Shown: piece by piece, positions 1 to 64,000 of the stretch | How the letters are laid out: every line of letters begins with the position of its first letter | Numbering within the stretch: the stretch's first letter is position 1 | DNA from: Tachypleus tridentatus | Lineage: Eukaryota; Arthropoda; Merostomata; Xiphosura; Limulidae | Assembly: GCF_004210375.1 (NCBI RefSeq) | Contig: NC_134833.1 | Location: 25,486,063-25,550,062 of the forward strand | Length of the DNA: 64,000 bases | Reading direction: 5' to 3' | Translations under genes and position numbers: made by a program | Notes under the pieces: model-generated | The model's database searches: none | What the model was told of the DNA's origin: nothing | The model's input: the letters and a program-made list of their open reading frames with translations, nothing else

Positions 1-726
1 ACGTATTAAAGTTAACTTAAAGCCTGAAATTATTTACGTCGCTATTTAATGGGAAAAGTAGTTATAGATCCTATACTAATATTCGATAAATCCGAAACTC
101 AAATAGCCCAGTTGATCTATAAAATTCTGCACGTTCTGTGTGTGTTTATTGAGGCACACTAACAGCGTGATGCTGACCAGGCTTTTCGCGATGTCTACTC
201 CGTGTATTGGTGTCAGTTTCCCACGAGTAAGAATCCACATCTATTACTCGGGAACAAACCAGATGTTAGGAAAACGGATACTCTTCGATCCACCTAAGCA
301 CTGTGATTATCTGGCGTTTGTGTTAGAAGTGAATTATATGAAGTGAAACATTGTAACACAAATTTAAAATACAGCTACCGTTTCTGCAAATTGAATATAT
401 TTATATATACATAGTTATGCCAGTATTATACACACGTATCTATTGTGAATTTTTTACCTTATATTGTAGTAAAGTATGGTGTAATTTCCTATAAAATCAG
501 GTGGAAAACATGTGATTCACGACCATATATACTGTCACCAAGCAGTTTAGTAACAAACGTACACCACAATAGAAAACCCGTTATCTAAACCTGTTGCAGT
601 GAAAAATATTCTTGAATAAAACTACGACTGCTTTAAATATAGAGGTCTTCAATTAAATTCGCACCTCGTACTGTGAAGATAAGGGGCAAACATATCACGC
701 ACATTGTTCAACTTCCAATAAGTTGG
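1..726. other. no gene recognised
   Basis: AT-rich sequence with short open frames only. The longest (140-346, +) has no recognisable domain, no splice context and a composition like its surroundings. Confidence 0.5.
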
Positions 727-1010
727 GCCCGGCATGGCCAAGTGGGTTAATGCGTTTGACTCTTAATCCGAAGGTCGCTGGTTCCAATCCCTATCGCGCC
801 AAACATACTCGCCCTTTCAGCCATGGGGACGTTGTAATGTTACGGTCAATCCCACTATTCGTTAGTAAAAGAGTAGCCCAAGAGTTATCGGTGGGTGCTG
901 ATGACTAGCTGCCCTCCCTCTGGTCTTACACTGCTAAATTAAGGACGACTAGCGCAGATAGCTCTCGTGTAACTTTGCGGAAATTATAAAAAACCAACGA
1001 AACAAACAAA
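727..1010 (+). mobile_element. SINE family A, tRNA-derived
   Basis: The copy starts with a tRNA-like head (GCCCGGCATGGCC, then a B-box-like GGTTCCAATCC), continues into the conserved body (CCACTATTCGTT, AGAGTAGCCCAAGAG, GATGACTAGCTGCC) and ends in a degenerate GCGCGAAATT-type tail. At least fifteen other copies in this window share this structure. The head drifts from the best copies, so this is an old insertion. No clear target-site duplication. Confidence 0.85.
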
Positions 1011-1036
1011 GAAATATTTCGAATAACGTCATTGAT

Positions 1037-1084
1037 ACAACACATTTACACATTCCAGCTACAACACATTTACACATTCCAGCT
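1037..1084. repeat. 24-bp unit, two perfect tandem copies
   Basis: The unit ACAACACATTTACACATTCC plus AGCT occurs twice back to back (1037-1060 and 1061-1084) without a mismatch. A third copy has only just begun where the match stops. Confidence 0.9.
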
Positions 1085-1385
1085 ACAACATTGTTTACTA
1101 ATATCGTAGTTTGTGTTCAAACAAATTGATTCCGCCATGTTTATGAATGTGCTAGTCAGTTAAATATATTTTAAAAAAAAATCTAAATACAACTTTCATT
1201 CTAGATACTAAATTCACTGAAGATGTTTTATATCACAGTGTTAAGTAGTAGCTTCTTGGTTGTTTTTTTTAAACTGCGGAGGATAGAACATTGGATTTTA
1301 GTGTTTTAAGTTTATAAATTTACCACTGAAAAACAAGGGAACACAGTGAGCTTTAGATAGTTTTTCTATTAAATGAGAAAAGACA

Positions 1386-1545
1386 TGTAATAATAACTAT
1401 GGTGGTTTATACCACAGTACTAATGTTATATACCAAACGTTTAACTTGTAATAATTACAAAGGTTTACACAACAGTACCATTGCTGTAACAAACTTTCAG
1501 CTTATAATAATTAAAATGGTTTAAACAACAGTACCGTTGCTGTAT
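1386..1545. repeat. degenerate tandem repeat, about 56-58 bp x3
   Basis: Three diverged units, each containing a TAATAATTA-like segment, GGTTTA-ACAACAGTACC and GTTGCTGT. The last two are most alike. No coding meaning seen. Confidence 0.7.
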
Positions 1546-3252
1546 TACATTTTCAACCCAAGAATATTTTAGATATGAATATGACAGATCACAAACGTAT
1601 TTAGAAAGAAAAGCTTGACTATCTTTAGAAAATTAATGTCATCTAATTATAATTTTTATACGTGCAAAAGATCTGAAATCCAAGTGAAAGGTTTCTCATC
1701 TCTATCCCGAGTTGAAACAAAATAATTAAGACTTCAGCTAGACCTACTTATAATTTCATTTTGACTATATAAAATTTGCAAAAGGTAACAGATAACCACC
1801 TGTTAAATTCTAAGCCTACCTGAAAAAAATTCAATCATTAGAATAATAAATCAGACTTTATCGCTCTATTTACTCATATCTCAAGTTATTCCAAGAAAAA
1901 TTATCGCTATCTGATCTCCGGTTAGTATGAACTCTGAACTACATCCAGACGTACACAACTACTGGGGTTAAATGTCATTTTTTAAAATTTTCTGTAATAT
2001 ACTTACTTTAGAAATTCCATGAATCTAATGGATTGGTCATAAAAAATTCAACGCTTTATTAACAATAGGCACAACCCTAAACAATTAACTGTTGTGGTCT
2101 ACAGAATGTGTAATTCTTCTCGTGATTCGTAGCATGCAGGTATTTTACTGACATCACAGCAGTAAAAACTGAAACGTTAAGCGTCACTTATGTGCCGTAA
2201 TTTTAGTGTCTACTGACTGGCTGACAGACAACACACTACTCTATACTGTTATCTATCTTTTATAAATTTTGAGTAAGTTGGAAAATGTTCTTGGATCTTA
2301 AATATTGGTGTTAAGGTGACCCAAATAAAAAAAAAATTGTTATTCTGTTTTCAAGTTTACAAATAAACAGAATAGTGTTGAATACCGATTTAAAGATCGC
2401 AGAGGCGGAAAAATAGTTAGTCTATTTATAAACTTATTGGTCATTTTCGATTATTCTCTCTATTTCACAACACAAAACGATTTCATTGCGCTCCATTCTT
2501 TTTCTTTTCTTGAGAAAGGTAACAATAATTTCTTATTGTTTGCTACTGTAATTTGTACTCAACTCTTATTCAAAAGTAAAATGATCTTTCAAAGTATTAA
2601 TTTAAGAGTTTGTACAACGCATAAAAGTTTAAGCGAGAAAATCGATTTGAGAAAAATAGAGCAAAGGACTGCCAGCACGTGTATATTTCTGAGTTTAAGC
2701 GTGAGGTTTTCCAACATTTCTTCAAATTTGTATAGCATATTTTGAAGCTTTGATTTTAATCGAGTTTGTTTTGTTTGTTTTTTTAACCCACTGTCGACAA
2801 AACGTGATTGATAGCAGTGCCCAGCTCATGTCGACACATTATTCACGCAGCAGATGTAACGACAAGGTAGGATTGAGAGCCCTTCCCGGGAACGTTTCAT
2901 CTGCCCACATCGATCACTGTCAAATTCTGAAGGTACCTCAGTCGAGGAATCAGAATTTGCTTAACTCGATAACTATAATCCCAAAAAACTAGGAATCGGT
3001 AATTTTATACATGCCAACAAAAACCTAATAAATTCGATGTTAAAATTTTCGTATCATATTTCTTCTCATTTTACCAGATAATGTTGCGATCTTTCTAAAT
3101 CTTCCAAACTAAATTCGACCTTATCCAGCTGAAAAGAATAGTGAAATGGAGATATTCTACACAACTTACAACTTGTGAAACTTGGAAATGTAAAGGTAGA
3201 ATACATGGGTTTTAATCACAGCAACAGCCACGTGCCACTAAATAATAAAGTA
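1546..3252. other. no gene recognised
   Basis: AT-rich DNA. Two open segments (2437-2745 and 2750-2992, +) resemble no protein I know. The stretch near 2110-2250 shares short blocks (TTCTTCTCGTGATT, GTGTCTACTGA) with 26530-26640, which hints at an old dispersed repeat. Confidence 0.4.
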
Positions 3253-4032
3253 TAGTACACAAGTGTGCGTTTTCATTTAGGAAAGCCACATCGGGCTATC
3301 CGCAGAGCCCACCGAAGGGAATCGAATCCCTGATTTTAGCGTTGTAAATCCGTAGACTTACCGCTGTACTAGCGGGGGTCTAGTACACAAGTGTGTGTTT
3401 TCTTTTAGCAAAGCCACATCGGGCTATCCGCAGAGCCCACCGAAGGGAATCGAATCCCTGATTTTAGCGTTGTAAATCCGTAGACTTACCGCTGCACTAG
3501 CGGGGGTCTAGTACACAAGTGTGTGTTTTCTTTTAGCAAAGCCACATCGGGCTATCCGCAGAGCCCACCGAAGGGAATCGAATCCCTGATTTTAGCGTTG
3601 TAAATCCGTAGACTTACCGCTGTACTAGCGGGGGTCTAGTACACAAGTGTGTGTTTTCTTTTAGCAAAGCCACATCGGGCTATCCGCAGAGCCCACCGAA
3701 GTGAATCGAATCCCTGATTTTAACGTTGTAAATCCGTAGACTTACCGCTGTACTAGCGGGGGTCTAGTACACAAGTGTGTGTTTTCTTTTAGCAAAGCCA
3801 CATCGGGCTATCCGCAGAGCCCACCGAAGGGAATCGAATCCCCTAATTTTAGCGTTGTAAATCCGTAGACTTACCGCTGTACTAGCGGGGGTCTAGTACA
3901 CAAGTGTGTGTTTTCTTTTATCAAAGCCACATCGGGCTATCCGCAGAGCCCACCGAAGGGAATCGAATCCCTGATTTTAGCGTTGTAAATCCGTAGACTT
4001 ACCGCTGTACTAGCGGGGGTCTAGTACACAAG
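3253..4032 (-). repeat. six-unit tandem array of SINE family B (128-bp period)
   Basis: Units start at 3253, 3381, 3509, 3637, 3765 and 3894; five are 128 bp and one is 129 bp. Each is a minus-strand copy of a short tRNA-derived SINE that also occurs singly here (for example 46910-47028). Marks are GCGGTAAGTCTACGG, a B-box-like GGATTCGATTCCC and the tail TGTGGCTTTGCTA. Every unit is preceded by TAGTACACAAG, and a seventh copy of that 11-mer ends the array at 4022-4032. Six units with seven linkers fits repeated unequal exchange between target-site duplications of a single insertion. Units differ at only a few positions. Confidence 0.9.
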
Positions 4033-4689
4033 AATCACAACGCTATGACACCTTTTTACTTACTGACTTATCCTCATCTCTGTGACTGAACAATAAAATT
4101 TCTGGTTGTGGTGTAACTTAACAAATATTCTCATTCCCAGGTTAGTTGTTATAAGCGATACTTTGTTGGAAATTACAATTCTTCGAATGAAGTTTCTGAT
4201 GTATACATTGGATATTCAGTTAAGCCTTAAATTTAGGAGGGAAATTTAGGGTTGGTAAAGAGATCACTAATAGTAGATTTGTTTTAATTATTAAATAATC
4301 TCTATTTGCTATGATTTATATAGTTGGCACTGAGAACATTATTTTTTCTTCCATTGTCCTGAACATGTAGATTATCTTCAGATCTTAAGTTAATTGGGGG
4401 TGTAGATGGAATCAAATAGGACAGTTGAGCTGGCTCGAGATGTACACGTAATATCATAACAGTTTCATACTGATGCATACAGACTGGATGTCACAAGTCT
4501 GGATAGACTAGGCGTTTATCATAGACACGAGCCATTTTAAGACATTACTTACTTACCATAGTGTAGATAGTAGTACCATTAATAAATATATTACTGATAG
4601 AGGTTACCCATCAGGATAGAAACGTTATAAAAGCTTTATAATTATAAATTATCATTAAACTGTTTTGCCACTTTAACGGCCAGTCTAAA
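4033..4689. other. no gene recognised
   Basis: AT-rich unique-looking sequence without long open frames, repeats or splice-flanked coding segments that I can support. Confidence 0.4.
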
Positions 4690-4938
4690 TGCGTGTGTGT
4701 GTTTGTGTATTTTCTTATAGCAAAACCGCATTGAGCTATCTGCTGAGTCCACCAAGGGAACTCGAACTCCTGATTTCAGCGTTGTAAATCCGTAGACGTA
4801 CCGTTGTACCAGTGTGTGTGTTTGTGTGTTTTCTTATAGCAAAACCACATTGGACTATCTACTGAATCCATCCAGGAGAATCGAACATTTGATTTTAGCG
4901 TTGTAAATCAATAGACGTATCGCTGTACCAACGGAGGA
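4690..4938 (-). mobile_element. SINE family B, two tandem copies
   Basis: Two minus-strand family B copies lie head to tail (about 4690-4811 and 4812-4938), joined through GTGTGTGTTTGTGT. They are much more diverged than the six-unit array upstream, so they are an independent and older dimer. Confidence 0.75.
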
Positions 4939-5029
4939 CCAATATAAACGCATTTTTACGAATATTTATTATCATTGTTCCAACATTTTGAGAAATTAAA
5001 TCTAATATACTGACATTTTATATTGGTAT

Positions 5030-5165
5030 ACATTTGTTTGTTTGGAATTAAGAACAAAGTTACACGATGGGCTATCTGTGCTATAACCACCACAGGGTAT
5101 CGAAACCCGGTTTCTAGCGATGTCAGTCCTGAAACTTCCCTCTGTGTCACTGGGGGACCTTGGTG
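5030..5165 (-). mobile_element. SINE family C (tRNA-derived, about 130 bp)
   Basis: Minus-strand copy. The tail complement TTTGTTTGGAATTAAG comes first, then CGATGGGCTATCTGTGCT, then the B-box complement GTATCGAAACCCGG and the head. The same arrangement recurs at 38698-38826 and, diverged, at 46640-46750. Confidence 0.65.
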
Positions 5166-5477
5166 TAAATTAGAAATTAAGCAGATCACTTTCCAGGAAA
5201 GTGGGGAATCATAGTACAAGTCTTTAACACTCTGCCTTAAAACAAACGTTGATCTGTTTGCCTTTGAAAACTTTCTTCTATGAATCCTGCACGGTAAAAA
5301 TGGTATGCACCACATTGTTTCACATCACACTTTATCATTTATTTCGACGACACCGTCGCTACGTAACCCACATTCTCGCTAACTTCTTTCGCTGCCAATT
5401 TGTAAAACCAAATTGATTTATAATTGAACCATGATTCGTATCTTAAAATATTACTAGGTCCAATTCTGCGGAAAAGT

Positions 5478-5752
5478 TGTTTGTTGTTGTTGTTTTTAAT
5501 TTCGCGCAAAACTACACGAGGACTATCTGCGCTAGCCGTCCCTAATTTAGCAGCGTAAGACTAGAGGGAAAGCAACTAGTCATCACCACCCACCGCCAAC
5601 TCTTGGGTTTCTCTCACACCAACGGATAGTGGGTAGACCGTTACTTTATAAAGCCCCACGGCTGAAAGGGTGAGCATGTTTGGTGCGACTGGGATTCGAA
5701 ACCACGATCTTCAGAGTACAAGCCGAGCCCCCTAACCACCTGGCCATGCCAG
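5478..5752 (-). mobile_element. SINE family A
   Basis: Full-length minus-strand copy running from TTTCGCGCAAAACTACACGAG through AACGGATAGTGGG to CTAACCACCTGGCCATGCC. The open frame that crosses it is a by-product. It sits head to head with the copy at 5971-6248. Confidence 0.85.
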
Positions 5753-5970
5753 AATTGCGAATAATTACGCAACAAAAGTGTTCGCTATAAACGGGTGAAC
5801 TTGTGAGCTTGGCTCTGATCTCATATATCATCGCATTGCTCCTGTGCTTATGAACCTCATATTCCAAGATATAATCTAATATCAGTCATATACTAGAAGT
5901 AGCAAGTTGACTGTTAAATGTAACTGTATAAAATTATATGTTTCTTCTGTCACTGCTATATTATTCAAAT

Positions 5971-6248
5971 GGAATGCTTCACGTATCACAGTGGTTAAGG
6001 CAGTCGACTCGTAATCCGAGGGTCGCGGGTTCGCATCCCTCTCACATCAAACATGCTCGCCCTTTCAGTCGTGGGGGCGTTATAATGTTACATTCAATCC
6101 CACTATTCGTTGGTAAAAGAGTAGTCCAAGAGTTGGCGATTGGTGATGATGACTAGCTGCCTTCCCTCTGGTCTTACACTACTAAATTAGTGAGGCGGCT
6201 AGCGCAGATAGCGCTCGTGTAGCTTTACACGAAATTCAAACCAAACCA
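5971..6248 (+). mobile_element. SINE family A
   Basis: Plus-strand copy with a decayed extreme 5' end, then GTGGTTAAGGCAGTCGACTC, GGTCGCGGGTTCGCATCCC, the usual body and the tail GAAATTCAAACCAAACC. Together with 5478-5752 it forms an inverted pair with a spacer of about 220 bp. Confidence 0.85.
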
Positions 6249-6435
6249 ACATATCACGCCCTTCTAAATTCCACATACAATGTTACATTACGATAGGTTC
6301 AAATCAAATCTCAAACACCTACAACCTACAACACATAAAGCTATTAGTGATGTGTACTATTACTATGTATTGTACTGTTGAAATATTTACATGTCATTAT
6401 AGCAGACGATACGATATCGATACTTGATATTTGAT

Positions 6436-7479
6436 ATTGATAGTTGAGAATATTGTTTCACCAGTTGTATTGGAAACACTGTACAAACCAAGAAATGTCT
6501 CATGGACGTCAAGGTTCTCATCTACGTATCGTACACATATTGCTTCCTGTTCGGCACCTGTAACATCTTGAGTGCCATCAACCATTTATGCAAAGATTTT
6601 ACTTTGCTGCACTTAGTGTGCTATGTTCATCAGTATTTGATGACTGAACATCTCCATTATTTCATCCTGAGCCTGGGGTGATGTTAATGTGGTTTTCTTT
6701 AACAAGTGGGCCGTAAACTCAGGATTTTCCTCTTCCAGGAGCTTCATTAACTGCAGGAAGTTCCGCTCGGTATCAGTATGTCCACGTAATGCTCAACCTT
6801 GACGCAGTAAGAAACATAAACTTCTGAATATTTTGTCCAGATTTCTTTTGCATTCTTTCCGCTGCTTCTTTTTTCCATCATGTAGCTGGACAGTCACTGG
6901 AGTTACATCAAGTGAACCTTCTGGAGATATAGCGAATCTGTGATGAGAGGAGGATTGGTGTTCGTTGAATTTCTGTTTTGCCTTTTTCCTGTTGCAAAAA
7001 CTGGTGGGTATGAAGGTATACTCCACTAGCCTCTCCAATTTCCCTGTAAAAAGGCCTCTATTTTCCGCCTTGGCACAATGAAAGTATATGACTTTTTGAG
7101 TCTGATTGTCGAAGTGCAGCCATGGGAACTCATCAAACCACTTGCCCTGGAAGTTGATATTTTGAGATTTTGCTTTCTGTCATGGTATTAGTTGTGCGTC
7201 TGGATGATATGGCTTTCCACACTGTATCTGTGGAGTGTCAGATTTTTCATTACTGCACAAACTTGTTTCACAACTATTTGGTGGTTCATGATGTGCAATA
7301 GTTGCACAAGCATTTTCAGACTCGTCTTCTGATGAACATGGTATTTCCTCTGTATGGCAAGTTTCTATTCCTTTGCTTTAGGTTGTTGGATTATCTGCAT
7401 CTACATTGTCACTTGTAGTACTAGTAACTGGCTTGTAGAACTGTCTGATATCGGAAAGTTTCAGACGCTTGTTTGTCAT
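6436..7479 (-). pseudogene. hAT transposase, N-terminal half (TTF zinc finger region), broken
   Basis: One minus-strand frame runs from an ATG at 7479 to the breakpoint, about 348 codons. It is interrupted by in-frame stops at 7378-7380, 7180-7182, 6790-6792 and two more just before 6585. Visible segments are the start MTNKRLKLSDIRQFYKP, the TTF-type zinc finger stretch with KWFDEFPWLHFD, a KFNEHQSSSHH segment, and the RNase H entry with CVRYVDENLDVHETFLGLY and NTTGETIFSTI. These match the order in ZMYM1-like, DUF4371-type hAT transposases (family knowledge). Multiple stops make it inactive. Its missing C-terminus is at 8951-10264 on the other strand. Confidence 0.85.
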
Positions 7480-8426
7480 GATTGGAATCTGTTTCCCAGA
7501 TGACTCAACAAGCTAAAATACAGTCTTTATTGAAAAACTCTAACGTACAACGAACGAAGATAGAACAGAATGGAAATGGGACTGAACTGTACAATGGATT
7601 TAAGTCGAACGCGCGAACCTCACAGTGACTACCGAGCCGACTGACCGCCTGGGCATCGCTGGGACAATAATGTGTGCTAGTTACAAGTAATTGCAAGTTT
7701 CTTGAAAAATACTTAAACAATCACAAATATATTATATTCTTGTTAAATCTCATCAAACACGTTGTGATATAATGTCTATAAACACGTCTATTAAATAAAA
7801 ACACCTAAACAAAAACTAGCAATACAATTCAAGTAGAGGCTTCAGGCCGTTGAAATCGTTCCTTTTGTGTTCTAATTATACAAGAAAATATAATAGTTTT
7901 TACTATATATGATAAGAGAATATATTGTTCTTTTACCATAAAGCACCAGCACTTTATTAGAGGGGGGTAATAATCTGAAATTTCATGGATTAATGAGGGC
8001 CACAAACACAGGTCTAATGAGCCCTGTTGTAAAATCGAGGCTCAGACTAAAGGGAGCGGAGGGGGGTGATGTAGGGCCCGTCTGGATCCTAGCGGCCCGA
8101 ACCTGTCGTTAACTGTACACTAAACGTACAATATGGTCTGCGGTATCGGCAGCTAAGGAGAGTAAGACGTTCGACAATAAAACCGGCTAGACATGCATAA
8201 GAACAAATGACGTAGGAAAACCGCACAATATACACATAAGATTGATGCAGCTACAACCTACAAATGGCTTGCCAGATCTAGATCACAGGAGTTTACGCTT
8301 GAGAGTAATATTTTCGAATTTCATGCTCTGTTCAGTCTGTTGTGATGAAAATTTTACTTAATCTTACACTACGTATAAGACGTAGGCAGATTCTATGATA
8401 GTGCTTGCAAACCTTGCATGTATACT

Positions 8427-8601
8427 TAGGCCTACTGACTGATACTTACGAACTATCGCTTAGATCGAAAAGCTTAGAAGCACGCCTATATTAAAGATGT
8501 ACATTTGGGCTACTGAATAAAGCCTACATCTAGGCCTAATTATGTAATTCGATTGGTAAGAACACGAGAATCACAAGAACAAACACACAATTTGTAGGCC
8601 T
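8427..8601 (-). repeat. three TAGGCCT motifs near the hAT 5' end
   Basis: TAGGCCT occurs at 8427-8433, 8531-8537 and 8595-8601, 120-290 bp inside the 5' terminus at 8719. hAT elements often carry short subterminal repeats that bind their transposase, and these are candidates. The motif is palindrome-like (AGGCCT), so orientation cannot be assigned. I saw no copies near the 3' end. Confidence 0.35.
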
Positions 8602-8706
8602 GAGATACAATAAAACAATTCAACAGACCAAACTGTAGGGGGATGATTGTATGCACCATACCCCCCACCTAAAATGAAAGGGGGGATGTATCCCCATACC
8701 CCCATG

Positions 8707-8719
8707 ATCTACGCCCCTG
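8707..8719 (-). repeat. hAT 5' terminal inverted repeat, 13 bp
   Basis: On the minus strand it reads CAGGGGCGTAGAT. The 3' end (10772-10784) reads CAGAGGCATAGAT on its minus strand, so 11 of 13 bases match. Because this end was inverted, the two repeats now lie in direct orientation. Confidence 0.85.
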
Positions 8720-8727
8720 CATGTAAG
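8720..8727 (-). repeat. hAT target-site duplication, 5' copy
   Basis: CATGTAAG on +, that is CTTACATG on the minus strand next to the 5' terminus. It equals the 8 bases after the 3' terminus (10785-10792). Eight bp is the standard hAT duplication. Confidence 0.85.
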
Positions 8728-8950
8728 GTAACATAAGAAATTAACAGTAACAAAGTATACAGACATTAACTTTTCTATTGTACTTCTCTTGTCTTCTGTC
8801 ATTTAGTTGATCAAACCTGAGAATTTGCGAAATCACTATAAAGGACCTGATTAATGTTAGTAATATATATGATAAATTACAGACAAAACCGTCTAACTTT
8901 GTAACCCTTGGTAAGACTTCTATATCTAGGTTAAATATCGCGGCATCAAC
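8728..8950 (-). other. original left flank of the hAT insertion, carried along by the inversion
   Basis: By the inversion model this is host DNA that once preceded the element. It continues outward from the 5' target duplication and ends at the right breakpoint. No gene seen. Confidence 0.6.
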
Positions 8951-10264
8951 ATCAATACTATACTTGATGTACTGACTAGACTCAATTTACCACTGTCAGG
9001 ATTAAGAGCACAAACTTATGATGGAGCCGCTAACATGAGTGGTGCGTACAGTAGATGCCAGGCAAAAATAAAAGAGAAGCAAACATCAGCTTTGTTTTTC
9101 CACTGCAGAGCACACAAGGCTAATTTAATAATGCAACATGCAGTTGAAGCTTGTGAATGTGTTCGAGATTCTATCCAGTGGGTACGTGAACTTGGTGTCT
9201 TGCTTCATAGGTCAGGCAAATACAAGACAATCTTTGAAAATATTGTATCCTCAAACAGCCACAATGGTCCAGTTAAATACATCCACCCACTGTGTCCAAC
9301 ACGCTGGTTATGCCGCCTATCTGCAATTACATGTGCTAATGATCACTACAGTGACATTGTTGATTCTTTGTCTGAATTAGCAAATGAAAAATCAGATGTA
9401 GCAGTGAAAGCACGAGGTCTGCTGAACAGATTTGACAAAGGAAAGACTGTTTTAGGATTGTTGATGGCTCAGCATCCATTAGCTGCATTAGACGAACTAA
9501 ATCGTGCATTCCAAGCAAAATCAGCAACAGTATCTGGCATGATTGAAGCATCTGCAATGACAGCTGAGCAATTGCGGGTATTGCGAACAGAGGAAAATTA
9601 CAACAAGATATTTGATGAAGCTGAGAAAAAGGTAACTTCCCTAGATCTGGTACCTACTGAACTACCACGCATTCGCAAACCGCCCAGAAGGATCACAGGT
9701 GATGGCTCAGCACACCATTCTGCAACAGCTAGAGATTACTACAGAAGCCAATATTTTGAATTTGTGGGCACAGTCATAGAACATCTGACCACTAGACTCA
9801 ATGCAGACAACAATGACTTGAGGTAATATCTGACACTTGAAAACATGATCACATCTGGCAAGATTGACAACTCGGTTATAAACTTCTATCCAGAAATCTC
9901 TGCACAACGGCTCGAGTTTCAGTTGCCCATGTTCAAAGGAACAACAAAAGCAGTATCTCTGAAAGGTGCAAAGGATGCTTACTGTAAAATGCATGAAACA
10001 AGCCAGCAGATGTTTAGTGAAGTGTTTCTTCTCATGAAAATTTTGCTTGTATGTCCAGTATCCAGCTGCGAATGTGAACACAGCTTTTCTTCATTAAGAC
10101 GGTTGAAGACGTGGTTAAGGTCAACTATGCCTCAATGCTACCTCAACCATGTGGCAGTTTGTCACACTCACAAAGATGAGGTCTACAAGATAAATATAGA
10201 AGAGCTTATGAAAGAATTCATAAACAGATCATCACAAAGGAGGTCTACGTTTGGGAACATGTAG
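8951..10264 (+). pseudogene. hAT transposase, C-terminal half (RNase H core and dimerisation domain)
   Basis: The frame is open from 8930, but coding identity starts at the breakpoint (ILDVLTRLNLPLSGLRAQ). It continues through YDGAANMSG, whose Asp codon at 9020-9022 is the second catalytic aspartate by hAT convention. Next come the C-x2-H motif in HCRAHKANL and a long helical insert. A single in-frame TAA at 9824-9826 interrupts it. The same frame resumes (YLTLENM) and ends with the dimerisation motif SSCECEHSFSSLRRLKTW before a TAG at 10262-10264. With the 5' half it would have about 780 codons, normal for ZMYM1-like elements. Apart from the one stop this half is well preserved. Confidence 0.9.
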
Positions 10265-10771
10265 ACTAGAGGACTAAATGAATCTTACTTCAATGAAAAG
10301 TATGAATAATTATGTGCTATATTGTATTGATGTGTAATTTTCAAGAGTTCGCAAAGATATTTTAATTATTTTTATCAAACAACATGAACAGTTTTTCAGT
10401 AGATATAAACTTATCAATGGTAATTACTAATTTTATTAATATTTGAAAACGTAATTCATGCAATGAAAGTTATTAGTAACCTTGTCAAGTATAATGGCCA
10501 TCTTTTATACTGTGCAGTGTGCAGAAATAAATTCATGTGGCAGTTAATTTGTGACACACTTGTCTTTATTCTATTAACATTTTGAAAACTGTTCACAACA
10601 CCTCACTTATACAAACCTACATGGAAACCTTGAAGTATCGTGGCAACAAGATTACTCTGTGACTGCATTTTCACAGCTTTCAGGTTCACGTAATCAGATA
10701 TTACCAATTTGCAAATTGAATAGTCCACATAAGTGGTTGCAAAAATCATCCCCCCCCATCGGGTTTAAAAT

Positions 10772-10784
10772 ATCTATGCCTCTG
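10772..10784 (+). repeat. hAT 3' terminal inverted repeat, 13 bp
   Basis: ATCTATGCCTCTG on +, the reverse complement of CAGAGGCATAGAT. It is preceded by a C-rich stretch (10749-10758) that mirrors the G-rich subterminal part of the other end. Confidence 0.85.
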
Positions 10785-10792
10785 CTTACATG
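10785..10792 (+). repeat. hAT target-site duplication, 3' copy
   Basis: CTTACATG, identical to the minus-strand sequence flanking the 5' end at 8720-8727. Confidence 0.85.
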
Positions 10793-11169
10793 TGATGTTT
10801 TTGATGAAGGAAAGAATCATTTTTTAGCAAATATACTTCATTATAAATGTTTAGTTTTTCTGTACAAAAGACTTTTAAAGTTGACTGAAAGTTTACCAAA
10901 TATCGTGTCTTATCGAACGATGTATCCATATAATCGTATTGCCATACCTTCCGTATTTACTGTCGGGTTGGCATCTGTGTGTACAATTGTTGGTGATATT
11001 TAATGTACATTATTGTCTAATGTAAATTCTGTATTGTTAATATCTAGTACACACGGTAATTTTGAATAACAAATACAACAGGCATTTTGCTATTTCTAAT
11101 GCAAAGAAAAATGTTGAGAAATTTCTTGATAAAACTGAGAACTTGTTTGAGCTAAGAATGTGTGAACAA

Positions 11170-11700
11170 ACTTAGAACGTTACTACACTATGTACAAAAA
11201 CAGTACTCTTGGAAACTTAGAACATTACATACACAGCGTACAACAACGGTACTTTTGTACTCTTGAAAACTTAGAACATTACATACACAGCGTACAACAA
11301 CGGTACTTTTGTACTCTTGAAAACATAGGACGTTACATACACTCTGTACAACAACGGTACTTTTGTACTCTTGAAAACTTAGGACGTTACATACACTGTG
11401 TACAACAACGGTACTTTTGTACTCTTGAAAACTTAGGACGTTACATACACTGTGTACAACAACGGTACTTTTGTACTCTTGAAAACATAGGACGTTACAT
11501 ACACTCTGTACAACAACGGTACTTTTGTACTCTTGGGCATTTAAGATGTTAGGTGTACAGTGTACTACAACAGTACTATTGAGAATATAACGTGTTACGT
11601 ATACTGAGTACAACAACAGTACTGTTGAGGCCTTAACTTCTTACGAAAACGGTGTACAACAGCAGTACTATTGAGCACATAATATGTTAGGTATACGGTG
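11170..11700. repeat. 54-bp minisatellite, about ten units
   Basis: The core units (11215-11535) repeat every 54 bp with GTACAACAACGGTAC and TTTGTACTCTTG. Outer units decay at both ends. Since 54 is 18 codons, both strands stay open and give 18-residue repeats (plus strand NLEHYIHSVQQRYFCTLE). With no start context, signal or splice sites, I treat those frames as by-products. Confidence 0.9.
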
Positions 11701-12380
11701 TCGTTAAAAGTGAAAGTGTGTGAAAAACTTGACTACTCATGTATCAATGAAACTTGACCTTATCTAAGTAAAATGAGTCAGAGCACTATTACGTTTCTAG
11801 CAAATCAACGACTGCTGAAAAAACCTGAATTATTAGACTTAAACATACTTTTACTTATAAATAGTGCCACACTTGTAATTATAAACACACTTTTACTTGT
11901 AATTAGTGTTACATTTGTGATTCTAAATATATTTTACTTGTAATTAATGCTACACTGATTATTCTAAATATACTTTTACTTGTAATTAATCCTACACTAA
12001 TGAATCTAAATATACTTTTACTTATAATTAGTGTTACATTGATAATTCTAAATATACTTTTATTTGTAATTAGTGCTACACTTGAGATTTAAATATACTT
12101 TTACTTATTATTAGTGCTAACCTTGAGATTCTAAAAATACTTTTATTTGTAATTAGTGCTACACTTGTGAATCTAAACATATTTTTACTAGTAGTTAGTG
12201 CTACGCTTGTGATTCTAAAAATACTTTTGCTTGTACTTTGTACTTAGTGCCACACTTATAATTCTAAATGTACTTTTACTTGTAATTAGCGTTACATTTG
12301 TGATTCTAAACATATTTTCTTTTAGTTAGTGCTACACTTATAATTCTAAATATACATTTACTTTTAATTAGTGCTACACT

Positions 12381-14340
12381 TGTGATTCTAAAAATACTTT
12401 TACTTGTAATTAGTGCTACACTTCTAAATCTAAACATATTTTACTTGTAATTACAGCTACACTTACGATTCTAAATATAATTCTATTTGTAAATAGTGCT
12501 ACATTTATTATTCTAAATATAATTTTACTTGTAATTAGTGCTACACTTGTGATTCTAAAAATATTTTTATTCTAATTAATGCTACACTTATAATTCTAAA
12601 TGTAATTTTACTTGTAAGTAGTGCTACACTTGTGATTCTAAAAATGCTTTTACTTGTAATAAGTGCTACACTTATGATTCTATAAAATACTTTTACTTCT
12701 AATTAGTGATACAGTTGTGATTCTAAATATACTTTTACTTGTAATTAGTGCTACATTTGTAAATCTAAACATATTTTTACTTGTAATTACAGCGACACTT
12801 ATGATTCTAAACATACTTCTATGTGTAAGTAGTGCTACATTTATATTCTAAATAGAATTTTACTTCTAATTACTACTACACTTATGATTCTAAAGATAAT
12901 TTTACTTCTAAGTAGTGCTACACCTGTGATTCTAAAAATGCTTTTACATGTAATTAGTGCTAGAGTTGTGATTCTAAATATACTTTTACTTATATTTATT
13001 GCTACCCTTGAGATTATAAAAATAATTTACTTGCAATTAGTGCTAAACTTGTAAATCTAAACATATTTTCACTTGTAATTACAGCTACACTTATGATTCT
13101 AAATATAATTCTATTTGTAAGTAGTGGTACATTTACTCTTCTAAATATACTTTTATTTGTAATTAGTGCTACATTTACTCTTCTAAATATGCTTTTATTT
13201 GTAATTAGTGCTGCACTTGTGATTCTAAATATGCTTTTATTTGTAATTAGTGCTACACTCGTGATTCTCAAAATATTTTTAATTCTAATTACTGCTTCAC
13301 TTATGATTCTAAATATAATTTTACTTGTAAGTAGTGCTACACTTATAATTATAAAAATACTTTTACTTGTAATTAGTGCTACATTTGTGATTCTAAATAT
13401 ACTTTTACTTATATTTACTGCTACCCTTGAAATTCTAAAAATACCTTTACTAGTAATTGGTGCTACACTTGTAAATCAAAAGATATTTTAACTTGTAATT
13501 GCTGCTACACTTCTGATTCTTAATATAATTTTACTTGTAAGTAGTACTACACTTGTGATTCTAAATGTCCTTTTACTTGTAATTAGTGTTACATTTGTGT
13601 TTCTAAACATATTTTAATTAGTGCTACACTTATGATTCTAAATATACATTTACTTGTGATTAGTGCTGCACTTGTGATTCTAAATATACTTTTACTTGTA
13701 ATTATTGCTACATTTGTTATTCTAAAAGTAGTTTTACTTGTAATTAATGTCACATTTGTGATTCTGAACATATTTCAATTCTAATTACTGCTACACTTAT
13801 GATTCTAAATATAATTTTACTTGTAATTAGCGCTGCACTTATGAATCTAAACATATTTTACTTATAATTAGTGCTCCACTTGTGATTGTAAATATTCTTT
13901 CCTTTTAATTAGTTCTACACTTGTGATTCTAAAAATACTTTTACTTGTAATTAGTGCTACGCTTGTGATTCTAAATATACTTTGACTTGTAATTAGTGCT
14001 ACACTTGTGATTTAAATATACTTTTACTTATATTTATTACTACCCTTGAGATTCTAAAAATATTTCTAATTCTAATTACTGCTACACTTATGATTCTAAA
14101 TATAATTTTACTTGTAAGTAGTGCTACACTTATGATTCCAAAAATAGTTTTACTTGTAATTAGTGCTACATTTGTGATTCTAAATATACTTTTACTTATA
14201 TTTACTGCTACCCTTGAAATTCTAAAAATACCTTTACTAGTAATTAGCGCTACACTTGTGAATCGAAACATATTTTTACTACTAATTAGTGCTACGCTTG
14301 TGATTATAAAAATAATTTTATTTGTAATTAGTTCTACACT
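12381..14340. repeat. 1,960-bp higher-order unit, copy 1
   Basis: This block recurs at an offset of exactly 1,960 bp with only scattered single-base differences, whereas neighbouring 42-bp monomers within it are far more diverged. Upstream of about 12379 the match falls to ordinary monomer similarity. Confidence 0.88.
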
Positions 14341-16300
14341 TGTGATTCTAAAAATACTTTTACTTGTAATTAGTGCTACACTTCTAAATCTAAACATATT
14401 TTACTTGTAATTACAGCTACAATTACGATTCTAAATATAATTCTATTTGTAAATAGTGCTACATTTATTATTCTAAATATAATTTTACTTGTAATTAGTG
14501 CTACACTTGTGATTCTAAAAATATTTTTATTCTAATTAATGCTACACTTATAATTCTAAATGTAATTTTACTTGTAAGTAGTGCTACACTTGTGATTCTA
14601 AAAATGCTTTTACTTGTAATAAGTGCTACACTTATGATTCTATAAAATACTTTTACTTCTAATTAGTGATACAGTTGTGATTCTAAATATACTTTTACTT
14701 GTAATTAGTGCTACATTTGTAAATCTAAACATATTTTTACTTGTAATTACAGCGACACTTATGATTCTAAACATACTTCTATGTGTAAGTAGTGCTACAT
14801 TTATATTCTAAATAGAATTTTACTTCTAATTACTACTACACTTATGATTCTAAAGATAATTTTACTTCTAAGTAGTGCTACACTTGTGATTCTAAAAATG
14901 CTTTTACATGTAATTAGTGATAGAGTTGTGATTCTAAATATACTTTTACTTATATTTATTGCTACCCTTGAGATTATAAAAATAATTTACTTGCAATTAG
15001 TGCTAAACTTGTAAATCTAAACATATTTTCACTTGTAATTACAGCTACACTTATGATTCTAAATATAATTCTATTTGTAAGTAGTGGTACATTTACTCTT
15101 CTAAATATACTTTTATTTGTAATTAGTGCTACATTTACTCTTCTAAATATGCTTTTATTTGTAATTAGTGCTGCACTTGTGATTCTAAATATGCTTTTAT
15201 TTGTAATTAGTGCTACACTCGTGATTCTCAAAATATTTTTAATTCTAATTACTGCTTCACTTATGATTCTAAATATAATTTTACTTGTAAGTAGTGCTAC
15301 ACTTATAATTATAAAAATACTTTTACTTGTAATTAGTGCTACATTTGTGATTCTAAATATACTTTTACTTATATTTACTGCTACCCTTGAAATTCTAAAA
15401 ATACCTTTACTAGTAATTGGTGCTACACTTGTAAATCAAAAGATATTTTAACTTGTAATTGCTGCTACACTTCTGATTCTTAATATAATTTTACTTGTAA
15501 GTAGTACTACACTTGTCATTCTAAATGTCCTTTTACTTGTAATTAGTGTTACATTTGTGTTTCTAAACATATTTTAATTAGTGCTACACTTATGATTCTA
15601 AATATACATTTACTTGTGATTAGTGCTGCACTTGTGATTCTAAATATACTTTTACTTGTAATTATTGCTACATTTGTTATTCTAAAAGTAGTTTTACTTG
15701 TAATTAATGTCACATTTGTGATTCTGAACATATTTCAATTCTAATTACTGCTACACTTATGATTCTAAATATAATTTTACTTGTAATTAGCGCTGCACTT
15801 ATGAATCTAAACATATTTTACTTATAATTAGTGCTCCACTTGTGATTGTAAATATTCTTTCCTTTTAATTAGTTCTACACTTGTGATTCTAAAAATACTT
15901 TTACTTGTAATTAGTGCTACGCTTGTGATTCTAAATATACTTTGACTTGTAATTAGTGCTACACTTGTGATTTAAATATACTTTTACTTATATTTATTAC
16001 TACCCTTGAGATTCTAAAAATATTTCTAATTCTAATAACTGCTACACTTATGATTCTAAATATAATTTTACTTGTAAGTAGTGCTACACTTATGATTCCA
16101 AAAATAGTTTTACTTGTAATTAGTGCTATATTTGTGATTCTAAATATACTTTTACTTATATTTACTGCTACCCTTGAAATTCTAAAAATACCTTTACTAG
16201 TAATTAGCGCTACACTTGTGAATCGAAACATATTTTTACTACTAATTAGTGCTACGCTTGTGATTATAAAAATACTTTTATTTGTAATTAGTGCTACACT
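14341..16300. repeat. 1,960-bp higher-order unit, copy 2
   Basis: Near-identical copy of 12381-14340. Encoded by-product frames at 13014-13271 and 14974-15231 are the same in both copies. Identity breaks just after about 16300, where the sequence reads TGTAAATCTAAACAT instead of TGTGATTCTAAAAAT. Confidence 0.88.
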
Positions 16301-19300
16301 TGTAAATCTAAACATATTTTTACTTGTAATTACAGCTACACTTATGATTCTAAATATAATTTTATTTGTAATGTAAGTAGTGCTACATTTATTATACTAA
16401 ATATATTTTTACTTGTACTTAGTGCTACGCTTGTGATTCTAAAAATACTTTTACTTGTAATTAGTTCTACACTTATGATTCTAAATATACTTTTACTTGT
16501 AATTAGTGCTACACTTGTGATTCTTAAAATATTTTAATTCTAATTACTGCTACACTTATGATTCTAAATATAATTTTACTTCTAAGTAGTGCTACACTTG
16601 TGATTCTAAAAATGCTTTTACTTGTATTTAGTGCTACACTTGTGCTTCTAAAAATACTTTTACTTGTAATTAATGCTACACTCGTGATTCTAAAAATATT
16701 TTTAATTCTAATTACTGCTACACTTATGATACTAAATATAATTTTACTTCTAAGTAGTCCTGCACTTATGATTCTAAAAATGTTTTACTTGTAATGAGTG
16801 CTAGACTTATGATTCTAAAAATACTTTTAGTTGTAATTAGTGCTAGAGTTGTGATTCTAAATATAATTCTATTTGTAAGTAGTGCTACGTTGCCTATTCT
16901 AAATATACTTTTACTTGTAATTAGTGCAACACTTGTGATTCTCAAAATATTTTTAATTCTAATTACTGCTACACTTATGATTCTAAATATAATTTTACTT
17001 GTAAGTAGTGCTACACTTCTGATTCTAAATATACTTTTACTTGTAATTAGTGCTACACTTTGATTATAAAAATATTTAAATTCTAATTACTGCTGCACTT
17101 ATGATTCTAAATATAATTTTACTTGTAATTAGTGTTACATTTGTGATTCTAAAAATATTTTAATTAGTGCTGCACTTATGATTCTAAATATACATTTACT
17201 TGTGATTAGTGCTACACTTGTGATTCTAAATATACTTTTATTTGTAATTACTTCTACACTTTTGATTCTAAAAATACTTTTAGTTGTAATTAATGCTACA
17301 TTTGTGATTCTGAACATATTTCAATTCTAATTACTGCTACACTTATGATTTTAAATATAATTTTACTTGTAATTAGCGCTACACTTATGAATCAAAACAT
17401 ATTTTACTTATAATTAGTGCTCCACTTGTGATTGTAAATATTCTTTTCTTTTAATTAGTGCTACACTTGTGATTCTAAAAATACTTTATATGTAATTAGT
17501 GCGACGCTTGTGATTCTAAATATACTTTTACTTGTAATTAGTGCAATAGTTGTGATTCTAAATATACTTTTACTTATAGTTAGTTCTACCCTTGAGATTA
17601 TAAAAATAATTTACTTGCAATTACTGCTACACTTGTGAATCTAAACACATTTTTACTACTACTTAGTGCTACACTTATTGTTCTAAATGTACTTTTACTT
17701 GTAGTTAGTGTTACATTTGTGATTCTAAACATATTTACTTGTAATTAGTGCTACACTTATAATTCTAAATATACATTTACTTGTAATTAGCGCTACACTT
17801 ATGAATCTAAACATATTTTACTTATAATTAGTGTTCCACTTGTGATTGTAAATATTCTTTCCTTTTAATTAGTGCTACATTTGTGATTCTAAACATATTT
17901 TAATTCTAATAACTGCTACACTTATGATTCTAAATATAATTGTACTTGTAATTAGTGCTATATTTATGATTCTATATATGCTTTTACTTATAATTAGTGT
18001 TACCCTTGAGATTCCAAAAATACTTTTACTTGTAATTAGTGCTACACTTGTAAATCTAAACATATTTTTACTTGTAATTACAGCTACACTTATGATTCTA
18101 AATATAATTCTATGTGTAAGTAGTACTACATCTATTATTATAAATATACTTTTACTGTAATTAGTGCTACGCTTGCTATTCTAAAAATACTTTTACTTGT
18201 AATTAATGCTACACTCGTGATTCTAAAAATATATTAATTCTAATTACTGCTACCATTATGATTCTAAATGTACTTTTATTTGTAATTAGTGTTACATTTG
18301 GGATTCTAAAAATATTTTTAATTCTAATTCCTGCTACACTTATGATTCTAAATATAATTTTACTTGTAAGTAGTGCTACACTTCTGATTCTAAAAATGAT
18401 TTTATTTGTAATGACTACTACACCTTTAATTCTAAAAATACTTTAACTTGTAATTAGTGCTACACTTGTGATGTAAATATACTTTTACTTATATTTAGTG
18501 CTACCCTTGAGATTATAAAAATACTTTCACTTGCAATTAGTGCTACACTTGTAAATCTAAACATATTTTTACTTGTAATTACAGCTACACTTATGATTTT
18601 AAAAATACTTTTACCTGTAATCAGTTCTACATTTGTTATTCTAAATATACTTTTACTTATAATTAATGCTACCCTGGAGATTTTAAAAATACTTTTATTT
18701 GTAATTAGTACTACACTTGTGAATCTAAACATATTTTTACAAGTAATTAGTGCTACGATTGTGATTATAAAAATACTTTTACTTGTAATTAGTGCTAAAT
18801 TATGATTCTAAATATAATTCTATTTGTAAGTAGTGCTACATTTATTATTCTAAATATACTTTTACTTCTAATTAATGCTACACTTGTGATTCTCAAAATA
18901 TTCTTAATTTTAATTATTGCTACACTTATGATTCTAAAGATATTTTAACTTGTAATTACTGCTACACTTCTGATTCTAAATATAATTTTACTTGTAAGTA
19001 GTACTACACTTTGGATTCTAAATGTCCTTTTACTTGTAATTAGTGTTACATTTGTGTTTCTAAACATATTTTAATTAGTGCTACACTTATGATTATAAAT
19101 ATACATTTACTTGTGATTAGTGCTGCACTTGTGATTCTAAATATACATTTACTTGTGATTAGTGCTGCACTTGTGATTCTAAATATACTCTTACTTGTAA
19201 TTAGTGCTACATTTGTTATTCTAAAAATACTTTTACTTGTAATTAATGCTACATTTGTGATTTTGAACATATTTCAGTTCTAATTACTACTACACTTATG

Positions 19301-20213
19301 ATTCTAAATACAATTTTACTTGTAATTAGCGCTGCACTTATGAATCTAAACATATTTTACTTATAATTAGTGCTCCACTTGTGATTGTAAATATTCTTTC
19401 CATTTAATTAGTTCTACACTTGTGATTCTAAAAATACTTTTACTTGTAATTAGTGCAACTCTTGAGATTCTAAATTTATTTTTAATTTTAATTACTGCTG
19501 CACTTGTGATTCTAAATATAATTTTACTTGTAATTTGTGCTACATTTGTTATTCTATATGTGCTTTTACTTGTAATTACTGCTACATTTACGATTCTAAA
19601 TATACTTTTGCTTGTAATTAATGTTACATTTGTGATTCTAAACATATTTTGACTGGTAATTAGTTCTACACTTATGGTTCTAAATATAATTTTACTTGTA
19701 AGTAGTGCTACATTTATTTTTCTAAATATACTTTTACTTGTAATCAGTGCAACACTTGTGATTCTAAAAATACTTTTATTGTAATTAGTGCTACACTTGT
19801 GAATCTAAAAATATTTTTAATTCTAATTACTGCTACACTTATGATTCTAAAAATATTTTAATTCTAATTACTGCTACACTTATGATTCTAAATATTATTT
19901 TACTTGTAAGTAGTGCTACACTTATGATTCTAAATATAATTTTACTTGTAAGTAGTGCTACACTTGTTATTCTAAATGTACTTTTACTTGTAATTAGTGC
20001 TACATTTATTTTTCTAAATATACTTTTACTTGTAATTAATGCTACACTCGTGATTCTAAAAATATTTTTAATTGTAATTACTACTACACTTATGATTCGA
20101 AATGTAATTTTACTTTAAGTAGTGCTACACTTGTGATTCTATAAAATACTTTTACTTGTAAGGGGTGCCACATTTGTGATTCTAAACATATTTTACTTAT
20201 AATTAGTACTACA

Positions 20214-20480
20214 CTTCGAATAAAAGTTCGTGTTTGTCGTTTTCCAATAAAAGTTCATGTGCTTGTTTCCTTCCAATAAAAGTACGTTTGTTTATTACCT
20301 TCAAATAAAAGTACCTCTGTATGTTATACTCCAATAAAAATACGTGTGTTTGTTATCTTCCAATAAAAGTACGTGTATTTCTTATCTTCTAATAAAAGCA
20401 TGCGTAATTGCTATCTTCCAATAAAAGTACGTGTGTTTGTTATCTTCCAATGAAAGTATGTGTGTTTGTTATCTTCCAAT
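20214..20480. repeat. about 29-bp minisatellite, each unit with AATAAA
   Basis: About nine units of the form CTTCCAATAAAAGTACGTG plus TGTTTGTTAT, directly abutting the 42-bp satellite. All but the last one or two units contain AATAAA on the plus strand, the canonical polyadenylation hexamer. Confidence 0.88.
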
Positions 20481-21360
20481 TTCCAAAACCCTCATCATTG
20501 CAAACTTGCACGTTTTCACAGGGTTTCAACACGATCGATTAAAAATTTGAAACTGACAAAAGCAATAAAAAACGAAACGAATGACATATTATGTAGAAAT
20601 AACGTTAGACTATGTAAAAATATAGAATGGAACCGTGTCTCAGATTAGTTTTTATTGTCTTATTATCATAAAGTAATGACAAAACGTCCTCAATCTATTT
20701 GCATATTAAAATATTCTAAAACTAGTAATAAAGAGACCCCTGTCAACTGGGTAAAATATAGTATTAAGTGAATTTTATTTATTCATTTATAAGAAGAAAC
20801 TTTTGACTTTTTTGTCACGTTTTTTCTTTCTTTTCCATTTCGTATTTAAAATAAAAGATAATAAAATGTCAACATTGAATAATATTTGATTCGATGAATG
20901 CCTAAATTATCAGGTTTGTACTCTTAAAGAGTTAAGCTGATAAATGTATTTTTGTCACTTCGTGTTAACATTCTTCATGAACGTATGTTTAGAATGCTAA
21001 ATGTTTTATACTAACGACATAAATTCTTTTAATAACACTGTCAGTCTGTTTTATTTACTCGTGACCGACTGCAGTCCAGTGGTTAACAAGTCGGCCCATG
21101 ATCTGAGGTTTCATGTCCCATATTTTGTGGTTATAGGTAATAAGCTATCAGAATAGTGTAAGTTCCAACTGATCGGTCTAACACAATAGCCCAAGTGTTG
21201 ATGATGGGTTGCAACGACAAGCTGTCTGCCATGTAGTCTATCATTTAGTTATCTAACATTTAGTTCTATAATACGTCAGTTTGAGTTTCCATACCAGCTG
21301 TTGGTATAGCACAGGTGGTCTATTTGTGCTTAATAATATTTACAAAAATAGTTGACAGAT
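20481..21360. other. no gene recognised
   Basis: AT-rich DNA. A weak tRNA-like stretch at about 21055-21130 (AGTCCAGTGGTTAACAAG) may be a decayed SINE head. The open frame at 20460-20648 starts inside the minisatellite and is not convincing. Confidence 0.4.
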
Positions 21361-21636
21361 TGTTTGTTTTTGTTGAATTTCGCACTAAGCTACTCGAGGG
21401 TTATCTGTGCTAGCCGTCCCTAATTTAAAAGTGTAAGACTAGAGGGAAGGCAGCTAGTCATCACCACCCACCGCCAACTTTTGGGTTACTCTTGTACCAA
21501 CAAATAGAAGGATTGACCGTCACACAAAAACGCCCCCACGGCTGAAACGGCGAGCATGTTTGGCGCGACGGGGATGCGAACCCACGCCCCTCAGATTACG
21601 ACTCGCACGCCTTAACACGCTTGGCCATGCCGGGCC
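21361..21636 (-). mobile_element. SINE family A
   Basis: Full-length minus-strand copy from GAATTTCGCACTAAGCTACTC to CTTGGCCATGCCGGGCC. It keeps the body blocks AACGCCCCCACGGCTGAAA and GGATGCGAACCCACG. Confidence 0.88.
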
Positions 21637-22170
21637 AAGTTAACATAATTTCAATATATCCTGTAATGAAAAATAAATCATTATATTTTGTTTTTATATT
21701 TTGTCGAAGATCTAAGTGAATAATTTTCTTTTACATAGCAAATATTGTCACAGTTTTCACTATGTTTTATAAAGATTTCACACTTTATATGTTTGTAACT
21801 TTCAACTTTGGTTTACAGCATCAGATACAAAAATTAAGTAAGTATGAATTTATGTTGTAGATAACAGGAGGTTTTTATCTCAGACACCTTTCACTTCATA
21901 GTTAGTACTTTAAGATAAAAAAGTAAAACATCTTCATTGTTAATATAGTATAAATGAACGTATTTATTATAAGTAAACTGTGAACAAATGTTCTTATTGG
22001 TTAATTAAAAGACTACTAAATATCGCTATTTTCGTTTAGGTGGAATAAATGAACATTGGTTCCTGCTATTGGTTGCAACCACTTAACATTAATATTTGTT
22101 ATCGGCTAGAGCTAGTGTAGTGATGTTTATGTTTCTATTCAACGTCATTTTTTGAAAGTCGTTTAGAATC

Positions 22171-22196
22171 TAGGAAGTGAAATACATTCACCGAGT
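22171..22196 (+). repeat. 26-bp exact repeat, copy 1
   Basis: Begins TAGGAAGTGAAATACATTCA and ends CCGAGT. Identical to 23543-23568, and the preceding 30 bp also align loosely (TTTGAAAGTCGTTTAGAATC against TTGGAATTTCGTTCAGACTG). May be part of a dispersed repeat or a duplicated regulatory segment. Confidence 0.7.
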
Positions 22197-22622
22197 CAAT
22201 ATTTGCTATTGGCCTAAGCTAGTTAGTGCACAAGTACTTATGTGTTATTTGCCACAACTACACAGTATAGCTAGAGTATATTAGTTAAAACTACTAAATA
22301 TGTCAATAGAAAAATACTTTTATAAATCAGACGTTTTTAACAACTGACTATGCATTGAAGATTGTCATAGTTTCACAACGTGAAAAACAAGTACATTTTC
22401 AAGTTAATAATAGAAAGATCTTTAGTTTCTTGAAAATGACTTGTAAAAAAGTAAAATCAGTGCAAATGTATCATACATTTTCTAACATTTATGATAAAAA
22501 ATAAAACATATTACATTATCCTAAGTTTTCGTATCGCCAATGTTTATTGCGTTTAGCGTAACACTATGAAAATAATACTTATATCTGTATTTTATCTCTT
22601 TCAATTATACAATAAGCATCTC

Positions 22623-23030
22623 TTAAGGTATTACTTACCTCTGTTTTGTAAGTTTATCATCTCTGTATTTCTTAGCTTTGTTTAATAAGATTATCATCTC
22701 AGTATTTCTTACCTCTGTTTAATAAGTTTATCATCTCTGGATTTCTTACCTCTGTTTAATAAGTTTATCATCTCTATATTTCTTAGCTTTGTTCAATAAG
22801 ATTATCATAACTGTATTTCTTATCTCTGTTTAATAAGTTTATCATCTCTGTATTTCTTGCCTCTGTTTTGTAATTTTATCTCATTCTTACCTCTGTTTTG
22901 TAAGTTTATCGTATCGTCTCTATTTCTTGACAGTGCTTCATAAGTTTATGATCTCTCTGCTTCTTACCTCTCTTTCATAAGTTTATCTTCTTCTTACCTC
23001 TGTTTCATAAGTTTATAAGTTTTCTTACGC
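22623..23030. repeat. 37-bp minisatellite, about ten units
   Basis: Units carry CTTACCTCTGTTTAATAAG and TTTATCATCTCTGTATTT with a 37-bp step (for example 22681 to 22718). The 3' units shorten and lose the middle. Confidence 0.85.
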
Positions 23031-25470
23031 ATGTATTTTTGTAGTATAAATGTGTTCTATTAAATTAAAATTTCTCGATATCAGGTTTTGGGTTTCTCCT
23101 TATCACCACTCATCGCTACTTGTGCCTTAAAATATAAACGTTTTTAAAATCGCTTAAATTACTTGGTAATTTTTGCGGTTCTCGTCGTCTGTCGTGGGCA
23201 TTGAGCTCGGTAAATTTTTTACGCGTGAAAACTACCGCTTACCATCTTTCCATCTACTGGTGGTGTGTATGAAATTTAACGTGAATGCGTGCATTTTAAA
23301 GTAGCCTTATTGACACCTCAAAAAATTAGCAATACCACAGAATCTACATTAGGCTTAGGATTTTATCACCTTTAGAAAGGCAATCATCATAAGCCCTCTG
23401 CTATTTCTTTACGTTAAAAGTATTTCACTAAATGTCACTGTTTCTAAGATTTACAGCATAATGCACAATATGAACGATGGGTAGTAGCATTTTTTTAAAG
23501 TTGTTTATATTCTACGCCACTTTTGGAATTTCGTTCAGACTGTAGGAAGTGAAATACATTCACCGAGTTATTAGTAGCGGGGTGAATTGAATATTGTGTT
23601 TTTTCTCTTTCTCTCTCTGATTTATTGCACTGTGTTTTAGTTTCTTCGATCACCCTGACACAACATCACGCAATAACCTACTTAGCTCTGCAGGTGTGTT
23701 TTTTTCATTCTTTACAGTGAATGATAAATATTTAAAAAAAAAAAAAACAGCGCCATCTCGTTATCATAGTTTTTGATATTTTTATCGTAATGTAACACTA
23801 ATTTTGGGGGCTTGTTTGAATTTGTTGAAATCAATACCATTTGGTCTTTATTGCGTTAAATTTCGGACATCTACACTAGTTCACATATCAAAAAAAATAA
23901 ATAATTGATTGTTTGTACAACTCTGTTTATTTTTATTTTTTTGCAGGTCTGCACGAAAGAGCTATAAATTCACACCAAGATATTGTTTTTTATCATCCAC
24001 TCTAACACAGAGGATCAACTATACTTACAGTACCATTTGTTGTTGTTTGTTTTTTGTTGTTTTTTTGTTCTTTAAAACATTAGATGGAAACGAATTGAAA
24101 TAAGTTATTTTTTCTTGAAGAACTCAAAGATTTCGTTGCTGTCTGTGATGTATTTGACTAAGGAAAATTATTGGCGTACGAATCCATTCGTGTGTTGTCT
24201 TATGTTGTTTATGGTATCGTTTGGATGAAACAAAATTGTTAGAATCACGAATCCATTTGATTTTAGAGGAGAAAAAACGTTTAGTTCGGATAATTATCTA
24301 TTCCTGTGCAGTTTTCCATTACTGTCATTTTTACGTCTTAAACAATGGATACGTGAGGCTTAAAAATAATTAAAATTGCCAATACTTTTAAAGATGCTTC
24401 TCTGTTCCAGTCACAATACGCGTCACTCGACTAGTCACGCTAATACAGCTAATATTTAGTACAAAATATAAGTTTTACATTAAAAACTTTTCTACGAGTC
24501 TCGTTACACCAATTGTCATTTTAATCTTGTATGTTACATTATTAAAACTTCCGAAAATCTCGGTTTGTGTACTTATACTAACACGATACTACTACGCGTA
24601 GCCACAACCTTCAACCATATTTTTATGTTTTAGTTTCAACCTCACGAACATGATTAGAGACAGACAATTATGATACAAAATAATCATTCGCAGTATTTGC
24701 AGGAATCACTTTGTAGGTAAAATAAAGTTAACGTAATATTAGATATGAATTTGTATCTAAAGCAAGCGAAAACTCTCCAAAGATTCTTTGGTTTGTTTGT
24801 TTTCTTTCATTTTAGTCTAATATTTATCATAACGATAAAAAAAAAAACTCTCGCTCCATAATTCTTTAGTTTAGTTGTTTTTCTACTCTTGTGTTAAATC
24901 TCTGATTTATTTGAAAATCTAAACTGTGGCTCATAACAAGGATATGAGTGCATATTTTGAACAATCAATGAAGTTTTTGCGTTCATTGGTGAAAAGAAAA
25001 CAACATGCTACGTGCTAATGTCGTCGTACACTGACTAAGACGCAGGAACCTCAACATCTGGTTAGCTGATAGGTTTATTAGATATACTTCGCATATGTTC
25101 TTCTCTCAGGCTCAATCTTTCGTTATACTTTGTACAACATTGTTTGAAAAGTACATTTGTTTAGATAAATTTTGTTTCTCGTCATTGAGTGTGAATAAAT
25201 AACTATTGTTACTTCAGTTTCAATATTGCATGATATCTCTCTCTATATTATGAAATTCAATTACAGCTTGAACACTGTTTTCGATTTGATTTTTTCTAAG
25301 TATGGTTTATCCCTTGAAACAGCACTATTTATGCTATAAATAATATATATTTTACACTGTTCCAAATTACCATTCCTTGCAGGTAACGAGTCCAATCGAT
25401 GTACAGTTATATCTGTTCCTCAGCAGTTACAGTACGGAAACCCCAAACATTATTTTGGATTCATAGATTA
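23031..25470. other. no gene recognised; second copy of a 26-bp repeat
   Basis: Holds the second copy (23543-23568) of the 26-bp exact repeat. Otherwise AT-rich with poly-T and poly-A runs. The open frame at 23909-24103 is low-complexity and unsupported. Confidence 0.4.
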
Positions 25471-25746
25471 TTGTTTGTTTGTTTTGAATTTCGCAAAAAG
25501 CTACACAAGAGTTATCTGCGCTAGCCGCTCCTAATTTAGTAGTGTAAGAATAGAGAAAAAGTAGCTAGTCATCATCACCCACCGCCAACTCTTGAACTGC
25601 TCTTTTACCAACGAATAATGGGATTGACCGTCACATTATAACGCTATCATGACTGAAAGAGACATCATGTGTGGTGTGACGGGGACTCGAACCCGCGACC
25701 CTCAGCTTACAACTCGAGTGACTAAACCACCTGGCCATGTCGAGCC
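25471..25746 (-). mobile_element. SINE family A
   Basis: Minus-strand copy ending in a head that reads ACCACCTGGCCATGTCGAGCC. Only about 16 bp separate it from an oppositely oriented copy. Confidence 0.88.
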
Positions 25747-25762
25747 TGATAAAGAAGGAATC

Positions 25763-26026
25763 ATTACTCAGGTGGTTAAGGCATTCGACTCGTAAGCTGA
25801 GGGTCGCGGGTTCGAATCTCGGTCGCACCAAAATGCTCGCCCTTTTAGCCGTGGGGGCGTTACAATGTGACAGTCAATCTAACTATTCTTTGGTGATAGA
25901 GTAACCGAAGAGTTGACAGTGGTTAGTGATGAATAGTTGCCTTCCCTCTAGTCTTATACTGCTAAATTAGAGACAGCTAGCGCAAATAGCCCTCGTGTAG
26001 CTTTGCGCGAAATTCAAAACCAAATC
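25763..26026 (+). mobile_element. SINE family A
   Basis: Plus-strand copy whose first bases are replaced (begins near CAGGTGGTTAAGGCATTCG), with GGGTCGCGGGTTCGAATC and the tail TTTGCGCGAAATTCAAAACC. Forms a tight head-to-head inverted pair with 25471-25746. Confidence 0.88.
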
Positions 26027-26089
26027 AATCCTTGCCTGTTCGTTGTTTTTCAAAGCAGCTTACTTTAAACTGAACTGAGAACTTAAGTA

Positions 26090-26207
26090 CAGCTGTAAGT
26101 CTTCGGAGTTACAACGCTAAAATCAGGGGTTCGATTCCCCTCGGTGGGCTCAGCAGATAGCCCCATGTAGCTTTGCTATAATAAAAATACACAAATACAC
26201 ACACGCG
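26090..26207 (+). mobile_element. SINE family B
   Basis: Contains GAGTTACAACGCTAAAATCA, the perfect B-box region GGGGTTCGATTCCCCTCGG and a CA-rich tail (ACACAAATACACACACGCG). Confidence 0.85.
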
Positions 26208-27654
26208 TTCTAACCGAAAAAAAAAAAATGTAAAGTCTCAGAAGTTTAAACCCACTTAGTATCCACTGAAATAAACTTGTTTGATTTGATTTCAGGAATT
26301 GTTTAATATTTTGTAATTGCGTATGTTAACTTGGCTATTTAAGAATCTTCGAAACAACAAAGTTTAAGTCTATGAAAATATGTGACTTAAATACTTGATG
26401 TACTTCCGCAAGATCCCCAAAAGTGTTCTGTTTCAAGAGTAAATAAAACCAAAATTAAGTGTAACAAATATTTTTATTTCTTGCTTTTGAAGTTCATTGG
26501 TATGCTGTGTTGTAGCCTATAGGCTGCATATTTCTTCTCGTGATTTATTGTATGCGCACATTTTATTGACGTCATTCTTGTGTCTACTGAATGACTGACA
26601 GAAAAAAAAACACCAATGTATAGTGTTGCGAATGGCCATCCTTCGGGGAAATAAATGTAATAAAGGGTCACATATATGTACTGCGAGGGACAAATATAAA
26701 TTAGTGTGTTAAAATGTATAAAAAGCAAGTAAAACTGTCATTATAAAATATGCCTACATATTCTTTATCGTTATTTTGTCTGTTGTTGTTTTCTAACATT
26801 TATAGATTGTATCTCAAAGTCAAAATGCATTAAAATATACACAAGTTTCCCCGCAAATAGGATAACCTTCCATATAAAAATTTATATTGATATATTTTTC
26901 TTTTAAGTAAAGGATGAGGTTCCTGTGTTATTTAGGAAAAAACGGAGGCAGTGATAGACTTCAGATATCAAGGAATCTGAAGTGTAACAAATTCAGATTG
27001 TTATTACAAATCAAGTTTTGATATCAAAACTTCAGATATCAATTTCACATACGTTTCACAAAACGTAAACCTACAAAGTCGTAACTCTTTTGTTGTTCTT
27101 GTTTATCTTGTTGCAAGACTGTAGCATGACCTACACATGCTCTACCGTTTGCCGGAATCGAAGCCCAAATTCTAACATTACAATTCTTTAAGCCAAAAAT
27201 GGATTTAAACTCTAATATTTAACTACAAAGTTAAGCCTTGAAACACACTAACATTTTAAAATTGCCAAATGCAAATCCAGCTGACATAATTCATCAAAAT
27301 CATGTTGAGGGTCAGGCAAAAGAACTATTTGCACCAGTGGTCGGGGAGACATGTTATTCTACTGTTCCAGGCCCAATCTGATCTAAATTCGCCCCTGCAT
27401 TTCATCACTAGAAGTTCACCTTTAGACTGCATTATTTCGTTGAAAATGTTAGTCAAAACTTACAACTTTACATGAGTAATTCTCTTACTACATATTACTC
27501 TTATTCATCACATCATACAAATAATGAATTAAATAGAGCGATCTAACAATCAACGTAAGGATTTACTTCACCAGTTGGATATCTAATATCTCATTAAGCT
27601 TAAATATTTGTTTTCTTTTTTCTCGCCAGGGATGTAATTAAAAAGAAAATCTCT
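26208..27654. other. no gene recognised
   Basis: AT-rich sequence. The minus-strand frame at 26474-26728 has no recognisable motif. A decayed tRNA-like piece may lie around 27130-27200, too weak to call. Confidence 0.4.
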
Positions 27655-28783
27655 GACGTAGAGGCCTGATGTATTCCTTGATTGGCCTTACTTTCTGCCT
27701 CTAATGCATTCCTTGATTGGCCTTACTTTCTGCCTCTAATGCATTCCTTGATTGGTCTTCTCTCTACCTCTAAGGCATTCCTTGATTGGCCTTACTCTCT
27801 ACCTCTAAGGCATCCCTTGATTGGTCTTACTCTCTACCTCTAATGCATTCCTTGATTGGTATTACTCTCTACCTCTAAGGCATTCCTTGATTGGCCTTAC
27901 TCTCTACCTCTAATGCATTCCTTTATTGGTATTACTCTCTACCTCTAATGCATTCCTTGATTGGTCTTACTCTCTACCTCTAAGGCATTCCTTGATTGGC
28001 CTTACTCTCTACCTCTAAGGCATTCCTTGATTCGCCTTACTCTCTACCTCTAATGCATTTCTTAATTGGCCTTACTCTCTACCTCTAAGGCATTCCTTGA
28101 TTCGCCTTACTCTCTACCTCTAAGGCATTCCTTGATTGGCCTTACTCTCTACCTCTAAGGCATTCCTTGATTGGTCTTCTCTCTACCTCTAATGCATTTC
28201 TTAATTGGCCTTACTCTCTACCTCTAAGGCATTCCTTAATTGGTCTTACTCTCTACCTCTAAGGCATTCCTTGATTGGCCTTACTCTCTACCTCTAAGGC
28301 ATTCCTTGATTCGCCTTACTCTCTACCTGTAATGCATTTCTTGATTGGTCTTACTCTCTACCTCTAATGCATTCCTTGATTGGCCTTACTCTCTACCTCT
28401 AAGGCATTCCTTGATTGGCCTCACTCTCTACCTCTAATGCATTCCTTGATTGGCCTTACTCTCTACCTCTAAGGCATTCCTTGATTTGTCTTACTCTCTA
28501 CCTCTAAGGCATTCCTTGATTCGCCTTACTCTCTATCTGTAATGCATTTCTTGATTGGCCTTACTCTCTACCTCTAATGCATTCCTTGATTGGTCTTACT
28601 CTCTACCTCTAAGGCATTCCTTGATTGGCCTTACTCTCTACCTCTAAGGCATTCCTTGATTGGTCTTACTCTCCACCTCTAATGCATTCCTTGATTCGCC
28701 TTACTCTCTACCTCTAAGGCATTCCTTGGTTCGCCTTACTCTCTACCTCTGATGCATTCCTTGATTCGCCTTACTCTCTACCG
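27655..28783. repeat. 35-bp satellite, about 32 units
   Basis: The unit is GCATTCCTTGATTGGCCTTA followed by CTCTCTACCTCTAAG. Variation concentrates at two places: GATTGGCC, GATTGGTC or GATTCGCC, and CTAAGG or CTAATG. It ends 79 bp before the 41-bp satellite. Confidence 0.92.
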
Positions 28784-29156
28784 TGGTCTACAGTTTCTCC
28801 TGTTGAAGGTTCGTCTGCACATCTCAGGTCAGCAAACAAACAAAAAACACTATTCACGTTACTAACTATTACTAGCTTGATAAGTTTCAATACTCATTAT
28901 TCTAACTTAGTACTAGCTTGATAAGTTTCAATACTTATTATTCTAACTTAGTACTAGCTTGATAGGTTTCAATACTCATTATTCTAACTTAGTACTAGCT
29001 TGATAAGTTTCAATACTCATTATTCTAACTTAGTACTAGCTTGATAAGTTTCAATACTCATTATTCTAACTTAGTACTAGCTTGATAAGTTCTGATACTC
29101 ATTATTCTAACTTAGTACTAGCTTGATAAGTTTCAATACTCATTATTCTAACTTAG

Positions 29157-30304
29157 TAATAGCTTGATAAGTTTCAATACTCATTCTTCTAACTTAGTAC
29201 TAGCTTGATAAGTTTCAATACTCATTATTCTAACTTAGTACTAGCTTGATAAGTTTCAATAGTCATTATTCTAACTTAGTACTATCTTGCTAAGTTTCAA
29301 TACTCATTATTCTAACTTAGTACTAGCTTGATAAGTTCTGATACTCATTATTCTAACTTAGTACTAGCTTGATAAGTTCTGATACTTATTATTCTAACTT
29401 AGTACTAGCTTGATAAGTTCTGATACTTATTATTCTAACTTAGTACTAGCTTGATAAGTTCTGATACTCATTATTCTAACTTAGTACTAGCTTGATAAGT
29501 TCTGATACTTATTATTCTAACTTAGTACTAGCTTGATAAGTTCTAATACTCATTATTCTAACTTAGTACTAGCTTGATAAGTTCTGATACTTATTATTCT
29601 AACTTAGTACTAGCTTGATAAGTTCTGATACTTATTATTCTAACTTAGTACTAGCTTGATAAGTTCTAATACTCATTATTCTAACTTAGTACTAGCTTGA
29701 TAAGTTTCAATACTCATTATTCTAACTTAGTAATAGCTTGATAAGTTTCAATACTCATTCTTCTAACTTAGTACTAGCTTGATAAGTTTCAATACTCATT
29801 ATTCTAACTTAGTACTAGCTTGATAAGTTTCAATAGTCATTATTCTAACTTAGTACTATCTTGCTAAGTTTCAATACTCATTATTCTAACTTAGTACTAG
29901 CTTGATAAGTTCTGATACTCATTATTCTAACTTAGTACTAGCTTGATAAGTTCTGATACTTATTATTCTAACTTAGTACTAGCTTGATAAGTTCTGATAC
30001 TTATTATTCTAACTTAGTACTAGCTTGATAAGTTCTGATACTCATTATTCTAACTTAGTACTAGCTTGATAAGTTCTGATACTTATTATTCTAACTTAGT
30101 ACTAGCTTGATAAGTTCTAATACTCATTATTCTAACTTAGTACTAGCTTGATAAGTTCTGATACTTATTATTCTAACTTAGTACTAGCTTGATAAGTTCT
30201 AATACTCATTATTCTAACTTAGTACTAGCTCGATAAGTTCTGATACTTATTATTCTAACTTAGTACTAGCTTGATAAGTTCTGATACTTATTATTCTAAC
30301 TTAG
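29157..30304. repeat. 574-bp (14-monomer) higher-order duplication in the 41-bp satellite
   Basis: The rare monomer TAATAGC...CATTCTTC recurs at 29157 and 29731. The ordered variants after it (TCATT with CAATAGT, then TACTATCTTGCTAAG, then TCTGATA and TCTAATA types) agree for about eleven monomers before diverging. Confidence 0.8.
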
Positions 30305-32485
30305 TACTAGCTTGATAAGTTCTGATACTTATTATTCTAACTTAGTACTAGCTTGATAAGTTCTGATACTTATTATTCTAACTTAGTACTAGCTTGATAA
30401 GTTCTAATACTCATTATTCTAACTTAGTACTAGCTTGATAAGTTCTGATACTTATTATTCTAACTTAGCACTAGCTTGATAAGTTTCAATACTCATTATT
30501 CTAACTTAGTACTAGCTTGATAAGTTCTGATACTTATTATTCTAACTTAGTACTAGCTTGATAAGTTCTGATACTTATTATTCTAACTTAGTACTAGCTT
30601 GATAAGTTCTGATACTTATTATTCTAACTTAGTACTAGCTTGATAAGTTCTGATACTCATTATTCTAACTTAGTACTAGCTTGATAAGTTCTGATACTTA
30701 TTATTCTAACTTAGTACTAGCTTGATAAGTTTCAATACTCATTCTTCTAACTTAGTACTAGCTTGATAAGTTCTGATACTCATTATTCTAACTTAGTACT
30801 AGCTTGATAAGTTCTGATACTCATTATTCTAACTTAGTACTAGCTTGATAAGTTTCAATACTCATTATTCTAACTTAGTACTAGCTTGATAAGTTCCAAT
30901 ACTCATTATTCTAACTTAGTACTAGCTTGATAAGTTCTGATACTTATTATTCTAACTTAGTACTAGCTTGATAAGTTCTGATACTTATTATTCTAACTTA
31001 GTACTAGCTTGATAAGTTCTGATACTTATTATTCTAACTTAGTACTAGCTTGATAAGTTCTGATACTTATTATTCTAACTTAGTACTAGCTTGATAAGTT
31101 CTGATACTCATTATTCTAACTTAGTAATAGCTTGATAAGTTTCAATACTCATTATTCTAACTTAGTACTAGCTTGATAAGTTTCAATACTCATTATTCTA
31201 ACTTAGTACTAGCTTGATGAGTTCTAATACTCGTTATTCTAACTTAGTACTAGCTTGATAAGTTTCAATACTCATTATTCTAACTTAGTACTAGCTTGAT
31301 AAGTTCCAATACTCATTATTCTAACTTAGTACTAGCTTGATAAGTTTCAATACTCATTATTCTAACTTAGTACTAGCTTGATAAGTTTCAATACTCATTA
31401 TTCTAACTTTGTACTAGCTTGATGAGTTCTAATACTCATTATTCTAACTTAGTACTAGCTTGATAAGTTCTGATACTCATTATTCTAACTTAGTACTAGC
31501 TTGATAAGTTCTAAAACTCATTATTCTAACTTAGTACTAGCTTGATAAGTTCCAATACTCATTATTCTAACTTAGTACTAGCTTGATAAGTTCTAAAACT
31601 CATTATTCTAACTTAGTACTAGCTTGATAAGTTTCAATACTCATTATTCTAACTTAGTACTAGCTTGATAAGTTTCAATACTCATTATTCTAACTTAGTA
31701 CTAGCTTGATAAGTTTCAATACTCATTATTCTAACTTAGTACTAGCTTGATAAGTTCCAATACTCATTATTCTAACTTAGTACTAGCTTGATGAGTTCTA
31801 ATACTCATTATTCTAACTTAGTACTAGCTTGATAAGTTCTGATACTCATTATTCTAACTTAGTACTAGCTTGATAAGTTCTGATACTCATTATTCTAACT
31901 TAGTACTAGCTTGATAAGTTTCAATACTCATTATTCTAACTTAGTACTAGCTTGATGAGTTCTAATACTCATTATTCTAACTTAGTACTAGCTTGATAAG
32001 TTCTGATACTCATTATTCTAACTTAGTACTAGCTTGATAAGTTCTGATACTCATTATTCTAACTTAGTACTAGCTTGATAAGTTCTGATACTTATTATTC
32101 TAACTTAGTACTAGCTTGATAAGTTCTGATACTCATTATTCTAACTTAGTACTAGCTTGATAAGTTTCAATACTCATTATTCTAACTTAGTACTAGCTTG
32201 ATAAGTTTCAATACTCATTATTCTAACTTAGTACTAGCTTGATAAGTTTCAATACTCATTATTCTAACTTAGTACTAGCTTGATGAGTTCCAATACTCAT
32301 TATTCTAACTTAGTACTAGCTTGATAAGTTCTGATACTCATTATTCTAACTTAGTACTAGCTTGATGAGTTCTAATACTCATTATTCTAACTTAGTACTA
32401 GCTTGATAAGTTTCAATACTCATTATTCTAACTTAGTACTAGCTTGATGAGTTTCAATACTTATTATTCTAACTTAGTACTAGCT

Positions 32486-34535
32486 TGATAAGTTTCAATA
32501 CTTATTATTCTAACTTAGTACTAGCTTGATAAGTTTCAATACTCATTATTCTAACTTAGTACTAGCTTGATAAGTTCTGATACTCATTATTCTAACTTAG
32601 TACTAGCTTGATAAGTTCCAATACTCATTATTCTAACTTAGTACTAGCTTGATAAGTTTCAATACTCATTATTCTAACTTAGTACTAGCTTGATGAGTTC
32701 TAATACTCATTATTCTAACTTAGTACTAGCTTGATAAGTTCTGATACTCATTATTCTAACTTAGTACTAGCTTGATAAGTTCTGATACTCATTATTCTAA
32801 CTTAGTACTAGCTTGATAAGTTTCAATACTCATTATTCTAACTTAGTACTAGCTTGATAAGTTTCAATACTCATTATTCTAACTTAGTACTAGCTTGATA
32901 AGTTTCAATACTCATTATTCTAACTTAGTACTAGCTTGATAAGTTCTGATACTCATTATTCTAACTTAGTACTAGCTTGATAAGTTCTGATACTCATTAT
33001 TCTAACTTAGTACTAGCTTGATAAGTTTCAATACTCATTATTCTAACTTAGTACTAGCTTGATAAGTTCCAATACTCATTATTCTAACTTAGCACTAGCT
33101 TGATAAGTTTCAATACTCATTATTCTAACTTAGTACTAGCTTGATAAGTTTCAATACTCATTATTCTAACTTAGTACTAGCTTGATAAGTTCTGATACTC
33201 ATTATTCTAACTTAGTACTAGCTTGATAAGTTCTGATACTCATTATTCTAACTTAGTACTAGCTTGATAAGTTCCAATACTCATTATTCTAACTTAGTAC
33301 TAGCTTGATAAGTTTCAATACTCATTATTCTAACTTAGTACTAGCTTGATAAGTTTCAATACTCATTATTCTAACTTAGTACTAGCTTGATAAGTTCTGA
33401 TACTCATTATTCTAACTTAGTACTAGCTTGATAAGTTCCAATACTCATTATTCTAACTTAGTACTAGCTTGATAAGTTCCAATACTCATTATTCTAACTT
33501 AGTACTAGCTTGATAAGTTTCAATACTTATTATTCTAACTTAGTACTAGCTTGATAAGTTTCAATACTCATTATTCTAACTTAGTACTAGCTTGATAAGT
33601 TCTGATACTCATTATTCTAACTTAGTACTAGCTTGATAAGTTCCAATACTCATTATTCTAACTTAGTACTAGCTTGATAAGTTTCAATACTCATTATTCT
33701 AACTTAGTACTAGCTTGATGAGTTCTAATACTCATTATTCTAACTTAGTACTAGCTTGATAAGTTCTGATACTCATTATTCTAACTTAGTACTAGCTTGA
33801 TAAGTTCTGATACTCATTATTCTAACTTAGTACTAGCTTGATAAGTTTCAATACTCATTATTCTAACTTAGTACTAGCTTGATAAGTTTCAATACTCATT
33901 ATTCTAACTTAGTACTAGCTTGATAAGTTTCAATACTCATTATTCTAACTTAGTACTAGCTTGATAAGTTCTGATACTCATTATTCTAACTTAGTACTAG
34001 CTTGATAAGTTCTGATACTCATTATTCTAACTTAGTACTAGCTTGATAAGTTTCAATACTCATTATTCTAACTTAGTACTAGCTTGATAAGTTCCAATAC
34101 TCATTATTCTAACTTAGCACTAGCTTGATAAGTTTCAATACTCATTATTCTAACTTAGTACTAGCTTGATAAGTTTCAATACTCATTATTCTAACTTAGT
34201 ACTAGCTTGATAAGTTCTGATACTCATTATTCTAACTTAGTACTAGCTTGATAAGTTCTGATACTCATTATTCTAACTTAGTACTAGCTTGATAAGTTCC
34301 AATACTCATTATTCTAACTTAGTACTAGCTTGATAAGTTTCAATACTCATTATTCTAACTTAGTACTAGCTTGATAAGTTTCAATACTCATTATTCTAAC
34401 TTAGTACTAGCTTGATAAGTTCTGATACTCATTATTCTAACTTAGTACTAGCTTGATAAGTTCCAATACTCATTATTCTAACTTAGTACTAGCTTGATAA
34501 GTTCCAATACTCATTATTCTAACTTAGTACTAGCT
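32486..34535. repeat. 1,025-bp (25-monomer) higher-order duplication in the 41-bp satellite
   Basis: Rare markers GATGAGTTCTAATA (32691, 33716) and AGCACTAGC (33091, 34116) both recur at an offset of 1,025 bp, 25 x 41. The order of variant blocks matches across all 25 monomers (32486-33510 against 33511-34535). Confidence 0.85.
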
Positions 34536-36300
34536 TGATAAGTTCTGATACTCATTATTCTAACTTAGTACTAGCTTGATAAGTTCCAATACTCATTATT
34601 CTAACTTAGTACTAGCTTGATAAGTTCCAATACTCATTATTCTAACTTAGTACTAGCTTGATAAGTTCCAATACTCATTATTCTAACTTAGTACTAGCTT
34701 GATAAGTTTCAATACTCATTATTCTAACTTAGTACTAGCTTGATAAGTTTCAATACTCATTATTCTAACTTAGTACTAGCTTGATAAGTTTCAATACTCA
34801 TTATTCTAACTTAGTACTAGCTTGATAAGTTCTGATACTCATTATTCTAACTTAGTACTAGCTTGATAAGTTTCAATACTCATTATTCTAACTTAGTACT
34901 AGCTTGATAAGTTTCAATACTCATTATTCTAACTTAGTACTAGCTTGATAAGTTTCAATACTCATTATTCTAACTTAGTACTAGCTTGATAAGTTTCAAT
35001 ACTCATTATTCTAACTTAGTACTAGCTTGATAAGTTCCAATACTCATTATTCTAACTTAGTACTAGCTTGATAAGTTTCAATACTCATTATTCTAACTTA
35101 GTACTAGCTTGATAAGTTTCAATACTCATTATTCTAACTTAGTACTAGCTTGATAAGTTTCAATACTCATTATTCTAACTTAGTACTAGCTTGATAAGTT
35201 CTGATACTCATTATTCTAACTTAGTACTAGCTTGATAAGTTTCAATACTCATTATTCTAACTTAGTACTAGCTTGATAAGTTTCAATACTCATTATTCTA
35301 ACTTAGTACTAGCTTGATAAGTTTCAATACTCATTATTCTAACTTAGTACTAGCTTGATAAGTTTCAATACTCATTATTCTAACTTAGTACTAGATTGCT
35401 AAGTTCCAATACTCATTATTCTAACTTAGTACTAGCTTGATAAGTTTCAATACTCATTATTCTAACTTAGTACTAGCTTGATAAGTTTCAATACTCATTA
35501 TTCTAACTTAGTACTAGCTTGATAAGTTCTGATACTCATTATTCTAACTTAGTAGTAGCTTGATAAGTTTCAATACTCATTATTCTAACTTAGTACTAGC
35601 TTGATAAGTTTCAATACTCATTATTCTAACTTAGTACTAGCTTGATAAGTTTCAATACTCATTATTCTAACTTAGTACTAGCTTGATAAGTTCCAATACT
35701 CATTATTCTAACTTAGTACTAGCTTGATAAGTTTCAATACTCATTATTCTAACTTAGTACTAGCTTGATAAGTTCCAATACTCATTATTCTAACTTAGTA
35801 CTAGCTTGATAAGTTTCAATACTCATTATTCTAACTTAGTACTAGCTTGATAAGTTTCAATACTCATTATTCTAACTTAGTACTAGCTTGATAAGTTCTG
35901 ATACTCATTATTCTAACTTAGTACTAGCTTGATAAGTTTCAATACTCATTATTCTAACTTAGTACTAGCTTGATAAGTTTCAATACTCATTATTCTAACT
36001 TAGTACTAGCTTGATAAGTTCTGATACTCATTATTCTAACTTAGTAATAGCTTGATAAGTTTCAATACTCATTATTCTAACTTAGTACTACCTTGCTAAG
36101 TTTCAATACTCATTATTCTAACTTAGTACTAGCTTGATAAGTTTCAATACTTATTATTCTAACTTAGTAATAGCTTGATAAGTTCCAATACTCATTATTC
36201 TAACTTATTACTAGATTGCTAAGTTTCAACACTCATTATTCTAACTTGGTATTAGATTGATAAGCTCCAATACTCGCTAATCTGATTGGGTATTATCCTG

Positions 36301-36971
36301 GAGAGTTCCAATATTCACTTCATATTTCACGAAACTACAGATTAAATTAAGCTGTTTGCTAAAGTTATTGGTAAACTAGTTTTGTATTACAAATATTAAT
36401 GGTATCTCATGATTTATTTACTTCTTAATCAAGCGCGTTCTTATTATTTTTTAAAATTTTCGAGTCGTAATTTTGAGGTCTGTTTTATTATTTTTTTCTT
36501 CATTTTACAGATACGTTAAATAAATAAAGATAAAAATTTAAGAAGTTACCGTTGAAAGAAAACAAATAAAACAGTGATCAACTTGCATCTTTTTTCTTTA
36601 GAATACTTGTTAGTGTATGACTGTTGACATAAACGGTTTACCCTGAAGAAGCCCAAGAAATGAGCTTAACGTGGAATGACTATGGCCTAAATTATAAGGT
36701 GTGTCTTGTAGTTATAAAATATGTGACCATTTGAAACTGATGGCCTCTTCTGAACGTATTGAAAGTTATAGCATGTTCTCGTGAGACTATCGCGAGGAGC
36801 TTTAAAAATATATTCCCTCTCATTTTTCCTGCTTATGTACATAATTCAGAAACTTTTAAGAGGATAGAAAAAGGATAGTGAGTCGAAAATATTGACAACA
36901 ACCATAGCACGCAGCTCGCGAATCGGTACAGTCTAATCATTACCCTGTGTAACCCAAATTTTGTTCCTGAA
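36301..36971. other. no gene recognised
   Basis: AT-rich sequence between the satellite edge and the pogo-like element. No coding or repeat signal that I can support. Confidence 0.4.
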
Positions 36972-36973
36972 TA

Positions 36974-37687
36974 CCGTGTTTCTCCGAAAATAAGACAGGG
37001 CTTATATTAATTTTCGCTCCAAAATATGACACTAGGGCTTATTTTCGGGGGATGTCTTATTTTGATATATTAAAAAAATGAAGCTACAAAGTAAAAATTA
37101 TAAGACCTCTAAATAAATAGAAATTTCGAAAAACATTCAGAAACTCATTAACAGGAATTTATTCAAAAATAATCATATCATCATCCCCTGGAATGTCTTG
37201 CAAATCATCTGTTTTTAAAATTCCTGCTGAGTTTTCACTTAACTCAATTTCTTGTAGAATTTTCGCACCTACTCTCTCATGTTGAGCAGTAGAGGTTTCA
37301 TGGAATGAGAATTTCTTATCCAAGTAGCCTGCTCGTAACGCGTTGGCAATACAGTTGTCTGTAATTTTGTTCCATGAGTTTGTCACCCAAGTCACAATTT
37401 CTTGTAACCCGGGCTTCACAAAGTTTCCACACTCATTTCTCACCATTCTATTTTCAATGTAATCAAAATAAACTATTATTAAACTATTAAACTAACTGAT
37501 TAATACTTAAACAAACTAATTAACTAACTATTAAACTAATTAATAAATTAATTTTTTTTTATTTCTTTCCTCTTCCTGCCACTCTTAACTAGGGCTTATT
37601 TTAAGGGTAGGGCTTATATTAAAACTATCCCCAAAAATCACACTAGGTCTTATTTTATGGGTAGGTCTTATTATCGGAGAAACACGG
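36974..37687 (-). mobile_element. deleted pogo/Tc1-mariner-type transposon with TA target duplication
   Basis: The ends are CCGTGTTTCTCCGAAAATAA (left) and its complement with one mismatch (right, ending TCGGAGAAACACGG). They are flanked by TA at 36972-36973 and 37688-37689. Subterminal GGGCTTATTTT-like motifs repeat at both ends. TA duplication and the transposase remnant inside place it in the Tc1/mariner-pogo group. At 714 bp it is an internal-deletion derivative. Confidence 0.8.
37159..37446 (-). pseudogene. C-terminal remnant of a pogo/Tigger-like transposase
   Basis: 95 codons on the minus strand, running VKPGLQEIVTWVTNSWNKIT through NCIANALRAGY and ending in the acidic DDLQDIPGDDDMIIFE. 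The helical W-V-x2-S/A-W-x-x-I pattern with a final acidic tail resembles the end of pogo-type DDE transposases (family knowledge, moderate certainty). The frame is open a few codons further upstream (YFDYIENR). The catalytic core is deleted, and the remnant lies within the terminal repeats of its own element. Confidence 0.6.
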
Positions 37688-37689
37688 TA

Positions 37690-38690
37690 GTATTGCTTAT
37701 GTTGTAAAAGTACAGAAACTGGCCATTATTCCCTTCAAACTTTGCTTTTGTGATCTGGATAATGAAATTTAGAAGTTAACCTAATTTCTATGTAAAAACG
37801 GGCAAATATGCACATCTTCATTTACATAAGGTTTGAATAAAACAACATATGACTCATGATTTACATGTATTTATAATAAAGTTATACAAAAATGTTTAGA
37901 AGTGAATAGTTTTTCGAGATTTGCAACTGTAATGTAAATCACTTTCACGTATCAGTCCCCAAATATAGTCTCCCATCATGTCTTCGTTATACGCTCCCAG
38001 GTCACGAAAGCAAAGTTTGAAGAGAAAAATAGGTCTTTTCCATTTACTTTAGGCATAAGTAATTGGGAAATAACACTTTCTACCCAGGAACAATAAAAAT
38101 AAACATTTTGTTACATAGTGTTATTGGTAACTCTTTAACGAAAATATATACTCTTAGTGACACGAATATATTAATCTACCTACATATGTATATATATATA
38201 TATATATACTATTCACTAAACTGATTTTTATTTCTGATCTATGTGTCAAGCTTATTTGACCAGAAGGAACTTGTAAGTTCTTAGTATAATCTAGACTTAC
38301 TTGTTTATTAGGTACTGTACTTCTTAGATTCACTTAATTTAAACCATTTTATTATTTCTGGTATCATATTAAACCAGATATTCTCTCTTTATATTACGAG
38401 TAAGTTGGTCTGTTTACGATCAAAACAAAACTAGATAAGTTTATTTAAAGGAAACCATTTAAAGTTAATAGATATTTTTGTACCATGACGTGTATCTTTG
38501 GTGAAATAATTTAGAAAAAAAGTCGCATCCAAATAAGGTAATACAGAAAGTAGTCCCTTTAGTAATAACTCAATTTAACTCGGAGGGATATTAGTTTCTA
38601 TACATGTAACTTCACTAAGTCAAAGATATGTGACATTACCTTATACTTTATAAGCTGTACAAATGAACCTCCATTGTACCGTATACTTAT
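37690..38690. other. no gene recognised
   Basis: AT-rich, with a (TA)n run at about 38190-38210. Nothing coding. Confidence 0.4.
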
Positions 38691-38697
38691 CTTGGAT

Positions 38698-38826
38698 TGT
38701 TTTGTTTTGAATTCAGCATAAAGCTTCTCAATGGGCTATCTGTGATCAGACACCTCGGATATCGAAACCCGGTTTTTAGCGTTGTAAGTCCGCAGATACA
38801 CGGCTGAGTCACTGGGAGGGCCCTAC
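38698..38826 (-). mobile_element. SINE family C with target duplication
   Basis: Minus-strand copy with GCTATCTGTGATCAGAC and the B-box complement TATCGAAACCCGGTTTTTAG. CTTGGAT flanks it on both sides (38691-38697 and 38827-38833). Confidence 0.75.
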
Positions 38827-39263
38827 CTTGGATGAGCCAAAATTACAATTTAATGAAAATTATTAAAAATACGATGGATGGAATGCATTTATCTCTACTT
38901 AACAATTCGAACCGTCAAAAATTTAGATATCAGTACCATAACAACGTGAGGTACAAAAAATATTTATGTTAAGTTTATACATGACTTGCTAAAGAAGAAA
39001 CGGCAGTTTAATAACAGTTTTAAATCAACAACATTATAATTTGCTCTGTAAAAAATATCTGTGTATCATTATATTACCTCATATCTTTTTTAGACATCAT
39101 TTTTAGTTAATGTGTATTCCTTAGGTTACATCTAAAGTAGAAAAACAAATTTAGTGTGATACGATACGATTTTATGTTTGAATAGTTGAGTCAAAAATCT
39201 AATGTCGTCATATAACAAACTAATAATTAAAACTCTATGTTATGTCACTTTACCAAATACAGA

Positions 39264-39532
39264 GCTCGGCATGGCCAGCTGGTTAAAGTACTCGACTCGT
39301 AATCCGAGGGTCGCAGATTCGAATCCCCGTCACAACCAAACATGCTCGCACTTTTAGCCGTGGGGGCGTTATAATGTTACAATCAATCTCACTATTCGTT
39401 ACTAAAAGAGTAGCCCAAGAGTTGTTGGTGGGTGTTGATGACTAGCTGCCTTCCCTTTAGCCTTGCACTGCTAAATTAAGGATGCCTAGCACAGATATCC
39501 CTCGTGCAGCTTTTGCGCGAAATTCAAAACAA
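39264..39532 (+). mobile_element. SINE family A with 12-bp target duplication
   Basis: Well-preserved copy from CTCGGCATGGCCAGCTGG to GCGCGAAATTCAAAACAA. Perfect duplication ACCAAATACAGA at 39252-39263 and 39533-39544. Confidence 0.9.
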
Positions 39533-39859
39533 ACCAAATACAGATTATTTTTTCATCAACAGATCCGATATTCATATGCGAGCCGTTTTTGCATATATAT
39601 TTCTCTACAAGTGGGTTTCCTCGACATCACAGATCCGATATTTGCTTTTTCCTAGACGATCGCTTCACTTTGATGACGAAACTAAAAACTGTGTCTAAAT
39701 AGGACACTCAACAGGTGAATTTTTATCCTGAATCCCGTTAGTTTTCCCTTTAAAATATCAGCTCTAAACGATATTTCACTTTTTATCCTATATTTTAATT
39801 CTGTCAAACACATTTCTTTTTGCCATAAATTATTTAAAACACTTTAATTGTTATTGGAT

Positions 39860-40150
39860 TTTACATTAATTAGTTTTATTAGCTGGTTTACATTAACCAG
39901 TTTTTTTATCAGCTGGTTTACATTAACTAGTTTTTTATCAGCTAGTTTACATTAATTAGTTTCTATTAGCTTGTTTACATTAACTAGTTTCTATTAGCTA
40001 GTTTACATTAATTAGTTTCTATTAGCTTGTTTACATTAACTAGTTTCTATTAGCTAGTTTACATTAATTAGTTTCTATTAGCTTGTTTACATTAACTAGT
40101 TTTTATTAACTAGTTTCTATTAACTACTTTATATTAGCTAGTTTACAATA
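39860..40150. repeat. 28-bp minisatellite, about ten units, alternating dimers
   Basis: Units alternate between GCTTGTTTACATTAACTAG and GCTAGTTTACATTAATTAG, each joined by TTTCTATTA, giving a 56-bp dimer in the middle. Both edges decay. Confidence 0.85.
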
Positions 40151-40377
40151 ACCATTACAATAGTTTCTATGCAAGCTACAACTACTTATAGTATTATTAA
40201 AAAGCGTTAGGTCAAGATAATGTATTGCAATAATTTCCAATTTATGGAACTAATTCTCTCTATCCCATTATAGAATGTAAATGTCAACCCTATGATAATG
40301 CTTCACTGATCCCTGTTGATAAATGAATGAACCAAGGTGAAATTAAATATCATTCTTTAGAATTCCCATATACTTGT

Positions 40378-40565
40378 ACCAAGGGGGACCATTACATCAT
40401 TTGAATGACTTCAGCAGCTTCTTTCTTAGCTAAGTAATTTCCGCTTAGGTCGGATGAGTGTTTGGGGTCATTATCTTCTTTGTAGTAGAATCCTTTACCA
40501 AATCACTGTGTATACCATGACGGGTTAATAACTGAATATAACAGTTCTGCCTTAATGAACATACC
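40378..40565 (-). pseudogene. Tc1-like transposase fragment
   Basis: On the minus strand it reads DNDPKHSSDLSGNYLAKKEA, which carries the second catalytic Asp of the Tc1 DDE motif, followed by VIQMM. It is the same protein region as 41520-41635 on the plus strand, so two fragments of related Tc1 copies lie here in opposite orientation. Confidence 0.65.
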
Positions 40566-40776
40566 GGTCAAATTTAGGGCCTGAAATAACTGTCATGATA
40601 CTCCGTACACTGTCTTAACTATATAGAAGTACACTGTCTTAACTATATAGAAAGAAGCTAGTCAGGAGCTACCATATGATACCGGTATATGCTAGAAGAA
40701 ATCATTTTAATAACACTCTGCAAATAAACCTTCATAAAAACAGTGTTTAACATTGTATATATTAAGTTTTGTTGAC

Positions 40777-41806
40777 ATGTCACGGCCTCCTCCCAAAAAA
40801 AAAGCTGTAGAAAATTGTCAATAGAGAAGAAAGATTGAATAAAAGCTTTACGTGATGTTAGTTGAAGTTTTTAACAAATTACTACAGATTCGAAATGCTC
40901 TACAAACACTCTCAAGTGCACCCTAGGTCGCGAGACTGAGACAAGCACATTTGAAAATAAAAAGGGAAGAAACAGAACACCTAAACTCAATGCTACTAAT
41001 GTCAAGTATCTTTGTTTGTGTAACCTTCAGGACAGAAGGAGGACTGCTACTGATCTCAAACATAAGATAACAATCTTGTACCAAATGACAGAAATGTCCA
41101 GATATGCAGTATCAAGCACACTCAATGAAAACGGAATATTTGGTTGTGTAGCATTTAAAAAAAAAAAAAAACTTTACTTTGACCTCCAAATATAGTCAAG
41201 GAACTGAAATTTGCTAAAAAGAAAAAAAAACTGAACTGTTGATGATTAGGAAATGGCGTTATGGACAGATAAGTCCAACGTTTAAATACTTCGTTCAAAG
41301 TTTAGATTGTACGTTTGATGGGAAAAAGGTGAAATATACTTACTTCAATACATAACACCTACCAGGAAGCATGAGAGAGGTAATGTGATGGTTCAGAGAT
41401 ATGTTCTGCTTAGTCGACAGAATATATTCACAAAATAGATGGAATAAAGAAATAGGGCAAGTACGTTCAGATATTGATACTTAATGGTATACCCAGTGGT
41501 TTGCATATTATTGGTAAAGGAGTCTATTACCAAAACGTTAATGATTCCAAACACTCATCCAACCTATGCAGAAATTACTTAGCTAAGAAAGAAGCTGCTG
41601 GCGTCATTTAAGTGATGTAATGATGTCAATAGAGCCTCGATCTCAACCCAATTAGGATTTGATACATTAAAAACTTGACAAATCAAAAGTTACTTCCAAT
41701 GAAACTTTATAGGATTGTATTAGACACATTTAGAGTAAAATTCCAAAGTACACCTTGATTACATATGCTGCAAAAATGCCTGAAAACTGTCTGTAGTTAT
41801 TAAAGC
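40777..41806 (+). pseudogene. Tc1/mariner-type transposase, degenerate
   Basis: Conserved Tc1 blocks can be read in order across shifting frames. There is a helix-turn-helix region, then NLQDRRRTATDLKHKI and SRYAVSSTLNENGIFGCVAF (41030-41160), ALWTDKSNV with the first catalytic Asp (near 41255), RKHERGNVMVQRYVL (near 41365), a degraded NDSKHSSNLCRNYLAKKEA (near 41550) and SLDLNPIR (near 41640). Near 41780 comes a QKCLKTVCSY segment equivalent to the usual C-terminal end. Many stops and shifts make it inactive. The start is a guess at the first ATG before the homology. Confidence 0.65.
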
Positions 41807-41807
41807 A

Positions 41808-42029
41808 AAAGGGGGACACACAAAATATTAACTGTTTGTTGAACTCAAGCACTTTCACTGAGTTTCTGTTGTACTAAATATGAAGGTTATTAAAACTGTA
41901 ATGTTTGACCTGTGGTTTAAAGGGGGACACACAAAATATTAACTGTTTGTTGAACTCAAGCACTTTCACTGAGTTTCTGTTGTACTAAATATGAAGGTTA
42001 ATAAAACTGTAATGTTTAACCTGTGGTTT
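41808..42029. repeat. 111-bp tandem duplication at the Tc1 3' end
   Basis: The segment beginning AAAGGGGGACACACAAAATA (41808-41918) is repeated immediately (41919-42029) with only a few single-base changes. Confidence 0.88.
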
Positions 42030-42581
42030 ACCTTCCATTGTTCTTTGAAAGTAGTTTGTGACTTTGGTACAGCACTGTCCGAATATAGAAGTCGTACACT
42101 ACTGTGCAAAAGTGTTGTACGAGATACATACGAATAAATCTAAAGATGGAGCTACGGGTCCAGGGTATCTAAGAATCTTCATCTTCAAAAACTTACAAAG
42201 GTCTACTAGTTGAAGTTAATGTTACAGTATCAACATGACGGGAAAACAGGTTACATCTCTCATATATGGACTAATGAGTTCTAGAATATTTGTCCAAATT
42301 CATGAATAGTTGCCTAAAATACATCGTGAATGACTATAAATCCCGTAAAACCAGAACCAAGTTCTACATACTCAACAACAGACATGCTGATGACGACAAA
42401 CCAGAGACGTAACAGAATGAGGGTGGGTCTTTTTTTTTCTACCAAAAAGTTTAAGTTCTTTACGTAAAAATATAGTGTTTGGTTTAAAATAAGAAGACAG
42501 TAAGTCTTTTAGATATCTTACAGTAGTGGGATGGTCGTTTGATCCTGCCTGGCCATCACCATCTTTTGAAAGAACTGCCAT

Positions 42582-42895
42582 CCCTCACTGAAGTACCTGG
42601 GAGTTTGACAAACAAACCAGCCATACAAATAGCTACATTAACATCGTGATAACTATAGCCGCCAAAGGAATCAACGCATTGAAAATTTCAGCAGAAGATA
42701 CAACTGAAAAGCGAGACCTACCTATGCTCTATCAAAATATTGTATACTCCATCCTGCATTAAACACTACCGACAATCGTTACGAGTGTTATTAAGCCTGA
42801 AATTATATAAGATATCTCTTCAAGACTGGTCACGCGACATCCGTCAGTTACCACCTCCCTCCCCTATCAAGACCCTCTTTTACCTCACAAACCTC
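42582..42895 (+). mobile_element. LINE reverse-transcriptase C-terminal remnant, copy 1
   Basis: Broken frames give SLKYLGV and then LNIVITIAAKGINALKIS and LPMLYQNIVYSIL. This pattern (K-Y-L-G-V, then A-x-K-x-I/L-N-x-L-K, then L-x-x-x-Y-x-x-x-V/L-x-S-I-L) is typical of the end of Jockey-like non-LTR reverse transcriptases. A diverged copy lies at 50842-51160. Confidence 0.5.
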
Positions 42896-43877
42896 AGAAG
42901 CATCACAGAGCACCAGTAGTGCTTACAAACAATAGTTCTTACGGTGCGAAGGCCACCCATTTCATCATGGAGCCACTACCATCTTCATTTGGAATATTCC
43001 AGCTATAAAATGATCTCACACAGATCAATCAAACATGGAACTGACTAAAAAGCGCTTCAGGGAACAGTCATGAGTGAGGTTGAACCAAAACCTGTCAACA
43101 TACAAATGAAACACTGTGGTGGACAATCACCTCTCATCACAGCTTCCCACAGTTCCTACATGCCCTGGATACAGCAAGAGAGTTTACTGAGTCAACATCT
43201 TCTTGTAGAGCAGCAACATTTTGCATAAAGCTGATGGAAAGTTCGAGCAGCACAAGAATGGAGCTGCAAACCATGAGACAACTTCTCCTCTGGCAAATAA
43301 ACAGTGTCAGTAACATAATATTTGCTACTGTCTCGCGGGTAGTTAGTTCTTCGTGAAATCCACAGTGATCAGTTCCCAAATTGATGGAAGAAAACAAAAC
43401 AACTGTATAGTAAGAACATCACCTGGAAGTATGTACTAATCCACGTAGAGGTAAAGCTAAACTAGGAAGCTGACAAAGGAAGCTCTTTTATCAAACTCTA
43501 CCGGAAGGATATCGACTGACTCTACACTAGTAAGGCAAAACTACAAAAATTAAAGGTCTTCGTCTACATTATAATGGAATGAGACTGTTGGAAAACAAAG
43601 TATACCACATGGTTCAGCTATGAGAAACAAAAGATGGGAACTCATTAGGACAGCATACAGCTGGTGAACCACTGGTAATTGGTAAAATCAATAAAAGAAA
43701 TCTATTCTTACTCCTACAACCTGACCAGTCTTCTCGTAAAGTATCAGTGCAACCCTCAGATTACCATCTGATACTCAACTATTGGATTTTTTCCTTGTTG
43801 TAAGAAATGTCTCACTGTTAATGCTCTTCATCAGTACATTTATTTTTTGTTTCTTGCCTTATTTTATTAATCTTTAT
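42896..43877. other. no gene supported
   Basis: May be a continuation of the LINE remnant. A minus-strand frame (43137-43397) is open for 86 codons, but I recognise nothing in it. Confidence 0.35.
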
Positions 43878-44136
43878 GCTTGTTTTGAATTTCGCGCAAA
43901 AACACACGAGGGCTATTTGCGCTAACCGTCCCTAATTTAGCAGTGTGAGACTAGAGGAAAAGCAACAAGTCATCACCACCCACCACCAAATCTTGGGCTA
44001 CTCTTTCACCAACGAATAGTGGGATTGACCGTCACATGATATAATTCCCCACGGCTGAGAGGGCGAGCATATTTGGTGTGACGGGGATTCGAACCCGCGA
44101 CCATCAGTTTACAATTCAAATGACTTGACCAGGCAC
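43878..44136 (-). mobile_element. SINE family A
   Basis: Minus-strand copy with GAATTTCGCGCAAAAACAC, ACCAACGAATAGTGGGATTG and GGGGATTCGAACCCGCGACC. The outermost head is decayed (GACTTGACCAGGCAC). Confidence 0.88.
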
Positions 44137-44397
44137 TAATATTTAGGAAGCGTTCTGGATATTGGTTCTCATACTAGAATTTATTATGTTTGGTTATTGG
44201 TAATATATACAATTACAGTAGACTGTATACATAATTTAAACTTGAAACTTTTGAATCTTGATGTATTTCTTACGAAATCTTAAATATTTTTGTTAGCACA
44301 CAAATAATCAGAAGTATCTACGAAAATAATCCAGCTGCATCGAATAATTCAATTCTAAAATAACCATATGAGCTAGTAGAAAACGTATTACTTTTAT

Positions 44398-44608
44398 TAT
44401 AAGGCACTCGACTCGTAATCCGAGGGTCGCGGGTTCGAATCCCCGTCACACCAAACATTCTCGCCCTTTCAGCCGTGGGTGTGTTATAATGTGACGGTAA
44501 ATCCAACTATTCGTTGTCTTTCCTCTAGTCTTACACTGCAAAATTAGGGACGGCTAGCGCATATAACCCTTGTGTGGCTTTGCGCGAAATTCAAAACAAC
44601 CAAATCCA
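44398..44608 (+). mobile_element. SINE family A with internal deletion
   Basis: Excellent head (CTCGACTCGTAATCCGAGGG, GGGTTCGAATCCCCGTCAC), but the body segment between CTATTCGTTG and TCTTTCCTCTAG is missing (about 60 bp). Head to head with 43878-44136. Confidence 0.85.
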
Positions 44609-45750
44609 CCTAAGCCTTGTCCAGACATTTATTTCTAAGTAGTGAATTCCTAGTCATTAAATTTATATTAGCTTGTCATCATTTATAAATTAGAAGAGAA
44701 ATAGGAATATTTTATAAACATTCCAGTTTGATTTCCACATTTTTCTCCTCAAACATACTTACTTTATATAAGTCAAATTTATGGCTCCTGGAGTGTTTCT
44801 GTGTTCCAATTGAGTCCATAACATGAAACTGAATAATACCTGATTCATTGGACTTTACAAATTTTATTTATATTTACACGTTTCCTCTAAGAATAAGGAA
44901 ACCCAAATAATTCAACTGGCCTGTTGTCAAGATTAAACGAATTTATTACAAAAGTAACCATAATTAATGGCATCAGTAATTTTAACCAGCTAAACAGCAA
45001 TTAGTGTATTGTGCGGTTGTAATTGACATTCCTAACCGCCAAGTTATCATTAGGCTGTGACGCTGGGTTGAAATAGACATCCCTAATCTTGTATATAATC
45101 ATCAATTTCGTAATATAGCCTGGAATAGAAAGTGACGTCCTACCTAAACAGATCCTCATTATATGAATATTGAAATTCAAATCCCAAAACAACTAGAAAT
45201 CCGTCTATCATTGCAATTCAATGTGACATTACTAAGTTCTTGAACAGTGACAGGTAATTACGAGAGCCCGGTTAAAGTTAATATACCAGGCATCATTACA
45301 TTATTGTAGCTAATTTCAAAACTATTAGTCTTAATGTCAATATCTTAAAGCACTACACAAAACTTTTACAGTTTACGAACCTAATAAGTATTGTCACACT
45401 CTAGCAACTTTTTTTCACCTTAAATAATGATTTTCTGAAGATTGGTACATAACATCTCTTGTACAATATTTCTTAATGTGAGATTATGTATTAATATATA
45501 CGATCAGTCTTCACTCTGCACCACTTCTTCCAACTTTTCTGAATTACATTATTCTCTACAAATTTGTATTGAAAACATTTTCGTCATTAATAAAAAAAAG
45601 CATAAAATATTCATCCGCAGGGTGCAAAACTCGCTTTATTTTACTTAACAACTAACTTATTAACTCCAGATGGCCCAATAAATCTTGTCTTAAAGATCTC
45701 GTATCAGTTATACGTTTATAATCTCGTCATTAGATGCCGCTATGTACATA
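44609..45750. other. no gene recognised
   Basis: AT-rich. Open frames at 45001-45192 (-) and 45442-45648 (+) lack motifs and splice context. Confidence 0.4.
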
Positions 45751-45760
45751 TTTTCGTAGA

Positions 45761-46040
45761 TTAGTTTGTTTGTTTTTTAAATTTCGCGCAAAGCTACACG
45801 AGGGCTATCTGTGTTAGCCGTCCCTAATTTAGCAGTGCAAGACTAAGGAGTAGGTAGCTAGTCATCACCGCCCACCGCCAACCTTTGGGCTACTCTTTTA
45901 CCAACGAAAAGTGGGATTGACCTTCACGTTATAACGCCCCCACGGCTGAAAGGGCTAGCATGTTTGGTGTGACGGGGATTCGAACCTGAAACCCTCAGAT
46001 TACGAGTCGAGTACCTTAACCACCTGGCCATGCCAGGCCA
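45761..46040 (-). mobile_element. SINE family A
   Basis: Full-length minus-strand copy with AACGCCCCCACGGCTGAAAG and ACCACCTGGCCATGCCAGGCC-type head. It is flanked by ATTTTCGTA at about 45750 and 46040, a likely target duplication. Confidence 0.88.
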
Positions 46041-46639
46041 TTTTCGTAAATAATAGCAAAAAATATTTACTATTCTCAGTCGTATAGCATATGGTTTATC
46101 CTGGTTATTCTTACGCCTAGAATTCCATCTAGTTTTTGGATTTCTATGTCAGCGTTTATACTGAACAACTGCCTTAGGTTTGTTATAATTCATAATTTAT
46201 TTAATTTCAATACCATTGTCTTTTGTACTACTAATATCAGTAGTGTGTAGTAATATTTATTAAGATTTCTACTTCTTCATTCATTGGAAATGCTTTGGAA
46301 ATTATTGACCTCTATGTGTTGTGAGGTCATGAGAGCGACAGAAAAATTAATATAAAGCACAATAACATGGCGTTGGGCATTTATTGAAACCGTATAATGA
46401 ATTTATACGTGCTACTTATCAGACGGTTTTTATTCGATTAGAAGGATTTTCTGGTGGACAAAGAATTAGACTAAGTTTTATTGTAAGTATTTCTGATTTC
46501 CTAACGTTGAAGAGAGAAGCCATTTTCAATTTATGTTTCTAGTTATTTCTGAATGTTTTTACACTCAGCTTTATCTATAAGTTAGATGTGATTAATAAGC
46601 AAAAATTGCACTTTACACATTTTGTCATAAATATGTTTA

Positions 46640-46750
46640 TTGTTATAAAGCACAAAGCCACTCAACGTGTTATCTGTGCTTTGTCCACCCGATTGAACCC
46701 CGATATTTAGCGTTATAGGTGTATTGTTAAACCACCGGTAACGGGAGTTG
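46640..46750 (-). mobile_element. SINE family C, diverged
   Basis: Minus-strand remnant with AAGCACAAAGCCACTCAACG, TTATCTGTGCTTTGTCCAC and GATTGAACCCCGATATTTAG. Confidence 0.55.
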
Positions 46751-46909
46751 ACATAGAAGCTGACATAATTATTAGTATTTTCAGCCTAACCATATTTTGC
46801 ACACATGGGTGAAAAGAGTATGTCAGAAACCCCTAGGATTCGAATATAACCATCCAGTTTTGAACTACTACAAATAAAAAGGGAACTAATCAGCACAATC
46901 ATTGCCATA

Positions 46910-47028
46910 TTGACCCCCGCTAGTACAGCGGTAAGTCTACGGACTTACAACGCTAAAATCAGGGGTTTAATTCCCCTCGATGGACTCAGCAGATAGCCCG
47001 ATGTGGCTTTGCTATAATAAAACACACA
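46910..47028 (+). mobile_element. SINE family B with perfect 16-bp target duplication
   Basis: The best-preserved single family B copy: CCCCCGCTAGTACAGCGG, TAAGTCTACGGACTTACAAC, a B box (here GGGTTTAATTCCCC) and the tail TGTGGCTTTGCTATAATAAA then CA repeats. CACAATCATTGCCATA flanks it at 46894-46909 and 47029-47044. Confidence 0.92.
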
Positions 47029-47044
47029 CACAATCATTGCCATA

Positions 47045-47680
47045 ACTCGTTTCTTCGACTCCTTAAGACAGATTTGTAAGGCGATAGGAACTCGTGGATA
47101 CAACATACTTGTAAACTCATCTTGCGTTTTTGTTTTAACCAGAACGCCGTACCGTCATTATGTCGAACGAATTACACCTTACACAGTTAAACGTTTTCTG
47201 ACACTTTTTTAATTTAGCACAGCATTACTGAATGAAACCGAATAAAGGAACTGAGTAAAGTGTGATGATGATGCGACAGAAACCTTGGACCTTCTGATTT
47301 GCATCTCAGAATATCAATCACTAGTCCGGAAGTTCAGAAAACACTTCCATTCTTATGACGCCCATGGAGATGATATCAGATATACGTCTTAAACTTATTT
47401 TAGACTTAATCAAAACTTCATACTAGAGTCAGATCTCTAAAGCTTAATCTGCGTAAAGAAACCGGAATGTATTATTTATTTAAATAGCAAATAAAACAAT
47501 AGCCCATAAATTTGAAATAAGTTAAAAGAGCGTCGTTACCTGCCTTGTTAATAAAAGTTCAAAACTAACTTCTATGCAATTATATGTTGCAGAAGCCTTT
47601 GAGATAAACGTACAGATACAGTTCAATAAAATTTATTCGTATTTTATAATATAATCACGGATAGTTTCACGGTATAGTAA
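47045..47680. other. no gene recognised
   Basis: Unique-looking AT-rich DNA without supported features. Confidence 0.4.
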
Positions 47681-47687
47681 TCTAAAA

Positions 47688-47960
47688 TGGTTTGTTTTGA
47701 ATTTCGCTCTAAGCTACACGGGGGCTATCTGCGCTAGCCGTCTCTAATTTTGCAGTGTAAGACTAGAGGGAAGACAGCTAGTCATCACTACCCACCGCCA
47801 ACTCTTGGACTACTCTTTTACCAACGAATAGTGGGATTAACCGTAACATTATAACGCCCCCACGGCTGAAAGGGTAAGAATTTATGGTGTTACAAGAATT
47901 CGAACCCGCGACCCTCAGAATATGAATAGAGTGCCTTAATCACTTGGCCATGCCTGGCCG
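47688..47960 (-). mobile_element. SINE family A
   Basis: Minus-strand copy with the usual body and GAATTCGAACCCGCGACCC. TCTAAAA on both sides (47681-47687, 47961-47967) is a possible short target duplication. Confidence 0.85.
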
Positions 47961-48225
47961 TCTAAAACGGAATGCCTAGTCACAGCAGTAGTGAGGGACA
48001 AAAACAGAATGTCTAAAAAATGTGAATAACAGGATAATAATAACGTAAAGCTCAGTGTAACGAACAATTTTTTTTCTAAATTCAGCCAAGTTTGACTCAG
48101 TCCAACAGTTAGTATCTTTCCGTCTTTCGTATGTGAATTAATTTCTTTACCTATTTTTACAAGAAATAAACACATTTGTGCTTCAGTTATAAGTATATAA
48201 GGTAAAGCTTGGTGTAACCTGATTA

Positions 48226-48391
48226 CTATAGGCGCTCGACTCGCAATCGGCTGGTTGAGGGCTTGAATCGCGGTCACTCGTTCCCTTTGAGGTGAATGGA
48301 CATTATAATTGACGGTCATTATCACTTTTCATTAGTGACATGTAGTCTAACAGTTGACGCTGAGTGGTGTTGACTATCTGCCTACCCATAG
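48226..48391 (+). mobile_element. SINE family A, truncated and diverged
   Basis: Plus-strand 5' portion (GGCGCTCGACTCGCAATCGG, GACGGTCATTATCAC, GAGTGGTGTTGACTA), ending in CTGCCTACC where a minus-strand copy begins. Confidence 0.65.
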
Positions 48392-48396
48392 CTTTT

Positions 48397-48667
48397 GTTT
48401 ATTTCTGGTATTCTGCGTAAAACTACACGAGGGCTATCTGCGCTAGCAGTACATAATTTAACAGTGTAAGGAAGCCAACTAGTAGCTAGTCATCACCACC
48501 CACCGCCAAAGCTTGGGCTACTCTTTTACCAACGAATAGTGGGATTGACAGTAACATTTTAATGCTTCCACTGCTGAAAGGGTGAGTATGTTTGGTGTGA
48601 CGGAGAATCGAACCTGCGACCCTCAGATTACGAGTCTAACGCCATAACCTCGTGGCCATGTCGAGCC
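48397..48667 (-). mobile_element. SINE family A
   Basis: Minus-strand copy with CTACACGAGGGCTATCTGCG, ACCAACGAATAGTGGGATTG and the head complement GTGGCCATGTCGAGCC. Probably inserted into, or just beside, the tail of the plus-strand fragment before it. Confidence 0.85.
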
Positions 48668-48962
48668 TTCCATAGTGTTTTACAGCTTCATTAAAGACAA
48701 GTGCCTATGAAGGATATGGACGCTACTAGGTAAAACCTGCTCGAAAATCACTGATGATGCATCAGTACCTACAGCGCCTCGAGACTTACTTAGACAAACA
48801 CATTTCTAAACCATACGTACAACGAATACAAATTACGTCGCCATACGTGCGGTGTTTTTTTTAGAATTCCTTAAAACAACAGTAAACGTTTTCATAATAT
48901 TTGAAATTTTTTTAATATATAACGGATTTTAGTGCCATAAATATTTCAATAATCAGGGTTTT

Positions 48963-49098
48963 AACGCTACAGCTAGTGATACAGCGGTATGTCCACGGAC
49001 TCACACCGCTACAAAACGGGTTTCAATACCCATGATGAGCAAAGTACAGATAGCACTTTGTGTAGCTTTGTGCCTAATTCCAAACAAATTATAACAAT
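48963..49098 (+). mobile_element. SINE family C
   Basis: Plus-strand copy: AGCTAGTGATACAGCGGTAT, CAAAACGGGTTTCAATACCC, AGATAGCACTTTGTGTAGC and the tail TTTGTGCCTAATTCCAAAC. Confidence 0.65.
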
Positions 49099-49101
49099 AA
49101 A

Positions 49102-49480
49102 ATTTGTTTGTTTGATTTCGAATTTCACGCAAAGTTACAGGGGGCGTCGAGAGGACGGTCGGGCCCCGGGGACGATTTTTCCTTAAGTGTTATTATGTAA
49201 AGGGGAAGCCTGACTCCCCTCTCGTCAGGCCTGCAAAGCTGCACTAGCGCTTTCTGTACTAGCCGTCCCTAATTTAGTAGTTTAAGAACAGAGGGAAGGC
49301 AGCTAGTAATCACTCACCGCCAACTCTTGGGCTATTTTTTTAGCAACGAATAGTGAGATTGAACGTAACATGATAAAGCCCTCACGGCTGAAAGGGCGAG
49401 TGTGTTTGGTATGATGGAGATTCGAACTCGCGACCCTCACATTACGAGCCGATCCCCTAACCACCTGGTCTTGCTGAACC
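49102..49480 (-). mobile_element. SINE family A interrupted by a GC-rich insert
   Basis: Minus-strand copy. The tail part (TTTCACGCAAAG) is separated from the body (GCACTAGCGCTTTCTGTACT) by a foreign segment at 49135-49232. The rest (CCTCACGGCTGAAAGGGCGAG, GATTCGAACTCGCGACCC) is normal. Confidence 0.8.
49135..49232. mobile_element. 98-bp GC-rich insert inside a SINE, with hairpin
   Basis: Bounded by GCAAAG on both sides (49129-49134, 49233-49238), as expected for a target duplication. It contains GGTCGGGCCCCGGGGACGA and a perfect stem GCCTGAC/GTCAGGC around TCCCCTCTC near its right end, plus GGGGA/TCCCC just before. Its base composition is unlike everything around it. I do not recognise a family. 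Confidence 0.55.
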
Positions 49481-49755
49481 AACCATAAAATATCGGCTGA
49501 AAAGAATAAAGTTGCTTTGGTTCTGCCATCTGGTGAAAATGATAGCTAGTTTAAACAGTTAAAAAAGTTCATTGTAAGATATAAAGAGTATGGTATATAT
49601 GTATATATATAGTGGTATGTTTTACAAGTAGTAGATACCAACTCTTTTGTGAACAAAACTATAAAGGAAATTATATGCTTACGTTTAAATTGTGTAAATA
49701 ATAAAGAATAGCACATATTAAAATGTATTTCTAGAAATAAGCACATAAATTTCGG

Positions 49756-49932
49756 TTTTAAATTTCGCGCAAGAGCACTCAAAGGCTATCCGCGCTAGCC
49801 GTCCGTAATTTAGCAGTGAAAGACTATATCGAAGACAGCTAGTCATCACCACCTATGGTTAACTCTTGGGCTACTCTTTTATTAACTAATAAATTATTGC
49901 AACTCAGGCACTCTAACCACCTGTCCTAGCAG
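49756..49932 (-). mobile_element. SINE family A, internally deleted
   Basis: Keeps TAAATTTCGCGCAAGAGCAC, GCTAGCCGTCCGTAATTTAG and GGGCTACTCTTTTATTAAC, then jumps to the head (CACTCTAACCACCTGTCC). Confidence 0.75.
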
Positions 49933-50163
49933 GTAATTCACGTATATTATCATATAAATAAGTATATACTTGCAAATGCATTCAAGATAATTTTAAATGG
50001 AATGAAGCATTATACTACAAATACTAAAGTTATAACTACGAACGATGTTACGCAGGGTTAAAAGATTTCCCCTGTCAGCAGTTTGTGTCTAAGAAGGCAC
50101 AGCACTCGTACAAGGGTAATCTAAAGCTTAAATAGTCATAAAGATTTTGTTTCTCAACCTTTT

Positions 50164-50371
50164 TTAAAACATTGGACCCTGCTGATTATGACCACTTGGT
50201 CTATTCATATGCATATTTACAGTATGTTGCTGAGGCTGTTGATGGTTGTACATCTGGTTTGACTGGCTTCCAGAGTGTTGACTCTGCCCTTGCCCATGCT
50301 GGTTCACCAGCTTTCCATGGTGTGAGTTAAGCATCTTACCATTTCTCTGACTTGATGGACCTCCAGAAGCA
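50164..50371 (-). CDS. possible terminal coding exon, Gln/Asn/His-rich C-terminus (unassigned gene)
   Basis: After a possible acceptor (TTGTAGCAG, AG at 50372-50373) the minus strand is open for 68 codons to a TAA at 50164-50166. The composition is strongly biased: HGQGQSQHSGSQSNQMYNHQ, HTVNMHMNRPSGHNQQGPMF at the very end. Such Q/N/H-rich tails are common in animal transcription or RNA-binding proteins, but I do not recognise this one. Upstream exons would lie at higher coordinates, so if real the gene would contain the APC16 gene in an intron on the other strand. It could also be a retained pseudogene exon. Confidence 0.45.
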
Positions 50372-50841
50372 CTGCTACAACATCGAAAACTCTATTCCAG
50401 AAGCTATATATGTATTGTACAATCCACACCACATTACTAAACACATGATGTATGAAAGTTAGAATACGGTAGAGAAAGCAAATAGTCTCCTTCAAATATT
50501 TGAATCAGTAATCTAGATACCTGTTTAACTGTAGGATATACGATATTGTACACAACCTACTGACCACAACTGCTTTTTTTTTTTAATAGTCTCTGTTGCG
50601 TCATCACAAAAAAATAATAACAAGAATTTGGATTTAAAAAAATTTTAAAATATTGTTGGATTTATCCCAAAATTGCAAACGGACAACACAAGCAGCATAC
50701 GTCTAAGTAACTCCTTTAAGTGTATATTTGAAACAAAAAACACATGTGTAGCTCTAAGACATAGCTCACTCATTTTAACATCGAAATGCGACTAGATTTC
50801 TGTTACTCTGTTGTTTGTTTGTTTTTTCCTTCATCTGTTTT

Positions 50842-51160
50842 CCCTCACTGAAGTACCTGGGAGGTGAACTTTGACAAACAAACTAGTTTCAATAGCCATC
50901 TTAACATCGTGATAACTATAGCCACCAAATGAATCAATGCATTGAAAGTTTCATCAGAAACTACAGATGAAAAGCGAGGCCTATTTATGCTTTACCAAGA
51001 TATTGTATACTCCATCCTGCATTATACACTATCGACGATCGTTGCGAGTGTTATTTAGCTAAACAAGATTGACATTAAATAGAACATCTCTTTAAGACTG
51101 GTCACGGGATATCCTTCACTCTCCTCCCACCAAGCCCCTCTTACACCTCACAAACCCCTT
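50842..51160 (+). mobile_element. LINE reverse-transcriptase C-terminal remnant, copy 2
   Basis: Aligns along its whole length with 42582-42895, starting from TCCCTCACTGAAGTACCTGG. Reads HLNIVITIATK, INALKVSSETTDEKRGLFML and YQDIVYSILHYTLSTIV, with one stop between the first two. The two copies help to define the family. Confidence 0.5.
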
Positions 51161-51414
51161 CTTTTAAAACTATTATTGTACTTACTTTATTTGTTTGTTT
51201 GTCTTTTACATTTTGTCAGAACACTATTATCCTCTGTCAATTTTTCAATTACTTGAGAAATTTGGAATAAATATTCAACCTCGTAATATTGGTCCTAAAC
51301 TGAAAGAGTTTGATAACCACTGTCCCAGAGCAATTTCTAGTTATTAACACTAAATTATTCACTTCTCGAGTTTTTCGTGTACTCTTCAAGTAAGTAGGTG
51401 GAAGCACTAGTTTA

Positions 51415-53839
51415 ATGGCGTCTTTAAATCTTGGTTCACCGAGGAAAACATTATTTCAAAAACAACGTTCAAATAATGAACGAATACAAAATTTTAGTAA
51501 GTGGTCTGTAAGTTATGGAATTATGATAATAGTCGTTAGAATTTAAACATAATTTCTTCCTAAAATTTGTTATTAAGCAATTGTTTTAAAATCCCTGGCT
51601 GTATCTTCGTTTCAATCACCTATCAGTGATTCAATCACCCTGTTCAATGCAATACATATAGGTACGACTATAGCAGCACAAAGGAACACTGGCAATTATT
51701 ATGTGTATTATAATAATAATTATTATTATTCCTTAAATAGAAAGATGATTTTGATAAACCTTTATATTAGTGAATAGTTTGTATTGAAATATATAATTCA
51801 CTAGGCCTTATATTACTTTAGTACTACAACTAGTACTGAGCTGTTATATCAAGAGGAAATAATTTTATAGTTCTTAACGTATTCCAGCGATATAATTTTT
51901 CCATCGCTGGAGTAATATCAGTAGCACTTCTGTAAACACTTTCCAATAATTTGACACCCTTTCTTAGTTAAAAAAGAAAAATCAAACCAGAAATTTTACA
52001 CGTTGGTGAATGAGGCCTAACTGGTGATTTATAGAAAGATAATTAATGTCTTTAAATAATCCCAAAAAAGTGTATATCATCTGTAGTGCTAGTAACAGAG
52101 CTGACTTGAATAAGTGGTTCTTTTCTTCACTATTGGATAGGCTCACATGATATAAAATGTATAGCCTAAAATTAAATGCATTAACTTTTTTATATACATA
52201 ATCTATTAATCTAAATAGGTAGCATTTTATAAATTCTCATGCAGAATCAGCAAATATGTTCAATGGTCAATTTCAACTGTTTTAAGAGACTAGTATTCAG
52301 CCTCTAATCTATAATTGTTACTTTGAGTTCCAGGAAGTTTACAATAATGTGCTTTGTAGAAGGCTATCAGTGAGCTCAGACCTAAGAATAGTATGAAAAA
52401 ACAATCATTTTATGTGCAAAGGAGCAGTGATTAAAAGTGACAGAAAAAATATGTTGTATGCTTTATTTCTCATACAATAGGTCATTTATAAGAGCAAAAC
52501 AGCAACCTTAATAAAAAACTGCAAATCGTAAACAATTTATAAAATACAGAATCAGAGTATTTAGCTTTGACTTTTTTTTTATAGTTTGTATTCATATAGG
52601 ACTGTTGTAATACTGGCTCAGTACAACTTATAAGACAAATTTTAATGTATTTAATTATAGGTTTAGAAAGAAATAATGGCCTGAACAACAGAGAAAAGAT
52701 ACAGTTTGAACATGATGTTGAGACTAGTGTGAGAACTATGGAAAGAGGTTTGATCCCATGTTTTTATTCATTTAACATTATATTTGAAAACCAATGTACA
52801 TAAACAAATATCAAGTTATTAAAAAAAAAAGTCATTTGTTTATGCATCTTCAAACAGTTGCATTTAAAGATATTTAAATATATATACTAGTAAACAGTAT
52901 GATCAATCAGTTGTAATAATGAAATATTATTTTAAGAAATAAGTACAGTACCTTGTTACACAATAAAAATAATTTTGTAGATACAGATGATTAAAATAAC
53001 TTTAAATACATGATTTTTTAACTTAGTTCTAAGTAAATGTTCATTTAAGTAAAACTTTTACTTGAATATCAAAATTATTTGAGGTTATCATGCTTCCTTG
53101 TACATGTGTGGTCCAGACATAAATTGTATCTTACAATGAAGACAGGATATTAGAAATATACATGATAAATACATATTAGTTCATAATGATGGTACAACTA
53201 TGAAATGTGTAACACATGAACTTGCTAGAGTGTTTCACCTTTCCCTGTGATGAGGAGGTTCAGTAAAGACAAAAGTTAAGTGCTATCACTGGCACAGATT
53301 GAAGAAGCACTTCATATTTTTAAAGGGTGTTAAAATTTAAACATTTTCCAGTATTATCGGGGAAAATACTGAGGTGAATACACATAATGCTTCAGTTTTA
53401 AAGACAGTCTCTTTTCAAAGGCTGTGGGATTAACAATAAGTATTTGGTTTTAAAGTCAGAATTTTTTATTATAAGTAGCTTACATTTCTGTGTGGTAAGC
53501 ATTCATTTTGAAGACAAATAGCAATTTATTGAGGCTTGTCAACCTAGCAAATATGTATAATTAATTTTAAAAAGTATGCATGTGGTGTTGGAAGAGGTGA
53601 ATCTGGTATTGTTTCTTTAATGAATTTCAGGCTTTAGCAACATTATAATTTCTTATATGAATATACTATTAAAAAGAAACGCATGGTTCTGAAAAACTTT
53701 ATCTCTTTTTAGCATGTCATCATCTTTTCTTTCAGAGCAACATGAGCAACGACTGACAAATTTAAGACAGTTAGCAGATAAACTAAAGGACAATGATTGG
53801 AAGTATACACCAGTGGAAAAGCTTCTAGGTCTTCAGTGA
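51415..53839 (+). CDS. ANAPC16: anaphase-promoting complex subunit 16
   Basis: Three exons, 51415-51496, 52661-52747 and 53736-53839, joined in phase 1 at both introns, give a 90-residue protein. Donors are A|GTAAGT and G|GTTTGA (the second is weak); acceptors are AATTATAG and TTTCTTTCAG. APC16 is a small subunit of the TPR lobe of the APC/C ubiquitin ligase, which drives mitotic exit. Human APC16 is about 110 residues; this is shorter at the N-terminus. Matching marks are SPRKTLF at residues 8-14 (SPRK/PPRK segment), a helical middle with EHDVETSVRTMER, then RLTNLRQLADKLK and the diagnostic end DNDWKYTPVEKLLGL (human-like D/E-W-x-F/Y-x-P-I/V-E-x-L-L-G). The stop is TGA. An AATAAA at 53954-53959 is a likely polyadenylation signal. 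I know of no other family with this C-terminus. Confidence 0.85.
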
Positions 53840-53953
53840 CTGCATCATATTGATTAAATGGAAAGACTGGTTTGTTATTTTATTTAAACATATGACAGAG
53901 AGAAAAATTCAAATTTGGTTCAATATCACCTTCACATGTACTTTTTTTTTAAA

Positions 53954-53959
53954 AATAAA
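53954..53959 (+). terminator. likely polyadenylation signal of ANAPC16
   Basis: AATAAA 115 bp after the stop codon, followed by T-rich DNA. Confidence 0.6.
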
Positions 53960-54502
53960 GTCATTTTTTGTATATTATTATGAAATGTTGTTCATTGGTG
54001 AAACTGTCTTAAGTTTAAATATTATTATGCAAAACATTTCAACACATGGACAGAAAACAAGATTATACATCTTTTTAAACAAATTAAAGATTAGAGCTCG
54101 GTAATTAGTGGAACTTGATTAATTACCAGGTCCATTAATTGATTACATTTGTCTAAACAGTTATTCTCACATGAGTCTACGATACTTGGAATAAACAAAA
54201 ATAATAATATTTGGAAATAGATTTATTTAGTTGATTATTCTAGGGAATTTTGACACTAATCTATTCAGCTAAATAACCTTAAATTAATAAAAACAGTAAA
54301 CTGTGAAATTGGCACAAACCTTTCAAAGCCGTGTTTTGAAAGATGAGTGTACCATGTAGTTTCTCATCATCTTTATTTGCTTCTACACAGTTCCTTGTGT
54401 GAAAACACTTAGTTCAGGTCTGTTAGAGTTTATTGGTATTTGGTTGACCTTTTGCTCTTGTCTCCCTTGTTTATCAGATCAAATTTTTCCCCTCAGTCTT
54501 AC

Positions 54503-54565
54503 CTGCCTGAAGAAATGCAGCAATTTCCTTCTCATGGCAATGTCTACATCCAAAGCCTGAGAATA
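54503..54565 (-). CDS. possible 63-bp internal exon (unassigned gene)
   Basis: On the minus strand a strong acceptor (CTCTCTCTCTCTCTCACAG) and a consensus donor (CAG|GTAAGA) enclose 63 bp, exactly 21 codons. Two phases are open: YSQALDVDIAMRRKLLHFFR, or one with a C-x2-C motif, FSGFGCRHCHEKEIAAFLQA. I recognise neither. The splice sites are better than expected by chance, but nothing proves transcription. Confidence 0.35.
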
Positions 54566-54794
54566 CTGTGAGAGAGAGAGAGATCGGTCATGTGATCACA
54601 TTACTGTGAGAGATGGAAAACAGGGTTTTTGTTCATGAATGTTTTTCATCTGAGCAGAGTGTTACTTGGTTTTTTAGTTGTAGTAGTTTTCTTTGATTTT
54701 CTACAAGTTTAGTCCTAACAGAAGTTCAGCTGTAGTGAAGAAAACCTAGAGTTTTATACTTTCTTCCAATAGAGAGCCAGAGTTCATAACTGTC

Positions 54795-55010
54795 TATTTA
54801 GTGTATAAGTCATTAGTTAGGCCACATTTGGAATACTGTATTCAGTCTTGTGCTTCTTGTCATAGGAAAGACACTAAGTTGTTGAAAAATGTTACTAGCA
54901 TGATGCCTGTATGTTGTATGAGGAGAGGCTGTAATCTCTCAAAATGTTTTCTCCTGAAAATAGAAGAATTAAGATAGGGGTCTGACTGAGATGTGTAAGA
55001 TTGTAGTTGA
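54795..55010 (+). mobile_element. CR1-like LINE reverse-transcriptase fragment
   Basis: Reads VYKSLVRPHLEYCIQSC, then HRKDTKLLKNV and LSKCFLLKIEELR. This matches the familiar end of CR1/L2-type reverse transcriptases (YKSLVRPHLEY-x-x-Q, K-D-x-x-x-L-E-x-V). Broken and short. Confidence 0.7.
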
Positions 55011-55046
55011 ATTGGTAATGTTCATGCATCATCTTTTTCCATATAG

Positions 55047-55197
55047 TTATAATGTAATGGTCAATCCCACTATTCATTGGTAAAAGAGTTGGTGGTAATG
55101 AGCTGCTTCCTTCCCTCCAGTCTTACACTGCAAAATTAGGGATGGCTAGCTCAGATAGCTCTTGTGTAACTTTGCACGAAATTCAAAACAAAGCAAA
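55047..55197 (+). mobile_element. SINE family A, 3' part only
   Basis: Body and tail only: TAATGGTCAATCCCACTATT, CTTACACTGCAAAATTAGGG and GCACGAAATTCAAAACAAAG. A piece of the body is missing. Confidence 0.8.
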
Positions 55198-55708
55198 TCT
55201 ACTTTTTATTAATAACAAGGTATACTTATTCATGGATACTGACGTGGATGCTTCACACAGATTTTTGATAGACAGCTTGTGATGAACTTTAAAATTAGTT
55301 AAATGTATGTGATGTTGGATAAGTTATGAGCTTCACATTGTTTTTGAACAACCACTTCAAAAAAACAAATGCTACACTTCTAAATAGTGTTGAATAATGC
55401 AGTTCAAATTTGTAATTCATTATTCTGTATTTTAAAGATTTCTAAATCGTTAATTATTAAAAATTATTACGTAAAAAGAAACTTGTAGTGCTATGATACA
55501 GAGGTTATCTACAATAAACAAATCACTTGGAGCTAAAGGATTAGAAGTGTAGGACTTGTTACACTATTTTATCAAAACTGATAAAAGGAAATAATCAAAC
55601 ATACAGCAGACCTCCACTACTTGCTACGTTGTTTATTTTGTTTAAACTGAAATCAGGAGGATATGAAATAATCATATGATACATATTCTTCTATTTTTAT
55701 CTTCTTAG

Positions 55709-55796
55709 ACTCAAATACAAATTGAGTTGGTGAAGATTATAGCAAATCCACATCATACTTTCAACTGGTTCAATCAAATCCCTGATGTTAGTGTTA
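55709..55796 (+). CDS. possible coding exon (unassigned gene)
   Basis: A pyrimidine-rich acceptor (TTTTTATCTTCTTAG) precedes an open segment reading TQIQIELVKIIANPHHTFNW then FNQIPD. A GTTAGT donor-like site follows at 55797; otherwise the frame stops at 55823-55825. It could join in phase 0 to the exon at 57137. No homology recognised. The opposite strand is also open here, so the call is weak. Confidence 0.3.
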
Positions 55797-55862
55797 TGAG
55801 TCCATGGAGAAACCAACAAGATTGAAAATAATAATAATAACGTTCTTAGTCTCATGTTGGTT

Positions 55863-55995
55863 ATCCTCAGTGGCACAGAGGTGTGTTTGTGGACTTACAA
55901 TGCTAAAAACCAGATTTTGATACCCATGGTAGTGTGACACAGAGGTGTATTTGTGGACTTACAATGTTAAAATCCAGATTTCGATACCTGTGGTA
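55863..55995 (+). mobile_element. SINE family C-like, two short copies in tandem
   Basis: Two units each contain GGCACAGAGGTGTGTTTGTG-like head, TTACAATG(C/T)TAAAA and CAGATTT(T/C)GATACC. Only the 5' half is repeated. Confidence 0.55.
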
Positions 55996-56208
55996 GTGTA
56001 TTCTTATCACTTTTATAATCCATTTCTTAGGTATATGTCTTTTTGAAAGTTTTAACCTTTTCTTCCTTCTCACTTACCCATATTTCTTTTCCATTTTACA
56101 TTAAGTGTCCTGTAGACATTTTCACATTATTTTATTTAACCATTTGGTGTATTTCCACTGATTAAACAATATTCCAACTAATTATATTTTATTACAACCT
56201 CAGTCCAA

Positions 56209-56428
56209 ATCTGTGGGTCACGGATTCAAACCCCCGTCACCAAAGGTGCTCGCCCTTTCAGTCATAGGAGCACTATAATCTAACGGTCAATCCCACTATT
56301 CGTTGATGGAATGGTAACCTAAGAGATAGTGTTGATTATCTGCTTTCTCGCTAGTCTATCATTGCTAAGTTAAGAACGACTAGCGCATGTAGCCCTCTAA
56401 CTTTGCATAAAATTCAAACCTAACCTCT
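56209..56428 (+). mobile_element. SINE family A, 5' truncated
   Basis: Starts in the B box (GGGTCACGGATTCAAACCCC) and runs to the tail AAAATTCAAACCTAACC, with moderate divergence. Confidence 0.8.
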
Positions 56429-56504
56429 TTCAATTAATTTATTTAAATTGTAAATAATAAAAAACTTAATAATAAACATCCTTTTCTTATTCCTTCTTGT
56501 GCCC

Positions 56505-56622
56505 AAGTTCCCCACTGGTACAGCGGTAAGTCTACAGACTTACAATGCTAAAATCATAGGTTCAATTTCCTTTGGTTAACTCAGCAGATCGCCCAATGTG
56601 GCTTTGCTATAAGAAAACAAAC
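56505..56622 (+). mobile_element. SINE family B
   Basis: CCCACTGGTACAGCGGTAAG, TAGGTTCAATTTCCTTTGG and ATGTGGCTTTGCTATAAG in the standard order. Confidence 0.8.
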
Positions 56623-56734
56623 TTGAACTCAAAGTTTATCAGTTTGTCTTCCCCCTGCCTTTACTGTCATTCTTTGTATCCCTGTAGCTTTTCTGTATCA
56701 TCCTAAGTTAGTCTGATAAAATTCATTTCTCTAT

Positions 56735-56925
56735 GCCCATGATAGGCACAGCGCAGATGGTCCTCTTTGTAGCATTGTGCTAAACTACAAACAAGCAAAG
56801 TTGGTCGAAAATTGTCGCGGCGACAAAAAAGCTTATTGATAACTTCATAATTAAAAATGTTTGTCTATTTTAGTATAACAAAGTCATATCGGGCTATCTG
56901 CTGAAGTTCACCGAGGGAGTTAAAA
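56735..56925. mobile_element. SINE fragments (family C tail on +, family B piece on -)
   Basis: 56735-56800 reads GCACAGCGCAGATGGTCCTC and TTGTGCTAAACTACAAAC, a family C 3' end. 56872-56925 reads CATATCGGGCTATCTGCTG on +, a minus-strand family B fragment. Confidence 0.5.
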
Positions 56926-57136
56926 ATAAATTATTATGGTTAGTCTTAGTAATAATATTATTAAGTTTATCACATAGTTTATTGGTTAATCGTAGTAACG
57001 GAAGATGTATGGTATGCAAATACTACTGGTACAATTGTTATATAATAAACAAATAATCCTATATTTCTATTTGGAATATGGCAAATGGGATCAAGATGAA
57101 GTGCTAATTTAATCCTAACAGTTATTTTTATAACAG

Positions 57137-57241
57137 GATCCAGAATCCGTGGAAAAAGTCCATCAGTTGTATGAGCTGATTGTATCCTATATCACTTTTT
57201 GGGACTATTTTATGCAGAGCAGAGATACTGCTCGACTTTAG
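57137..57241 (+). CDS. possible terminal coding exon (unassigned gene)
   Basis: The acceptor TTTTTATAACAG is followed by 34 open codons and a TAG at 57239-57241. The sequence is DPESVEKVHQLYELIVSYIT then FWDYFMQSRDTARL, with a protein-like mix of charged and aromatic residues unlike translated AT-rich noncoding DNA. I do not recognise it. A partner exon upstream could be 55709-55796 (phase 0 on both sides). Confidence 0.4.
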   Translation, partial: DPESVEKVHQLYELIVSYITFWDYFMQSRDTARL

Positions 57242-57484
57242 TAATTTAATGTTTTAGTTTATCAGCTACAAAAATGATTCTGGTAGTGAAAACAGATTAT
57301 CTGTTAGATTTGTTGTAATTGCTGAGAGAGTTTGGACATATAAACCAGTCACTCAGAAATACAATTAATTGTTTTTATTATTCAAATACATCGTTTGACT
57401 TTAATCGCTTCACATAATCAAATAACCAACACTGACAGTTTTCTACCATTAGACGTTCAGCCCTAATTATCAACATTTTCTTAC

Positions 57485-57722
57485 CTCTTGTCAATAGTGT
57501 TTTTTTTGTTCATCGTAACTCTAAATGTTGTGTATATCATTCCACTTGAGTAAATCAGTTCTTGTTCTTCCAATTGTAGATCCACGAATCTCTCTCTACA
57601 GCGAAGATCATGTAACTCTGTTCTAGGTTCATCTCGAATCTTAAGATACCATAAATTTTCATTGTCTATGTACCTTATGTGTTCTTTTTCTTTATAACAT
57701 TTATACAAGAAAGTAAAATAGA
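57485..57722 (-). CDS. possible internal coding exon (unassigned gene)
   Basis: On the minus strand, 78 open codons end in a consensus donor (AGAG|GTAAGA). A possible acceptor AAAAACAG lies at the other end. Segments include YFTFLYKCYKEKEHIRYID, NLWYLKIRDEPRTELHDL and RFVDLQLEEQELIYSS. The charged composition looks coding. It ends in phase 2, so the next exon must supply one base; the 54503-54565 segment read in that phase has a stop, so it would not be the direct neighbour. No family recognised. Confidence 0.4.
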
Positions 57723-58074
57723 CTGTTTTTGTATCAAATTACTTTAATTAGTCTATACTATTCTAATTTACATACATTTAAATCTATATTTTTTGCCCCC
57801 TCGTGCCACAGCAGAATTTTGCGGACTCGCACTACTAGAAATCTGGTGTACCTTTGTACTTAATTTCAAAAAAAAAAAAAAAAAATTATATATATATATA
57901 ACTATGAGCTGACAAATTAAACTAATAAGTTGACTTATTTCATAGTCCGGTTTAAACACTAACGTAATTTAAAAAAAAAAAAACATCAAAAATAAAATAG
58001 TACTGAAAAAATTTGTTGAAATAATTAGATTATAGAATCTTATTTGATGTTAAACACAAAGAAACGCAATAGGT

Positions 58075-58340
58075 TTGTTTGCCTGTTTTTGAATTTTGCG
58101 CAAAGCTACACGAGAGTTATCCGAGTTAGCCGTCCCTGGTGTAGTGGAGAAAGACAGCTAGTCAACACCACCTATCGCTAACTCTAGGGCTACTCTTTTA
58201 CCAACGAATAGTGGGATTGAACGAATCATAATAACGTTCTCACGGCTCAAAAGGCGAGCATGTTTGGTGTGACGTGGATTCGAACCCGCGATATTCAGAT
58301 TTTAAAGTGAATGCCCTAATCATCCAGTCTTACCGGGACA
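58075..58340 (-). mobile_element. SINE family A
   Basis: Minus-strand copy with GAATTTTGCGCAAAGCTACA, ACCAACGAATAGTGGGATTG and GGATTCGAACCCGCGA. Part of the body near TCCCTGGTGTAG is rearranged. Confidence 0.82.
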
Positions 58341-58440
58341 CAATGGGCTATTTGCGTTTTGCTCTGCCTCCCACTGGTATCGAAACTCGAATTTTGTCGT
58401 TATAAGCTTTCAGCCTTATCGCTGAGCCACGAGGGGTTGG
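58341..58440 (-). mobile_element. SINE family C-like fragment
   Basis: AATGGGCTATTTGCG, CCACTGGTATCGAAACTCG and GTTATAAGCTTTCAGCC, with the order of a minus-strand family C copy. Confidence 0.5.
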
Positions 58441-59129
58441 GAGGAAAATAATGTAGTACCTACTTATAACATTAAGAAGTTTATTATCGCTTTTTCTAAT
58501 GGTATTCGTAAATATAAAATTTTCCAAGTTAATAAGTGTTTGACCGAACCATTTGATTGAATATAAGCAAAAATAGTGTTTCACTCTAACTTTGTGTAAA
58601 GATGTAACTGTTTAATAGATTAATAGTTTTTGCTACCGTGTTTAAAACTTGATCGTAGTATTTGTAACAGTTAGTGCGTACAAATCATTAATTGTTAATG
58701 TTCTGTTTAAAAGTCTTCAATCTGAAGACGAAAGGCGGAAGACTTTCGAAACGTCGTCCTCTACACTTGTGTTTCCACAATAGGCATTTGCCGTCCATTC
58801 TCAAATTTTGATCATGAACACTTTGCCTAAACAATCATTCAAAGAATACCTAATTTAATAATAATTTGCTGGTGATTTATTAGGAGACAAATTTTCAAAA
58901 TTACTTTTCTAGTTTATTTTAATGGTCAAATGAAGGTTACAAAATTTGATACAAAGCAAGTGTTCAACTTTTTTCCTTTTTACGTACGTGCATTAAGCAC
59001 GTCTAATTTAGAGAAGCTTTTCTTATATTTTTGACGTTTCAATAAAATATTATAATTGTATTTCCTGTAATTTCCAGATGTATAATTTTAAAATTATTAC
59101 TTCGTATTAGACAGAAGCAAAAGATCACC

Positions 59130-59236
59130 CGCCGGGACAACAGTAAGTCTATTGATTTATTAAAATCAGGGACTCGATTCCCTTTGGTGGACACAGCAGA
59201 TAACCCGATGTGATTTTGTTATAGGAAAACACACAC
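59130..59236 (+). mobile_element. SINE family B, diverged
   Basis: CAACAGTAAGTCTATTGATT, GGGACTCGATTCCCTTTGG and GATGTGATTTTGTTATAGG. Confidence 0.75.
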
Positions 59237-59277
59237 TGAAGCAATAGAATATTAAACATCTCTTGTCCATTTGAAAA

Positions 59278-59407
59278 GCCCGCCGCTAGTACAGCGGTAT
59301 GTCTACGGATTTGCAACGCTAAAATCAGGCGTTCGATTCCCCTCGGTAGGCTCATCAGATAGCCCAGTGTGGCTCTGCTATAAGCAAAAAAAAAAACACA
59401 CCCACAA
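59278..59407 (+). mobile_element. SINE family B with 11-bp target duplication
   Basis: Well-preserved: CGCCGCTAGTACAGCGGTAT, GCGTTCGATTCCCCTCGG, GTGTGGCTCTGCTATAAGC, then A- and CA-rich tail. CCATTTGAAAA flanks it (59267-59277 and 59408-59418). Confidence 0.88.
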
Positions 59408-59991
59408 CCATTTGAAAAAAAAAACATACAGAAATTCAACCCATGAGATTTCATTCGACACGAAGACAAACAAGCAAATTGTTTTCTAAGATACATTTAT
59501 TTAGTATTTCTTTTGAAGCTATTGACTGCTTTTTCTTGCTTTTCTTTCAGTATAGTTTTACTAATGTTACTCGATATTTGTACCATAAAAACACAATCCG
59601 CATATCTTATTTAAGTCTTTGGCAATTCCTAATTTCCTTAAGACAAAATAAAAATGATGTCGCACACTTGTTGACAGTGGGATGAGGCGATTTTTCTTTT
59701 TTGGAAAATAGAAAGTTAAACGTATTTTGTAGTATCGTACTGATTCATTTCTAGGATAAAACCTTTTTTTCTTCAAATATCGCATTCCTCTTGACATGTA
59801 GATTAAGGGAAGTTTCGAGTTTTGGTGCCATTATTTGGAATAACATTGACAACAGTTTGTTTACAAAAAGATACTTTTGCACGTGACTGAGCGGTGGCTC
59901 TGGAAGTAGAAACAGCGTAAGTCTGTGATAAATTTCAAACAATCGTTGAAGTACCATAGTAAAAGTTCGTGAAGATTTTGTTGCGTTGAAG

Positions 59992-62861
59992 ATGTTTTCG
60001 CTTGCATCACTGTTAATCTTAGGATTTGTAGTGCTAAGTAGCTCTCAGTATCAACCTACATGGAAGTCTATAGACAGCCGACCTTTACCGTACTGGTATG
60101 ATGATAGCAAAGTGGGAATATTCATCCATTGGGGGGTGTTTTCTGTACCCAGTTTTGGTTCAGAATGGTTCTGGGAAAAATGGCAAAAAAGAAAATTGAA
60201 ACCTTTTGTGGATTTTATGGATTGGAACTATAAACCAAATTTCACTTATGCAGCGTTTGCTCCAAGTTTTACTTGCGAATTCTATGATCCAGAGCAATGG
60301 GCTGAGATTTTTAATGCATCAGGAGCGAGGTAAGACACTTTAGTTTTTTTATAGATGTCCAATTAGTGTATCTTTGCTTTGATAATTGAAATTGCTATAA
60401 TGCTAGATATTTAGAGAGTTTATTCAGGATATAAAGCTTACAGTCAAAGTTAATTATTCATCATCGAGGAATTGCCTGTTGCTCTAAAAAAACAAACTAG
60501 TGAACATCATTACATCTACACAATAATTTAGAAGTATTTTTATTATATTATTTTGACAAAAAATAGTTTTATGGCATATACGTATAATCTCAATAGACGT
60601 CTCTAACCAGGACCACTAGCACAGAGATGTACAGTTCTTGTTTTATCAAGTGTCATAACTCAAGTTTTACAAATGATCAACTTATTTGTAAAATATTACA
60701 CAAACATTCCCAATCTTGTATTTAGTGCTGACACAGAACTTTGAGTATTTTACTGATAAGTAATATGACTTTACACTCACTGTACACTCCTGAATGTTAT
60801 TAATCAAATCTTTGAGTGTGTAAAAAATAATTATTTTAATCTTATCATATGCATATCATCAGTAAAGCAACCTTTAAGTATTTTTATTAACTTTTTAATC
60901 AATGTTTTTTATTTTACCTGTTCATATATGAAGCATCTCTGAAAAATGAGAGAGACAGGCCACAAATAAGCACTGAGTTTGTTTTTTTTAGTGGATTTTT
61001 TTACTTATATCAAATGCAGAATTTCAGTTTTAGTTAAAGAGTTTACAGATAACATATTGGATCAGAGTTGAAGGATATCTTCGAGTAGCACTAGTATTAG
61101 GTTAATAATAGATTACTTGGCTACTGTATCAGCACTTTTGTTTATTTTAACAAGTATTTATAAACCATTGTCACTATTAGTAATAGTGATTCATTTTGTA
61201 CTTTTGTTATTTTAAATATCATATATTAAAGTGTTATTCCTGCTATTTTTAGATGTATGCTATAAGTAATTAAATATATTTTCAAATCTTACCAGTGGGT
61301 ATATTAACTGAGTAGTGAACCTCGTGTGAAGAGTTTACATTTCCCATACAAATTAAATGTTTAAATTTTGTTTCAATATTTGTGTCAAGCCTACAGTTGC
61401 AACTTACATTACTTTAGTTTTATATGCAGTTCTAATAAACTCACACAGTCAATCTTAATGTTGGAAAGATGAACTCAGTTGTTTATTCCCTTAATTTCCA
61501 TTAGTTGTGGAGGAAACATTCTGATTAACGTTGGTCCCACTCATGATGGTAGAATCATACCAATATTTGAAGAAAGACTTCGAAACCTTGGAAAATGGTT
61601 AAACGTAAATGGCGAAGCTGTTTATGAAAGTCGACCTTGGACCTATCAAAATGATACAGTTACACCAAATATATGGTAAGTAAAATATTTGATAAAATCT
61701 TGTTACTCATCAAGCAAAGCTGGGTAGACTATTCCTACATGAAATAGCTGGCAGAGCCACTATATCATGTGCCAAGCTGACATAATGTTATTGATATATA
61801 GAAGGTCTGTCAGGATGATACTCTCTGTACTGTATTGCCAAGTAAAATGTCTAACAGAGTCATTCTTTTTGTATTGTTTTCACAGGTTGATTAGCATCTA
61901 ATGAAACAATTTGAATGTTTCTTTTATTTTTCCACTCTGTGAATTATCATCATTTCAATTCTTCCCTTTCATTTTGTTGTGTTATTTACAGAATTTCAAA
62001 ATATACCATAAAATCAGACATCATTATAATCATACCTGAAACAGTATGGAAATTCTAGAAGAAAAACCTTTTACTGCATTTCCTTTTTCAGAAATAAACT
62101 CATAAAGATTATCAGTTCAGTTGTTTTTAAAACATTTTAAATTATTTTATAGAGGTCTAATTTCAATTATCCTAAAAACTTTATTATAGAAGAAAACATT
62201 TCTTATGTTCTTTAAATTTTAGCTGCTAAACAAAACGTTATTGGACATTCATGGTCATAAAGGTGCATGTATAAACAAGAGGACTTCTTTTCTCTCCAGT
62301 AGTTCTGGAAAAAAATAACTAAAGAAACAGGAATGTCGTCATTCCCTCTTGAAAAACACAAAATTTCTGGCTTGTGTGCTTATTGTGCATCATAATAATT
62401 CTATGCTTTTATAGACCTATAAATTTTAGAGAAATGTTTCTTACTTTGTAACTTTCACATCATTTACGTTTTGATACATGTAGATAGCCATTTTTCAGTG
62501 TCTATGCTTGTTATGAGTATGATGACAAAAAAATGGCTTTCATTATATGTTTTTAATGTTTAATCCTTATAGATTGTTTTTTCTGCTTGTGTTTTTGTCT
62601 AGGTACACAAAAGGAAGGAAGAATACTATTGTTCCTACTGTGTATGCATTTATTTTGAATTGGCCAAAGAACAACCAGCTTTATCTAGGAGCACCAATTT
62701 TGAAAAGCACTTCCAAAATCTCAGTACTTGGTGTGAAAGATATTCTGTACTTTAAAAAGGCTGCAACAGGAGGTGTATTGATATATTTTCCACTGTTGAC
62801 TCCAGATGTCCTTCCATGTCAATGGGCCTGGGTGTTAAAGATGGAAGGCGTAGTGAACTAG
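59992..62861 (+). CDS. tissue-type alpha-L-fucosidase (GH29), central exons absent
   Basis: Three exons are visible: 59992-60329, 61505-61675 and 62603-62861. Exon 1 starts at an ATG with purine at -3, encodes a signal peptide ([18 protein letters not shown]) and the GH29 N-terminus ([37 protein letters not shown]), and ends in phase 2 at GTAAGA. The second encodes [19 protein letters not shown] and [17 protein letters not shown]; the third encodes the C-terminal beta domain ([19 protein letters not shown]) to a TAG stop. About 225 residues that normally lie between, including the WSDG-type region with the nucleophile Asp, are missing from the 1.2-kb gap at 60330-61504. All junctions are phase 2, so direct splicing would still be in frame (255 residues against about 460). 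GH29 fucosidases remove alpha-L-fucose from glycoconjugates in lysosomes or secretions. As it stands the product could not be catalytic. Confidence 0.85.
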
Positions 62862-63184
62862 CAATGATAGTAAAGTAGATTTGTGTGAAAATGGTAAACA
62901 AATAATTAGTGTTAAATGAAAGATAAATTACACAATCATTACCATAAAAATCTGATTATTAAATAGCTTAAAGAAACTTGATAATAACTATAACAAAGTT
63001 ACTTAATCTTGTTCACACCATAAACGATACTCATAAAAGCTGAAGCTATAAGTAGCACCTAGACCAACTCCTGTGTCTGTTGTATCCCAAATAGACATAA
63101 TTCTGAATTCTGATTGGCATATTTTAATATACTAGCAGAAGCAGACTAAAACAGTTCACTGGTAAATTTCCTAAAGTAGGAATG

Positions 63185-63190
63185 AATAAA
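63185..63190 (+). terminator. possible polyadenylation signal of the fucosidase gene
   Basis: AATAAA about 325 bp after the stop, within AATGAATAAATAAAAAATAT. Confidence 0.45.
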
Positions 63191-63396
63191 TAAAAAATAT
63201 GCAATCAACCCAATGTCTCAGATCATAGCATGTATCCAATATGATAGTCTGGTGGGTCATTTACAATTGTATTGTTATTTCCAAAAAAAACAAATTAGAT
63301 TTGTTTTTTTTAAGCAAAAGGAAACTGCCTGCAATCCAATGCTGATGTAAATGTTTGTTTGTTTCTCGATGCAATGGGTATATCTAACATTCAAAT

Positions 63397-63675
63397 TTGC
63401 TTAGTAGCTGCAAGGAACTTTCTGTTTGGAATGACACAGTTCCTTGTCATTTTACTGAGTGCAAAGGTCTGCTACCAAATTGGCTGCTTTTTGACAATTG
63501 TCATTTCTGTAAGATGTATCAAAGGAGAGGTATTCATTTCAAATCAATTTATTCAACGTGGTGTAATAAAACCATGCATGTATGTAATACAAACATAAAA
63601 GCAAATATGTTCTTAAACCAACCAACTACATGTAACAGAAGAACCTTTTGTTTTGTGAAACTCCTTTTTTTCAAA
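63397..63675 (+). CDS. doubtful Cys-rich open segment
   Basis: Open for over 90 codons after a possible acceptor (ATTTGCTTAG), with nine cysteines (for example CHFTECKGLLPNWLLFDNC) and a GTAAGT donor-like site at 63676. No start codon, signal or known cysteine pattern identified. It may be chance in fucosidase downstream DNA. Confidence 0.2.
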
Positions 63676-64000
63676 GTAAGTTCTCAAACTGACTGTTCAG
63701 CATTTGTAGTTGCTGTTATATTGATACCAATATGAAATTTTAAGAGTTGCAAAACGTTTTTTTTGTAATACAATCTCAAAGAAGCTTTTTTTTTTTAAGG
63801 ATTAACCATTCAGAAAATACAAAACATGGCAGTCATTTCACTACTGTAAAGCACATAACTGAGAATAGAAAGAAGATAAGGAAACTTATATAAAAACAAG
63901 AATGTGAATTTTTATCATAACTTTCAAATTAACATTTATTCACATCATCAGTAATTGGTTTACTTCAAAATGCAGACCAAATTTGTGTACCAAATATGTA

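Follow-up and report, generated by a model that had tools for sequence, protein, structure and literature searches.

A hAT transposon copy in the horseshoe crab Tachypleus tridentatus split by a 2.5-kb inversion that probably followed its insertion

In the window analyzed here, which is a 64,000-nucleotide stretch of the Tachypleus tridentatus genome (C9:25486063-25550062), we found a hAT transposon whose two halves lie on opposite strands. We consider it very probable that this copy arose through insertion, a subsequent inversion by end joining and not by the transposase, and a later inverted duplication of the block around it. What we observed directly were the flipped order of the halves, an element junction that is restored exactly, the continuity of the empty site, and a second copy. 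According to the proposed history, a transposon of about 4.1 kb, with a transposase made up of DUF4371 and hAT dimerisation domains, would have inserted itself within a dispersed repeat of greater age, creating the 8-bp duplication CTTACATG. Later, double-strand breaks would have fallen at two sites, within the transposase gene and about 237 bp beyond the element's left end, and the intervening 2.5 kb would have been put back in reverse. The rejoining would have been ordinary end joining at, or close to, an ACTAT/ATAGT inverted repeat of 5 bp. Afterwards, an inverted duplicate of a block no shorter than 30 kb, flipped copy included, would have been placed on the same contig at a distance of about 1.27 Mb.

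To place the arrangement among its relatives, the genome (2.17 Gb in 205 contigs) was searched, and the best 35 of 3400 first-look candidates, taken as 35 places, were scored; the copy number is therefore a lower bound. Among these best 35, the halves are colinear in 33 (there matching the window on opposite strands), and flipped only in the window copy and at C9:26763165-26767741. For the strand tally of the 33 places, we took the N-half row adjoining the C-half row at each place and left out further N-half pieces. As 33 other places are colinear, colinearity is the normal state of the element, and it is the window copy that has been rearranged. The inversion put forward by the original prediction is thus real, with halves flipped against 33/33 other scored places, though the breakpoint mark offered alongside it did not survive. 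Moreover, the N half on the minus strand, the C half on the plus strand, the terminal repeats in direct orientation, and the 8-bp duplication reverse-complemented at one end are all as predicted (Table 1). Two other copies of the hAT element, at C6:84354973-84355021 and C10:46589068-46589195, also have short segments inverted in place, of about 49 and 128 bases, respectively.

Table 1. Features of the split hAT copy and its flanks, in window positions.
Feature	Position	Strand	Observation
Outer left flank, not inverted	6237..6439	+	Matched elsewhere only by the second arm; in some copies, the older repeat runs on into its end
Left inversion junction, ATTG + ATAGT	6436..6444	+	ATAGT is element sequence; ATTG absent there in the intact element
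N-terminal (5') half of hAT element, inverted	6440..8719	-	Opposite strand to C half in 33 other places
5' terminal inverted repeat, ATCTACGCCCCTG on plus strand, CAGGGGCGTAGAT on minus strand	8707..8719	-	Similar end in intact copies
Target-site duplication, inverted, CATGTAAG on plus strand	8720..8727	-	Single-target spacing in empty site of L053, L054, and L055
Original left flank, inverted along; part of older dispersed repeat	8728..8956	-	Relatives ~74% identical; right flank next in 17/20
Right inversion junction, CAAT + ACTAT	8953..8961	+	ACTAT is element sequence, at both junctions
C-terminal (3') half of hAT element with Dimer_Tnp_hAT	8957..10784	+	PF05699 match, ORFs
3' terminal inverted repeat, ATCTATGCCTCTG	10772..10784	+	
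Target-site duplication, CTTACATG	10785..10792	+	

When ACTAT is counted once, the window copy is about 4103 bases long, which agrees with the predicted size of about 4.1 kb and falls inside the 3970-4139 bases of the 13 copies, out of 16 examined, in which both terminal ends were found (≤6 errors allowed). In these same 13 copies, exact 8-bp target duplications occur in 10, with seven of eight letters agreeing in L023 and, at the ends as called, no match in L020 or L021. As for the window copy, CTTACATG flanks both of its ends (reverse-complemented at one), and its short terminal inverted repeats are CAGGGGCGTAGAT and CAGAGGCATAGAT. Here, the likeness to the hAT superfamily (DUF4371/Dimer_Tnp_hAT transposases) lies in the 8-bp target duplications, the CAGGGGCGTAGA-type ends, and a relative (L027) with both domains in one open frame, whereas the window copy differs in being split and dead. 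In fact, the single open frame of L027 has 572 codons and matches DUF4371 with 79.4 bits and Dimer_Tnp_hAT with 26.9 bits, the latter domain also scoring 27.3 bits in L014 (cut-off 21.4). The window itself gave a Dimer_Tnp_hAT (PF05699) match at 9827-10261 (1.3e-05, 25.4 bits; cut-off 21.4), and a DUF4371 match at 6445-6585 whose 16.8 bits are below the cut-off of 32.1. Judged by position against L027, the breakpoint lies inside DUF4371. A Pfam search at E 0.1 found no match in window 8957-9823 alone or in 7180-7377, and weak matches to Phospholip_A2_2 and Fungal_lectin_2 elsewhere were taken as chance. Since there is an in-frame stop in the C half at 9824-9826, the window copy would be broken even without the inversion.

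We then compared the two junctions with the 16 fetched intact copies, 15 of which could be read directly at the breakpoint place (the probe missed L017). These 15 have CTC(G/A)ACTATACTTG and no CAAT there, and across the joint they read CTC(G/A)ACTATACTTGATG, some of them differing by single letters. This speaks against the inverted microhomology ATTGAT/ATCAAT of the original prediction, which consists of flank (ATTG) and, on the left, two letters of ATAGT. Junction fit was judged by local alignments of 120 bases, with up to eight end bases allowed to stay unaligned. Turning back 6442-8950, the interval once thought to undo the inversion exactly, leaves a nine-base excess against 16/16 intact copies, and the reading frame is kept across that join because nine is a multiple of three. 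Turning back either 6445-8956 or 6440-8961 is gap-free against 16/16, and so an exact undoing holds for the element with these two intervals and not with 6442-8950. ACTAT is found at both window junctions (ATAGT at 6440-6444 and ACTAT at 8957-8961) and once at that place in the intact element. Given the gap-free fit in 16/16, the breakpoints are at 6440-6444 and 8957-8961. The same nine letters, ATACTTGAT, recur close to both breakpoints (6420-6428 and 8960-8968). A templated insert was weighed as an explanation, and dropped because the older repeat carries a similar stretch there.

The carried flank, about 237 bp rather than the predicted 220 (8720-8956, target duplication included), is a member of an older dispersed repeat, and the ancestor of the flank is represented by its many relatives, which are only about 74% identical. 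Searching with this inner flank gave 41 matches, these being the two duplicated arms described below and 39 others at 72-81% identity. Of the 20 copies of the older repeat that were fetched, 17 have the right flank after the carried flank, both on one strand; of the exceptions, L057 and L059 have no right-flank match, and L056 has a weak one on the other strand. Moreover, the spacing between the flanks equals exactly one target copy in L053, L054, and L055, and is within one base of this in L052. This demonstrates that the flank is inverted, with no recourse to the transposon. The intact copies and the empty site in the older repeat family lend independent support to a post-insertion inversion of about 2.5 kb that carried flanking DNA along, as was predicted.

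On the other side, 8 of 20 copies have sequence upstream of the repeat that is similar to the outer flank (p<0.05), compared with 1 of 20 for a control sequence, and the other 12 give no significant match. In seven of the eight significant copies, the match covers about 6391-6416, adjoining the breakpoint, and that in L055 lies away from it. As read from the alignment, the joined flanks have about 18 extra bases, TTGAT-rich, relative to the older repeat, and small additions at the flank breakpoint are therefore possible. An uninverted allele was found neither among the outer-flank matches (two, both arms) nor among the 41 inner-flank matches. Slightly farther left, window 5490-6244 holds two inverted repeats (arms within 5490-5739 and 5991-6244, 78-86% complementary), a pair that we take to resemble tRNA-derived SINEs.

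The second full-length match (C9:26763165-26767741, minus strand, 96%) is the sole other copy with the same split, an arrangement whose recurrence the original prediction would have counted against itself, as a sign of older origin, but it lies inside a duplicated block that includes the flanks. The outer flank was found in the genome only in the window and in this second arm, where the carried flank is 97% and the right flank 99% identical. The two arms can be aligned at least over window -9999 to 11365 and 20216 to 26971, on either side of a satellite array. In the second arm, the target duplication and junctions are the same save for single-letter changes, one of them in ATAGT. The same junctions in a second copy inside an inverted segmental duplication argue that the inversion is probably the older of the two events on this contig. 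The region contains satellite arrays at window 11840-20216 and 28862-36275, with units of 42 and 41 bases, respectively. Window 61268-64000 is also found at C9:25580678-25583428 (96%) and C9:26705858-26708628 (95%), so the region has further direct and inverted duplicates; this also suggests that the duplicated region is larger than the stretches aligned above.

An element with so many copies, in a region rich in repeats and satellite arrays, does invite the suspicion of an assembly error, which we nonetheless regard as very improbable. With the same junctions present at two loci, a local error would need to have happened twice, and these loci share not just the junctions, but also the flank and the target duplication, with the compared flanks about 0.3-1.3% apart. 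The arm parts that were read are free of runs of N. The two arms may, however, be misplaced haplotypes, in which case they would count as one locus. An even smaller chance is given to inversion by the hAT transposase through alternative or reversed-ends transposition. Maize hAT elements invert DNA in this way, as described in PMC8225341, yet a breakpoint at the transposon end with a new target duplication was not found here. Instead, the breakpoints (6440-6444 and 8957-8961) fall in the middle of the element and in the flank, with the two ends of the element still beside the one original target duplication.

From these observations we infer a break and rejoining, as well as the order of events, and two forms of the joining share nearly all of the remaining weight, each with slightly less than an even chance. 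The one would be a simple inversion by recombination or microhomology-mediated joining at a 5-bp inverted repeat, with ACTAT in the element and ATAGT already in the flank. ATAGT/ACTAT is indeed at both junctions, and cutting there restores the element junction exactly. The 20 repeat copies are matched equally well by a joined flank that includes ATAGT and by one that lacks it (summed scores 5081 and 5079), though these copies are too diverged to place ATAGT in the ancestral flank. In the other form, staggered breaks at both sites with fill-in would have left each junction with inverted duplicates of ACTAT, taken from the element, and of ATTG, taken from the flank. This accords with the presence of ATTG and ACTAT at each junction, and PMC3355041 takes inverted duplications at the breakpoints of inversions to indicate staggered breaks with end joining. 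The duplications here are, however, tiny next to the 1-kb and 4.3-kb cases described there, and that of the flank depends on repeat copies that do not settle it. Of three joined-flank forms compared with the 20 old copies, the one with ATAGT scored best in 10, that with a single ATTG and no ATAGT in nine, and the third in one. As the old copies do not settle whether ATAGT was in the flank, microhomology joining and staggered breaks are equally probable.

The arms have diverged unevenly, and it is this part that could merit more study. The hAT copy differs by 3.2% between the arms, compared with 0.3-1.3% in the compared flanks, satellite edges left out. Differences in the element number 76/2271 in the N half and 54/1827 in the C half (limits one base off those in Table 1), against 30/6407, 2/228, and 25/1959 in the near left, carried, and right flanks. 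Farther out, there are 29/9969 on the left and 38/6464 in window 20500-26999 (summed bins), with window 20500-22600 being 99% alike in the second arm. Left out of the flank sums were bin 20216-20499 beside the satellite (41/278), bins 13001-14500 inside it (13-17%, on a questionable alignment), and the remainder of the satellite. Among the compared parts outside the satellite, the rise in divergence coincides with the element and changes at its edges.

Changes from C to T or G to A make up 64 of the 128 polarised arm-specific changes, and CpG decay was rejected as the main cause, with transitions at CpG accounting for only 14/128. A generally high hAT mutation rate is likewise without support, as a younger duplicated pair lacks the excess in the element. 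This pair (C2:54737500-54747400 and C2:75938060-75947960, about 21 Mb apart and 99.4% identical) includes a hAT copy, and has 6/4999 differences in the element bins and 3/3889 in the flank bins when the first 1000 repetitive bases (32/999) are left out. Another two copies, L071 and L072, are 92.8% identical over 3084 columns, like ordinary family members. Scanning 200-base overlapping windows from 79 starts against 16 sampled relatives, we found a relative closer than the partner arm in 21/79 for the window arm and 19/79 for the second arm, these being raw counts without a chance expectation; the closest relatives have two or three mismatches at best. The changes are without clear clustering by arm (60 runs vs 66.4 expected), and derived letters are also found in other copies for 29/61 and 24/67, the 16 sampled copies themselves giving 23-52%. 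It is conceivable on these data, and in our judgment rather unlikely, that once the duplication had taken place the window hAT copy was rewritten piecewise through ectopic gene conversion, with its many dispersed relatives as donors. A local mutation effect or a polishing error in a high-copy repeat may also be the cause.

Taken as a whole, the locus represents ordinary genome wear that is unusually legible, and does not change views on hAT elements or inversions. Being a clean small inversion that can be ordered relative to an insertion and a segmental duplication, it could serve as an example for teaching or calibration. In PMC3355041, the Drosophila inversions 2h and 2q are attributed to breakage and end joining, with inverted duplications at their breakpoints. 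They resemble the present case in having a short inverted duplication or homology at both breakpoints and no recombination between transposon copies. They differ in being fixed chromosomal inversions whose duplications span about 1 to 7 kb, rather than a 2.5-kb inversion with duplications of a few bases. The Ac/fAc inversions made by alternative transposition, as PMC8225341 presents them, are similar in that a hAT element sits at an inversion. In contrast, their breakpoint is at the element end with new 8-bp duplications at the junctions, and that in the window is inside the element and lacks these. The kind of event is one already known, here a probable end-joining inversion that runs through a dead hAT copy and was subsequently duplicated.
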